From assembly GCF_949628265.1 (NCBI RefSeq), contig NC_088787.1:2160501-2224500 (forward strand): 64,000 nt of DNA, read 5' to 3'. The notes beneath the pieces are model-generated. The model saw nothing but the letters and a program-made list of their open reading frames with translations, searched no databases and had not been told where the DNA came from. Shown piece after piece: positions 1-64,000 of this stretch. The first letter of the stretch is position 1, and each line of letters starts with the position of its first letter. The translations under genes were made by a program, and so were the position numbers. This DNA comes from Cloeon dipterum (lineage: Eukaryota > Arthropoda > Insecta > Ephemeroptera > Baetidae).

Positions 1-184
1 TTGGGTCACATGCAGATTCAGAGCAACTTCCCATTAATAAACGTAAACTGAAATTAGCTTGAAAAATTTTTTCGTTTGTTTATTCTTTACTAAAAGCTGA
101 TTAGCCCGGTAGTTGGCGAATCGACCGTTAGATGGCATATCAGGCTGATGGAAATGTAACAAAATACGCGGGAATTTAATTATT

Positions 185-560
185 AGGTTGGCGCGCCTCT
201 TTTTTGACGCTTCTGATTGGCCGCTGGACTGTCTCCTGATTGGTCTCAATTATTTTGATCCCATATTCATTTCTGACTGGCGGGAGCCAAAACAGAGATC
301 GCAATTTGGACACTGTTGGCAATTTCGGCTGCGCAGAACGTTTTGATTTGGGTCCCGCATGCGCAGTGATGTGTTTAGGCCTCTCAGTGAATATAAAAAG
401 CGATCTGAACACACTGCGCATGTTTAAGATGCGCACAAGTTTACTGCGCAGCCTCAAAGTGAGCAAATATTAAAAAAACTATAAATTTCGACGCCATTTT
501 GACTTCTGACTGGTAGGAACCAGCACAGATCGCAACCCGGACTCCGGTGGGGGTGCTTAA
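185..560. mobile_element. Dispersed GC-rich repeat, copy 1
   Basis: This stretch reappears in reverse orientation at about 8830-9095. Shared landmarks are the block around 190-240 (CTTCTGATTGGCCGCTGGAC), the CTGACTGGCGGGA block near 275, and several TGCGCATGCG/CTGCGCAG motifs between 340 and 450. A second partial copy of the CTGACTGG block follows at about 505-560, so the element may be nested or internally duplicated. No coding potential is visible. It is probably a non-autonomous transposable element; its class is not identified. It occupies the region where the remaining exons of the neighbouring Yellow gene might be expected. Confidence 0.5.
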
Positions 561-646
561 TGGCAGAAAAATCACGAACAATTTCCCCCCTCCCCCCATT
601 AATGTGTGCACCGAGGAATAGTAGCATTTATTTTTGTTATACTTAC

Positions 647-964
647 ATGCAAGTCCCACGAAGGGAATGGAGTGAGCTTCGGGGACGCAGAGGATGCGCT
701 GCTCGTCGGCAAGGACACCAGATTCACTGGAACGCCTTTATATTTCTCAAAGCTGAGGAAGATTCTTGATCCGTAGACAGCCATGAAACGAGGAGCAAAA
801 TTCTCTGGTCTGTAAGTTCCGTCTTCCAAGGCCTGTGCCCTGCTGGCCTCCGACGGCCACTCGTAGTCGAATTCATTCCACTGGAAGACTTGAGTGAAGT
901 TGGCGGCGGTGGCCAGCGATGAAAGGCCCAGCAAGAAAATGCTGGCGACCAAGAACGAAGTCAT
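647..964 (-). CDS. Yellow/MRJP family protein, first coding exon only
   Basis: The minus-strand ATG at 964 opens a 106-codon exon ending at a GTAAGT donor (641-646). The protein starts with a hydrophobic signal peptide of about 20 residues, followed by the family signature of this window: QVFQWNEFDYEWPSEASRAQ, then RPENFAPRFMAV, RIFLSF, LVSLPTSS and SPKLTPFPSWD. An acceptor (CGACAG) lies just upstream, so a 5' leader exon exists as in the paralogs. The closest relative in the window is the first exon at 51311-51628; the two share AGSM at the start and the LATAANFTQV block. Exon 2, which starts with E/D-D-G-N-C in the paralogs, is not visible between 646 and 1. The gene is therefore either cut by the window edge or truncated by the repeat at 185-560. 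Yellow proteins are secreted beta-propeller proteins involved in cuticle pigmentation and other extracellular roles. Confidence 0.75.
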
Positions 965-1099
965 GCTTCCAGCCTTTTTCAACTGTCGATAAAATAAACG
1001 AAATAAAATGAATATTGAAATAAAGACGAATGACGCACTCGCACACTCGGCACCACGCACGCGCATGCGCAAAAAACCGCTGGTTATAATGAAACCAGT

Positions 1100-1335
1100 G
1101 GCATTTTTCTACCCTGAAAAAAGGGTGAAAATGCGCGAACAGAACCAAGTTTTCGTCAATATCGTGACATACTTGTTGCATTATTTGTATAAATTGTGTC
1201 TTTTGGATCGTAAAAACAAACTCTTGACACTCGTACGGCAATCCAAAGAGAGCTTTTTGTTTCCCACATTCACACGCCATCTTGGATCTGCGCAGTGCGA
1301 ACAAATTTTATCGCACATCTGGACCCCGTTGTTAT
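1100..1335. mobile_element. Dispersed repeat M2, copy 1
   Basis: A block containing CTTTTGGATCGTAAAAACAA, CACTCGTACGGCAATCCAAA, CGCCATCTTGGAT and CGCACATCTGGACCCC. It is found in reverse orientation at about 27925-28185, inside an intron of the RCC1-BTB gene, and as a shorter fragment at about 52605-52715. It is non-coding and probably a non-autonomous element. Terminal repeats were not clearly resolved. Confidence 0.55.
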
Positions 1336-2764
1336 TAATAAAAAATTTTCGGGAAATTGCAGAAAAAATGTTGTGGAAAAATCGGTTTTCTGCGAACCCT
1401 GCCCTCGGATACTCGGATAGCTTACCAGAAGTGATGGTCCGCTCTGCTGTTTTAAACTAATCGCATTATTCACGAGCGCCTTTTTATATCAAACAAGCAA
1501 AGCTGAGGGAAGGGCAAACGATTTCGTCACTACGCCGACGGGTCGAACTGCGAAGATAAAGGTTTTGCTGTTGCCAATCAGCAATAAAAATAAATGGTCT
1601 AATTTGGCATTTTTAGTGAATTCAAAGCTGACGGGAGCGAGGAAAATTATTTATGCTTATTTTTTGGCCAAATTTTAATGATTATTTTCGTGAATATACT
1701 GCTAAATTTTAGAAATGATTATGTAACACGAGCCGCAAGAAAATTGAGCGCGCCACAAGAGGTCGAAAAGGGCGGGTTGTCTCCTTGATCTTGGCCTCTA
1801 ACAGCGATAAACAATTAAATATTGAAAAACACAAGCCCAAAAATGTAGGACACGGTGCAAGAGCAATATTTAGTTACGATGAATGTACGTTTGATTTAAA
1901 TTTTAACTCGTGATTCGTGCTGATGTCTTTTATGTTTTTTTTTTAAATTTCTCTTACGACAAAAGAATTATCCAATGAAGGTGCAATGAGCTGTTTAATT
2001 TTAACTGAAAGAAAATCATTTTGGCGTAAGCGCTTTAGGTCGCCAAAAACCGTACAAAAATCAAATTTGAATTTTTCAATGGCACCTAAAATCTCCACAT
2101 CAATTAATTAACTCATTCAATACATTTGTTTATAAATAAACTCACTCGACCTGCCTAAAGGTTGTTCCAGGAAGAGCACACTAACTCGCAAAATTAATGC
2201 ATTCATTTAATGAGCTTCTGACGCGCACATATTGCGATAAAAAACCGGTTTGGCGGTCAAGAGACCATTCGGGGGCATTGAGTGCCGGCCGAGAGTGAAA
2301 GAAGACTTGTTTAGACGCGTGTTTAGCTGTTTTTGAGCATTTTCACGAGCTGAATAGAGACCTTCCACGCGCAAGGCATTATTATCTCGCCTAATGAGAA
2401 ACAAAATTAATTTTTTCATAGTAAGAAATTAAGAAGCAAGTCCAAACTGGCAAAAAAAATAAAAATATCAAAACTATATGTAGCATTTATTTTGCCACAG
2501 CAAAATTACGAGTAAGAAATTGACAGTTCTTTAAGGCAACCATTTTTTTAACTTCTCGTCACTAGCAGTGATTAAAATAACAAGGCACAAGAGTAATGGA
2601 TTAGCGTTAATTAATAAAACATGTTTGGCTTCTTATTAATGGTCTCAGCAGCGCCAGCCGACGTTGAAAAAGGGTCAAAAATTAAAAAGTGCTGGAGAAA
2701 AATGTCTTCCGGATCAAAATTCACGTTCAAGTGCCAATCCACCGCAGATCGTGCAGTCCAGGCC
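1336..2764. other. AT-rich intergenic DNA, nothing recognised
   Basis: No open frame with family features, no clear splice-flanked exon and no tandem repeat is visible. Short open frames here look random. The duplicated block starts at about 2765. Confidence 0.5.
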
Positions 2765-3525
2765 CAAAGTCAGAAGAAAATCGATGCACATGATCGATCT
2801 CGTCTTTATTGCTGGTGAGGTTAAAAATCCAAAGTTTTGCGGGACAATTAGAATCTCCACCGTCAAGAACCCACAGCCGTCCAATGACGTCAACTTCCAG
2901 CCCTTTTGATGCTTGGATCGAGGCACATTTTCTAGATTCCTGCAACCGAGCATTAAAAAATCCTTTTTAAAAAATATAAATATATTTTCCCTTATTTATT
3001 AAAAGTACATTGCAATTTTTGGAAAAACTTTTGATCCAAAATTCCTTTTTTTTTAATTAGCTAGTTAATGTTTGAAACTTAAATCTAGATAAAAAAATAT
3101 TAGAGTGCGAACAATGACGTCGAGTTCTTAGACTATATAACAGAAGATGCAAGTAAAATATAGAAAATTTTTATCCGGACGACGGCTATGACGAGAAAAT
3201 AACTTACGAGATGCTTTTCCCACGAAGGGAACGGTGCAAGCTTTGGAGGTGCAGCAGGCGAACTGTTGATTGGCAGCCATACTAGAGTCACGGGAATACC
3301 ATAATTTACATGTAGGCTGAGAAACAGCCTTTTCTCAAAAACTGCCATGTATCGAGGTTCAATATTTCTAGGCTGAAACTTATTGCCATTCACGGCAGTT
3401 GATCGTTTCTCCGCTGACGGCCACACGTAGTCCATTTCATCCCAGGTGAAGACGGTGGTGAAGTTGATGGCATTGGAGAAAGAGAAAGCGAGCAGAAATG
3501 TCCCGATTAAGAATAAGGAAGTCAT
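2765..3525 (-). pseudogene. Yellow/MRJP gene, 3'-truncated (exon 1 and start of exon 2)
   Basis: Exon 1 runs from the ATG at 3525 to a GTAAGT donor after 3208, 106 codons. It has a signal peptide, WPSAEKRSTAV, PRNIEPRYMAV, RLFLSL, PVTLVWLP and PPKLAPFPSW. Exon 2 starts at 2939 after TTGCAG and reads KGLEVDVIGRLWVLDGG, then CPAKLWIFNL and HVHRFSSDFG. Homology stops at about 2765, where the duplicated block begins. The central and C-terminal Yellow regions and the membrane anchor seen in the sister copy (9188-11047) are missing here. The remaining reading frame is intact where the sister copy has a 2-base insertion. It is a truncated duplicate and unlikely to make a full product. Confidence 0.8.
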
Positions 3526-3910
3526 GTTCACGACATCCGGCAGGCTTAAAGCTCACTGCTGGGTCCTGAAATTTGTTTCCAACCTTAAACACAGGAAGAA
3601 TAAACTATGTATATAGGAATATGTAATGGTGACAAAAATATATTTTCTTAAATATTTTCGCAAAAATATTTCACGACTATGTGCTATAAGATTAAGAACA
3701 AAAAAAACAGAGGTGGGCTGGCTGCGTTTTGCGGCGCAGTGACGCCCAAAGCCCAAAAGCACACGCGCGCCGAGAGGTAATTGAGGGAAAGCGTTTATGC
3801 ATCCCCCGCCCTAATGCTCGCGCCCTCCGCTCACAGAAGAAACGACTAACGCTTGCCCTTCCCTTCCAAAATGTAACGCAACCGGTCGTGTGTTCGTCAC
3901 AGCGTCGCCA

Positions 3911-4071
3911 GGACGGTATTAACACCGACATATTTACAGACGGGATGTTATGACGTCACAGACTGCGAGCACCATTTAGCTGGCATGCAGTCTGTGACGT
4001 CATTAGGAGAGGGAAAAAAAGTGTCCTGTTTGTAAATATGTCGGTGTCCGCCAGTCCTAGTTATACCGTCC
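3911..4071. mobile_element. GGACGG hairpin element (MITE-like), copy 1
   Basis: The left arm GGACGGTATTAACACCGACA and the right arm GTCCGCCAGTCCTAGTTATACCGTCC form an inverted repeat. A second, inner palindrome is TGACGTCACAGACTGC paired with GCAGTCTGTGACGTCA. The same ends (GGACGGTA, CTAGGACTGGCGGACACC) occur at 11440-11594, 35528-35634 and 36281-36380. It has no coding capacity. It is a non-autonomous DNA-transposon-like foldback. Confidence 0.7.
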
Positions 4072-4407
4072 TTATACGCAACGCAGTCGCGGCGCCACCT
4101 ATTCAAATGGTGCTTAACTCTTTCTTCACGATAAAAATCAAAAGCAAAATCCTGTTTGATTTTTGAACTGACCTTATGAAGTCCAAGCGTGGAGACCGTG
4201 CACGACCAGAATGCTGACTGTTACTGGTTTCGGCTCAGTTAATAAACCTGACACATAAGGAAGTATTCCACTGCTATCTACCACCATGACTCACAATCAG
4301 ATAATGCTACCCGATTCTGTTTCAATTTAGTTCCGGCACTGTTTAAACATACATAAAATAGCATATTATATTAATTAAACAACTTAATTAAGCGACAGTT
4401 GAGAGTG

Positions 4408-4750
4408 ATCATTGTAGATTCTCAAAGTTTAAAAAATATCAATTGTATTTTGCAGAGGGATATTCTGTATTTGAGTAACAAAAATGAGTAGTTTAATTAA
4501 TGTCGAGATTGTCTTATGAAAGTTCAAATTATTCTCATGAATTACTTGCCGCAATGCTCCCTTGCACTCGCCCATCTGGGAGTGGTGAAGACTCGAGGAC
4601 ACGACTACCCTGTCTGGCACATACAGTGTCCGACTTCAGGGCGACGCTCAGCGGCCGGTTGAAGTTAGCGAACAGCGGAAGCTCCCATCCGGAGTAACCG
4701 TGGCTCGAACGGGCCATAATCTTAGTAATATCCGCTAGGCAGTTGTGTCC
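4408..4750. other. Segment present only in duplication copy A
   Basis: In copy B the flanking sequences join directly (GAGAGTGA to TCCATTAACTTTG near 11925-11945). Copy A therefore carries about 340 extra bases, or copy B lost them. Open frames on both strands (about 60 codons each) do not resemble a family I recognise. Confidence 0.45.
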
Positions 4751-5639
4751 ATTAACTTTGTTTAATTCTAATCATTCCATAGACGACCGTGTTACAGCAT
4801 GAATTATAACACTGCGCCATTAAGCAGGATGTTTTTAATGACCATTTTCTATTTTTCTTCTGTGCAAAGAGAGGCTAGGCCGTATCGTAAAGGAGATAAT
4901 TTTGTAACAACTTATTTAACTGATAAAAGGACAAGAAAAATTACGCCAGGCTTCCCTTTTTCTGTAACACTATTATTTGTATCTGCTGGCACAGTTTTTT
5001 AGTTACTTCCGGCAAATTGCTAAAATATATAAATTATTTTACGATAGAAAACGTGAAATACAAGCAATGAATTATACTTTTTATGGGCGATACATATGTG
5101 TTAAATTCTACATATGCTTTATTGCTCTAAAAATAAAATGATTTTTTTGCTTGATTTTGATCCCTCTCGACGCAGTAGTCTATCCCTCGGACTGGCTCAT
5201 TGTCATTCGTTTGGCTGCTGCACCGAGAGATGGTGCGACGATCCTCACCGTCACCTCACTGGGCAACAGCACGAGGGGAAATGTTTGCGCGGTGAGTCGC
5301 CTTTATTTTGGAAAAAAAGGCTTTTTTCTTCACAACTGATACAATAAATTCCACCATTTCATCAATATTTGGTTTTTGTAATTATCGAAAGTGAATTATT
5401 CTCTTCTTTAATTTGTGTTTTGTTCTATGTTTGTTTATATTTTTTATTTTTGTTCCCTGCTCTGCACTGGCAGTGAGAGGGCGTCGGCTGCGAATACTAT
5501 TGAGTAGGCTTCCGCACGCATTTCTTCTCCTCTTCGCGTCACTATTAGCCGAGTCAGATTTTGGCAAGGCCGCGCAGCCTCTCGTAAAAAAACGCGTTTT
5601 AACAAAGTGATGCATCAACTAAAAAAAAAATAAATGCGC

Positions 5640-6180
5640 GTTATATCTCTCTCGTAATATATTGACTTGATTTATTAAATAAAAAAGATTCGTATTTGAC
5701 AATCCTTTTAATGAAACATAAAATTTCAAATGTTGACAGTATAAAAAATGCTGGACGCGCCGCATTTCCCTGAGGGTGCTGGCCACCTCTCTGGCGAAGA
5801 CGCCGCGCGAAGGTGCGACTGGATGACGACGGCGGCGCTGACTGAGGAAGAGGATGCCGTGCTGCATGGTGCGCCGCCCACCGCACCCTCGCGAACTCTG
5901 CCAACCCCGAATTATACAAATTAGACAATAAAATGCTTTTTGACTCACCTTTGACGGCCTTGTAGCGCTTCCACGAGCGCTGGATGACCAGCGCCTGCGG
6001 TGCCATTCCTCCGCAGGAACAGCCTTCGTCTTGCCGACCTGCCACTCGCTGCTCAGCACGTCCAGCGGGCCGATGATCAGACTGACGGCCTCGAGGGGGT
6101 TGAGCTGCAGCCAAAGGGGGTCGCGGCGCGGCGTGAAGAGGTGGGCGTAGCGCTGCATCAGGTTGCATCATCGACGTCGC
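5640..6180 (-). pseudogene. Unconventional myosin fragment (end of motor domain plus IQ motifs), copy A
   Basis: On the minus strand one frame reads MQRYAHLFTPRRDPLWLQL, then SLIIGPLDV and EWQVGKTK. This matches the converter end of a myosin motor, where (V/L)GKTK(V/L)FLR is diagnostic. A frameshift follows GKTK, after which another frame gives ALVIQRSWKRYKAVKG, an IQ-type calmodulin-binding helix. This ends at a GTGAGT donor. After a short intron (acceptor TTGGCAG) more IQ-like sequence follows (QHGILFLSQRRR). The upstream motor is absent, and a CACTGCAAG inverted-repeat element lies just beyond. Fragmentation and frameshift make this a pseudogene shared with copy B (13900-14370). The myosin class is not assigned. 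Confidence 0.65.
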
Positions 6181-6259
6181 GAACGCAGAGTCCCGACTCC
6201 AAACTGAGCATCATCTCGCTCAACTTCAACGTCTCACATGAGGGTCCTGTGATGCAATG

Positions 6260-6435
6260 CACTGCAAGTCAGGGGTGAGAAAATGTCACTGCGCTGCAGT
6301 GAGAAAATCTCACCCCGCCGCATGTCACTGCTGTGTGGTGCGAAAAATTCACCCACACAATAAATAGTGACATGCGGTGAGATGAGATTTTCTCAATGCA
6401 GCGCACTGACATTTTCGCACCCCTGACTTGCAGTG
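6260..6435. mobile_element. CACTGCAAG inverted-repeat element (MITE), copy A
   Basis: This is a near-complete foldback of about 176 bp. The left end CACTGCAAGTCAGGGGTGAG is mirrored by CACCCCTGACTTGCAGTG at the right end, and the inner arms (GAAAATGTCACTGCGCTGCA, GCCGCATGTCACT) are also paired. A second copy lies at 14454-14629. It separates the myosin fragment from the minisatellite in both duplication copies, so it was there before the duplication. Confidence 0.8.
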
Positions 6436-6444
6436 TGGGAATTA

Positions 6445-6966
6445 GAAAACAGCAGGGTCACACCCACAAACGTCAAAAACACAGGCGGGCATGACCCTGC
6501 TGGATATTAAGTAGAAAAGGGGAAATTAGGAGAAAATGAAACAGCAGGGTCGCACCCACAAGCGTCAAAAACACAGGCGGGCACGACCCTGCCTGAAATT
6601 AAGTAGAAAAGGGGAAATTAGGAGAAAGTGAAACAGCAGGGTCGCACCCACAAGCGTCAAAAACACAGGCGGGCACGACCCTGCTGGAAATTAAGTAGAA
6701 AAGGGGAAATTAGGAGAAAATGAAACAGCAGGGTCGCACCCACAAGCGTCAAAAACACAGGCGGGCACGACCCTGCCTGAAATTAAGTAGAAAAGGGGAA
6801 ATTAGGAGAAAGTGAAACAGCAGGGTCGCACCCACAAGCGTCAAAAACACAGGCGGGCACGACCCTGCTGGAAATTAAGTAGAAAAGGGGAAATTAGGAG
6901 AAAATGCAACAGCAGGGTCGCACCCACAAGCGTCAAAAACACAGGCGGGCACGACCCTGCTGAGAA
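6445..6966. repeat. Minisatellite array 1 (about 6 units of about 92 bp)
   Basis: Units begin AACAGCAGGGTCGCACCCAC and end GGGCACGACCCTGCTGG, followed by a purine-rich tail (AAATTAAGTAGAAAAGGGG). CAGCAGGGTCG and CGACCCTGCTG are perfect inverted arms, so each unit can fold into a stem. On the minus strand each unit offers CTAAT, a pyrimidine tract and TTTCCAG, which resembles a branch point plus a 3' splice site. It is orthologous in position to array 2 in the duplicated block. Confidence 0.9.
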
Positions 6967-6984
6967 AGGAATAAAAAAAAGAAA

Positions 6985-7330
6985 TTGGACTCACCCTTAA
7001 TGTGGCCGTGGTCCTCCTGGTCACCTGGTGGTCGCTGTCCGCCTCGCTGCACGCTGGCCCCTCCATCACTGCTGCAGACCGGCACCGCGCACGTCCTCCT
7101 GCCGTCACTGCCAGTTAAAGACTGATGAGAGTAGGAGAAGCGAAGCAGCAGACAGAGTCAGCAAAAGAGGGGAAGCAGTGGGTCATTCACCTAGCAGCCA
7201 AGCGTCGTTTGTCCCCACTCCTTCCCCTCTTTTGGCACTCTGGCTGCTTCTCCTTAAATGCCACCGCTAGCTGCCAACCGCGCATGCGCTCTTGAGCCGT
7301 CTGGCTCCGCCTCCTTCTCCACACGCACCA
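6985..7330 (-). promoter_or_regulatory. Promoter-like unit ending in a splice donor, copy A
   Basis: Read on the minus strand, the unit has GC-rich sequence with TGCGCATGCGC, then a block containing TTTAACTGGCAG, GACGTGCGCGGTGC and GGTCTGCAG. It ends at about 6990 with AAGGGTGAGTCC, a good 5' splice site. The same unit occurs at 26195-26530 (minus) and three times in tandem on the plus strand at 34915-36745. No long open frame is conserved, so a transcribed leader exon or a repeat-borne promoter fits better than a protein. Minisatellite array 1 starts immediately downstream. Confidence 0.5.
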
Positions 7331-7401
7331 CGTTTGGCGTTTAGCCCGCGAAGTCAGCTTGCCTGCGATAACGCTATCCGCGATACTAACTCAATTCACC
7401 A

Positions 7402-7811
7402 GTTGCATAAACCCTAAGTGTTCGAAGCCGCCAACAGATGGCGCTACCTTATACTTTCATAAATAATTTAATTTTAAGGCATTTTCGCTGTGATTTCAGA
7501 CTCAATCTAGCTACTCTGCATTCTTCAATTAATTTGCTTTATTTTGACGTTCTGAAAACCTAATTTGGTTCAACCAATCGCCGTAGAATCGTGAAAAACT
7601 ATTTTTTGGAAATAAAAATATCTTTCCCAACGTTTCTACGGCGATTGGCTGAACCGATTTTGGTTTTCATCACGTCAAAAAAAGCAAAATAGCTATATTG
7701 AGTCTGATATCGCAGCGGAAATGCCTTAAAACCGCTTTAAAAAAATGTTTTAAGAAAGTCTGTGGTTGCGCCATCTGTTGGCGGCTTTGATAACTAAGGG
7801 TTTATGCAACA
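7402..7811. mobile_element. TTGCATAAACCC inverted-repeat element, copy A
   Basis: An inverted repeat of about 410 bp. AGTTGCATAAACCCTAAG at the left is mirrored by CTAAGGGTTTATGCAAC at the right. The internal arms (GCCGCCAACAGATGGCGC, CAATCGCCGTAGAATCGTG) pair with GCGCCATCTGTTGGCGGC and the ACGGCGATTGGCTGAA region. A second copy is at 26602-27022 and a decayed relative at about 48770-49155. It has no coding capacity. Confidence 0.75.
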
Positions 7812-8078
7812 GGTCAATTTAATTTAAATTATACATGATTAGTTTTTAAATCTATTGGAGACAGCAAAAAACTTGATTGATTTTTTTAAATTTTAAAATC
7901 GGAAATTTAGTTTAAGTTGACAGGTGCAGTGGTTGTCCTTCTTTTGCGATTCACAAAGCACTAATTAATGCCGGATACAGACAGTACAGAGTTCAGCTCA
8001 CAGCATCGCTCGGTCAAGTGGGAAAGGTATTTCTTTGTTTTTTAGTTAACGAATCGCGAATCGATAATTTTATACGAC

Positions 8079-8475
8079 ATGAATTATCAATGGGACGAGG
8101 TGGCATCAAAATTGGACGATCTGCACTCTAAAACGATCGAAATGGAAGGGAAGTTGGTGGGGTTGGAGTTCGAAATTGTCAGGATCGAATCAAAATTGGA
8201 TGAACAGGAATTAAAAGTGCAAGAATTTGAGCGATTGCATGCGAAGCGAGCATCCAATCGGAAAATAATTCAAGAAAAGGTAAAAAAGGTACTTCATAAC
8301 CTCCTAATATTATTTTTTTACTTTTAGCACACCGCATTGGCTCATGAAATAGAGAGTTTGTATAAACAGGTAAGCAATAAGCACGCATTTCATCCATTAC
8401 TCTTGCATTCTTGGCATTCTTTCCCCTCCTACTCTCGCCTCTGACGTCACAAATCACCTCTTCCAGCGAGAATAG
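8079..8475 (+). CDS. Small coiled-coil protein (about 83 aa)
   Basis: Three exons are proposed: 8079-8279 (67 codons, donor AAG|GTAAAA), 8328-8369 (14 codons, acceptor TTTTAG, donor CAG|GTAAGC) and 8467-8475 (R-E-stop after TTCCAG). All junctions are phase 0. The protein begins MNYQWDEVASKLDDLHSK and is almost entirely heptad-like, rich in L/I/V, E and K, with no signal peptide or membrane segment. A leader exon may end at about 8026 (GGGAAAG|GTATTT). It sits just outside the right edge of duplication copy A and is not present in copy B. The last exon is the least certain. I do not recognise the family; a coiled-coil adaptor subunit is possible. Confidence 0.5.
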
Positions 8476-8829
8476 ACGGATTTTTTACTCTAAATTGGAT
8501 TAATACACATTTTTCAATTGTTCAACTGATATTTAAATGCCAAATTTTTGTTTCATGTGTGGTCCAGAATGCCGATTGCCTGAAATCCCGCGGTTAGTAT
8601 TTTTTTAAGGCCTCTGTGCATTTGCGGCCAGCGTCGTGCACAGACGGAAACGGTTGCTGATAACGTCTTTATATCGCCGCAGCCAGCGCAAATATTACCA
8701 AAATTAAAATTAAATTACAATAAATGAGTTAGTTTAGTCCGTCACACTGGATCCTTAACTTTTTTTAAGTAAAAAATAATTATTCTCTAATTTAAAGTTC
8801 TTGTAATTGGCGCTTCCGGATTGCGATGT

Positions 8830-9095
8830 GTTAAAGCTGCGCAGTAAACATGTGCGCATCTTGCATGCGCAGTACGTTCAGATCGCTTCTTCATCTCACA
8901 GGAAGGCAGAAACTCATTACTGCGCATGCGTGACCCAAATTAAAACCTTCTGCGCAGTCATAAGTCCCACCGGGGTGCGATCGAGTTGTTTCCCGCCGGT
9001 TAGAAGTCAATATGGCGTCGAAATAATGGAGACCAATTAGGAGTCGGTCCAGCGGCCAATCAGAAGCGAAAAAAAGAGGCGTGCCGGTCTAATAA
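8830..9095. mobile_element. Dispersed GC-rich repeat, copy 2 (inverted)
   Basis: Reverse-orientation copy of the repeat at 185-470. It shares CTGCGCAGTAAAC, GTGCGCATCTT, GCGTCGAAATAATGGAGACC and GTCCAGCGGCCAATCAGAAG. The sequence between it and the coiled-coil gene (8476-8829) shows nothing coding. Confidence 0.55.
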
Positions 9096-9187
9096 TATAT
9101 TATTTCCGCATTCTAAATGAGTCTCGTGATAACTTTTCGAGATATTTTTTATTGTATATATTTGTGCTCAAATTTCCAATTAAAATA

Positions 9188-11047
9188 CTACAAGTGGACA
9201 TCAGCGATTGTAGTTTGCATTGATGTAGAAGGAACGGGATCGATGATTTCCGTGTCGTGTGGTTGAATTTCGCGGTTGATAAGAGGCTCTTTGCACATTT
9301 GCTCGCACTCTTTCTTGGTTTTGGCAATCGTGTCTTGCGTGCGCTTCATCTTCCGAAACCAATAGATTTGGGATGCGATGGAGAAGATGCAGAAAACGTT
9401 CCAGCAGGACAAAACGGTGTTCAAAATGAGCAGACTTTGGTGTGTGGCGTCGTCGCTGTTGCATGTTTTATTTTCTTTGTCTTTCCCACTATCAAACGTT
9501 GGAGTTGTTGTGGTTGTGATAAATTCTGAAACAATTGTAATATGGGATCAAATTTTGAGTCTGCTTTCGTTCTCACTGCTCTGCGGTTAAACTGGAAATA
9601 GATTACCTGTTGAGATATTGTAGAGATGTGGCTTTACACTGACTTCAGCTCTTTGTAGTCTATACTTCGGCTCTCCACTTTCGTAAAACACCATCATCCC
9701 CAGAGCGTCCCAGACGAGCTCAAGGCACAAGTAAACGGCCAAGAGCCCAGTTTTCCAGGCTAAAACATACACAAAAAAGAATTATTATGATAAAAAACAA
9801 TATATGTAGCGAAATTCTAACGGATGATTTTTCATAATTAATTGAAATTTGATCGAATTGAGAAAAAAGAATTAAAGACTCTTCAAAGTCCCGCAAAAAA
9901 TTCAAATTTACAGTTAAGCTTGAATTAAATTATATAATTTGGAAATGTGTATATACCACATAAAAACGTTGCTCCTCAAGTTCCTGTGAAATTTTCCAAG
10001 TCGACGTGTAGTTTTTCCCATAAAAGGCGGCATAGACTGTTCCAGTATTGTCGATCAACATTCGGTAGGGCTCTGCAGTCAATGTTCTATTTATTTTTGG
10101 ATTCACATGTCGAATTTCGCTCTGAAGATCAGCCACAGGAATAGAATACAAAGCAGTGGAGTTGTATTTTCCAAGGTAGATCTGTCTTGGATTTTCCTGA
10201 GGAGAATAAAGCGCTATTGACACCCATAATTCTTTCCTCTTCTGCATCAGCCACGATTTTTCCTCTTTCAAGCTAAACACAAGGATGTCCTCGATTATCC
10301 GGCGCGCAATATATGCAAACCATCCATTTGTTGTCTCCTCCAGCACCAGATCATGCATTTGATTCCCAAAGTCAGAAGAAAATCGATGCACATGATCGAT
10401 CTCGTCTTTATTGCTGGTGAGGTTAAAAATCCAAAGTTTTGCGGGACAATTAGAATCTCCACCGTCAAGAACCCACTGCCGCCCAATGACGTCAACTTAT
10501 CCAGCCCTTTTGATGCTTGGATCGAGTCACATTTTCTAGATTCCTGCAACCGAGCATTAAAAAATCTTTTTAATAAATATAAATATATTTTCCCTTATTT
10601 ATTAAAAGTATTGCAATTTTTGGAAAAAAGCTTTTAAAGTCGAGTTCTTAGAATATATAACAGAAGATGCAAGGAAAATATAGAACATTTTCTTCCGAAC
10701 GATGGTTATGATTAACTTACGAGATGCTTCTCCCACGAAGGGAACGGTGCAAGTTTTGGAGGCGCAGAAGGCGAACTGTTTATTGGTAGCCACACAAGAG
10801 TCACGGGAATACCAAAACTATATACTGCCAGGCTTAGAAACAGCCTGTTGTCAAAAACTGCCATGTATCGAGGTTCAATATTTCTAGGCATAAATTTATT
10901 GTCATTCACGGCATTTGATCTTTGCTCCGCTGACGGCCACACGTAGTCCATTTCATCCCAGGTGAAGACGGTGGTGAAGTTGATGGCATTGGAGAAAGAG
11001 AAAGCGAGCAGAAATGTCCCGATTAAGAATAAGGAAGTCATGTTCAT
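9188..11047 (-). pseudogene. Membrane-anchored Yellow/MRJP paralog with two frameshifts
   Basis: Four exons: 10721-11047 (signal peptide, MDYVWPSAEQRS, PRNIEPRYMAVF, PVTLVWLP), 9957-10543 (WVLDGG, CPAKLWIFNL, MHDLVLEE, PYRMLIDN, TVYAAFYGKNY), 9607-9759 and 9188-9525. The last exon encodes a Thr-rich stalk, a membrane helix (ILNTVLSCWNVFCIFSIASQ), a basic RKMKR stop-transfer and a cytoplasmic tail of about 50 residues without the tyrosine motifs of the 54-63 kb genes. Two frame disruptions are seen. Exon 2 has an extra TA after GGGCTGGA compared with the copy at 2765-2939. Exon 3 switches frame between SSSGTLWG and the PKYRLQRA block, consistent with one lost base, which would also restore the phase-1 junction used by the paralogs. 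It could be a recent pseudogene, or an intact gene with assembly errors. Homopolymer slippage is not an obvious cause of the TA insertion. Confidence 0.75.
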
Positions 11048-11439
11048 GACATCCGGCAGGCTTACAGCTCACTGCTGGCTCCTGAAATTTTTTCAAACCG
11101 TAACCATAGGTAGAATAAACTAAGTATATAGGAATATTTAATTGAGACAAAAATATATTTTCTTAATATTTTCGCAAAAATATTTCACGACCATGTGCTA
11201 TAATAATAATAATAATGTGCTATAAGGATAAGAACAAAAAACAGAAGTGGGCTCGCTGCGTTTTGCGGCGCAGTATGACGCCCAAAAGCACACGCGCGCG
11301 GAGAGGTAATTGAGGGAAAGCGTCGATGCATCCCCCGCCCCAATGCTTGCGCCCTCCGCTCGCAGAAGAAACGACTATCGCTTGCCCCTCCCTTCCAAAA
11401 TGTAACGCAACCGGTCGTGTGTTCGTCACAGCGTTGCCA

Positions 11440-11594
11440 GGACGGTATTAACACCGACATATTTACAGACGGGATATTATGACGTCACAGACTGCGAGCA
11501 CCATTTAGCTGGCATGCAGTCTGTGACGTCATTAGGAGAGGGAAAAAGGTTTCACGTTTGTAAATATGTCGGTGTCCGCCAGTCCTAGTTATAC
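11440..11594. mobile_element. GGACGG hairpin element, copy 2
   Basis: Counterpart of 3911-4071 in the duplicated block, with the same inner palindrome TGACGTCACAGACTGC / GCAGTCTGTGACGTCA. The extreme right end (ACCGTCCTT) has been lost here: the sequence runs CTAGTTATACGCAACG. Confidence 0.65.
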
Positions 11595-12319
11595 GCAACG
11601 CAGTCGCGGCGCCACCTATTCAAGTGGTGCTTAACTCTTTCTGCACGCTAAAAATCAAAAGCAAAATCCTGTTTGATTTTTTGAACTGACCTTATGAAGT
11701 CCAGGCGTGGAGACCGTGCACGACCAGAATGCTGATTGTTACTGCGGTTTCGGCTCAGTTAATAAACCCGACACACAAGGAAGTGTTTTACTTTTTAATC
11801 TACCACCAAATGACTCACAATCAGATAATGCTACCCGATTTTGTTTCAATTTAGTTCCGGCACTGTTTACACATACATAAAATTTTAATAATAATTAAAC
11901 AACTTAATTTAGCGAAAGTTGAGAGTGACAAAGCTATTTCCATTAACTTTGTTTAATTCTAATCATTCCATAGATGACCGTGTGTTAACGGCATGAAATA
12001 TAACTCTGCGCCATTAAGCAATAAGCAGGATTTTTTTAATGACCATTTTGCATTTTCTATTTTTCTTCTGTGCAAAGAGGCTAGGCCGTAAAGGAGATAA
12101 TTTTGTAACAACTTTTTAACTGATGATAGGACCAGAAAAATTACGCCAGGCTTATTCCCTTTTTCTGTAACACTATTGTTTGTATCTGCTGGCACAGTTT
12201 TTTAGTTACTTCCGGCAAATTGCTAAAATTCATAATTTATTTTACGGTAGAAAACGTGAAATACAAGCAATGAATTATGTACTTTTTATGGGCGATATAT
12301 ATGTGTTAAATTCTACATA

Positions 12320-13285
12320 ACTTCTCGTGCTGGTTGCACTTTTTTGTTCATGCCGCTGTTTTATTTCCTCTCCGCAGCGTTACCGAGAGTTAAAAATAGC
12401 TCGTGCTGCGTTTGCGTCACAAAAACAGCTAACTTCCTCTTCAATTTCAAGCCTTATATGGACAAAAATACGACTTCCGACTTTGGATAATAATGTATGA
12501 TTTTACTGCTCGGTTCGAGCTTTTTTTTCTCCTATTGGAATGATGTCCTTTTCCCTTTTTTCTCTCTCCCACAGGAAGGACTGAATCAACCTTTTGTTTT
12601 CGGCCTCTTCTAGTTTTCAGTGCGATCACGTTGTCGTGGCTCAGGGTAACCTAAGGAATTGAATAAAAGAAGGAATGCACACTTAGATAATTAAAGTTTT
12701 AACGCATTCCATGAGAATATCTGGTGAATTATGTATTATTTATAAGTAACAAACACAATAAACCCCTAAAATCTCTCTTTAAAGGATAAGATTTAAGGAT
12801 GTTTTTCATAAAACCACAAACTCTTTAAAAAAATCAATCGGCATGAAACTAAAATAAGATTATCGAGCTTATCGTCAGGTGTTTGTCTCATAGAACATGA
12901 CAAAGGGGCAGCAAACGAGCTATCGAGTAGCTCGTTGATGGACGCGCTGCTGCTTTCCGCTTTTCAGGCCTGACAGACCAATTCCTTCACGCTCGTCAGC
13001 AACAGTGCACGTCCACGCGGCGGCCGAGGATGGCAAGAAAGCTCTGGAAAGAAGGTTTAATTTAGCAGAAAGGCTCCTCGTCTCGTTAAAATTTTGGCCA
13101 CATCATTAGAAAACATTATTAAAATATTTTTCAACGTTTTCCAAAAATTGCAAACTAGAGCAACTCAACAATTAAGGGCATTTTGCATTTTTTACTATAG
13201 AAAGAAGCTCGTTATTGAGTTTACTGCTTTTATAATTTAGCAACAGTCAGTATTTATATCTGTAATGTAAATACTGATACGAGGA
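12320..13285. other. Segment present only in duplication copy B
   Basis: About 965 bases lie between TTAAATTCTACATA and TTGCTTTATTGCTCTA, which are adjacent in copy A near 5110. A pyrimidine-rich stretch near 12530-12595 ends in CCCACAG and could act as a splice acceptor, but no coding exon with recognisable similarity follows. The direction of change (insertion or loss) is not known. Confidence 0.4.
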
Positions 13286-13899
13286 GATGTTGCTTTATTG
13301 CTCTAGAAATAAAATGATTTTTTTGCTTGATTTTGATCCCTCTCGACGCAGTCTATCCCTCGGACTGGCTCGCTCATTGTCATTCGTTTGGCTGCTGCAC
13401 CGAGAGATGGTGCGATATGATCTTCAGCGTCACCTCACTGGGACACAGACCGCCAAAACGAGCAGGAGGAGACGTTGTTTGCGCGGTGAATTGCCTTTAT
13501 TTTGGAAAATAAAGGCTTTTTTCTTCACAACTGATACAATTAATTCCACAATTTCATCAATATTTGGTTTTTGTAATTATCGAAAGTGAAATTTATCTTC
13601 TTTAATTTGTGATTTGTTCTATGTTTGTTTATATTTTTTATTTTTGTTCCCTGCTCTGCACTGGCAGTGAGAGGGCGTCGGCTACGAATACTATTGAGTA
13701 GGCTTCCGCACGCATTTCTTCTTCTCTTCGCGTCACTATTAGCAGAGTCAGAATTTGGCAAGTCCACGCAGCGTCGTAAAAATCGCGTTTTAACAAAATG
13801 ATTCATCAACTAAAAAAAGAAATGCGCATAATAATGATTGCCTGCAAAATCCATATTGACTTGATCTATTAAAAAAAAATGATTCGTATTTGACAATCT

Positions 13900-14370
13900 T
13901 TTTATTCAACATAAAATGTAAAATGTTGACAGTAGGAAATGCTCGACGCTCCGCATTCTCTTGAGGGCTCTGGCCACCTCTCTGGCGAAGACGCCGCGCG
14001 GAAGTGCGACTGGATGACGACGGCGGCGCGGCGCTGTCTGAGGAAGAGGATGCCGTGCTGGATGGTCAGCGCCACCCACCGCACCCTCGCGAACTCTGCC
14101 AACCCCAAATCAGACAAATAAGACAATAAAATGCTTTTTGACTCACCTTTGATGGCCTTGTAGCGCTTCCACGAGCGCATGGCCAACGTCTGCGGTGCCA
14201 CTCCTCCGCAGGAACAGCTTCGTCTTGCCGACCTTCCACTCGCTGCTCGGAACGTCCAGCGGGCCGATGATCAGACTGACGGCCTCGAGGGGGTTGAGCT
14301 GCAGCCAGAGAGGGTCGCAGCGCGGCGAGAAGAGGAGGGCGTAGCGCTGCATCAGGTTGAATCATCGACG
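13900..14370 (-). pseudogene. Unconventional myosin fragment, copy B
   Basis: This is the better preserved copy: MQRYALLFSPRCDPLWLQL, SLIIGPLDV and EWKVGKTKLFLRRSG are in one frame. The frame then shifts, and another frame continues with an IQ-like MRSWKRYKAIKG to a GTGAGT donor. After a short intron a third segment reads TIQHGILFLRQRR then AVVIQSHFR, typical of IQ motifs. The rest of the myosin gene is missing, and a CACTGCAAG element interrupts it upstream at 14454. Confidence 0.65.
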
Positions 14371-14453
14371 TAGCGAACGCAGAGTCCCGGCTCCAAACTG
14401 AGCATCATCTCGCTCAACTTCAACGTCTCACATGAGGGTCCTGTGATGCAGTG

Positions 14454-14629
14454 CACTGCAAGTCAGGGGTGAGAAAATGTCACTGCGCTGCAGTGAGAAA
14501 ATCTCACCCCGCCGCATGTCACTGCTGTGTGGTGCGAAAAACTCCCCCACACAATGAATAGTGACATGCGGTGAGGTGACATTTTCTCAATGCAGCGCAG
14601 TGACATTTTCGCACCCCTGACTTGCAGTG
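14454..14629. mobile_element. CACTGCAAG inverted-repeat element, copy B
   Basis: Same foldback as 6260-6435, with a few substitutions. It directly precedes the array through the shared junction GTGTGGGAATTAGAAAACAG. Confidence 0.8.
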
Positions 14630-14643
14630 TGGGAATTAGAAAA

Positions 14644-17600
14644 CAGCAGGGTCGCACCCACAAGCGTCAAAAACACAGGCGGGCACGACCCTGCTGGATA
14701 TTAAAAAGAAAAGGGAAAATTGAGGAAAAAAGAACCAGCAAGGTCATCCCCGCAAGCGTCAGAAACGCCGGCGGGCACGTCCCTGCTGGAAATTAAAAGG
14801 AAAAGGGAAAAAGAAGGGAAAAAGAACCAGCAGGGTCATCCCCGCAAGCGTCAGAAACGCCGGCGGGCACGTCCCTGCTGGAAATTAAAAGGAAAAGGGA
14901 AAATTGAGGAAAAAAGAACCAGCAAGGTCATCCCCGCAAGCGTCAGAAACGCCGGCGGGCACGTCCCTGCTGGAAATTAAAAGGAAAAGGGAAAAAGAAG
15001 GGAAAAAGAACCAGCAGGGTCATCCCCGCAAGCGTCAGAAACGCCGGCGGGCACGTCCCTGCTGGAAATTAAAAGGAAAAGGGAAAATTGAGGAAAAAAG
15101 AACCAGCAAGGTCATCCCCGCAAGCGTCAGAAACGCCGGCGGGCACGTCCCTGCTGGAAATTAAGAAGAAAAGGGAAAATTAAGGGAAAAAGAACCAGCA
15201 AGGTCATCCCCGCAAGCGTCAGAAACGCCGGCGGGCACGTCCCTGCTGGAAATTAAAAAGAAAAGGGAAAATTAAGGAAAAAAAGAACCAGCAGGGTCAT
15301 CCCCGCAAGCGTCAGAAACGCCGGCGGGCACGTCCCTGCTGGAAATTAAAAAGAAAAGGGAAAATTAAGGGAAAAAGAACCAGCAAGGTCATCCCCGCAA
15401 GCGTCAGAAACGCCGGCGGGCACGTCCCTGCTGGAAATTAAAAAGAAAAGGGAAAATTAAGGAAAAAAAGAACCAGCAGGGTCATCCCCGCAAGCGTCAG
15501 AAACGCCGGCGGGCACGTCCCTGCTGGAAATTAAAAAGAAAAGGGAAAATTAAGGAAAAAAAGAACCAGCAGGGTCATCCCCGCAAGCGTCAGAAACGCC
15601 GGCGGGCACGTCCCTGCTGGAAATTAAAAAGAAAAGGGAAAATTAAGGGAAAAAGAACCAGCAAGGTCATCCCCGCAAGCGTCAGAAACGCCGGCGGGCA
15701 CGTCCCTGCTGGAAATTAAAAAGAAAAGGGAAAATTAAGGGAAAAAGAACCAGCAAGGTCATCCCCGCAAGCGTCAGAAACGCCGGCGGGCACGTCCCTG
15801 CTGGAAATTAAAAAGAAAAGGGAAAATTAAGGGAAAAAGAACCAGCAAGGTCATCCCCGCAAGCGTCAGAAACGCCGGCGGGCACGTCCCTGCTGGAAAT
15901 TAAAAAGAAAAGGGAAAATTAAGGGAAAAAGAACCAGCAAGGTCATCCCCGCAAGCGTCAGAAACGCCGGCGGGCACGTCCCTGCTGGAAATTAAAAAGA
16001 AAAGGGAAAATTAAGGGAAAAAGAACCAGCAAGGTCATCCCCGCAAGCGTCAGAAACGCCGGCGGGCACGTCCCTGCTGGAAATTAAAAAGAAAAGGGAA
16101 AATTAAGGGAAAAAGAACCAGCAAGGTCATCCCCGCAAGCGTCAGAAACGCCGGCGGGCACGTCCCTGCTGGAAATTAAAAAGAAAAGGGAAAAAGAACC
16201 AGCAGGGTCATCCCCGCAAGCGTCAGAAACGCCGGCGGGCACGTCCCTGCTGGAAATTAAAAGGAAAAGGGAAAATTAAGGAAAAAAATAACCAGCAAGG
16301 TCATCCCCGCAAGCGTCAGAAACGCCGGCGGGCACGTCCCTGCTGGAAATTAAAAGGAAAAGGGAAAATTAAGGAAAAAAATAACCAGCAAGGTCATCCC
16401 CGCAAGCGTCAGAAACGCCGGCGGGCACGTCCCTGCTGGAAATTAAAAAGAAAAGGGAAAAAGAACCAGCAGGGTCATCCCCGCAAGCGTCAGAAACGCC
16501 GGCGGGCACGTCCCTGCTGGAAATTAAAAGGAAAAGGGAAAATTAAGGAAAAAAATAACCAGCAAGGTCATCCCCGCAAGCGTCAGAAACGCCGGCGGGC
16601 ACGTCCCTGCTGGAAATTAAAAGGAAAAGGGAAAATTAAGGAAAAAAAGAACCAGCAGGGTCATCCCCGCAAGCGTCAGAAACGCCGGCGGGCACGTCCC
16701 TGCTGGAAATTAAAAGGAAAAGGGAAAATTAAGGAAAAAAAGAACCAGCAAGGTCATCCCCGCAAGCGTCAGAAACGCCGGCGGGCACGTCCCTGCTGGA
16801 AATTAAAAGGAAAAGGGAAAATTAAGGAAAAAAAGAACCAGCAGGGTCATCCCCGCAAGCGTCAGAAACGCCGGCGGGCACGTCCCTGCTGGAAATTAAA
16901 AAGAAAAGGGAAAATTAAGGAAAAAAAGAACCAGCAGGGTCATCCCCGCAAGCGTCAGAAACGCCGGCGGGCACGTCCCTGCTGGAAATTAAAAAGAAAA
17001 GGGAAAATTAAGGGAAAAAGAACCAGCAAGGTCATCCCCGCAAGCGTCAGAAACGCCGGCGGGCACGTCCCTGCTGGAAATTAAAAAGAAAAGGGAAAAT
17101 TAAGGAAAAAAAGAACCAGCAGGGTCATCCCCGCAAGCGTCAGAAACGCCGGCGGGCACGTCCCTGCTGGAAATTAAAAAGAAAAGGGAAAATTAAGTAA
17201 AAAAAAAACCAGAAGGGTCATCCCCGCAAGCGTCAGAAACGCCGGCGGGCACGTCCCTGCTGGAAATTAAAAAGAAAAGGGAAAATTAAGGGAAAAAGAA
17301 CCAGCAAGGTCATCCCCGCAAGCGTCAGAAACGCCGGCGGGCACGTCCCTGCTGGAAATTAAAAAGAAAAGGGAAAATTAAGGGAAAAAGAACCAGCAAG
17401 GTCATCCCCGCAAGCGTCAGAAACGCCGGCGGGCACGTCCCTGCTGGAAATTAAAAAGAAAAGGGAAAATTAAGGAAAAAAAGAACCAGCAGGGTCATCC
17501 CCGCAAGCGTCAGAAACGCCGGCGGGCACGTCCCTGCTGGAAATTAAAAAGAAAAGGGAAAATTAAGGAAAAAAAGAACCAGCAGGGTCATCCCCGCAAG

Positions 17601-20600
17601 CGTCAGAAACGCCGGCGGGCACGTCCCTGCTGGAAATTAAAAAGAAAAGGGAAAAAGAACCAGCAGGGTCATCCCCGCAAGCGTCAGAAACGCCGGCGGG
17701 CACGTCCCTGCTGGAAATTAAAAGGAAAAGGGAAAATTAAGGAAAAAAATAACCAGCAAGGTCATCCCCGCAAGCGTCAGAAACGCCGGCGGGCACGTCC
17801 CTGCTGGAAATTAAAAGGAAAAGGGAAAATTAAGGAAAAAAATAACCAGCAAGGTCATCCCCGCAAGCGTCAGAAACGCCGGCGGGCACGTCCCTGCTGG
17901 AAATTAAAAAGAAAAGGGAAAAAGAACCAGCAGGGTCATCCCCGCAAGCGTCAGAAACGCCGGCGGGCACGTCCCTGCTGGAAATTAAAAAGAAAAGGGA
18001 AAAAGAACCAGCAGGGTCATCCCCGCAAGCGTCAGAAACGCCGGCGGGCACGTCCCTGCTGGAAATTAAAAAGAAAAGGGAAAATTAAGGGAAAAAGAAC
18101 CAGCAAGGTCATCCCCGCAAGCGTCAGAAACGCCGGCGGGCACGTCCCTGCTGGAAATTAAAAAGAAAAGGGAAAATTAAGGAAAAAAAGAACCAGCAGG
18201 GTCATCCCCGCAAGCGTCAGAAACGCCGGCGGGCACGTCCCTGCTGGAAATTAAAAAGAAAAGGGAAAATTAAGGAAAAAAAGAACCAGCAGGGTCATCC
18301 CCGCAAGCGTCAGAAACGCCGGCGGGCACGTCCCTGCTGGAAATTAAAAAGAAAAGGGAAAATTAAGGGAAAAAGAACCAGCAAGGTCATCCCCGCAAGC
18401 GTCAGAAACGCCGGCGGGCACGTCCCTGCTGGAAATTAAAAAGAAAAGGGAAAATTAAGGAAAAAAAGAACCAGCAGGGTCATCCCCGCAAGCGTCAGAA
18501 ACGCCGGCGGGCACGTCCCTGCTGGAAATTAAAAGTAAAAGGGAAAAAGAAGGGAAAAAGAACCAGCAGGGTCATCCCCGCAAGCGTCAGAAACGCCGGC
18601 GGGCACGTCCCTGCTGGAAATTAAAAAGAAAAGGGAAAATTAAGGAAAAAAAGAACCAGCAGGGTCATCCCCGCAAGCGTCAGAAACGCCGGCGGGCACG
18701 TCCCTGCTGGAAATTAAAAAGAAAAGGGAAAATTAAGGGAAAAAGAACCAGCAAGGTCATCCCCGCAAGCGTCAGAAACGCCGGCGGGCACGTCCCTGCT
18801 GGAAATTAAAAAGAAAAGGGAAAATTAAGGGAAAAAGAACCAGCAAGGTCATCCCCGCAAGCGTCAGAAACGCCGGCGGGCACGTCCCTGCTGGAAATTA
18901 AAAAGAAAAGGGAAAAAGAACCAGCAGGGTCATCCCCGCAAGCGTCAGAAACGCCGGCGGGCACGTCCCTGCTGGAAATTAAAAGGAAAAGGGAAAATTA
19001 AGGAAAAAAATAACCAGCAAGGTCATCCCCGCAAGCGTCAGAAACGCCGGCGGGCACGTCCCTGCTGGAAATTAAAAGGAAAAGGGAAAATTAAGGAAAA
19101 AAATAACCAGCAAGGTCATCCCCGCAAGCGTCAGAAACGCCGGCGGGCACGTCCCTGCTGGAAATTAAAAGGAAAAGGGAAAATTAAGGAAAAAAAGAAC
19201 CAGCAAGGTCATCCCCGCAAGCGTCAGAAACGCCGGCGGGCACGTCCCTGCTGGAAATTAAAAAGAAAAGGGAAAATTAAGGAAAAAAAGAACCAGCAGG
19301 GTCATCCCCGCAAGCGTCAGAAACGCCGGCGGGCACGTCCCTGCTGGAAATTAAAAAGAAAAGGGAAAATTAAGGGAAAAAGAACCAGCAAGGTCATCCC
19401 CGCAAGCGTCAGAAACGCCGGCGGGCACGTCCCTGCTGGAAATTAAAAAGAAAAGGGAAAATTAAGGAAAAAAAGAACCAGCAGGGTCATCCCCGCAAGC
19501 GTCAGAAACGCCGGCGGGCACGTCCCTGCTGGAAATTAAAAAGAAAAGGGAAAATTAAGTAAAAAAAGAACCAGCAGGGTCATCCCCGCAAGCGTCAGAA
19601 ACGCCGGCGGGCACGTCCCTGCTGGAAATTAAAAAGAAAAGGGAAAATTAAGGGAAAAAGAACCAGCAAGGTCATCCCCGCAAGCGTCAGAAACGCCGGC
19701 GGGCACGTCCCTGCTGGAAATTAAAAAGAAAAGGGAAAATTAAGGGAAAAAGAACCAGCAAGGTCATCCCCGCAAGCGTCAGAAACGCCGGCGGGCACGT
19801 CCCTGCTGGAAATTAAAAAGAAAAGGGAAAATTAAGGAAAAAAAGAACCAGCAGGGTCATCCCCGCAAGCGTCAGAAACGCCGGCGGGCACGTCCCTGCT
19901 GGAAATTAAAAAGAAAAGGGAAAATTAAGGAAAAAAAGAACCAGCAGGGTCATCCCCGCAAGCGTCAGAAACGCCGGCGGGCACGTCCCTGCTGGAAATT
20001 AAAAAGAAAAGGGAAAATTAAGGGAAAAAGAACCAGCAAGGTCATCCCCGCAAGCGTCAGAAACGCCGGCGGGCACGTCCCTGCTGGAAATTAAAAAGAA
20101 AAGGGAAAATTAAGGAAAAAAAGAACCAGCAGGGTCATCCCCGCAAGCGTCAGAAACGCCGGCGGGCACGTCCCTGCTGGAAATTAAAAAGAAAAGGGAA
20201 AATTAAGTAAAAAAAGAACCAGCAGGGTCATCCCCGCAAGCGTCAGAAACGCCGGCGGGCACGTCCCTGCTGGAAATTAAAAAGAAAAGGGAAAATTAAG
20301 GGAAAAAGAACCAGCAAGGTCATCCCCGCAAGCGTCAGAAACGCCGGCGGGCACGTCCCTGCTGGAAATTAAAAAGAAAAGGGAAAATTAAGGGAAAAAG
20401 AACCAGCAAGGTCATCCCCGCAAGCGTCAGAAACGCCGGCGGGCACGTCCCTGCTGGAAATTAAAAAGAAAAGGGAAAATTAAGGAAAAAAAGAACCAGC
20501 AGGGTCATCCCCGCAAGCGTCAGAAACGCCGGCGGGCACGTCCCTGCTGGAAATTAAAAAGAAAAGGGAAAATTAAGGGAAAAAGAACCAGCAAGGTCAT

Positions 20601-23600
20601 CCCCGCAAGCGTCAGAAACGCCGGCGGGCACGTCCCTGCTGGAAATTAAAAAGAAAAGGGAAAATTAAGGGAAAAAGAACCAGCAAGGTCATCCCCGCAA
20701 GCGTCAGAAACGCCGGCGGGCACGTCCCTGCTGGAAATTAAAAAGAAAAGGGAAAATTAAGGGAAAAAGAACCAGCAAGGTCATCCCCGCAAGCGTCAGA
20801 AACGCCGGCGGGCACGTCCCTGCTGGAAATTAAAAAGAAAAGGGAAAATTAAGGAAAAAAAGAACCAGCAGGGTCATCCCCGCAAGCGTCAGAAACGCCG
20901 GCGGGCACGTCCCTGCTGGAAATTAAAAAGAAAAGGGAAAATTAAGGAAAAAAAGAACCAGCAGGGTCATCCCCGCAAGCGTCAGAAACGCCGGCGGGCA
21001 CGTCCCTGCTGGAAATTAAAAAGAAAAGGGAAAATTAAGGGAAAAAGAACCAGCAAGGTCATCCCCGCAAGCGTCAGAAACGCCGGCGGGCACGTCCCTG
21101 CTGGAAATTAAAAAGAAAAGGGAAAATTAAGGAAAAAAAGAACCAGCAGGGTCATCCCCGCAAGCGTCAGAAACGCCGGCGGGCACGTCCCTGCTGGAAA
21201 TTAAAAAGAAAAGGGAAAATTAAGGGAAAAAGAACCAGCAAGGTCATCCCCGCAAGCGTCAGAAACGCCGGCGGGCACGTCCCTGCTGGAAATTAAATGG
21301 AAAAGGGAAAAAGAAGGGAAAAAGAACCAGCAAGGTCATCCCCGCAAGCGTCAGAAACGCCGGCGGGCACGTCCCTGCTGGTAATTAAAAGGAAAAGGGA
21401 AAATTGAGGAAAAAGAACCAGCAAGGTCATCCCCGCAAGCGTCAGAAACGCCTGCGGGCACGTCCCTGCTGGTAATTAAAAGGAAAAGGGAAAAAGAAGG
21501 GAAAAAGAACCAGCAGGGTCATCCCCGCAAGCGTCAGAAACGCCGGCGGGCACGTCCCTGCTGGAAATTAAAAAGAAAAGGGAAAATTAAGGAAAAAAAG
21601 AACCAGCAGGGTCATCCCCGCAAGCGTCAGAAACGCCGGCGGGCACGTCCCTGCTGGAAATTAAAAAGAAAAGGGAAAATTAAGGAAAAAAAGAACCAGC
21701 AGGGTCATCCCCGCAAGCGTCAGAAACGCCGGCGGGCACGTCCCTGCTGGAAATTAAAAAGAAAAGGGAAAATTAAGGGAAAAAGAACCAGCAAGGTCAT
21801 CCCCGCAAGCGTCAGAAACGCCTGCGGGCACGTCCCTGCTGGTAATTAAAAGGAAAAGGGAAAAAGAAGGGAAAAAGAACCAGCAGGGTCATCCCCGCAA
21901 GCGTCAGAAACGCCGGCGGGCACGTCCCTGCTGGAAATTAAAAGGAAAAGGGAAAATTGAGGAAAAAGAACCAGCAAGGTCATCCCCGCAAGCGTCAGAA
22001 ACGCCTGCGGGCACGTCCCTGCTGGAAATTAAAAAGAAAAGGGAAAATTAAGTAAAAAAAGAACCAGCAGGGTCATCCCCGCAAGCGTCAGAAACGCCGG
22101 CGGGCACGTCCCTGCTGGAAATTAAAAGGAAAAGGGAAAATTGAGGAAAAAGAACCAGCAGGGTCATCCCCGCAAGCGTCAGAAACGCCGGCGGGCACGT
22201 CCCTGCTGGTAATTAAAAGGAAAAGGGAAAATTGAGGAAAAAGAACCAGCAAGGTCATCCCCGCAAGCGTCAGAAACGCCTGCGGGCACGTCCCTGCTGG
22301 TAATTAAAAGGAAAAGGGAAAAAGAAGGGAAAAAGAACCAGCAGGGTCATCCCCGCAAGCGTCAGAAACGCCGGCGGGCACGTCCCTGCTGGAAATTAAA
22401 AAGAAAAGGGAAAATTAAGGAAAAAAAGAACCAGCAGGGTCATCCCCGCAAGCGTCAGAAACGCCGGCGGGCACGTCCCTGCTGGAAATTAAAAAGAAAA
22501 GGGAAAATTAAGTAAAAAAAGAACCAGCAGGGTCATCCCCGCAAGCGTCAGAAACGCCGGCGGGCACGTCCCTGCTGGAAATTAAAAAGAAAAGGGAAAA
22601 TTAAGGGAAAAAGAACCAGCAAGGTCATCCCCGCAAGCGTCAGAAACGCCGGCGGGCACGTCCCTGCTGGAAATTAAAAAGAAAAGGGAAAATTAAGGGA
22701 AAAAGAACCAGCAGGGTCATCCCCGCAAGCGTCAGAAACGCCGGCGGGCACGTCCCTGCTGGAAATTAAAAAGAAAAGGGAAAATTAAGGGAAAAAGAAC
22801 CAGCAAGGTCATCCCCGCAAGCGTCAGAAACGCCGGCGGGCACGTCCCTGCTGGAAATTAAAAAGAAAAGGGAAAATTAAGGGAAAAAGAACCAGCAAGG
22901 TCATCCCCGCAAGCGTCAGAAACGCCGGCGGGCACGTCCCTGCTGGAAATTAAAAAGAAAAGGGAAAATTAAGGGAAAAAGAACCAGCAAGGTCATCCCC
23001 GCAAGCGTCAGAAACGCCGGCGGGCACGTCCCTGCTGGAAATTAAAAAGAAAAGGGAAAATTAAGGAAAAAAAGAACCAGCAGGGTCATCCCCGCAAGCG
23101 TCAGAAACGCCGGCGGGCACGTCCCTGCTGGAAATTAAAAAGAAAAGGGAAAATTAAGGGAAAAAGAACCAGCAAGGTCATCCCCGCAAGCGTCAGAAAC
23201 GCCGGCGGGCACGTCCCTGCTGGAAATTAAAAAGAAAAGGGAAAATTAAGGGAAAAAGAACCAGCAAGGTCATCCCCGCAAGCGTCAGAAACGCCGGCGG
23301 GCACGTCCCTGCTGGAAATTAAATGGAAAAGGGAAAAAGAAGGGAAAAAGAACCAGCAAGGTCATCCCCGCAAGCGTCAGAAACGCCGGCGGGCACGTCC
23401 CTGCTGGTAATTAAAAGGAAAAGGGAAAATTGAGGAAAAAGAACCAGCAAGGTCATCCCCGCAAGCGTCAGAAACGCCTGCGGGCACGTCCCTGCTGGTA
23501 ATTAAAAGGAAAAGGGAAAAAGAAGGGAAAAAGAACCAGCAGGGTCATCCCCGCAAGCGTCAGAAACGCCGGCGGGCACGTCCCTGCTGGAAATTAAAAA

Positions 23601-26176
23601 GAAAAGGGAAAATTAAGGAAAAAAAGAACCAGCAGGGTCATCCCCGCAAGCGTCAGAAACGCCGGCGGGCACGTCCCTGCTGGAAATTAAAAAGAAAAGG
23701 GAAAATTAAGGAAAAAAAGAACCAGCAGGGTCATCCCCGCAAGCGTCAGAAACGCCGGCGGGCACGTCCCTGCTGGAAATTAAAAGGAAAAGGGAAAATT
23801 GAGGAAAAAAGAACCAGCAAGGTCATCCCCGCAAGCGTCAGAAACGCCGGCGGGCACGTCCCTGCTGGAAATTAAAAGGAAAAGGGAAAATTAAGGAAAA
23901 AAATAACCAGCAAGGTCATCCCCGCAAGCGTCAGAAACGCCGGCGGGCACGTCGCTGCTGGAAATTAAAAGGAAAAGGGAAAATTAAGGAAAAAAATAAC
24001 CAGCAAGGTCATCCCCGCAAGCGTCAGAAACGCCGGCGGGCACGTCCCTGCTGGAAATTAAAAGGAAAAGGGAAAATTGAGGAAAAAAGAACCAGCAAGG
24101 TCATCCCCGCAAGCGTCAGAAACGCCGGCGGGCACGTCCCTGCTGGAAATTAAAAGGAAAAGGGAAAATTAAGGAAAAAAATAACCAGCAAGGTCATCCC
24201 CGCAAGCGTCAGAAACGCCGGCGGGCACGTCCCTGCTGGAAATTTAAAGGAAAAGGGAAAATTAAGGAAAAAAATAACCAGCAAGGTCATCCCCGCAAGC
24301 GTCAGAAACGCCGGCGGGCACGTCCCTGCTGGAAATTAAAAGGAAAAGGGAAAATTGAGGAAAAAATAACCAGCAAGGTCATCCCCGCAAGCGTCAGAAA
24401 CGCCGGCGGGCACGTCCCTGCTGGAAATTAAAAGGAAAAGGGAAAATTAAGGAAAAAAATAACCAGCAAGGTCATCCCCGCAAGCGTCAGAAACGCCGGC
24501 GGGCACGTCCCTGCTGGAAATTAAAAGGAAAAGGGAAAATTAAGGAAAAAAATAACCAGCAAGGTCATCCCCGCAAGCGTCAGAAACGCCGGCGGGCACG
24601 TCCCTGCTGGAAATTTAAAGGAAAAGGGAAAATTAAGGAAAAAAATAACCAGCAAGGTCATCCCCGCAAGCGTCAGAAACGCCGGCGGGCACGTCCCTGC
24701 TGGAAATTAAAAGGAAAAGGGAAAATTGAGGAAAAAATAACCAGCAAGGTCATCCCCGCAAGCGTCAGAAACGCCGGCGGGCACGTCCCTGCTGGAAATT
24801 AAAAGGAAAAGGGAAAATTAAGGAAAAAAATAACCAGCAAGGGCATCCCCGCAAGCGTCAGAAACGCCGGCGGGCACGTCCCTGCTGGAAATTAAAAGGA
24901 AAAGGGAAAATTAAGGAAAAAAATAACCAGCAAGGTCATCCCCGCAAGCGTCAGAAACGCCGGCGGGCACGTCCCTGCTGGAATTTTAAAGGAAAAGGGA
25001 AAATTAAGGAAAAAAATAACCAGCAAGGTCATCCCCGCAAGCGTCAGAAACGCCGGCGGGCACGTCCCTGCTGGAAATTAAAAGGAAAAGGGAAAATTGA
25101 GGAAAAAAGAACCAGCAAGGTCATCCCCGCAAGCGTCAGAAACGCCGGCGGGCACGTCCCTGCTGGAAATTAAATGGAAAAGGGAAAAAGAAGGGAAAAA
25201 GAACCAGCAGGGTCATCCCCGCAAGCGTCAGAAACGCCGGCGGGCACGTCCCTGCTGGAAATTAAAAAGAAAAGGGAAAATTAAGGGAAAAAGAACCAGC
25301 AAGGTCATCCCCGCAAGCGTCAGAAACGCCGGCGGGCACGTCCCTGCTGGAAATTAAAAAGAAAAGGGAAAATTAAGGGAAAAAGAACCAGCAAGGTCAT
25401 CCCCGCAAGCGTCAGAAACGCCGGCGGGCACGTCCCTGCTGCAAATTAAAAAGAAAAGGGAAAATTAAGGGAAAAAGAACCAGCAAGGTCATCCCCGCAA
25501 GCGTCAGAAACGCCGGCGGGCACGTCCCTGCTGCAAATTAAAAAGAAAAGGGAAAAAGAAGGGAAAAAGAACCAGCAGGGTCATCCCCGCAAGCGTCAGA
25601 AACGCCGGCGGGCACGTCCCTGCTGGAAATTAAATGGAAAAGGGAAAAAGAAGGGAAAAAGAACCAGCAGGGTCATCCCCGCAAGCGTCAGAAACGCCGG
25701 CGGGCACGTCCCTGCTGGAAATTAAATGGAAAAGGGAAAAAGAAGGGAAAAAGAACCAGCAAGGTCATCCCCGCAAGCGTCAGAAACGCCGGCGGGCACG
25801 TCCCTGCTGGAAATTAAATGGAAAAGGGAAAAAGAAGGGAAAAAGAACCAGCAAGGTCATCCCCGCAAGCGTCAGAAACGCCGGCGGGCACGTCCCTGCT
25901 GGAAATTAAAAAGAAAAGGGAAAATTAAGGGAAAAAGAACCAGCAAGGTCATCCCCGCAAGCGTCAGAAACGCCGGCGGGCACGTCCCTGCTGGAAATTA
26001 AAAGGAAAAGGGAAAAAGAAGGGAAAAAGAACCAGCAGGGTCATCCCCGCAAGCGTCAGAAACGCCGGCGGGCACGTCCCTGCTGGAAATTAAAAAGAAA
26101 AGGGAAAATTAAGGGAAAAAGAACCAGCAAGGTCATCCCCGCAAGCGTCAGAAACGCCGGCGGGCACGACCCTGCT
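14644..26176. repeat. Minisatellite array 2 (about 125 units of about 92 bp)
   Basis: The unit starts CCAGCA(A/G)GGTCATCCCCGC, passes AAGCGTCAGAAACG and CCGGCGGGCACG, ends TCCCTGCTGG and is followed by AAATTAAAA and a tail of A and G. Nested inverted arms (CCAGCAGGG/CCCTGCTGG and CCCGC/GCGGG) allow a stem-loop of about 55 nt per unit. The period is 92 (for example 15841 to 15933), with some shorter units lacking the AATTAAGG part of the tail. Higher-order structure is visible: a four-unit block marked by AAATTTAAAGG recurs at about 24241, 24610 and 24983, and a block with TGGTAATTAAAAGG near 21300-21800 recurs near 23320-23750. The first unit (14644-14700) is the array-1 type. The short open frames here are a by-product of the repeat. 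Confidence 0.95.
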
Positions 26177-26194
26177 GAGAAAGGAATGAAAAAA

Positions 26195-26530
26195 GAATTT
26201 GGACTCACCCCAAATGTGGCCGTGGTCCTCTACAGTCACCTGATGGTTGCTGGCCCCTCCATCACGGCTGCAGACCGGCACCGCGCACGTCCTCCTCCCG
26301 TCACTGCCAGTTAAAGACTGACGTCACTGACGAGAGTAGGAGAAGCGAAGCAGCAGACAGAGTCAGCAAAAGAGGGGAAGCAGTGGGTCATTCACCCAGC
26401 AGCCAAGCGTCGTTTGTCCCCACTCCTTCCCCTCTTTTTGTACTCTGGCTGCTTCTCCTTAAATGCCACCGCTAGCTGCCAGCCCCGCATGCGCACTTGA
26501 GCCGTCTGGCTCCGCCTCCTCCACACGCAC
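26195..26530 (-). promoter_or_regulatory. Promoter-like unit ending in a splice donor, copy B
   Basis: Same unit as 6985-7330. On the minus strand it contains TTTAACTGGCAG, GACGTGCGCGGTGC and CTGCAG, and ends TTTGGGGTGAGTCC near 26205. Array 2 follows directly on the same strand sense. Confidence 0.5.
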
Positions 26531-26601
26531 CTCGTTTGGCGTTTAGCCCGCGAAGTCAGCTTGCCTGCGATAACGCTATCCGCGATACAAACTCAATTCA
26601 C

Positions 26602-27022
26602 CAGTTGCATAAACCCTAAGTGTTCGAAGCCGCCAACAGATGGCGCCACCGTAGACTTTCGCTTTTAAGGCACTTCCGCTGTGATTTCAGTCTCAATCTA
26701 GCTACTGTGCATTCTTCAATTAATTTGCTTTATTTTGACGTTCTGAAAACCAAAATTGATTCAGCCAATCGCCGTAGAATCGTGAAAAACTATTTTTTGA
26801 AATAAAAAATCTTTTCCAACGATTCTACGGCGAATGGCTGGACTGATTTTGGTTTTCAGCACGTCAAAAGAAAGCAAATTAATTAAAAAAAAGCGAAATA
26901 GCTAGATTGAGTCTGAAATCGCAGCGGAAATACCTTAAAACCACTTTAAACAAAAATTTTAAGAAAGTCTGTGGTTGCGCCATCTGTTGGCGGCTTTGAT
27001 AACTAAGGGTTTATGCAACTGG
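26602..27022. mobile_element. TTGCATAAACCC inverted-repeat element, copy B
   Basis: Counterpart of 7402-7811, with CCAGTTGCATAAACCC at the left end and GGGTTTATGCAACTGG at the right. It closes the duplicated block together with about 150 bases of shared flank. From 27168 to 27436 nothing coding is recognised. Confidence 0.75.
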
Positions 27023-27436
27023 TCAATTTAATTTAAATTATACATGATATGTTTTTAAATCTATTGGAGACAGCAAAAAACTTGATTATTTTTTTTTTAA
27101 ATCGGAAATTTAGTTTAAGTTGACAGGTGCAGTGGCTGTCCTTCTTTTTCGATTCACAAAGCACTAATGCGGGCTATTCAATCAATTGTTAATTATACAA
27201 CAGCCAAAGAGAGATGGGAAGGGAACCGAATTGTGTTTGCAGGGCGCCGCACGGACGCCTCTGGAAACTATTAATTCTGTTCAGAGTGCTTCATGCTGTT
27301 GGCTGTTGACCTCTGATGTCGCAGAATTGGACGTTTCTAATGAAAGTGTAAGATTTAAATTTGTGACGAACAGAGAGCAGCGTAGTAAATGAAATGTCCT
27401 TTTTTTAAAGGAAGGAAAATTCGAATTTTTATTTCT

Positions 27437-30400
27437 TCAATTGCGTGGATTGAATAAAGCACCAAAAAATTGTTCGACTTCTTCTTCACTATGCGCGGAC
27501 TTCCTGCCTTTATCGTGGCGTCTGACGAAATCTCTCTTGACAGCCGCGCTCACGTTGTCAAATATGCCTTGGTGTTTTTCGGAATTATAATGATGCCAAC
27601 AAAATCTATAAGCCAACGCCATCAGGTCCTGAATAATTTCAGAGTGATTCAATAATCGTCGAATTCAGCAGGGGGAAATTAAAATTACTCACCTTGCAGC
27701 CGTGCAAAATTGCCTTGTCGTAGTAAAGACCTACGTTGTCAAATGTCAAGTTGTTTTTCATGAAATGCACGCACCTCTCCTTCAGGTCAGTCATTTCGAA
27801 AGCATAGGCCAAAGCAAGAACATCTAAAATTGTTATTTACAATAATTTTAGAATCCAATTACCCCTGAACAAATGGCGCCACTGTTCATATTTGCAAGAT
27901 TTTTATACCGATTATGTTTCAGCGGGGCCCAGATGTGCGATAAAATTGATTCCCACTGCGCAGATTCAAGATGGCGTCTGATTGTCTGAATGTGGGAAAG
28001 AAATAGCTCGAAAGTGTCCAGAGTTTGTTTTTACGATCCAAAAGACAAAATTGTTTAAGAGTAATGCAAATTATATATGCGTCACAATATTGACGAAAAG
28101 TTGGTTCTTTCCACGCATTTTTAGGTGACCGTTATTTCGCGCCATACTCCACCGGACACGCCATATCTGGACCCCACTGGAGCTCGTCTAATTCAATAAT
28201 TTTTTTGCGAATGAACGCTGGTGCCATCTGTTGTCACTTTTCTTTTTACCTATGACTGTTTCTTGATTCATTTTAATCTCGTCCGTGTAGATGTATTTCA
28301 GAAAGGCGTGGAAAACAGCGTAGCTGTGCTCCGTAACCACTTCTTTACTGAAACATTAAATTTTAAGTTAATAATTTCAGTCTAAATTACTAAAAAGTAA
28401 AACTACCTCTCACTTCTCTTGAAAATTTCTCTGAATTTGTCGCTTCGCATCATCAGAATCAGCTTGTGGGCGTGAATTTTCTTTTCTTCGACAGTAAACG
28501 TGAAGTCAGAGGTGTCCTAAATTTAAATTTAATAATTTTAAAATTTTCAACAGGACAAAAAATTTACCGGATCATCAAAAAATTGCACCGAGCACGTAGT
28601 GAGCGATTCAGCCTTTGGGATTTTCGGTCGCAAAGGTCGGACCGTGGCTGCCGGAGTGGCAAAAGTCGCATAAACCTCGTCCAGTGTAGAGAAATTTATT
28701 TTGCTTGGCCTCCGTAGCATAGCCATGTTTGGGCCTAAATCATTAAAAAATAATTATTATCCGTTTATAAATCGAAAATTTCATGTCTCCTACTGCAGTA
28801 TCCCCAAATGAAGACTTGGCCATCTTCGTTGATCGCCGCATTAGGGTGCAAGTGGCAGCCGGAGGCAGTAATGTCCGTAACTCTGCAGAAACAGAAAAAT
28901 GAGAAAGCGGCCATATATAGTGACGTCATCAATGTTTTAAAAACGTCTTTGATGAAGTTTCTGAGCCCACGAATCGATTCCTGACGGTCGAATCAGGTAA
29001 AATAGATATTTTTCCGACCAAAAAGTTGAGCGAACGTTTTTTCCCGCCAAAACAATATGAACGTAAATTGATCAAGAAGCGCGCATGCGTCACAGCTGGT
29101 TTGAGCACTAGCAGAGAGAGACCACCTGTCAGATCCAGCCAGCACTCACGCATGCGCAATTCTCGCATAATATACGTTCATATTGTTTTGGCGGGAAAAC
29201 ACGTTCGCACGTTTTTGTCAGTAAAACAATCCCCTTTACCTAATTCGAGCCTCACGAATCGATTGGCGTGCTCAAAAACTTTGTCAAAGAATGTTTTAAG
29301 AGTTTCTACATTCTTCCGACTCTCTAATTAAATAAACCTTGAAATTTGGCGGTTATGTATCCTTTCTAACATACCTGCCCATGTTTGTCGCCAGCAACTG
29401 TGCACATTGGGCGTCGCTTCGACTCTGTCTTGGTCCTAGGTTCCCGTAAGAGTCTTCTCCCCAAGCATAAACTTGTCCATCGCGGGACAGAGCAAGGAAG
29501 TGGCTCAGTCCGCATGCAATTTTGGCAACTGGGATGCCTGCCAAGGCGAACATTCTCGTCGGACCATTGTAATCATCACCATTATGTGCGCCCGAGAAGT
29601 AAACCTATAAAATAAGCAATAAAACTTATTCGAATTTTTTAGCCCGTGATGAAGAATTGAGCATGAGCACACCAATTGATTCTTGATTATCGAATTAGGC
29701 AAGTGGATAAAAAGTGCAGCGCGACGTGCGAACTTTTTTTCCTGCCAAAACAAAAAGAACGTAAATGTGAGAAGTGCGCATGCGTCAGAGTTGGTTTGAG
29801 CACTTGCAGACAGACCACCGGTAAGGATGACTTCTTTTTCAGAACCACCAAGCTCCGACGCATGCGCACTTCTCGTAAATCGCAAATACGTTCGTTAAGT
29901 TTTGGCGGGAAAAAAGTTCGCACGTCGCGCTGCACTTTTTTAACGGAAAAATATCAATTCTAACTAATTTGACCCTCAGGAACCGATTGATGTTCTCAGA
30001 AACTTCGTCAAAGACGGTATTTAAGGAGGAAAATAAAATTTTTTCATGTTTACCGCTCCAGTGTCATCAATAAATGCTGAAATTTCGTAACCACAAGAAA
30101 CTGCAGTGATGAATCGATAAGCTAATCCTTGCACTCTTGTTGGTAAATATTTGTTCTTTCGCTCAAAGTCCCAAATGCCGAGTTGCCCAATACTATTAGA
30201 GCCGAAAGCGAAGACCTAAACAAATTTTTATTATGAATATAAATAATTTAAGTAACGAATTGTTTTGAAACCTCTCCAATGGACGTCAGAGCCAAGGTGT
30301 GGGTCTCACTAGTGGCCACTTGCACGACCATCTTCTGCACCAAATTTCCCGCAATTTCGGTTGGCGTCTTGATCACGTCTCGCGCATCTCCAAGTCCAAG

Positions 30401-30921
30401 CTTGCCCTTAGCATTATTTCCCCAGGCGAAAACCGAGCCAAACGACGTAAGAGCGAACAAGGACGGGACGCAAGACTTTCCTTCACATTCGATGCCTTAA
30501 ATCCAAATTTTACATGATTAAGAAAATGCATTTTATGAAAAATATATACTTGTTATTTTCTGTCCGCACAAGGCTTCGATTTTTACCGGCTTGCTTATTG
30601 GCAAATCATTTCCTGTGGCCAAGCATCCGCATTGGTTTACGCCATAGCCATAAACCTCGTCGTCTTTCGTCACGAAAATCACATTCAAAGAGTCATCGTC
30701 TTTGCTTCCTGAAATACGATTTAATAATCCAAATTTCCTAATGAAATTAGTTCACATGCTTGAGAAATAGTTGTAAAATTTAATGCTGGCTCATTTTCCA
30801 AGGATTACTAAATTGTAATTTGTTTGACACACTTACTAATAACGATTGCGAGACTGATCGACGTCTTCTTGTCGAGTCGCCGTAAATCTGGCCACTTTTC
30901 CAAGCAACTTGTATCTGACAT
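27437..30921 (-). CDS. RCC1-repeat and BTB domain protein (RCBTB-like), 548 aa
   Basis: Eleven coding exons: 30837-30921, 30550-30708, 30272-30495, 30054-30215, 29375-29604, 28794-28882, 28568-28734, 28407-28516, 28250-28347, 27693-27823 and 27437-27628. All phases match, the frame is open throughout, and the length fits RCBTB1/2 (about 530 aa). The N-terminus reads MSDTSCLEKWPDL. RCC1 repeats follow: VYGYGVNQCGCLATG, VFAWGNNAKGKLGLGD, VFAFGSNSIGQLG, VYAWGEDSYGNLG and VFIWGYC. A C-terminal BTB/POZ domain has FTVEEKKIHAHKLILMMRS, FREIF, FLKYIYTDE and a BACK-like helix region (LALAYAFEMTDLKERC). RCBTB proteins are cytoplasmic/nuclear scaffolds thought to act as substrate adaptors for CUL3 ubiquitin ligases. 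One donor, after 30272, is the weak GTTTCA. A non-coding leader exon ends at 31334. It is single-copy and intact, unlike its neighbours. Confidence 0.9.
27925..28185. mobile_element. Dispersed repeat M2, copy 2, inside an RCBTB-like intron
   Basis: Inverted relative to 1100-1335: CAGATGTGCGATAAAATT, CAAGATGGCGTCTGA, TTTTTACGATCCAAAAGACA and ATATCTGGACCCCACTGG are shared. It lies in the intron between the exons at 28250-28347 and 27693-27823. Confidence 0.55.
28930..29300. mobile_element. Inverted-repeat element in an RCBTB-like intron, copy 1
   Basis: The left half (TTTTAAAAACGTCTTTGATG, CACGAATCGATTCCTGA, CCCGCCAAAACAATATGAAC) is mirrored on the right (GTTCATATTGTTTTGGCGGG, CACGAATCGATTGGCG, CTTTGTCAAAGAATG). 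The loop holds CGCATGCGTCAC / CACGCATGCGCA. It is related to the element at 29655-30025 in the next intron. Confidence 0.7.
29655..30025. mobile_element. Inverted-repeat element in an RCBTB-like intron, copy 2
   Basis: Arms AAAAGTGCAGCGCGACGTGC and GTGCGAAC pair with GTTCGCACGTCGCGCTGCAC. Inner GCCAAAACAAAAAGAACG pairs imperfectly with CGTTCGTTAAGTTTTGGC. Outer flanks (ACCAATTGATTC; GAACCGATTGATGTTCTC) resemble those of copy 1, so the two belong to one family. Confidence 0.7.
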
Positions 30922-31333
30922 TGTTTCAATTTTATCCACTTGGTATAGGCTTCTCTCTGTTGGAAAATAAATATTTTAGGCAATTAGAAAAAGGAATGCG
31001 GTATAGATAGACTTGGAATGTCTAAAATGATGTTTCTGAATTTTTTACCAATTAAATATTTTTTTAAACAAAGTTTCTCGAGATTGTAGAACCCTATTGA
31101 AGCTCAAATAATTTTATTTATTAAGCCAGAGGCCAGAAATTGTTGAATTGAAGTGTTTAATTTTTCCAAAGCGAAACAACTCGAGAAGAAAAATAATTTA
31201 ATTCATTTTAAATACTTTTTAAACAGGATATCATAACAAATTATGAAAACTCACAAGAAAAGAAGAAGAATAAGCAAAAATACTTTAACCGAACGTGAAA
31301 ATAAGAGATTGAAAAGGTTATAAATGTACTTAC

Positions 31334-31390
31334 CAAATTGATCACAAAAAAGGATCGACAGCCAGCACAAGCTCTAGCGAACTAAAAGCA
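31334..31390 (-). promoter_or_regulatory. Likely 5' leader exon and promoter of the RCBTB-like gene
   Basis: A GTAAGT donor (31328-31333) follows a non-coding stretch on the minus strand. The matching acceptor CCAACAG lies 35 bases upstream of the start codon at 30921. The transcription start is not defined. Confidence 0.45.
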
Positions 31391-32154
31391 CGTACGCTTC
31401 TAACACGTCTCGGAATAATCGTAATAATTCATTGCCCCTCTACTTTTATTGCAAAATATCTACTATTGGATTGCATAACACTCATATCATTAATTTTGTA
31501 GAAATAACTAATTGATTGCGATGAATTTTCAACAGTCATAGCTTAATATTAGGCAATGCAATTTAATAATTGTGTCATTTTGCCGCGAAAATAATAAAAA
31601 ATTCAAATAATAAAAACGTGCTCATGTGATGGTCCCGAAAAATACGATTTTTTGTGAATACTATTATTTTACAAGTTCAAATATAATTACTCAAAGTGTA
31701 CGTTCCAGGATTTCTCGACTAGTAAAAATTTTCTTTTAGTCTTTTTCGAAAAAATTACGGATTAAAATTAGAATTTAATAAATTTTCCAAAATACAATCA
31801 GCTCAGAAAATTTAAAGAAATTATTTCCAGTCATTTACAAGGAAATTTATTGCTTTTCTATTTCTAGCATATTCATAATTTCTAGATTGATCACTTTAAA
31901 ACGGTTACAACCCAATTAAAACCCTCCTCCCATATTCTCGCTATTGCGCCTAAATTTTATCGACGGTTGTCACCCCAAAAAACCACCCCCGCCGCCCGCA
32001 AAGTGTGTCAAGGGTGGCCGAGGCGCGAAAAATCATTAATCCTGAATAAAACCTCACAGACACTCCCCGTCCGCGTCCACCTATCGGTGTCCGGGGGTGT
32101 CGCAACGTGAACACGACCCCCTGGCTCGTGTCCGGTCAGTCCGGGACAACTTAC
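31391..32154. other. AT-rich DNA, no exon recognised
   Basis: Checked on the minus strand for the EF-hand exons that should follow the Swiprosin first exon; none is visible. A GC-rich patch near 31970-32100 is probably intron start or promoter sequence of the neighbouring genes. Confidence 0.5.
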
Positions 32155-32333
32155 TTGTTGAATTCGGTCTCGTACTGCTTCATCTGCTTGCGCGTAAACT
32201 TGTGGAACTCGGTGCAGATGCAGATCGATGTGGCGGCGCGGAACCGCGGCTTCACCTCCACTCCGTCATCCAGAGCGTCGTTGATGGCCTGTCGCCTGGA
32301 CAGCACCGAGGACACTTCGTTCTCCGTGGACAT
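32155..32333 (-). CDS. Swiprosin/EFHD family protein, first coding exon
   Basis: The exon reads MSTENEVSSVLSRRQAIND, then an acidic linker, then TEFHKFTRKQMKQYETEFN, ending at a GTAAGT donor in phase 2. This matches the N-terminal part of Swiprosin-1/EFHD2, where LSRRxxINE and TEFxEFSRKxIKxxExxFxxYD precede two EF-hands. Swiprosins are calcium-binding regulators of actin. The start at 32333 is chosen because the conserved N-terminus begins there; an upstream in-frame ATG exists at about 32366. The EF-hand exons are not found between here and the RCBTB-like gene. They may lie beyond it, with RCBTB nested in a large intron, or this may be an orphan exon. The segment before TEF (ATSICIC) departs from the usual FNPY-type sequence. 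Confidence 0.65.
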
Positions 32334-32854
32334 GTTTCTCCAATGCGGTGCGCCCGGTGCGGGCACTCACTAAACAACAAGTTGACTTGAACGCTTCAAT
32401 TTAACTTTAACTTGCTTCTTGCTTCGTTGCTTCTTCCCATCCCACTCAAAAGCTAGATAAACCGGTTTAATTTGGTTCAAAAACCGGTATAATTTAGGAA
32501 ATTCTTCCCCTCAACTCTCAATATTTTTACTCTTTCGGTCCTAAATGTGGCGTAAATTCATTAAATACATTCATAAGTCTGTTTACATATTCATAAAGAG
32601 CATAAACGACTGAAAACTAGAAAATTCTTATCTCGATTTTATTCAAAATTAAACCGGTACTGCAACAATCGATAAAATATTACTTCCAGACTGCCCGTCT
32701 GATGGCGCGTTGAACCGAAATGAGAAACCGGCTGCGGTTCATTCAGTGGGGCGTGGTCGTGCGTGTTTATGTTTTGTTTTAGATTCTGCCTGCGCCAGTC
32801 GTCAACAGGTGAACAGGTTCGGGTTCGGACTCGGACACGGACTCTGACGGACGG
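32334..32854. promoter_or_regulatory. Divergent intergenic region between Swiprosin-like and PPP4R2-like genes
   Basis: About 520 bases separate two divergent start codons. AAACCGGTTTAAT and AAACCGGTATAAT occur as a repeated motif near 32460-32490, with related ACCGG near 32655 and 32730. No TATA box is obvious. A shared bidirectional promoter is inferred from spacing only. Confidence 0.35.
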
Positions 32855-33808
32855 ATGGAGGCGCTACCCGACCAGCTGGAGGAGTACCTGCCACCTGCGC
32901 GCCGTGGCCCGCTGTTGCCGAGGACCAGCAACAAGCCGCTCTTCCAGCGCAAACTGGCACTCGTGCTGGACGCCTTCATTCTCAACCCAGATTCCCAGTC
33001 GCCGGACGCGTTCGACGCCACTGCCACTGGAATGCGCACGCAACTGCTGCAGCGACTAAACTCGTCTTTCGACACGTGCGTGTTTTTTTTTCATTTCCAT
33101 CCTTATCACGTGCATCGTACAAGTTTTAAATTAAAGCGCTCTTTTTTATTTGAACTGAAAAGTGGGGCAATGCTGTGCTGTTCAAAGGAGAGGGGGAAAG
33201 CAGGAAACCAATCAGAGCAGAGCATCGCCCTACCCCCACCAAATCCATTTAAGACATTGAGCGTCTGTTCTGTTCCTCAGGTGTCCGTTCACCCTGCAGC
33301 GCCTGTCCGAGCTGCTGACGACGCCGAGGCAGCAGTACAACTAACCGCATCGATAAGTTCTGGTTGTCAGCGGCAACGATCCTCCGCAGGTCACGGCCAA
33401 CGGTCTGTCCGAGGACAACGGCCTCGAGGCCCCCGAGCCCAAGAAGCCGCGCATTGAGGAAGTCGAGGAGAAGCTGGACACGGAGACTGCCGTCAAGAAG
33501 CAAAATGGCGACCACGTCGAAGACAAGAAAGGTTGGTTTGATTTTTTTCTGCTTGACATATGCTTTATTTTCGAATTTTAGACGAGGAAGAACCTGCCAA
33601 AGAACCTGAAGTGGATGGTGAGATGAACGAGGAAGCCTCCAAGCCAGAGGCTGAACCTGTGGAACCTCAGGTTGAAACCGAGACTGCCGAATCTCCGAAG
33701 GAAGCTGCGGAAGAACCCAAAATTCCAAATGAGTCTGAAACGCTGCCAGCTGAAGCTGAGAAGCAAGAAGAGCCTGTGGCTGTGTCTGAAGACCAAGAGA
33801 TGCCTTAG
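32855..33808 (+). pseudogene. PPP4R2-like (protein phosphatase 4 regulatory subunit 2), damaged
   Basis: Exons 32855-33075, 33281-33531 and 33582-33808 have compatible junctions. Exon 1 starts MEALPDQLEEYLPPA. Exon 2 opens with CPFTLQRLSELLTTPRQQYN, a close match to the PPP4R2 core (PFTIQRLCELLTDPR in the human family member). Two in-frame stops (TAA) follow at about 33343-33357. There a different frame encodes RIDKF, and the expected helix of about eight residues before LVVSG is missing. Downstream the frame resumes, with PEPKKPRIEEVEEKLD and a Glu/Pro-rich acidic tail as in the family. A TAG after DQEMP is followed by more open acidic sequence (VEKEAPLVSPEKD), suggesting a third lesion. A polyadenylation signal (AATAAA) occurs near 34146. 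PPP4R2 recruits PP4 phosphatase in DNA repair and centrosome control. Introns are retained, so it is not a retrocopy. A pseudogene or an assembly-damaged gene are both possible. Confidence 0.6.
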
Positions 33809-34870
33809 GTGGAAAAAGAGGCGCCGTTGGTCTCTCCCGAGAAGGATTTGAGTGACGAAAGGTGTCGAGAGCACTCGAAACTAAGGACGTGCCAATGCCA
33901 ACGGAGGAGCAGAGCTGATTTGCTTTTACTCGCGTGGACAATTCTCTGACACTTAATTTATTTTCTGATGCCGCTCCGAACTGAGCCTCTATTAACTCTC
34001 ACAAACCGTCGAATTTAGCAGAAGAATGACACGTAACACGTTTTGTGTTGAACAACGGTGGTGGGCAATGCAACCCCGTAATATTAGTTTCTTAGTGCTT
34101 ACGCGTTACGCTGCGAAACATTTATTTTTATCTCACCTGTATTCTAATAAAGAGAGACAGCTGCTCACACGCCGCGCATTCTTTCTAATTATTGTTCCTT
34201 TTTGAAAATTAAATTTATCTAAAAATGTCAAACGCCCTTTTCCGTAAGAATCCCATGCTAAATTCCCTCTGATGAATGGAAAATCGATCATTTGATTCTA
34301 TTTGTGCAGCTGAAAAGTTGGAATTTATTTTAAAATGGCGGAAATTCGTTAAAAGTTAAATTTAATCGAATTAATTGAGAATGATAACGAGGAAATGGGA
34401 AAAAGCAGCAAGAATTTTTTTGTTCGGAGAATCCTCGACGCTGCGATTGGCTGACGCTGAACGCACGTCAACAGCTCCCGCGGTTGCCTAGCAACAGCTT
34501 GCAAGCGTAGTGAAGAATTGCGCGGGAAAATCTGACTTGCGCGTTGTCAGCCAATCAGCATCGACGGTTCTTCTAGCAAAGAATTCTTGTTCGTTTCTCC
34601 GATTTAAGCGTTTTTGTTTGGATTTAAATCAACTCATAATGTTTTTCTGTCATTATACAATTTATTCATGAAAAATTGAGTTGATTTATCGATTGATAAA
34701 CGCAGAATTTCATGAAAAGTCGATTTTAACCAACTCAATTGCGATTGAAAACACGAAAATTATAGAAAACAGCAATTTTTAATCACGCCCGTCTCGCCCT
34801 TGCCAATGGTTTGAAAAAATAAAAACTTGTAAAATTATATTGAAATAATGGACTTGAATTATAATTTTAA
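33809..34870. promoter_or_regulatory. Non-coding region with an RFX X-box flanked by CCAAT motifs
   Basis: GTTGCCTAGCAAC at 34483-34495 fits the RFX X-box. It is flanked by ATTGGCTGACG (34446) and by CAGCCAATCAG (about 34549) in opposite orientation. These two form part of a weak inverted repeat. No coding exon is seen nearby; the closest gene is the PPP4R2-like locus upstream. It could be a promoter or the core of a small inverted-repeat element. Confidence 0.4.
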
Positions 34871-34914
34871 AAATGGCGGTGTCCATCAGTCCTAGTCATA
34901 TATCATCGTCCTTA

Positions 34915-35260
34915 GTGCTGCGTGTGTAGAAGGAGGCGGAGCCAGACGGCACAAGTGCGCATGCGCGGTTGGCAGCTAGCGGTGGCACTTAAGGAGAAGC
35001 ACCAAAAGAGGGGAAAGGGGTGGGGATGAACGTCGCTTGATTGCTGGTTGAATGCCCCCACTCCTTCTCCTCTCTGCTGCTGCTTCGCTTCTCCTACTCG
35101 CTCTCTCATTAGTCTTTAACTGGCAGCGACTGGAGGATGACGTGCGCGGTGCTGGTCTGCAGCCGCGCTTGACGACTGAGGGGCCAGCGACCACCAGACG
35201 GCCTCCGTGGACCTCAGCTGACCCGCGGCCGACGTCCACATTTTCGGGTGAGTGCAATAA
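34915..35260 (+). promoter_or_regulatory. Promoter-like unit, tandem copy 1
   Basis: Plus-strand copy of the unit at 6985-7330. It contains GCGCATGCGC, AAAAGAGGGGAAAGG, TTTAACTGGCAGCGA, GACGTGCGCGGTGCTGG and CTGCAGCC, and ends TTTTCGGGTGAGTGC. Further shared sequence follows (TTTTGGGGGCTAAG). A remnant of the GGACGG element (34876-34915) precedes it. Confidence 0.5.
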
Positions 35261-35527
35261 TTACATTATTTCCTGTTTTGGGGGCTAAGAAATCATTCGC
35301 GTTTTCGTTACATAATCGCGAGCCTCTTGACGGCATATATCTTGATATTAATAAAAATTACTCATGCCAGTAAATAATCTTTAAATTTAAAAAACATTAA
35401 TAATTAGAATTTGTAAAAGAGGAAAATAAAAGTTAAACAGAAATCGAAAAAAATTAACCAAATTTTTGTTTAAAAGACTGAACTTAAAACTTCAATTATT
35501 TTGACTTGGAATCGCGAATGTAGGCAA

Positions 35528-35634
35528 GCTTAAGGACGGTACAACTAGGACTGGCGGACACCACCACTCTTACAGACGGGAAAATGGTGGTGTCCGCCAG
35601 TCCTCGTTGTACCGTCCTTAAGCAAGCTGATTTT
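35528..35634. mobile_element. GGACGG hairpin element, copy 3
   Basis: Almost perfect foldback: GCTTAAGGACGGTACAACTA and GGACTGGCGGACACC are mirrored by GGTGTCCGCCAGTCC and TTGTACCGTCCTTAAGC, with a short loop (ACTCTTACAGACGGGAAAAT). It sits between tandem promoter-like copies 1 and 2. Confidence 0.8.
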
Positions 35635-35679
35635 GCGGGCCAAACACCTGACGTGCATGCTTGTATGTAAAGTAGTGGG

Positions 35680-36010
35680 CGGGGCCAGACGGAACAAGTG
35701 CGCATGCGTGGCATTTAAGGAGAAGCAGCCAGAGTACCAAAAGAGGGGAAGGAGTGGGGACAAACGACGCTTGGCTGCTGGGTGAATGACCCACTGCTTC
35801 CCCTCTTTTGCTGACTCTGTCTGCTGCATCGCTTCTCCTACTCTCCTAAAATTAGTCTTTAACTGGCAGCCAGCGAAGGATGACGTGCGCGGTGCTGGTC
35901 TGCAGCCGCGCTTGGTGACTGAGGGGCCAGCGACCACCAGACGGCCACCGTGGACAGCGTGGACCTCGGCTGACCCGCGACTGACGTCCACATTTTCGGG
36001 TGAGTGCAAT
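35680..36010 (+). promoter_or_regulatory. Promoter-like unit, tandem copy 2
   Basis: Same unit, ending TTTTCGGGTGAGTGC at about 36006. About 290 bases of matching downstream sequence follow. The offset from copy 2 to copy 3, hairpin element included, is about 750 bp. Confidence 0.5.
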
Positions 36011-36280
36011 TATTACATTATTTCCTGTTTTGGGGGCTACGAAATTATTCGCGTTTTCGTTACATAATCGCGAGCCTTTTGACGGCATATATCTTGATAT
36101 TAATAAAAATTACGCATGCCAGTAAATAATCTTTAGATTTAAAAAATACTAATAATTAGAATTTGTAAAAGAGGAAAATAAAAGTTAAACAGAAATCGAA
36201 AAAATTTAACCAAATTTTTGTTTAAAAAAACTGAACTTAAAATGTCAATAATATTGACTTGGAATCGTGAATGTAGGCAA

Positions 36281-36380
36281 GCTTAAGGACGGTACAACTA
36301 GGACTGGCGGACACCACCACTCTTACAGACGGGAAAATGGTGGTTTCCGCCAGTTCTAGTTGTACCGTACGTCCTTAAGC
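36281..36380. mobile_element. GGACGG hairpin element, copy 4
   Basis: Same foldback as 35528-35634, with small changes (GTGGTTTCCGCCAGTTC and a duplicated GTAC near the right end). Confidence 0.8.
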
Positions 36381-36424
36381 AAGCTGATTTTGCGGGCCAA
36401 ACGCCTGACGTGCATGCTTTTAAA

Positions 36425-36745
36425 GTAGTGGGCGGGGCCAGACGGAACAAGTGCGCATGCGTGGCATTTAAGGAGAAGCAGCCAGAGTACCAAAAGAGGG
36501 GAAAGAGTGGGGACAAACGACGCTTGGCTGCTGGGTTAATGACCCACTGCTTCCCCTCTTTTGCTGACTCTGTCTGCTGCATCGCTTCTCCTACTCTCCT
36601 AAAATTAGTCTTTAACTGGCAGCGAGCGAAGGATGACGTGCGCGGTGCTGGTCTGCAGCCGTGATTGAGGGGCCAGCGAGCAGCGAGGCGGCCAGCGACC
36701 ACCAGGCGACTATAGAGGACCACGGCCACATTTAGGGTGAGTACA
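36425..36745 (+). promoter_or_regulatory. Promoter-like unit, tandem copy 3
   Basis: Ends CACATTTAGGGTGAGTAC at about 36743. After the donor the sequence diverges from copies 1 and 2. The 3' end (GAGGACCACGGCCACATT) is closer to the duplication-associated copies at 6985 and 26195. Array 3 lies about 950 bases downstream on the same strand, with the fizzy-related fragment in between. Confidence 0.5.
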
Positions 36746-37158
36746 TCATATTTTTCATATTTTGGGGGCTAAGATTTTCATCGCGTTTCCGCTAAGTTCT
36801 CGCGAATCTTGATTGTGGATAAAGTGCGCGTAATATATCATAATCTTAATAAACAAACACGATTTTCTTGAATAATGAAATGAGCAATAATCGATTTGAC
36901 ATTGAGTTTTTTATGGATTTAAAACTCGCACGTTTCTTGATCGAAACGATTGTTGCCCTTTTTGTTACATCAAGAAAAGTCATGTTTGTTCACTGATGTA
37001 CGCTCAATTTTTACGCTGCGAAGAAGACTACAAACACATTATCGATTTCGCGCGTCTCATTACATTTATTCCGCCACTTATGACGACGTGCAACTTTTCA
37101 ATATTGCCGCGCTATTGGTTTTCAGATTATATTGGCGGCCAGACTTTTGTGCTCGACC

Positions 37159-37455
37159 AGGAAAATCTCGCGCATTCCCTTCAAGAGCTGCAAGACGACT
37201 TCTATCTCAACTTAATGGACTGGTCGTCGCTTTGGCCCGGAAGCTGCGTCTACCTCTGGTCCGCCTTCATCAGGACGTGATCTCTCCAGTTGTTGGTCGG
37301 GCTGGACAAGAGGTACGTTTAAAATCGCTTAATCCTTTCATTCTCTGAACAAGCTCTTCTGATTCGCAGGTTTGCGGCTTCAAGTGGTCACCGGACAACC
37401 AGTTCCTCGATTCTGGCGGACACGACCAACGATACTCCGATTTGAACCTTCATCC
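37159..37455 (+). pseudogene. Fizzy-related (Cdh1/FZR1) fragment
   Basis: One frame gives RKISRIPFK. After a frame change another gives ELQDDFYLNLMDWSSLWPGSCVYLWSA, closely matching the start of the WD40 propeller of Cdh1, where VLDAP precedes ELQDDFYLNL and a short segment separates DWSS from GSCVYLWSA. After an intron-like gap (GAG|GTACGTTT ... TTCGCAG) the sequence resumes VCGFKWSPDNQFLDSGG, matching VCGLKWSPDNQLLASGG, and then decays. The Cdh1 substrate-binding propeller is mostly missing, and deletions with a frameshift are evident. The retained intron points to a duplicated genomic fragment. Cdh1 activates the APC/C ubiquitin ligase. Confidence 0.75.
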
Positions 37456-37696
37456 ATCCAACCAGTCCAAAAATACTCTTGAAACGTTCTGTATCTTTAC
37501 ATAATTTATAAAATGATTGTTTTTTGATTGTAATATTGAGAAAAATAAAAATTCACACTGTTATTCAATTCAGTAATATGTATAACATTTATTTAGGACT
37601 AAACATTGTAAATCCATGCTGTTTCCCTTTTGCTGTACCATTATTTCCTGTTCCCTTTTTCCTTATATTCCATTGACCTCTAAGTTTCCCAAATAA

Positions 37697-40600
37697 TTCC
37701 CAGCAGTGGGATCCTACTCGTGCCTGTGGCGCGGCTGGGAATACCCTGCTGTTAACTTTTCTATTTTCCTTTCAATTCCTTTCCCTTTAAATTCCTTCCC
37801 CGTTTAATTCCCAGTAGTGGGATCCTGGCCGTGCCTGTGGCGCGGCTGGGAATACCCTGCTGTTAACTTTTCCATTTTCCTTTCAATTCCTTTCCCAATT
37901 AATTCCCAGTAGTGGGATCCTGGCCGTGCCTGTGGCGCGGCTGGGAATACCCTGCTGTTAACTATTTCATTTTCCTTTCAATTCCTTTTCCTTTTAATTC
38001 CCAGTAGTGGGATCCTGGCCGTGCCTGTGGCGCGGCTGGGAATACCCTGCTGTTAACCTTTTCCATTTTCCTTTCAATTCCTTTCCCAATTAATTCCCAG
38101 TAGTGGGATCCTGGCCGTGCCTGTGGCGCGGCTGGGAATACCCTGCTGTTAACTATTCCATTTTCCTTTCAATTCCTTTCCCAATTAATTCCCAGTAGTG
38201 GGATCCTGGCCGTGCCTGTGGCGCGGCTGGGAATACCCTGCTGTTAACTATTCCATTTTCCTTTCAATTCCTTTCCCAATTAATTCCCAGTAGTGGGATC
38301 CTGGCCGTGCCTGTGGCGCGGCTGGGAATACCCTGCTGTTAACTATTTCATTTTCCTTTAAATTCCTTTTCCTTTTAATTCCCAGTAGTGGGATCCTGGC
38401 CGTGCCTGTGGCGCGGCTGGGAATACCCTGCTGTTAACCTTTTCCATTTTCCTTTCAATTCCTTTCCCAATTAATTCCCAGTAGTGGGATCCTGGCCGTG
38501 CCTGTGGTGCGGCTGGGAATACCCTGCTGTTAACCTTTTCCATTTTCCTTTCAATTCCTTTCCCAATTAATTCCCAGTAGTGGGATCCTGGCCGTGCCTG
38601 TGGCGCGGCTGGGAATACCCTGCTGTTAACTTTTCCATTTTCCTTTCAATTCCTTTTCCTTTTAATTCCCAGTAGTGGGATCCTGGCCGTGCCTGTGGCG
38701 CGGCTGGGAATACCCTGCTGTTAACTATTTCATTTTCCTTTAAATTCCTTTTCCTTTTAATTCCCAGTAGTGGGATCCTGGCCGTGCCTGTGGTGCGGCT
38801 GGGAATACCCTGCTGTTAACTTTTCCATTTTCCTTTCAATTCCTTTTCCTTTTAATTCCCAGTAGTGGGATCCTGGCCGTGCCTGTGGCGCGGCTGGGAA
38901 TACCCTGCTGTTAACTTTTCCATTTTCCTTTCAATTCCTTTCCCAATTAATTCCCAGTAGTGGGATCCTGGCCGTGCCTGTGGCGCGGCTGGGAATACCC
39001 TGCTGTTAACTATTTCATTTTCCTTTCAATTCCTTTTCCTTTTAATTCCCAGTAGTGGGATCCTGGCCGTGCCTGTGGTGCGGCTGGGAATACCCTGCTG
39101 TTAACTATTTCATTTTCCTTTCAATTCCTTTTCCTTTTAATTCCCAGTAGTGGGATCCTGGCCGTGCCTGTGGCGCGGCTGGGAATACCCTGCTGTTATC
39201 TTTTCCTTTTTCCTTTTATTTCCTTTCCCTTTAAATTCCTTCCCCTTTTAAATCCCAGTAGTGGGATCCTGGCCGTGCCTGTGGTGCGGCTGGGAATACC
39301 CTGCTGTTAACCTTTTCCATTTTCCTTTCAGTTCCTTTTCCTTTTAATTCCCAGTAGTGGGATCCTGGCCGTGCCTGTGGTGCGGCTGGGAATACCCTGC
39401 TGTTATCTTTTCCTTTTTCCTTTTATTTCCTTTCCCTTTAAATTCCTTCCCCTTTTAATTCCCAGTAGTGGGATCCTGGCCGTGCCTGTGGTGCGGCTGG
39501 GAATACCCTGCTGTTAACCTTTTCCATTTTCCTTTCAATTCCTTTCCCAATTAATTCCCAGTAGTGGGATCCTGGCCGTGCCTGTGGCGCGGCTGGGAAT
39601 ACCCTGCTGTTAACTTTTCCATTTTCCTTTCAATTCCTTTTCCTTTTAATTCCCAGTAGTGGGATCCTGGCCGTGCCTGTGGCGCGGCTGGGAATACCCT
39701 GCTGTTAACTTTTCCATTTTCCTTTCAATTCCTTTCCCAATTAATTCCCAGTAGTGGGATCCTGGCCGTGCCTGTGGCGCGGCTGGGAATACCCTGCTGT
39801 TAACTTTTCCATTTTCCTTTCAATTCCTTTTCCTTTTAATTCCCAGTAGTGGGATCCTGGCCGTGCCTGTGGCGCGGCTGGGAATACCCTGCTGTTAACT
39901 TTTCCATTTTCCTTTCAATTCCTTTTCCTTTTAATTCCCAGTAGTGGGATCCTGGCCGTGCCTGTGGCGCGGCTGGGAATACCCTGCTGTTAACTTTTCC
40001 ATTTTCCTTTCAATTCCTTTTCCTTTTAATTCCCAGTAGTGGGATCCTGGCCGTGCCTGTGGCGCGGCTGGGAATACCCTGCTGTTAACTTTTCCATTTT
40101 CCTTTCAATTCCTTTCCCAATTAATTCCCAGTAGTGGGATCCTGGCCGTGCCTGTGGCGCGGCTGGGAATACCCTGCTGTTAACTATTTCATTTTCCTTT
40201 CAATTCCTTTTCCTTTTAATTCCCAGTAGTGGGATCCTGGCCGTGCCTGTGGCGCGGCTGGGAATACCCTGCTGTTAACTATTTCATTTTCCTTTCAATT
40301 CCTTTTCCTTTTAATTCCCAGTAGTGGGATCCTGGCCGTGCCTGTGGCGCGGCTGGGAATACCCTGCTGTTAACCTTTTCCATTTTCCTTTCAATTCCTT
40401 TTCCTTTTAATTCCCAGTAGTGGGATCCTGGCCGTGCCTGTGGTGCGGCTGGGAATACCCTGCTGTTAACTATTTCATTTTCCTTTCAATTCCTTTTCCT
40501 TTTAATTCCCAGTAGTGGGATCCTGGCCGTGCCTGTGGCGCGGCTGGGAATACCCTGCTGTTAACCTTTTCCATTTTCCTTTCAATTCCTTTTCCTTTTA

Positions 40601-43600
40601 ATTCCCAGTAGTGGGATCCTGGCCGTGCCTGTGGCGCGGCTGGGAATACCCTGCTGTTATCTTTTCCTTTTTCCTTTTATTTCCTTTCCCTTTAAATTCC
40701 TTCCCCTTTTAAATCCCAGTAGTGGGATCCTGGCCGTGCCTGTGGTGCGGCTGGGAATACCCTGCTGTTAACCTTTTCCATTTTCCTTTCAGTTCCTTTT
40801 CCTTTTAATTCCCAGTAGTGGGATCCTGGCCGTGCCTGTGGTGCGGCTGGGAATACCCTGCTGTTATCTTTTCCTTTTTCCTTTTATTTCCTTTCCCTTT
40901 AAATTCCTTCCCCTTTTAATTCCCAGTAGTGGGATCCTGGCCGTGCCTGTGGTGCGGCTGGGAATACCCTGCTGTTAACCTTTTCCATTTTCCTTTCAAT
41001 TCCTTTCCCAATTAATTCCCAGTAGTGGGATCCTGGCCGTGCCTGTGGCGCGGCTGGGAATACCCTGCTGTTAACTTTTCCATTTTCCTTTCAATTCCTT
41101 TTCCTTTTAATTCCCAGTAGTGGGATCCTGGCCGTGCCTGTGGCGCGGCTGGGAATACCCTGCTGTTAACTATTTCATTTTCCTTTAAATTCCTTTTCCT
41201 TTTAATTCCCAGTAGTGGGATCCTGGCCGTGCCTGTGGTGCGGCTGGGAATACCCTGCTGTTAACTTTTCCATTTTCCTTTCAATTCCTTTTCCTTTTAA
41301 TTCCCAGTAGTGGGATCCTGGCCGTGCCTGTGGCGCGGCTGGGAATACCCTGCTGTTAACTTTTCCATTTTCCTTTCAATTCCTTTCCCAATTAATTCCC
41401 AGTAGTGGGATCCTGGCCGTGCCTGTGGCGCGGCTGGGAATACCCTGCTGTTAACTATTTCATTTTCCTTTCAATTCCTTTTCCTTTTAATTCCCAGTAG
41501 TGGGATCCTGGCCGTGCCTGTGGTGCGGCTGGGAATACCCTGCTGTTAACTATTTCATTTTCCTTTCAATTCCTTTTCCTTTTAATTCCCAGTAGTGGGA
41601 TCCTGGCCGTGCCTGTGGCGCGGCTGGGAATACCCTGCTGTTATCTTTTCCTTTTTCCTTTTATTTCCTTTCCCTTTAAATTCCTTCCCCTTTTAAATCC
41701 CAGTAGTGGGATCCTGGCCGTGCCTGTGGTGCGGCTGGGAATACCCTGCTGTTAACCTTTTCCATTTTCCTTTCAATTCCTTTTCCTTTTAATTCCCAGT
41801 AGTGGGATCCTGGCCGTGCCTGTGGTGCGGCTGGGAATACCCTGCTGTTAACCTTTTCCATTTTCCTTTCAATTCCTTTTCCTTTTAATTCCCAGTAGTG
41901 GGATCCTGGCCGTGCCTATGGCGCGGCTGGGAATACCCTGCTGTTAACTATTCCATTTTCCTTTCAATTCCTTTCCCAATTAATTCCCAGTAGTGGGATC
42001 CTGGCCGTGCCTGTGGCGCGGCTGGGAATACCCTGCTGTTAACTTTTCCATTTTCCTTTCAATTCCTTTCCCAATTAATTCCCAGTAGTGGGATCCTGGC
42101 CGTGCCTGTGGCGCGGCTGGGAATACCCTGCTGTTTTCTTTTCCATTTTCCTTTCAATTCCTTTCCCAATTAATTCCCAGTAGTGGGATCCTGGCCGTGC
42201 CTGTGGTGCGGCTGGGAATACCCTGCTTTTAACTATTCCATTTTCCTTTCAATTCCTTTCCCAATTAATTCCCAGTAGTGGGATCCTGGCCGTGCCTGTG
42301 GCGCGGCTGGGAATACCCTGCTGTTAACTTTTCTATTTTCCTTTCAATTCCTTTCCCAATTAATTCCCAGTAGTGGGATCCTGGCCGTGCCTGTGGCGCG
42401 GCTGGGAATACCCTGCTGTTAACTATTCCATTTTCCTTTCAATTCCTTTCCCAATTAATTCCCAGTAGTGGGATCCTGGCCGTGCCTGTGGCGCGGCTGG
42501 GAATACCCTGCTGTTAACTATTCCATTTTCCTTTCAATTCCTTTCCCAATTAATTCCCAGTAGTGGGATCCTGGCCGTGCCTGTGGTGCGGCTGGGAATA
42601 CCCTGCTGTTAACCTTTTCCATTTTCCTTTCAATTCCTTTTCCTTTTAATTCCCAGTAGTGGGATCCTGGCCGTGCCTGTGGCGCGGCTGGGAATACCCT
42701 GCTGTTAACTATTCCATTTTCCTTTCAATTCCTTTCCCAATTAATTCCCAGTAGTGGGATCCTGGCCGTGCCTGTGGTGCGGCTGGGAATACCCTGCTGT
42801 TAACTATTTCATTTTCCTTTAAATTCCTTTCCCAATTAATTCCCAGTAGTGGGATCCTGGCCGTGCCTGTGGCGCGGCTGGGAATACCCTGCTGTTAACT
42901 ATTTCATTTTCCTTTCAATTCCTTTCCCAATTAATTCCCAGTAGTGGGATCCTGGCCGTGCCTGTGGCGCGGCTGGGAATACCCTGCTGTTAACTTTTCC
43001 ATTTTCCTTTCAATTCCTTTTCCTTTTAATTCCCAGTAGTGGGATCCTGGCCGTGCCTGTGGCGCGGCTGGGAATACCCTGCTGTTAACTATTTCATTTT
43101 CCTTTAAATTCCTTTTCCTTTTAATTCCCAGTAGTGGGATCCTGGCCGTGCCTGTGGCGCGGCTGGGAATACCCTGCTGTTAACCTTTTCCATTTTCCTT
43201 TCAATTCCTTTTCCTTTTAATTCCCAGTAGTGGGATCCTGGCCGTGCCTGTGGCGCGGCTGGGAATACCCTGCTGTTACCTTTTCCATTTTCCTTTCAAT
43301 TCCTTTTCCTTTTAATTCCCAGTAGTGGGATCATGGCCGTGCCTGTGGCGCGGCTGGGAATACCCTGCTGTTAACTATTTCATTTTCCTTTAAATTCCTT
43401 TTCCTTTTAATTCCCAGTAGTGGGATCCTGGCCGTGCCTGTGGTGCGGCTGGGAATACCCTGCTGTTAACTATTTCATTTTCCTTTAAATTCCTTTTCCT
43501 TTTAATTCCCAGTAGTGGGATCCTGGCCGTGCCTGTGGCGCGGCTGGGAATACCCTGCTGTTAACTATTTCATTTTCCTTTAAATTCCTTTTCCTTTTAA

Positions 43601-45515
43601 TTCCCAGTAGTGGGATCCTGGCCGTGCCTGTGGCGCGGCTGGGAATACCCTGCTGTTAACTATTTCATTTTCCTTTAAATTCCTTTTCCTTTTAATTCCC
43701 AGTAGTGGGATCCTGGCCGTGCCTGTGGCGCGGCTGGGAATACCCTGCTGTTAACTATTTCATTTTCCTTTAAATTCCTTTTCCTTTTAATTCCCAGTAG
43801 TGGGATCCTGGCCGTGCCTGTGGCGCGGCTGGGAATACCCTGCTGTTAACTATTTCATTTTCCTTTAAATTCCTTTTCCTTTTAATTCCCAGTAGTGGGA
43901 TCCTGGCCGTGCCTGTGGCGCGGCTGGGAATACCCTGCTGTTAACTATTTCATTTTCCTTTAAATTCCTTTTCCTTTTAATTCCCAGTAGTGGGATCCTG
44001 GCCGTGCCTGTGGCGCGGCTGGGAATACCCTGCTGTTAACTATTTCATTTTCCTTTAAATTCCTTCTCCTTTTAATTCCCAGTAGTGGGATCCTGGCCGT
44101 GCCTGTGGCGCGGCTGGGAATACCCTGCTGTTAACTATTTCATTTTCCTTTAAATTCCTTTTCCTTTTAATTCCCAGTAGTGGGATCCTGGCCGTGCCTG
44201 TGGCGCGGCTGGGAATACCCTGCTGTTAACTATTTCATTTTCCTTTAAATTCCTTTTCCTTTTAATTCCCAGTAGTGGGATCCTGGCCGTGCCTGTGGCG
44301 CGGCTGGGAATACCCTGCTGTTAACTATTCCATTTTCCTTTAAATTCCTTTTCCTTTTAATTCCCAGTAGTGGGATCCTGGCCGTGCCTGTGGCGCGGCT
44401 GGGAATACCCTGCTGTTAACTATTTCATTTTCCTTTAAATTCCTTTTCCTTTTAATTCCCAGTAGTGGGATCCTGGCCGTGCCTGTGGCGCGGCTGGGAA
44501 TACCCTGCTGTTAACTTTTCTATTTTCCTTTCAATTCCTTTCCCAATTAATTCCCAGTAGTGGGATCCTGGCCGTGCCTGTGGCGCGGCTGGGAATACCC
44601 TGCTGTTAACTATTCCATTTTCCTTTCAATTCCTTTCCCAATTAATTCCCAGTAGTGGGATCCTGGCCGTGCCTGTGGTGCGGCTGGGAATACCCTGCTG
44701 TTAACCTTTTCCATTTTCCTTTAAATTCCTTTTCCTTTTAATTCCCAGTAGTGGGATCCTGGCCGTGCCTGTGGCGCGGCTGGGAATACCCTGCTGTTTT
44801 CTTTTCCATTTTCCTTTCAATTCCTTTCCCAATTAATTCCCAGTAGTGGGATCCTGGCCGTGCCTGTGGCGCGGCTGGGAATACCCTGCTGTTAACTATT
44901 TCATTTTCCTTAAAATTCCTTTCCCAATTAGTTCCCAGTAGTGGGATCCTGGCCGTGCCTGTGGCGCGGCTGGGAATACCCTGCTGTTAACCTTTTCCAT
45001 TTTCCTTTAAATTCCTTTCCCAATTAATTCCCAGTAGTGGGATCCTGGCCGTGCCTGTGGCGCGGCTGGGAATACCCTGCTGTTAACTATTTCATTTTCC
45101 TTAAAATTCCTTTCCCAATTAATTCCCAGTAGTGGGATCCTGGCCGTGCCTGTGGCGCGGCTGGGAATACCCTGCTGTTATCTTTTCCATTTTCCTTTCA
45201 ATTCCTTTCCCAATTAATTCCCAGTAGTTGGATCCTGGCCGTGCCTTTGGTGCGGCTGGGAATACCCTGCTGTTTTCTTTTCCATTTTCCTTTCAATTCC
45301 TTTCCCAATTAATTCCCAGTAGTGGGATCCTGGCCGTGCCTGTGGCGCGGCTGGGAATACCCTGCTGTTATCTTTTCCTTTTTCCTTTTAATTCCTTTCC
45401 CTTTTAATTCCCAGCAGTGGGATCTAACTCGCGCCTGAGGTGCGAGTGGGAATACCCTGCTTTTATCTTTTCCATTTTCCTTTAAATTCCTTTCCCAATT
45501 TAATTCCCAACAGTG
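37697..45515. repeat. Minisatellite array 3 (about 83 units of 94-95 bp)
   Basis: Unit: TTCCCAGTAGTGGGATCCTG, GCCGTGCCTGTGG(C/T)GCGGC, TGGGAATACCCTGCTG, then TTAAC and a pyrimidine-rich stretch of about 40 bases. TTCCCAG and CTGGGAA are inverted arms. Read on the minus strand, a unit begins CAGCAGGGT and has CTGGGAATTAA followed by A/G-rich sequence, the same plan as arrays 1 and 2. End units are the most diverged (37697 and 45405 have CCAGCAGTGGGATC with other changes), and the centre is homogeneous. A higher-order block marked by TTATCTTTTCCTTTTTCC recurs at about 39196/39406, 40656/40866 and 41641. Confidence 0.95.
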
Positions 45516-46483
45516 TCCTGCCTGCGTGTCCGAATTAAATATTGCTTATGTTCAATGATTTCTGTGAAGTCTTCTTAAGGGTCCGGAGGCGAGTCAATTA
45601 AAAATGTAAATAAGACGTCTTCGAAAAATTAGGCTAAAGTTTGAAACTGTTTTATTTCTGGAAAGATGCATGGTTGTGTAAAGTAAAGATTAAAATTGTA
45701 TTCGCTTAGAAATCAATGTAACGTATTATTAACTATTTTTTGAATAAATTTAGTGAAAATACATAATATTCTGGTGTTTCTTTTGTATCTCGTCCCGTTT
45801 ATTAGTAACCAAATGAATTAGTACACCGTCTGGGCAATTTCACTGTTTGTTGTTGTTCTAAATTTTGGACGCGTGAGACATTCGCACCACCGAGCCATTT
45901 GATTCTTTTGTACGTTGCTGGACATATTCTGGAAGCGATAATTCGTCTTTGAGACGTCTCCGCTGGCAGTTTTTAATTTAATTTCCTTGGTAAATGTCGT
46001 GCGTAAAAATTAAAACTAGGATTTATTTAATTAACAACCGTGTAACTTTCAATTTAAAAATGAATTCCTGAATATTTAAATAAGTTTTCGAGTTGCTGTC
46101 CATTTAAAATAAATAAATACAATTTAATAACTTTTAACATTAACATTGGGACACAGAAACAGTTCTACGCTTTGTGCCCGCGATTTTTCAATTAATAATT
46201 GGTAATAGTTAGGAGCAACAGAGAAAAAACGATCGTCACGTTTTGATTTTTATAAAAGATTTTCATATTTGTGTTTTATTGTTTCCTCCTTTCCAAATTA
46301 TTAGGTTTTTTGGCAGAGATGGTCGCATTGTTGATTTATCGTAACTTACGTGGCAGTTGTACCATATGCTACTATTTTGATCGATACGGTGCAAATCTGA
46401 ATTATCACCGTCGGTCGGCTGGCAATGAGTTGCGTCTTCCGCCACCGCTTCTGCAAACGCATTAAATATTCCGTGCTCACAGC
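45516..46483. other. AT-rich DNA, nothing recognised
   Basis: No splice-flanked exon or repeat match within the window was found. Confidence 0.45.
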
Positions 46484-46612
46484 TTTTTATTACAAAAAAA
46501 AATTCGAGTCCACGAGAGAGCAATGATGAGCGAGAGTCTGCCGGAAATAGAGCATTTTTCCTGATGTGATTGCGACAAATAATTAAATTTCTTTGCATAA
46601 AATATTTTTAAT
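46484..46612. repeat. Short repeat shared with 52155-52292
   Basis: TTTATTACAAAAAAAA, ACGAGAGAGCAATGATGAGC, GAGAGTCTGCCGGAAATAGA and GCGACAAATAATT are common to both copies. Each copy touches a broken Yellow gene: here it precedes an exon 1 remnant, and at 52155 it interrupts exon 2. Confidence 0.65.
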
Positions 46613-46614
46613 AT

Positions 46615-46885
46615 CAGGTCTTCGAGTGGCCAGATGGATTGGGCTACGAGTGGCCGTCGGAGGCGGTCAGGACACAGGCCTTGAAAGACAGAATTTAAAA
46701 AGCAGAAAATATTTCTCCTCGTTACATGGCTATGTCTTCGGTCGGCTCCCTCCGCAACGGAACTCGAACTGCTAATCCGGAAGTAGTTGGATACTGGACA
46801 GCAATTAGAACATTTAGCATGCTGATGGACAACCACCGAAATCATCCCGGCTGTAAACAAATCAATGCTATTAAAATGGACGTGA
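46615..46885 (+). pseudogene. Yellow/MRJP relic: exon 1 fused to the end of exon 2
   Basis: One frame reads QVFEWPDGLGYEWPSEAVRT, a TAA stop, ENISPRYMAM, and then without any intron SLRNGTRTANPEVVGYWTA and MLMDN. The last part belongs to the second half of exon 2 in the intact genes (LRNGIQTANPKLIGRWTA). About 600 bases of exon 1 end, intron and exon 2 start have therefore been deleted. The signal peptide is also missing. A dead copy. Confidence 0.75.
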
Positions 46886-47089
46886 TTTAATTTGTTCCTG
46901 AATTATTTCTTCTTATATTGCGAGCAAACTTAATGTTTGATGAACTTGATAAAAAAAGATCGCACTGCACAGCCTATTAAAAAATAATTTCATTGTTCAT
47001 TGCCCTCTGAAAATTCATTTTTTTTTTTAAATTAAAAATATTTATTTTTAAATCAAACGAAACAATCCGCCATTGCAAGCGTTGAAATC

Positions 47090-47200
47090 TCCAATTGTTT
47101 CGACTCTTTTTTTGCGGCCCAGAGGGTGAAGATGAGCAGTTTTCTGCAGTAGAGGGCGGCGTCGAGGCGGCATTTTTGGTCGGCGGCGTCGTCGGACGAG
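47090..47200. repeat. Inverted repeat pair with 50570-50680
   Basis: AGCGTTGAAATCTCCAA, CGGCCCAGAGGG and CTGCAGTAGAGGGCGGCGTC here appear as their reverse complement at 50570-50680. The pair brackets about 3.4 kb that includes the duplicated Yellow promoter, the orphan exon and the SINE. Confidence 0.6.
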
Positions 47201-47889
47201 AGCAGGGGCTCGAGGGCACACACCCTGGGACCGCACGGGGCCCACGCCGAGCTGACATCAGTTTTCAGGCGTTGTTTTTCCGCCGCGACTCTTTTCTCGC
47301 GGCTACGCAGACCTGTTTAGTGGCCGCGCGCGAGCTGCCGCTCTTCGCGTCGTGACACTGACCTTCCGCAAATGACGGAGAGAGTGAAGCTATTATTCAA
47401 CCGAGCAATTTATTCTGCATAAATTATTGGCACTTTAATAATCTCTTTTTTAATTCAGTTTAAATGATTTTCAAAAGGGTCACAGGTAGGATTCAAATAT
47501 TTTCACCACCTTTTTTAACATTTATATTTCATTTATTCCGTGTGCAATTTTAATTTTTATCGTTAACAGTTTTAGAAAATGTTAAGATCTATCATCACAT
47601 CAGATGTCATCGATCGTGAATTGAGACAAAATACTACTTATACTTGCATGATGACGTATATTTAATTCATTAGTTCTTGCAGATCTAGTTTTGACATTAA
47701 TTTCACGAATTAAATATTTTGGTTTGCTTAATAGTAGCTGATTAGATGGAGCGAGACACGGTGTGAAGGCGGTTCATCCTTTTTTGCTCTCGAGAGTAAT
47801 GACGAAAAGGTAAATTAGCAGCTTTTGTTATGAGAGGTAATACGTTTGGTCCACCTCACTGCACTCAACGAGAGAACGTTTCCCTCAAC

Positions 47890-48550
47890 AGATTGCTTCA
47901 CCGGTGCAAGGGACACTATCATTTTCCTCTGGTTTTTCTGGATGAGCGAGCGATCACTGCGGTACAATACTTTTTCTCTCCTCTGCGCCGGAGCGAACTC
48001 AATTGCGGCAAAACTCGACTGATCTTATTTGACACCCGAAAACGGAGCAGAAAGCAGCGCTGGCGACACCAAAAGAGGCGAGATAGAGTGCTGCAGTAAT
48101 GAAATTGTAGGGTATCTCCTTTTAAGTGCATTCAACTGCGTGAAACAATGTTTACACTTTAATTCAAGCAGAAGTAATGAGTTTAACAGGCCACTCTTTG
48201 GCTTTTAAATAGTAAATAAATGTCACACATGCATGGTTAACCAGTATCGAAATACAAAATGCCAAATAATTTGTGAAAATTGATGGCCGAATTTCATCTC
48301 TAAATGGAAATCAAATTAAAATAGCTTAAAATAAGGGAAATTAAATCTCTACTACGTGCAGTATGAGCTTTTTTACTGCTTTCACAGCTGTCAATTCCTT
48401 AAGGGGCCAAAATGAAGAGATGCACAAAAAGTGTAATGGCTATTTTGCGGCACGTCACGTGACTCGATTCGCAGGCCGACGAGGCCTCCCACACCGCTCG
48501 GCACAGCACACAACGAAAAGCGGAGCTCAGGGAGCGACACGACCGTCAGG
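47890..48550 (+). promoter_or_regulatory. Split copy of a Yellow-gene promoter and leader exon
   Basis: The 5' part (GGACACTATCATTTTCCTCT, GGATGAGCGAGCGATCACTG) matches 50925-51000. The 3' part (GACTCGATTCGCAGGCCGAC, AGCTCAGGGAGCGACACGAC) ends at the donor GTAAGTCC at 48551 and matches 51020-51109. About 470 bases separate the two halves here. No Yellow coding exon follows, so this is a promoter left behind by, or copied without, its gene. Confidence 0.6.
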
Positions 48551-48769
48551 GTAAGTCCGCTCTCTTACTATATTTTGCCGGAATCGGTGAATTATAAGAC
48601 TTTTTATGATTTGTCAAATCACAGAATAACTTCTTAAGAAACGGATCTAAACGCAATATTTACTTGCAACCATTAATAATGATAAATAATTCTATTATTT
48701 ACCCAACCATGGCAAAACCTTAATTTTTCTATGAAATTTATATTTATTAATTCAAAGGTTGGGAAATCC

Positions 48770-49155
48770 CTTGGTGTTAGAAGCCGCTAACAGATTGCTC
48801 CACTGAAGACTTTCGATTTTACTGCTCTTCTCGATGCGATTGCAGACTCAATATCCCGCCACATGTAATTCTTCACTTAATATGTTTTATTTAGACGAAA
48901 TGAAAGCATTAATCGATTAAACCAAATCGTAGTACAAACGTAAAACATTTTTTTTATCTAGAATAAAAAATATATTTTTCGACACGTTTTTTTGCCAAAA
49001 TATAGGTGAACTGATTTTTATTTTCTGCACTTCTAAGGAAATAATTCTAGACATAGGCAGAAAGCACAGCAGAATCCGGATTACATATCTTAAATCACAG
49101 CACAAAAGTTCTTTTAAATCAAAAGAAAGCACTGCCTCCATCTAATGGTGGATTC
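48770..49155. mobile_element. Decayed TTGCATAAACCC-type element
   Basis: GAAGCCGCTAACAGATTGCTCC, TGCAGACTCAATATC and TTCTTCACTTAATATGTTTTAT correspond to the left half of 7402-7811. The right half (CTGCCTCCATCTAATGGTGG) is heavily mutated. Confidence 0.5.
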
Positions 49156-49225
49156 CAAAATAGGGCTAATTTTTGTTTTGGATTATAATATTAAAATATT
49201 AAAATGACAACATCAAGAAAATTAC

Positions 49226-49379
49226 CTGGTGAGGCCTCGAAGATGTAAGACTTTACTCCGACTGCAGCCTTCAAAATACTAAATCTTGGCTTTCTATTTT
49301 CATCAAACACCGTCATCCAGAGAGTTCCACTTTGGTCCAAGGCAAAAGTAAAGGGCGAATAAGTAATCAATCCAGCGAC
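49226..49379 (-). pseudogene. Orphan Yellow/MRJP exon 3
   Basis: The minus strand reads AGLITYSPFTFALDQSGTLW, MTVFDENRKPRFSILKAA and IFEASPG. It is flanked by an acceptor (GGTTTTAG) and a GTAATT donor, begins in phase 0 and ends in phase 1. Length and phases are those of exon 3 in the intact genes (56308-56467, 62484-62625), and the frame is open. No exon 2 upstream or exon 4 downstream is visible on this strand, and the neighbours are on the plus strand. It is probably the remnant of an inverted or rearranged gene copy. Confidence 0.7.
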
Positions 49380-49954
49380 CTAAAACCAAGCAAAGCACTG
49401 ATTGGTTGATTTAGAATTTCCGATTTTGACTGGAAAAAATAGAGCAAATTTTCTTGATTTTTGTTAAATTTCATCTCGCGCGTGAGCTAATAACTTTTAG
49501 ACAGCGTTAAACTAAGAGAACGATAGTTCTTTTTTCCTGCAACATCTCCCTTCAGTCTCGAATGACAACTTTTAATTTTTCATTTCATGACTCTACAATA
49601 TTTGGTCCACATTGTTCAGCATCAACAAAACAAATTCACTCGAATCTTTAAGTCAAACAGGGCTCTTGCCAAAAATAAAAAATGAAAATAAAAACAGACG
49701 AGATGAAGAAGGAGTAGAATAACTTAGCCGCGATGAATTTAAAATTATCACAGTTGAAGTGAGTATATTGTTATTATTAGCATTATTTCCTGAAAAACAA
49801 CTTATTTCCATTCTTCACCAGACACTTATGTATCATTGTTATCTTTGAAGCGTTTTTTATTGTCTCATCGATTACAGTGTAGTATCAGCAATGTTGAGCA
49901 GCGAATGCGTTCTTGGTTGAGACCGCTGATATACCTTCAATAAATCGGGGTGTT

Positions 49955-50130
49955 TCGGGGAGCCAGACCAGCTCAGTGGGTTAACGCATGAGGCGTTGAC
50001 GAGGGTTTGGGTTCGAGACGGGATACACACATGACAAATCTCCCCAATATGATTAGAAAGGAACTATATAATTATGAGTCATGTGTAGTTCAGGCTTCCT
50101 ATCGGTTCCTTTTTATTGTACAGCTAATTG
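49955..50130 (+). mobile_element. tRNA-derived SINE candidate
   Basis: An A-box-like AGCTCAGTGGGTTAACGC near 49970 and a B-box-like GGTTCGAGAC near 50010 have the spacing of an internal RNA polymerase III promoter. A non-tRNA body follows. Clover folding is incomplete, so this is not a functional tRNA gene. No poly(A) tail or target duplication was resolved. Confidence 0.5.
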
Positions 50131-50924
50131 AAGGGACAGAGGCCTCTTTGCGTGATTGATTTTTTTGCGCATTCGAGGTAGTTTCTCGTTGCATTGAATT
50201 TTCTATAATAATTGTCTAAAATTTCTTCAATAATTCCTTTTTATGTGTAGTAATTAGGCTATTTTGGCCGAAATAATATTTAAGATTTAAACGCAAAACT
50301 TTGTTGTGTTGGTTGTGACAAATTTAAAGGTATAGGAAAGTATAATGTCAAATAAAATATCAAATTGATATTTTAAAAAAATACTTTTCGTCCATAAGGT
50401 AGCTCAAAGCGTCAAAAACAAATTATTAAAAAATAAATAAACGTGCTGCCCAAATGAGGTTTGTAAATATGATCAATACATTTTTCAAACTCTGTTCAAT
50501 TTGATAAATGAGGACGGTAAAAAGAATTTAATTCGATTTCCCTATCATAATCGGAATCCATTTGATTTTTTCAATGCCGCTTCGACGCCGCCCTCTACTG
50601 CAGCCAACTGCTAAACTTTGCCCTCTGGGCCGTCAAAAGCGAGTCGAGTTATTTGGAGATTTCAACGCTTGAAATTACTTTTGGTTTCTTTTCTTTTACA
50701 AATTACTTGTCTATATATTTGTTTAATTTCAAACAAAATACATCTGTTATAGAGTGTGCCGAAAACTAAATTTAAAAAAGCAGTCGAGTGATCAGTTTTT
50801 TATTTTTAATCAATCATCACGATATCAAAAATAAATAAACGAAATAATTTGGGAAGCGAATAAATCTTCTCTATTTTTTATTTATTCACGAAAAAATTAC
50901 TGAATTACTTGTTTGGCATAAAGG

Positions 50925-51109
50925 ACACTATCATTTTCGTCTGGCTTTTCTGGATGAGCGAGCGATCACTGCGCTGTTCGACTTTTTTCCTCCTCCTCGC
51001 CGGTGCTCCCTCAAACGATGACTCGATTCGCAGGCCGACGAGGCCTCCCACACCACTCGGCACAGCACACAACGAAAAGCGGAGCTCAGGGAGCGACGCG
51101 TCCGTCAGG
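50925..51109 (+). promoter_or_regulatory. Promoter/leader exon of the Yellow pseudogene at 51311
   Basis: GC-rich non-coding sequence ends at the donor AGG|GTAAGTCC (51110). The next acceptor (AATTCAG, about 51285) opens the exon that carries the ATG at 51311. The same leader is duplicated at 47890-48550. Confidence 0.5.
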
Positions 51110-51310
51110 GTAAGTCCGCTCTCTTGCTATATTTTTGGGAATCGGTAAGACTTTTTAATGATTAGTCAAATTACACAATATCTTCTTAAGAAATGGATCT
51201 AAATGCAATACTAACTCGCAACCTATTATTTATCAAAAGCCATGGCAAAGCATTAATTTTTCAATGAAATTTGATTTTTTAATTCAGAAGTTTTGGAAAA
51301 GGCTGGAAGC

Positions 51311-52158
51311 ATGAGTCCGTTCTTGTGCGCCATTTTCTTGCTCGGATTTTCCTCCCTGGCCACCGCCGCCAACTTCACTCAAGTCTACCAGTGGAATAAA
51401 ATGGACTACGATTACTCGTCAAGGGCGAGCAGGACACAGGCCTTCAAAGATAAAATTTTCAAACCAGGGAATATTGAACCTCTTTTCATGGCTGTGTACG
51501 GACCAAGGATCTTCCTCAGCCTGCATCAATACAATAAAAATAATCCGGTGACTCTGGTGTCCTTGCCGACTAGCAGCGAGTCATCTGCACCCCCCAAGCT
51601 CACTCCGTTTCCTTCGTGGGACAGGCAAGTAAGTAACAAAAATAAATGCAGTTTGTTGTACTTTTAACGGGGAAATGTAGTTGTTCTAAATCTGCAAAGA
51701 GAAGCATGCACTATGTGTTCTCGGAAGGTTTCACAAAAATAGATATTGCAGATCGCGCTATTCTTGGCCATTTTTCCACGTGGTTGCGTTGAAATACAAA
51801 ATTGTCAGTTTTACTCTGTTTTAAGAGAGCGGATAAATTCCTTTGTTTGCAGGAGTATGGAAACTGAAACAACATTGAAGTAGCAAAAGGCCTGGAGGTG
51901 GATTCTGTTGGAAGGCTGTGGGTGTTCGACGACGGTAGCTCCTTTTTGACTTGTCCAACAACCATCTCACCGAATTTTTTCACCGGTTTTCTTTTTCCAA
52001 CTTGATGCACGACTTGGTGATCGACGAAATGACCAACGAAATCTTCGCCTACATCATGCGGTGGGAAGAAACACAAATTGTCGTGTTTAGTCTGGACAGA
52101 AACCAACCTTGGATGGTGGAGACGCCAAGAATTAGGTCCTACTCCCTTGCCCTGTCCC
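51311..52158 (+). pseudogene. Yellow/MRJP pseudogene (exon 1 intact, exon 2 broken)
   Basis: Exon 1 (51311-51628) is open: MSPFLCAIFLLGFSSLATAA signal-peptide region, RTQAFKDKIF, GNIEPLFMAVYGPRIFLSL, PPKLTPFPSWD. Exon 2 starts at 51853. It has a TGA in place of the conserved cysteine codon (GN-stop instead of GNC), and then GLEVDSVGRLWVFDDG. It next loses about ten codons with a frameshift before FDLSNNHL and MHDLVIDEMTNEIFAYI. At 52155 the shared short repeat replaces the remainder (after SLALSP). No exons 3-4 follow. The exon 1 product is closest to that of the exon at 647-964. Confidence 0.85.
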
Positions 52159-52292
52159 CTTTATTACAAAAAAAATTTCGAGTCGACGAGAGAGCAATGA
52201 TGAGCGAGAGTCTGCCGGAAATAGAGCATTTTTCCTGATATGAATGCGACAAATAATTTAATTTCTTTTCATTAAAAAATATTGTTAATAAA
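52155..52292. repeat. Short repeat shared with 46484-46612
   Basis: See the copy at 46484. Here it abuts the truncated Yellow exon 2 exactly where homology to the intact genes ends. Confidence 0.65.
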
Positions 52293-54600
52293 ACCCCATG
52301 CAACTTGCTTGGCATTCGTGCCACGCACGTTGCATAGCAGCCTACAATCGCACGTTCAAAATCACCATAAAGGCGAACGTCAATATCATTGCGTTCATAT
52401 TTTGGATTTAAAATAAATTAAACCCTGATTTCTAAACTAATTATGTAATCTGTCATTATTGTATATGATAATTACCATTTTTTGTTATTTCTTTCGAATA
52501 ATTTTAGATATCAGACGCTTAAAAAATTGATTTTTTGGGGAAATTGTAAATTTTGATCGGACGATGGAGTCGACGGAAGGAAATTAAAACTTCTTGGTGT
52601 CTAAAATATTCTTCTTGACACTCGTACGGCAATCCAAAGAGGCCTTTTTGTTTCCCACATTCAGACGCCAGACGCCATCTTGGATTTATCTCACATATGG
52701 GCCTATTGCTGATCCACTTCTCATCAAAATGCGTTGTATTTTTTAAGAAAACAGCATTTTATCCTAAAATATGCGCTCAAGTTGAAGTAAAAAAAATTAT
52801 TGGACTCACGCGTTGTATTGATTGGTTTTCGTGTTTTATTTTCAAACAGGATCTGCGTCAGAGGTCGATAAGAAGAAGCTAAAATAGAAGCCGGCCTAAC
52901 CGCAGAAACATGAGACATGAAAACTCGGTCGCAACTCAAACAATTTTCACCACAAATCGAAAATTAAATGTTAAAATGATGGAAATACGGGAAATTATGG
53001 GGAGAGGAAGGCTCTAAAATGCGAAACATGCAATTTATATTTTAATGTGTAAGTTTTTATGCACTTGAATTGCTTGAATTGAGTCCTTACGTTCGGAGTC
53101 GCGTGATCAAGTGACTCAACGCATAGATTCACGTCCCTATGATCTTTTGCCATATTAAATGAGTTTTCGGCAGCGGCTTTGTGTCCGAATTACTGAAGCC
53201 GCCATCTTCTTAATTGGTGCGTGAAACAAAAAGCGCACGATGAGTTGACCTACAGAAAACATAAGTCGAAACCATGTCCAACTCGGAATTTTTGGCGTTT
53301 TTATGCTGCGTGTTCTCTCAGCACCTAGATTATTCTTTTAAATTTTCGGTTTGATATAACATTGCGTATTCGAACTTTTGAGAAAATAAAAACTGATTTA
53401 CGCAGCAGTCTTGTGAAAGCAGAAACCACCATATATAGGGCTCTGCTTCACTCTTGTTCAGTGGAGGATGTTAAAAATAATTTTTTATCTAAAATGAGTC
53501 AAGAATGGAATTAATAGGAATAAGGAATTATATCGATTTCCTGCGTCGTGCAGAATTGTGGACACATTTTTCCTTGTACGTGCGCGAAGCGAGGGGCAGA
53601 ACACTTCTAATCAAAGTCTGACGCACCCGAATATCCTGCTGCTTCAAAATAAACGCAATTCACAATTGCGGGATGGTTTAAAACGCGCAGAGGTTGAAAA
53701 AAGAGACCGAGGCGTGAATTTTGTGGAGAGAACCGGCGTCGAAAAGAAGAGAAATTACCAGCAACTTGCAGTGGAGCTCAAGTAAATCTACAGCCTGAGG
53801 AAAATTAATTAACATGGTTTCTGTCGTCATTTCTAAAAATAGAGTTTGACTTAGTCGCTGACAACAAACCACCTCAAGCTGATGCAGAAAGTTGCAGTAC
53901 CTGGACCTGTCAATATATATGATCAGAAAATCTCTCGCGTTTTAATTTCCACGCACTGCGTTTGTCTGCTCGCCATTTCCCGGCTTAAATTGGCATCACC
54001 GTTGGGTTATGTGAATCACTGTTAAATCAGAATAAATCAAAGATAATATAGCATTCCGAGAAAACCAAAAAAAGCTTTGATCGGTCATATTGAATTGCTC
54101 AATTTATGGTGAAATTCTTCCTGGTTTTTTGCGACCATAACGTTGAATCATCATCCTATTTTTGTCAAGTATTTTTGTGGTTATGCCGGCATCTATTTTA
54201 GCTATACTGCGTATCGATACCTCTGACGCAAAACATAAAATGAATCATGCATATCCTGTTTGAAAATAAAACGCAAAACCTGTAAAACTTGTGTGATAAA
54301 TAATCCTATAATTTGTTCCTTGCTTAGCCTATAAAGATAACATAACTTGTTGTTTTCTTAAAATGTACATCGCAAATTTGATATGACGTGGTATGTGGAT
54401 AATTTTCAAAAGCCTCGGAGAAAGCGTTGATGTTATTTGAAGTTTGATTTTAAAATTTTGATAGCCAGCATTTTGCTATTTTCAGTTTCAGTTGCTCAGT
54501 TTTCCTTATTTGGTGCGTGCAGGAGATGCTTCCGACTTTTTGGTTTATCGCCTTCTGCGTAATGCATTTTTTATCAAAATCTATGATTGAACTTTAGGTG
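52293..54600. other. Intergenic region with repeat fragments
   Basis: A fragment of repeat M2 lies at about 52605-52715 (CACTCGTACGGCAATCCAAA). At about 52825-52900 a segment (TTTTCAAACAGGATCTGCGTCAG, AGAAGCTAAAATAGAAGCC) is the reverse complement of sequence at about 54185-54270 and 58230-58310. A 75-codon open frame at 53558-53785 is not recognised and has no supporting splice or promoter signal. The left edge of the tandem Yellow duplication is near 54060. Confidence 0.4.
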
Positions 54601-54696
54601 AAATAGTTCCGGGTTGGCTGCTATATTTAAGGCGAGCAAATTTTGTTTCTGCACCATAGTTGCAGTTTCACCGATCCGTTCTTTCCCAACGAGCAG
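54600..54696 (+). promoter_or_regulatory. Promoter and leader exon of the first intact Yellow gene
   Basis: A TATA-like CTATATTTAAGG lies at 54621-54632 after TAGTTCCGGGTTGGC. The leader exon ends at GAGCAG|GTTCGT (54696), and its acceptor TTATTTCAG is at 54878, just before the ATG at 54897. The same arrangement is conserved at the second gene (TAGTTCCGGGTTGGCAGC, CTATTAAAGG). Confidence 0.55.
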
Positions 54697-54896
54697 GTTC
54701 GTATTTCTTTGAAGCAGTTTTGCTACTGTTCGATCTCCTCGTAATCAACATAAATGGCTCTTGATGGATGAAACTATCCTAAATATATGCTTTTGTTAAT
54801 ATTGTTCAATTTTCTGTTTTTTTTTCGCCCAAATAGAAGTTGAGTTGGCACTTCAAATCCATTTCCCACTTATTTCAGTTCGGAAAATTGTGAGTA

Positions 54897-57256
54897 ATGA
54901 ATCATCCTATCTTCTTTGTCATCATTTTGCTCCGCCTTTTGGCCGCCGCTGCCAACCTCACTCAAGTCTTCGAGTGGCCTGATGGATTGGATTTCAAGTG
55001 GCCTTCCGAGGTGAACAGGGCACAGGCCTTGCAAGCTGGAACTTACAAACCAGAGAATATTGAACCTTGTTACATGGCTGTGTTCGGAAAAAGGATCTTC
55101 CTGAGCCTTTATAAAGATAATGGCATTCCGGCGAGTCTGGTGTCTTTGCCGACGAGCAGCGCGTCCTCTGCGTCCCCGAAGCTCACTCCATTTCCCTCGT
55201 TGGACAAACATGTAAGTGCGTATAAGGTAGAGATTAACAATCAGATTGAATAATATGCACTCAGGGAAAACAGTGTTGTCGAATTTTAGTTATTTTTCTA
55301 CTATCATTAAATGGGCAACAACACTCTGCAACTTGAATTTTCTGAACTTCACGTAGTCAGGATCAACGCAAAATATTTTTAAACTCCTTTCAAGGAGATG
55401 ATAGTCCAATAATGTGTGTCTCATGGGAATTTGAAAAAAGTACTGAATTAAAGGTCGTCAGAAGTCTTCTTGAAAAAATAAAAATTAGTTTAGAAAATTC
55501 ATTTTTCTCAAGAAATAGTGCCAAAAGTGAAAATTCGATGTAGATTTATTCTTTAAAATCGCAACAAATGCTTCTTGCAGGAAGACGGAAACTGCGAAAA
55601 AATCCAGTCTGCAAGCGGACTGCAAATGGATGCCACTGGAAAGCTGTGGGTGCTGGACAGCGGTAGCAACAAATGCAATTCAAAAATCTGGACATTCGAC
55701 CTGGCCAACTACGATTACATGAAACTAATTCACCAGTTTTCTTTTCAAAAAATGATGGATGACTTGGTGATTGATGAAACAAGTAACGGAACCTTTGCCT
55801 TCATCGCGGTGCGGGGTGGACAAAACATTGTCGTGTTTAGTTTGGAAAAAAGAAGATCTTGGATAGTGGACACGCCAGGATTACATGTTTTTTCTTTTGC
55901 CCTGTCCCCTAAGGAGGAACCAAGACGACAGCTCTACATCAGCAAATACATCTCCACTGAACTGTATTCAATTTCCGTTGCTGCACTTCGCAACGGAATT
56001 CAAACTGCAAATCCGAAACTAATTGGTAGATGGACAGCAGTACCAAATATTATGCAGATGGGCAACCACGGGACTATGTATGCCACCTTTTGGTGGAAGA
56101 ATTATATACTATCCTGGAACACTTCCCAGCCATTTGAAGAGCAACGTTTTCTTCAGGTAACCAATTTAAATATAAAATTTTTGATTTTGTTATTATTACT
56201 GCATGGTCAATATTTTGATTTGAAGAGTGATGTTTAAGGATCATATATAGCTCCAATTTTAACCTTTGCACTTTGCTAAAATTACAACAGCCTGATACTT
56301 TTTTTAGGTTCGAGAACTGACTACTAGTAGGCCGTTTATTTTTGTCTTGGACTCGTTGGGTAACTTTTGGATGATTGAGCTTAATAAAACAGCGACGAAT
56401 CCAAGGGTCAGACTACTAAAGGCTGTGGCCGGTGCGAATAAGCCATTCATTTTCGAGGCCTTACCAGGTAAGCGTTTGCTTGGAACAAAAGACAATACTT
56501 TTTTGATGCCAAAAATACCCTTCTCGTCAATTTTTTCGCATTTAAAGCAAAGGCAAAGAGCACTTTAATAATAACTAGTAAAATTCAAAAGCCGGTTTTT
56601 ATTTTAGTTACGCTAATATCTATTCCAATCCCCACTAATATGCCTGTTTTACCATGACAGAACCATCCGCGGCCGAATCTGTTAGTGTTTGTGAGGAAAC
56701 TTCCACACCCGAGATGCACCAATATCGGCTGTTACTCATCATTCTGATCTGCACTAACGGACTCAGCGTCGTCTTCTTGAGTTTGATCATTCTCTGGCTC
56801 ATCCTGAGACAGACGAGGAACAATTGCCTTTCGCAAAACACCAACGAGGCCCAGCAAATGTCCGTTTTCCCCGACGAGCCGGCCGAATACCACGAAGTCC
56901 AAGATGATAATTCGAGAAGTGCCGCCACACCTTCCGTTCCGGCCGAGTACGATTACGTCAGCCCCGTAGAAGGACTGTACGAAGAAGTCAAATACGGCCA
57001 GATCGTGGCCACGCCCCCTGCTCCTAGTCTCTACGAGCGGCCGATTTGTCTCAGCCCGGAATTGTCGAAAAGAGTGAGAGCAATGCCTGAGAGGCCGAGG
57101 ACGTTCGAGGATTTTGGAGAGGCGCCTCGTCCTCCAGTCGAGGACGATGCTCAACAGGAACCTCTGTACGATGACGTTGCACCGGCCACTCCCACGACAC
57201 CATCTTGCGGAGACACTACTTTTGAGTCGGCGCAGTACCTGCAAATCCTGCCATAA
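54897..57256 (+). CDS. Membrane-anchored Yellow/MRJP protein with tyrosine-rich cytoplasmic tail, 548 aa
   Basis: Exons 54897-55211, 55581-56156, 56308-56467 and 56661-57256; all junction phases agree. Residues 1-20 are a signal peptide. Residues about 21-350 are a Yellow/MRJP domain with FKWPSEVNRAQAL, PENIEPCYMAVFG, LWVLDSGSNKCNSKIWTFDL, DDLVIDE, FALSP, STELYSI, MYATFWWKNY and FIFVLDSLGNFW. Yellow family members are normally secreted and end near here. Exon 4 adds a short stalk, a membrane helix (about 374-399, FLSLIILWLIL), basic RQTRNN, and a tail of about 149 residues. Tyrosines at 427, 447, 457, 462, 520 and 543 sit in YxxV/I contexts (YHEV, YDYV, YEEV, YGQI, YDDV, YLQI); Tyr475 is in SLYERP. 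EVKYGQI fits an ITIM-like pattern, and YxxV/I also fits AP-2 endocytic signals. Function is inferred: a cell-surface receptor or anchored ligand. Confidence 0.88.
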
Positions 57257-57385
57257 GCAACATAAATATATATGATCTCTGTTACTTGTATTTTTTTATA
57301 AATCACGCCGCGTGTGTAACGATTGGTCGAGTGTAAAATAGTGCGACTATAATGCGCATGGCGAAGAGTGTGATATAGGCTTACC

Positions 57386-57460
57386 ATGGAGGAATTCATC
57401 TTTGCCGTCGCTGACATCATTTCAAGCATCGCCAATCATCAAGATCTTCAGACGCTAATT
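57386..57460 (+). CDS. Possible first coding exon of an unidentified gene (25 codons)
   Basis: The ATG at 57386 opens MEEFIFAVADIISSIANHQD and runs to an ATT|GTAAGT donor at 57461. Upstream is a GC-rich stretch (CACGCCGCGTGTG, ATGCGCATGG). No second exon could be linked. The second duplication unit does not keep this exon after 63410, which argues against an essential role. Low confidence. Confidence 0.25.
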
Positions 57461-58319
57461 GTAAGTGTCATTATTCAAAACTCGTGTGCGCTTATTTCGA
57501 AAATTAACTTTTTTTAAAGACCTATGTACTTATTCCGCTAATTTGTTTACCCTATATGTATTTAGAATATCAATTTTATTGTTAATTGATTTAATAATAA
57601 CTCTTCTATAATTCAATTGTTTAATTTATTGGTACACCAACAAAAGCAAACTTATAATTTTAAGAGCATCGTCTATCTCCTGCGCCTCAATCAGTTTGAT
57701 AGCTACCCCGCCTCTTTTGCCTCGCCGCAGTTACAGTAAGAATTGACTTTTTACTACCAAAGTCTCGTCTGAGTCAACATGAACTCAATAGCGTAATTTA
57801 CGTGCAAGTCATGACGAATCTGACGGAGTGTATAGTTTTTGCAAATTCTGATGATTCAATTTTTCTACCGCTCACAATTGGCTGAATAGACGAGGAAATC
57901 GAAAATATTTTTGCTACAGTGTCTTCATGGCCCCGCCTCCAAGGTCGTCGAAGGCTGAGAAAAATACCCAATTTTGTCAGAAACGCAAAGCGCTTTTAAT
58001 AATGACCACGATTGGGCTCAAGCTGCTCCGCAGCCACTCGGTGAGCTTTTATTAGTAAAGGGAAGTGCAGAGTAGATCATAGGTTAAAATAAAACAATAA
58101 TCAGAGATCTATAAATAATGAGCTTTGATCGATCAAATATTGAATTGCTCGATTTGTGGTAAAAATTCTTCCTGGTCTTTTGTTGCGACCGACGTTTAAG
58201 TCCCGGTTTTTGTCGCATGATTTTGCGGTTAGGCTAGCTTCTATTTTAGCCATAGCTTATCGACCTCTGACGCAAAACACATACGCGTGTATCCTGTTTG
58301 AAAATAACCTTAGTTAATT
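57461..58319. other. 3' flank of unit 1 and start of unit 2, non-coding
   Basis: The 3' flank of the first gene is matched at 63610-63800. From about 58120 the upstream region of the second gene begins (TGATCGATCAAATATTGAAT). No exon is recognised. Confidence 0.5.
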
Positions 58320-60533
58320 CCCTGCAAGAAAAATGATGTCAGTGACGTGAAAATGACGAAAAATTTTGTATTTTCAAAAGGCTTTAAATTTTGATTTTGA
58401 ACAACTAAAAACAAGTTTTGTTGGTTTTCTATTGAATTTTGAGCAAATTTGGAAAATTTTCACATTCCTTCAATGACGTCACTGAGACATCACTGTGATA
58501 TCACTCACGTCACGGTTGCACTCCCGAAGAGACGAGGAATGAAAATGATGTCAAAATGATATCATATTGACATACCCACGGTGACCAAACGTTTTAATAT
58601 TTTTCCGTTGATATTCTAAAGAAATCAATATAATATCTCTAAAATTTTCCAATTTTGGAAAAAATCAAAAAATTTAAAAATTAAAAAATATTTTTTTTGT
58701 CATTTTTTCATACTTTTTTAAATTATATTATTGCAAATGGGGCCTAAAATTCAGGTGTGCAGGGTCACGATTCGATGTGATTTCAAAGTGACGTCAAAGT
58801 GACGTCAAAGTGACGTCAAAGTGATATCAATATGATATCAATATGACATGCTCAGCGTGATGATTTTTTGAAATTCTGGGGATGCGCGTGATATCAATGT
58901 GACATCAATGTGATGTCCCAAAAGAATTTGAAACAAAAATTATGAAATTAATTAATTAATTAATTTAAATGTTAATGATCAGCAAAGATTTCATATTTTT
59001 TTGTTTAAAATTCTTTTTGGGACATCACATTGATGTCACATTGATATCACGCGCATCCCCAGAATTTCAAAAAATCATCACGCTGAGCATGTCATATTGA
59101 TATCACTTTGACGTCACTTTGACATCACATCGAATCGTGACCCTGCACACCTGAATTGTAGGCCCCATTTGCAATAATGCAATTTAAAAAAGTATGAAAA
59201 AATGACAAAAAAATATTTTTTAATTTTTAAATTTTTTGAATTTTTCCAAAATTGGAAAATTTTAGAAATATTATATTGATTTCTTTAGAATATCAACGGA
59301 AAAATATTAAAACGTTTGGTCACCGTGGGTATGTCAATATGATATCATTTTGACATCATTTTCATTCCTCGTGTCTTCGGAAGTGCAATCGTGACGTGAG
59401 TGATATCACAGTGATGTCTCAGTGACGTCATTGGAGGGATGAGGAAATTTTCCAAATTTGCTCAAAATTCAATGGAAAACCAACAAAACTTGTTTTTAGT
59501 TGTTCAAAATAAAAATCGTGACGTGAGTGATATCACAGTGACGTCACAGTGACGTCATTAAAGGAATGGGAAATTTTCCAAAGTTGCTCAAATTTCAATG
59601 GAAAACCAACAAAACTTGTTTTTAGTTGTTCAAAATAAAAATTTAAATTGAAAATACAATTTTTTGTCATTTTTACGTCACTAGCATCATTTTTCTTGCA
59701 CTTAAGTGCAATTGTGACGCGAGTGATATCAAGGTGATGTCACAGTGACGTCATTGCAGGTATGGAAAATTTAATGCATGAACAAGGAAATCAGTAAATA
59801 TTTTTATTTTATAAATTGGATAAAACTCCATGTTTTTGATTGGGTTGAAACGCAAATAATTTGCGATGGCTGGGAGATTAAGATTTTTAAAATAAAAGTG
59901 ACAAGCGTGACGGGGCTACTTTTTCCGCTGATGCTCTTAACGGTGGAGATTCCTTACACTCAGAATTATATTGTATGCGATGTATGTGACAATAAAATAT
60001 AATTCATATGTGTGTTCTTCGTTCCTAATCAAAATATTAATTGAATTTTCCAGGAAAAAATATTACTGTGATATCATATTGATATCACCAGGGTGACGTC
60101 AAATTGACGTCACTAAATGTCCGTCACAATGGGATCATATTGATATCATTATGATATCACGACCAAAAAATTTTTCCCAGAAAATTATTTTTATTGCATT
60201 TTTAAAACTTGAGGTTGAAAATGCTATTAAAATGATTTAAAGAAAATTTTCTGGGGAAAATTTTTTGGTCAAGATATCACCTCAAGTGACGTCAATATGA
60301 CGTCATATTGACGTCACTCCAGGTTGGAGCTCGGAATACGGATCCAAAAACTGTCAGTTTTGAAAATGCTATTAAAATAATAGTATTTGGGGAAAATTTT
60401 TTGGTCGTGATATCATAATGATATCAATATGATCCAATTGTGACGGACATTAAGTGACGTCAATATGACGTCACCCGGGTGATATCATGTGATATCAATA
60501 TGACGTCACAGTGATATTTTTTTTCTTGCAGGG
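58320..60533. mobile_element. Large foldback element with repeated TGACGTCA and TGATATCA motifs
   Basis: It begins CCCTGCAAGAAAAATGATGT and ends TTTTTTTCTTGCAGGG. TTAA lies directly after the right end and two bases before the left end, suggesting a TTAA target site as used by piggyBac-type elements. Two palindromes are nested inside: about 58322-59700, centred near 58965, and about 60055-60520. The arms are studded with GTGACGTCA, TGATATCA and related words (CRE-like and EcoRV-like sites), for example 58790-58860. A short open frame at 59778-60002 has no recognisable domain. No transposase is present, so it is non-autonomous. It is absent from the matching position in unit 1 (near 54280). 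Confidence 0.75.
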
Positions 60534-60859
60534 TTAACCCTATTACTTGTTCCTTGCTTAGCGAAATTTTATAAAGATGGTTGCTGTTTTCTTAAAATGT
60601 ACATCGAAAATTTGATGTGACGTCGATTGTGTTCTTCCGTGCAATAAAAGCTTACATCATTATCAAAGACCTCGGAAAAAGCGTTGAAATTGTGTTTTGT
60701 TTAAGTTTAGCATTTTGATATTTTCCAGTTTCCAGCAATGCTCTGCAGTTTCCTTGCTTGGTGCGCAGAACTCCGACATATTGCAAAAAAAAAACGTTGT
60801 TTATCGCCTTCTGCGTAGTGCCTTTATCAAAATCTATGATAGAGCTAGGTTAAATAGTT

Positions 60860-60960
60860 CCGGGTTGGCAGCTATTAAAGGCGAGCTAATTGCTTGTAAA
60901 GGCCACTCATCTTTCTGCGACAAAGCTGCAGTTTCGCCTCCGTCTTTACCCAGCGAACAG
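60860..60960 (+). promoter_or_regulatory. Promoter and leader exon of the second intact Yellow gene
   Basis: CCGGGTTGGCAGCTATTAAAGG near 60859-60881 corresponds to the TATA region of the first gene. The leader exon ends at GAACAG|GTTCGT (60960), with its acceptor TTTTTCAG at about 61145. The foldback element ends about 330 bases upstream. Confidence 0.5.
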
Positions 60961-61163
60961 GTTCGTATTTCTTTAAAGCACGTTGTACACTCTTTGGTCT
61001 GTTAATGACCATGACCAGGCGCCCGTATCGACAATTCAAGATAATTTACGGGCACCTCTGAGGTCAATTAATAGGCCAATGAGTGCGTATACAACAGAAA
61101 TGTTTAGTTGGCACTTAAAAACCTTTTCTTAACTTAATTTTTCAGTTTAGACACTTGCGAGTT

Positions 61164-63410
61164 ATGAATCCTTTCTTCTTCGTCATCTTTTTTCTCCGAC
61201 TTTCCTTGGCCACCGCCGCTGACTTCACTCAAGTCTTCCAGTGGAAAGAGTTGGATTTCAAGTGGCCGTCAGAGGCCAGCAGGGCACAGGCCTTGAAAGC
61301 TGGAACTTTCAAACCAGAGAATATTGAGCCTCGTTACATGGCTGTCCACGGAACAAGGCTCTTCCTGAGCCTTGAGAATAATAAAGGTATTCCGGTGACT
61401 CTGGTGTCTTTGCCGACGAGCAGTGAGTCCTCTGCGTCCCCGAAGCTCACTCCATTACCTGCGTTGAACATGCATGTAAGTGTATATTAAGTAGAGCGGA
61501 ACAATTAGATAAAATGCGCTTTTCTTGATTTTACGTGGTCAGAATTATATTTTTAATTTCCTTTAAAGCTAATGATAGTTCAATCATATGCGTGCGTGGC
61601 TTGTGATTATTTGAAACCTAAAAAATTACTGAATTGGGGTGGTCAGAGGACAACCTCTTGAAAAGGCAGCAATTAGATTTGAAAATTCGTTTTTTCTCTG
61701 GATATTGTGCCAAAAATGAAGATATTTGTTCAAAAACGCAACAAATGCTTTTTTGCAGGATGATGGAAACTGCAGTAAAATTCAGGCGGCAAGCGGACTG
61801 GAAATAGATTCCTTTAAAAGGCTGTGGGTTCTAGACAGCGGTAGCAACAAATGCAATGCAAAAATATGGACAATCAACCTGTCCAGCTACGATCACACTA
61901 AAATTATTCACAAGTTTTCTTTTCGAAAATTGTTGCAAAACTTGGTGATTGACGAGGCAAATAACGAAACCTGGGCCTACATCTCACAGGAAAATCAAAA
62001 AAACATTGTCGTCTATAGTTTAAAACAAAACCAATCTTGGACAGTAGACACGAGAGGAATACATGTTTTTTCCATTGCCCTGTCTCCTAAGGAGGAACAA
62101 CTCTACGTCAGCCAATACAATTCTACCGAACTGTATTCAATTTCCGTTGCCGCACTTCGCAATGGAAATCGAACTGTAAATCCAAAACTAATCGGAAAAT
62201 GGAGAGCAAGACCATATCGAATGCTGATGGACAACCGTGGGACCATGTATGCCGCATTTTTGGGGAAGAATTACATACAGTCGTGGAACACTTACCAGCC
62301 ATTTCAGGAGCAGCGTTTTCTTGATGTAAGTCACAGATTTCAAAATGGCATTTTTGTGGTTCTATTGATCAACTTTTTTACTATTTTAAATTGAAGAGTG
62401 GAACACGTGTTAACGGTCTCATATCTTCAATTTTAACCTTTGGTCTTAGCTAAAATTAAAGTGGAGTCCGCTACACTTTTTAGGTTGGTAAACTGGTTAC
62501 TGAATGGCCATTTACATTTGCCTTGGACGCGTCGGGAATCTTCTGGACGACTGAGCTTAATAAAACAGCTACTATTACGCCAAGGTACAGGCTATTGAGG
62601 GCTGCTGCGGTCGGTGCGGAGCCAGGTAACAATGGCAACTTTTCAATGCCTATATAATAATGAAAAAATCTCATTTTATTTTTAAATTTTTTTTAGCTTT
62701 TTGTAATGAGTGTTTCATAAGCCAGTTTAAATTAAAAAGAGCTCACTGCAGCTCACCGCATTAAAATTTTGACTAGTCATTCCAAGCACCACTACCAATA
62801 CCCAAAAGACCTAATAAATTGCCTTTTTACCATCACAGAACGGTCCTGCTTGTCTGCCGAGGAATCTTCCACGACCAAGGTGAAACAATATCGGCTGTTG
62901 AACACCATTCTGATCTGCTCTAACCTGTTCAGCGTCGTCTTGCTGGGTTTGATCATTCTTTGGCTCATCCTGAGACAGACGAGGAACAATTGCCTTCCGC
63001 AAAACACCAACGAAGCGCTGGAAATGTCTGCTGTTTACCTTGTTGAGCAAGATGAGCATGTGAGAAGTGCCGCCACAACTTCCGTTCCGGATGAGAACAA
63101 TGACGTTGACACCGCACCCGCAGAAGAAGGCCTGTACGAGGAAGTAAGATACGACCAGGTCGGTGTCTCGCTCCGTGCTCCAAGTCTCTACGAGCGGCCG
63201 ATTTGTCTCAGCCCGCGATCGGCGAGAAGAGTGAGACCGATGCCTGTGAGGCCGAGGACGTTCGAGACTTTTGGAGAGGCGCCTCCTGCTCCAATCGACG
63301 TCGGCTCTGCTCAACCGGAACATCTGTACGATGACGTTGCACCGGAAACTTCCTCGACACCATCATACGAGTCGGCGCAGTACCTGCCTATCCTGCCATA
63401 TGCACCATAA
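61164..63410 (+). CDS. Membrane-anchored Yellow/MRJP protein with tyrosine-rich cytoplasmic tail, 530 aa
   Basis: Exons 61164-61475, 61759-62325, 62484-62625 and 62839-63410, with the same phases (0, 0, 1) as the first gene. The ATG at 61164 is chosen because the signal peptide (MNPFFFVIFFLRLSLATAA) starts there. The Yellow domain has KWPSEASRAQALKAG, PENIEPRYMAVHG, LWVLDSGSNKCNAKIWTINL, NLVIDEANNETWAYI, IALSP, STELYSI, PYRMLMDNRGTMYAAFLGKN and FALDASGIFWTTE. The membrane helix is at about 360-385 (VVLLGLIILWLIL), followed by RQTRNN. The tail (386-530) has Tyr407, 440 (YEEV), 445 (YDQV), 458 (SLYERP), 504 (YDDV), 517, 522 (YLPI) and 528. Blocks LYEEV, SLYERPICLSP, RPRTFE-FGEAP, LYDDVAP and ESAQYL are shared with the first gene, while the sequence between them has diverged. 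That pattern suggests the motifs are under selection. Role inferred as for the first gene. Confidence 0.88.
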
Positions 63411-63825
63411 ATATGTTCCCTAGCTGTTTTCTAAAGATAAGTAATTATATTGTCCAGACCGCTCGAGTGCTCGGCTTTATGGCGCCACCTGCGTGTCTGC
63501 ATCCAGGGGTTCCCCTCCCTCCAAGAAGCACTTCTGGCAAGACAGTGAATGTGATTAATGATGGAAAATGTAGTTTGAGGCTCATTAGAATATCTATTTT
63601 ATTATAATTTAAATATGATTGTTACTTTATTTAATAATAACTCTTCTACTATTCAACTGTTCTAATTGTTTAATTTATTGGCATACCAATACGAGCAACT
63701 TTTATAGTCTTAAACCCTTCTTTTGCCCTTTTGCCTCGCCAGTCGCAGCCAGAATTTACTTTTTATTTCCAAAGTCTCGTCAGCGTCAAATTTAACTTCA
63801 GTAATGTAATTCACGGCTTTAAAGA

Positions 63826-63828
<3 letters not shown>

Positions 63829-63860
<32 letters not shown>
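63829..63860. repeat. (CT)n microsatellite
   Basis: About 16 uninterrupted CT dinucleotides in the 3' flank of the second intact Yellow gene. The rest of 63411-64000 shows no exon; 63610-63800 matches the flank of the first gene. Confidence 0.9.
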
Positions 63861-63862
<2 letters not shown>

Positions 63863-64000
63863 AGTCGTCGATGAAAGAGATGGTGCTGCATGTCCGCTTT
63901 GCTTGCTGTCACTCCACGCATGACCGGGCTGTCCTCTGATTGTCCAAGTTTTTGGCTACTTCTAGAACGCAAACTAAATTAATTTACAATAAATTATTTT

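Follow-up and report, generated by a model that had tools for sequence, protein, structure and literature searches.

Mayfly (Cloeon dipterum) Yellow/MRJP genes encoding a predicted membrane helix followed by a tail with tyrosine motifs

Two tandem genes and their surroundings

The window (the whole analysed stretch of Cloeon dipterum DNA, 64,000 nucleotides of contig NC_088787.1) carries two intact Yellow/MRJP genes, designated A and B, each composed of four exons separated by GT-AG introns, whose phases are 0, 0 and 1 in both genes (Table 1). The reading frames are open across the four exons and encode products of 548 and 530 aa, respectively. Gene A reaches a PF03022 score of 73.1 bits (curated cut-off 19.8), and its exon 2 has at least 150 related places in the genome; exon 2 of gene B (place C2:2222289) also matches Yellow/MRJP and shares 66% identity with its counterpart in gene A.

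Table 1. Yellow/MRJP features of the window
Feature	Position	Strand	Content	Remark
Gene A exon 1	54897..55211	+	residues 1-105: signal peptide and start of Yellow domain	hydrophobic N-terminus, ATG at 54897
Gene A exon 2	55581..56156	+	residues 106-297: Yellow propeller core	
Gene A exon 3	56308..56467	+	last propeller blade	ends in phase 1
Gene A exon 4	56661..57256	+	stalk, membrane helix, tyrosine-motif tail, stop	
Gene A membrane helix	56729..56806	+	approximately residues 374-399	predicted helix 370-407; coordinates derived from exon start
Gene A cytosolic tail	56807..57253	+	149 residues: YHEV, YDYV, YEEV, YGQI, YERP, YDDV, YLQI	
Gene B exon 1	61164..61475	+	signal peptide and start of Yellow domain	
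Gene B exon 2	61759..62325	+	Yellow propeller core	
Gene B exon 3	62484..62625	+	last propeller blade	ends in phase 1
Gene B exon 4	62839..63410	+	stalk, helix, 145-residue tail (YEEV, YDQV, YERP, YDDV, YLPI), stop	helix at approximately 62901-62972
Third Yellow gene	9191..11047	-	membrane-helix exon, without tyrosine motifs	PF03022 E 7.8e-11 for 9933-10496

For both products, sequence and prediction together distinguished a signal peptide, a propeller with the six-bladed fold of solved Yellow/MRJP members, a membrane helix and a tail, the last two encoded by exon 4, which is joined in phase 1 in each gene. The tails (149 residues in A and 145 in B), predicted to be disordered, contain eight tyrosines each, six (A) and four (B) of them in a YxxV/I/L context. 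Solved members of the family (Aedes DCE, 9w1k; MRJP1, 5yyl; LJM11, 3q6k) differ from A and B, in which a helix and a tyrosine tail are added after the domain. According to PMC6678240, the typical DCE/yellow protein has a signal peptide and a single MRJP domain, and was inferred to be extracellular; exon 4 of A and B encodes a hydrophobic helix and a tail with basic flanks. Both proteins thus appear to represent a membrane variant built on the Yellow/MRJP domain, and the proposal of the initial annotation that they are single-pass receptors with tyrosine-motif tails is supported at the level of sequence.

The phase-1 tail exon recurs in many paralogs, and in six of these the public models splice it to the Yellow exons; genes A and B are absent from the public protein sets searched. 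Exon 4 was also considered as a separate gene with its own start. A methionine lies between acceptor and helix in only 5 of 28 close tails (gene A being one of the five), and this alternative was rejected because there is no conserved start and the public models join the exon to the Yellow exons.

Among ten other ORFs of the window compared with Pfam, the sole match was a third Yellow gene, which is probably decayed, since its exon 2 is split over two frames. An Rfam search of the window gave no match at the gathering score.

Size and location of the family

Genes A and B are part of a tandem expansion, for which counts on this chromosome reached at least 195 Yellow core-exon loci and 135 TM/tail-exon loci, including 54 chromosome-2 places that were picked by hand, among the matches listed of 199 family matches, as not plainly present among the 150 places related to exon 2. 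For 77 of the 135 TM/tail-exon loci a Yellow exon lies on the same strand within 3 kb upstream. The loci occupy positions 0.34-7.44 Mb and 35.6-36.6 Mb of the 37.46 Mb chromosome. The core-exon loci, at least 195 on one chromosome, compare with nine yellow genes in Diaphorina citri (PMC9631960).

Three protein searches returned 81, 2 and 92 proteins, all from Cloeon dipterum (81 and 92 being among the best 8000 candidates), and the search returning two missed the tail-bearing protein P0003, so that absence from other species is not inferable from them. Among the matches listed, no open-access paper dealt with Yellow genes of mayflies or with Yellow proteins bound to membranes; the word "yellow" does not occur in the Cloeon genome paper (PMC7250882), and in two later Cloeon papers it occurs once each, as a colour. 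A family of approximately two hundred gene copies, many of them with a predicted anchor and tail, looks like a large, apparently undescribed group of cell-surface receptors.

Yellow is a classic family of pigmentation and secreted proteins, of which the royal jelly proteins form the best-known expansion. Approximately two hundred gene models carry the names "yellow-like" or "Bee-milk protein" and should not be taken for pigment enzymes.

Tail motifs, conservation and the variable face

The motif test covered 46 of 55 tail exons, and omitted eight short tails devoid of motifs (L045, L046 twice, and L048-L052) and L029, an exon call without a helix; the tails of L035 and L058 are identical copies. 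The pattern Y-D/E-x-V/P, which is the published Nck SH2 consensus, fits 153 of 273 tail tyrosines (9.3 expected after shuffling), and occurs three or more times in 32 and four or more times in 24 of the 46 tails, with four sites each in A and B. YDxV is present in 41 of 54 tails (L029 not counted). The +1 and +2 positions after the tyrosine are mostly acidic and +3 is mostly V or P, with up to six sites per tail; some family members have short tails without motifs.

The ITIM-like V-x-Y-x-x-(I/V), named in the initial annotation, is not a family feature, as 14 of the 29 close tails retain its tyrosine. A loose ITIM pattern gave 39 matches against 10.8 in shuffled tails and is found somewhere in 30 of the 46, and the ITAM pattern, Yxx(L/I)x6-12Yxx(L/I), had no match in the 46. 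Judged by their residues, the tail motifs appear to fit the Nck SH2 consensus rather than ITIM.

It had also been suggested that the motifs are conserved while the spacers diverged. This does not hold for the A-B pair, on which the initial annotation had relied (6 of 24 motif positions changed, against 38 of the 111 remaining ones; not significant, Fisher P 0.27), although it does between tail subfamilies, which share recurring motifs in a recurring order but have different spacers. The motif classes used for the order analysis were defined after the tails had been viewed, and the commonest order is absent from A and B themselves. Motif columns of the close tails were only mildly more conserved (identity 0.75 vs. 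0.67). In the column analysis of 25 of the 29 close tails, 17 of 200 random blocks were equally low in pN; dN/dS did not differ between motif and other tail columns (0.62 and 0.64), and pS was lower in the motifs. TAC is the codon at almost every conserved tyrosine, and silent change at these positions therefore gives no support for constraint. Within the close tails, conservation is highest in a tyrosine-free FGEAPRPP block.

Between A and B, dN/dS is approximately 1.0 (0.200/0.194) in the tail and 0.56 in exons 2-3, and the medians over 91 pairs are 0.47 for exons 2-3 and 0.59 for exon 4. The dS of the tail is lower than that of the ectodomain (0.39 vs. 0.59).

Ectodomain variation is concentrated on the BC/DA loops (pN/pS 0.95 vs. 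0.59). Sequence and prediction place the exit of the chain toward the membrane on the opposite face of the propeller, and the BC/DA loops would face away from the membrane. The bias is equally strong in the 35 aligned proteins that lack a C-terminal helix and is therefore not special to receptors; this comparison was made within the family alone, and the bias may be general to Yellow propellers. The dN/dS of the top face is near 1 and exceeds 1 in 5 of 8 overlapping pairs, which is only suggestive of positive selection.

Candidate function and alternative readings

We give roughly an even chance to the reading that A and B are members of a large set of type I recognition receptors that expanded in the mayfly and whose tails would dock adaptors of the Nck/Crk type. 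Each propeller would use the variable face to bind its own ligand, which may be a small molecule, a microbial partner or one on a cell surface, and clustering would lead to phosphorylation of the tail by a Src-family kinase. The Y-D/E-x-V/P sites could then dock SH2 adaptors of the Nck type (Dock in Drosophila), and possibly of the Crk type, which would connect the receptor to actin, with a local cytoskeletal change as the outcome, e.g., in uptake, adhesion or the recognition of contacts. Paralogs with a short tail or none may represent decoys, soluble forms or secreted Yellow proteins in their own right. If there is a receptor branch whose tail is of the phosphotyrosine type, the Yellow propeller would prove convertible to a signalling ectodomain, and an early-branching winged insect would prove to have a large and diversified family of surface receptors that differs from those known in flies.

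The tails resemble those of nephrin and other receptors with pYDxV sites docking Nck, which carry several Y-D-x-V sites in the cytosolic tail; the string PLYDEV is shared letter for letter. The nephrin ectodomain consists of immunoglobulin domains, whereas the candidate receptors have a Yellow propeller and form a large multigene family. The Crk/CrkL scaffolds p130Cas and DCBLD1/2 resemble the candidate receptors as multi-site tyrosine substrates with YxxP; the mayfly tails have few YxxP each, and the other parts are unrelated.

A broader reading is offered tentatively, as a possibility more doubtful than probable: that this mayfly would possess a recognition-receptor repertoire made of Yellow propellers, with about a hundred clustered loci near both ends of one chromosome, long-tail signalling, short-tail and soluble forms, an outward face that is near-neutral to diversifying, and a nephrin-like tail leading to actin. 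If true, the repertoire would function in immunity, or in gamete or self-recognition. No counterpart of such a repertoire is known from other insects.

An endocytic role of the tails is possible. The reading that the proteins are endocytic or clearance receptors, whose Yxx-hydrophobic strings are adaptor-complex sorting signals for the uptake of ligands caught by the propeller, is unlikely, although it accords with the 181 Y..[VIL] matches in the 46 tails (44.7 in shuffled tails) and with the amine binders of the Yellow fold, such as LJM11, for which PMC5094789 describes a ligand tunnel. Residue preferences of sorting signals disfavour acidic +1/+2 positions and V or P at +3, which are those prevailing here; a YxxP site does not function as a sorting signal, and the number of sites, up to six in a tail, is higher than a single signal requires.

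It is quite unlikely that the tail exon is only partly used, i.e., that intron retention or early ends yield mostly secreted Yellow proteins and the tails drift. The A-B tail dN/dS, the lack of public protein models for A and B, a RefSeq model (P0019) that adjoins tail locus L042 and stops without a tail, and 13 of 45 tail loci without a recognisable exon 3 directly upstream would all fit such a situation; dozens of copies with an open tail, the enrichment of motifs in subfamilies that have diverged and the six public models with a tail argue against it.

It is very unlikely that the proteins are immune-type receptors, inhibitory or activating, that signal through ITIM or ITAM. Paired receptors of the KIR/LILR type form clustered, fast-changing families with long-tail, short-tail and soluble members, and the mayfly family shares the clustering, the fast change and members with long tails, short tails and apparently no anchor. 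V-x-Y-x-x-(I/V) is present in A and B and the loose pattern is enriched; however, the ITIM tyrosine is not conserved among close tails, ITAM matches are absent from the 46, and the ectodomain is different.

Copy-number drift, in which duplication and gene conversion near the chromosome ends would have spread a fused gene devoid of a role, is hardly credible in view of the median dN/dS values and the recurrent motif grammar, even though the loci lie in two terminal regions, tail dS is below ectodomain dS, as gene conversion would give, and the window holds a probably decayed copy.

Yellow/tail gene family of chromosome C2

Genes A and B, the two tandem four-exon genes of the window, are members of a family and not an isolated pair. 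In a search of the genome (190,111,064 bases, 10 contigs; the window is C2:2160501–2224500), exon 4 of gene A, encoding the stalk, membrane helix and tyrosine-motif tail, matched 115 places, every one on C2; a second tail query gave seven extra matches on C1 and C4, and the merged results of three tail queries comprise 135 membrane-helix/tail-exon loci on C2. Exon 2 of gene A (Yellow propeller core) matched at least 150 places at 51–100% identity, 143 of them on C2 (best 150 of 372 candidates). Together with further Yellow places, these amount to at least 195 core-exon loci on C2, some of which may be pseudogenes. The family is located near both ends of the chromosome (0.34–7.44 and 35.6–36.6 Mb of 37.46 Mb), apart from the small number of tail-like matches found on C1 and C4.

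A same-strand Yellow exon was found within 3 kb upstream of 77 of the 135 tail loci and within 3 kb downstream of 28; for 49 loci, none of the known Yellow places lies in the 6 kb upstream. Below 5.4 Mb, 71/125 tail loci have such an exon within 3 kb, vs. a mean of 6.5 and a maximum of 16 in 500 rotations. An in-phase Yellow exon 3, encoding the last blade, precedes 31 of 45 tail loci (score of at least 40) and six of ten in a further set. Six paralogs have a public model joining the Yellow part to the tail (P0003, P0005, P0068, P0079, P0089 and P0092); P0019, adjoining tail locus L042, stops without the tail, and no protein of the public sets searched matches gene A or B at 98% identity or more. 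Some other members (e.g., P0005, P0013 and P0021) carry a Ser/Thr-rich stalk ahead of the helix. In the public Cloeon models P0001, P0082 and P0081, the Yellow domain is either doubled or accompanied by a Band 7 domain; these models may be neighboring genes fused in the older assembly.

The Yellow domain and SH2 motifs are known; no description of their union was found in the open-access papers searched. The typical DCE/yellow protein is described as a signal peptide plus one MRJP domain, inferred to be extracellular; the same paper notes that molluscs and a few insects have two-domain forms (PMC6678240). Odorant-binding proteins and opsins receive the emphasis in the Cloeon genome paper, and neither "yellow" nor "royal jelly" occurs in its searched main text (PMC7250882).

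Tyrosine motifs of the tails

Among 29 close tails, the tyrosine is kept in LYEEV (27), LYERP (26), QYLKI (24), LYDDV (22) and two EYDDV sites (19 and 18). The ITIM-like V-x-Y-x-x-(I/V), described as conserved in the initial annotation, did not hold up, since the tyrosine of this VKYxQ site is present in only 14 of the 29. YDDV, LYxEV or IYxxV, and YL(K/E/Q) or a comparable motif at the C-terminus are also kept in ten tails of 30–36% identity and in four of another type, with spacers differing from those of the close tails; PYEVP is confined to the ten. The class order D-E-P-D-D-C is common to 14/46 tails, i.e., nine of the close set (including two identical copies) and five of the second set; genes A and B have related, yet different, motif strings.

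The pattern Y[DE]x[VP], quoted as the Nck SH2 consensus in PMC8187788, where a table gives nephrin pY1193 as PLpYDEV, fits 153 of 273 tyrosines in 46 tails (eight short tails without the motifs were left out of the motif counts) vs. 9.3 expected in shuffled tails; in the ectodomain it fits 50 of 824 tyrosines. The 46 tails contain YDxV 90 times vs. 1.33 after shuffling, and ten representatives contain it 16 times vs. 0.31. The fuller Nck consensus pYDxV(AYST)x(DEC) (PMC2661883) is matched in 19/46 tails. Y..P as such, corresponding to the Crk SH2 site YxxP (PMC2689226), is modestly enriched (48 vs. 33.3), and the ITAM pattern has no match in the 46 tails.

The contrast of kept motifs and diverged spacers claimed for the A–B pair is not significant (6/24 motif positions changed vs. 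38/111 elsewhere; P = 0.27), and the dN/dS of these two tails is about 1.0. Within the close set, motif columns have an identity of 0.75, compared with 0.67 for the remaining columns. What carries the case for function is the enrichment and order of the motifs across subfamilies rather than the A–B pair. Over 91 pairs (14 genes), median pairwise dN/dS is 0.47 for exons 2–3 and 0.59 for exon 4, and the dS of tails is lower than that of the ectodomain, which suggests conversion among tails. The tails encoded by exons L058 (C2:1393175) and L035 (C2:1419274), 26 kb apart, are identical in protein sequence, a sign of either segmental duplication or gene conversion in the very recent past.

Variable propeller face and proposed receptor function

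In 58 aligned proteins, mean loop entropy is 2.05 on the BC/DA face and 1.02 on the opposite AB/CD face (Mann-Whitney P = 7.7e-5). The bias is as strong in 35 proteins without a C-terminal helix (1.96 vs. 0.86) as in 23 with one (1.76 vs. 1.00), so it may be general to this fold. For 22 tail-linked genes, the BC/DA loops have a pN/pS of 0.95, the AB/CD loops 0.59 and the strands 0.52, and none of 300 loop-label permutations reached the difference between the faces. Pooling eight closely related, overlapping pairs gives a ratio of 1.07 on BC/DA loops vs. 0.66 for the rest; on these loops, five of the pairs exceed 1. The strand order puts the end of the final strand of blade 6 at the AB/CD side, whence the chain runs to the membrane; the variable face should thus point outward.

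We read the family as recognition receptors with Nck/Dock-, perhaps Crk-type, coupling. The sequences show the anatomy and the motif statistics; we infer ligand, kinase, adaptors, output and tissue. The variable face would bind a ligand, the tail would then be phosphorylated by a kinase, and Nck/Dock- and perhaps Crk-type adaptors would couple it to actin. The main rival reading is that of endocytic cargo receptors. One group of C2 paralogs (tails L045, L046 and L048–L052) keeps the membrane helix and ends before the tyrosine motifs, resembling the short-tail members of paired receptor families.

Other features of the window

The third Yellow gene, whose tail lacks tyrosine motifs, is probably decayed. 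The fold-back region between genes A and B, recognized by eye, is perhaps a mobile element. Long ORFs within the satellite arrays are due to the repeats.

Features of the window besides genes A and B
Feature	Position	Strand	Composition
Third Yellow gene	9191–11047	minus	exon for the signal peptide, exon 2 split between two reading frames, degenerate exon 3, membrane-helix exon
Two long satellite arrays	14657–26182 and 37776–45509		92-base repeat unit (about 125 copies) and 95-base repeat unit (in arrays)
Large fold-back region	~58320–60540		inverted copies, many TGACGTCA and TGATATCA palindromes
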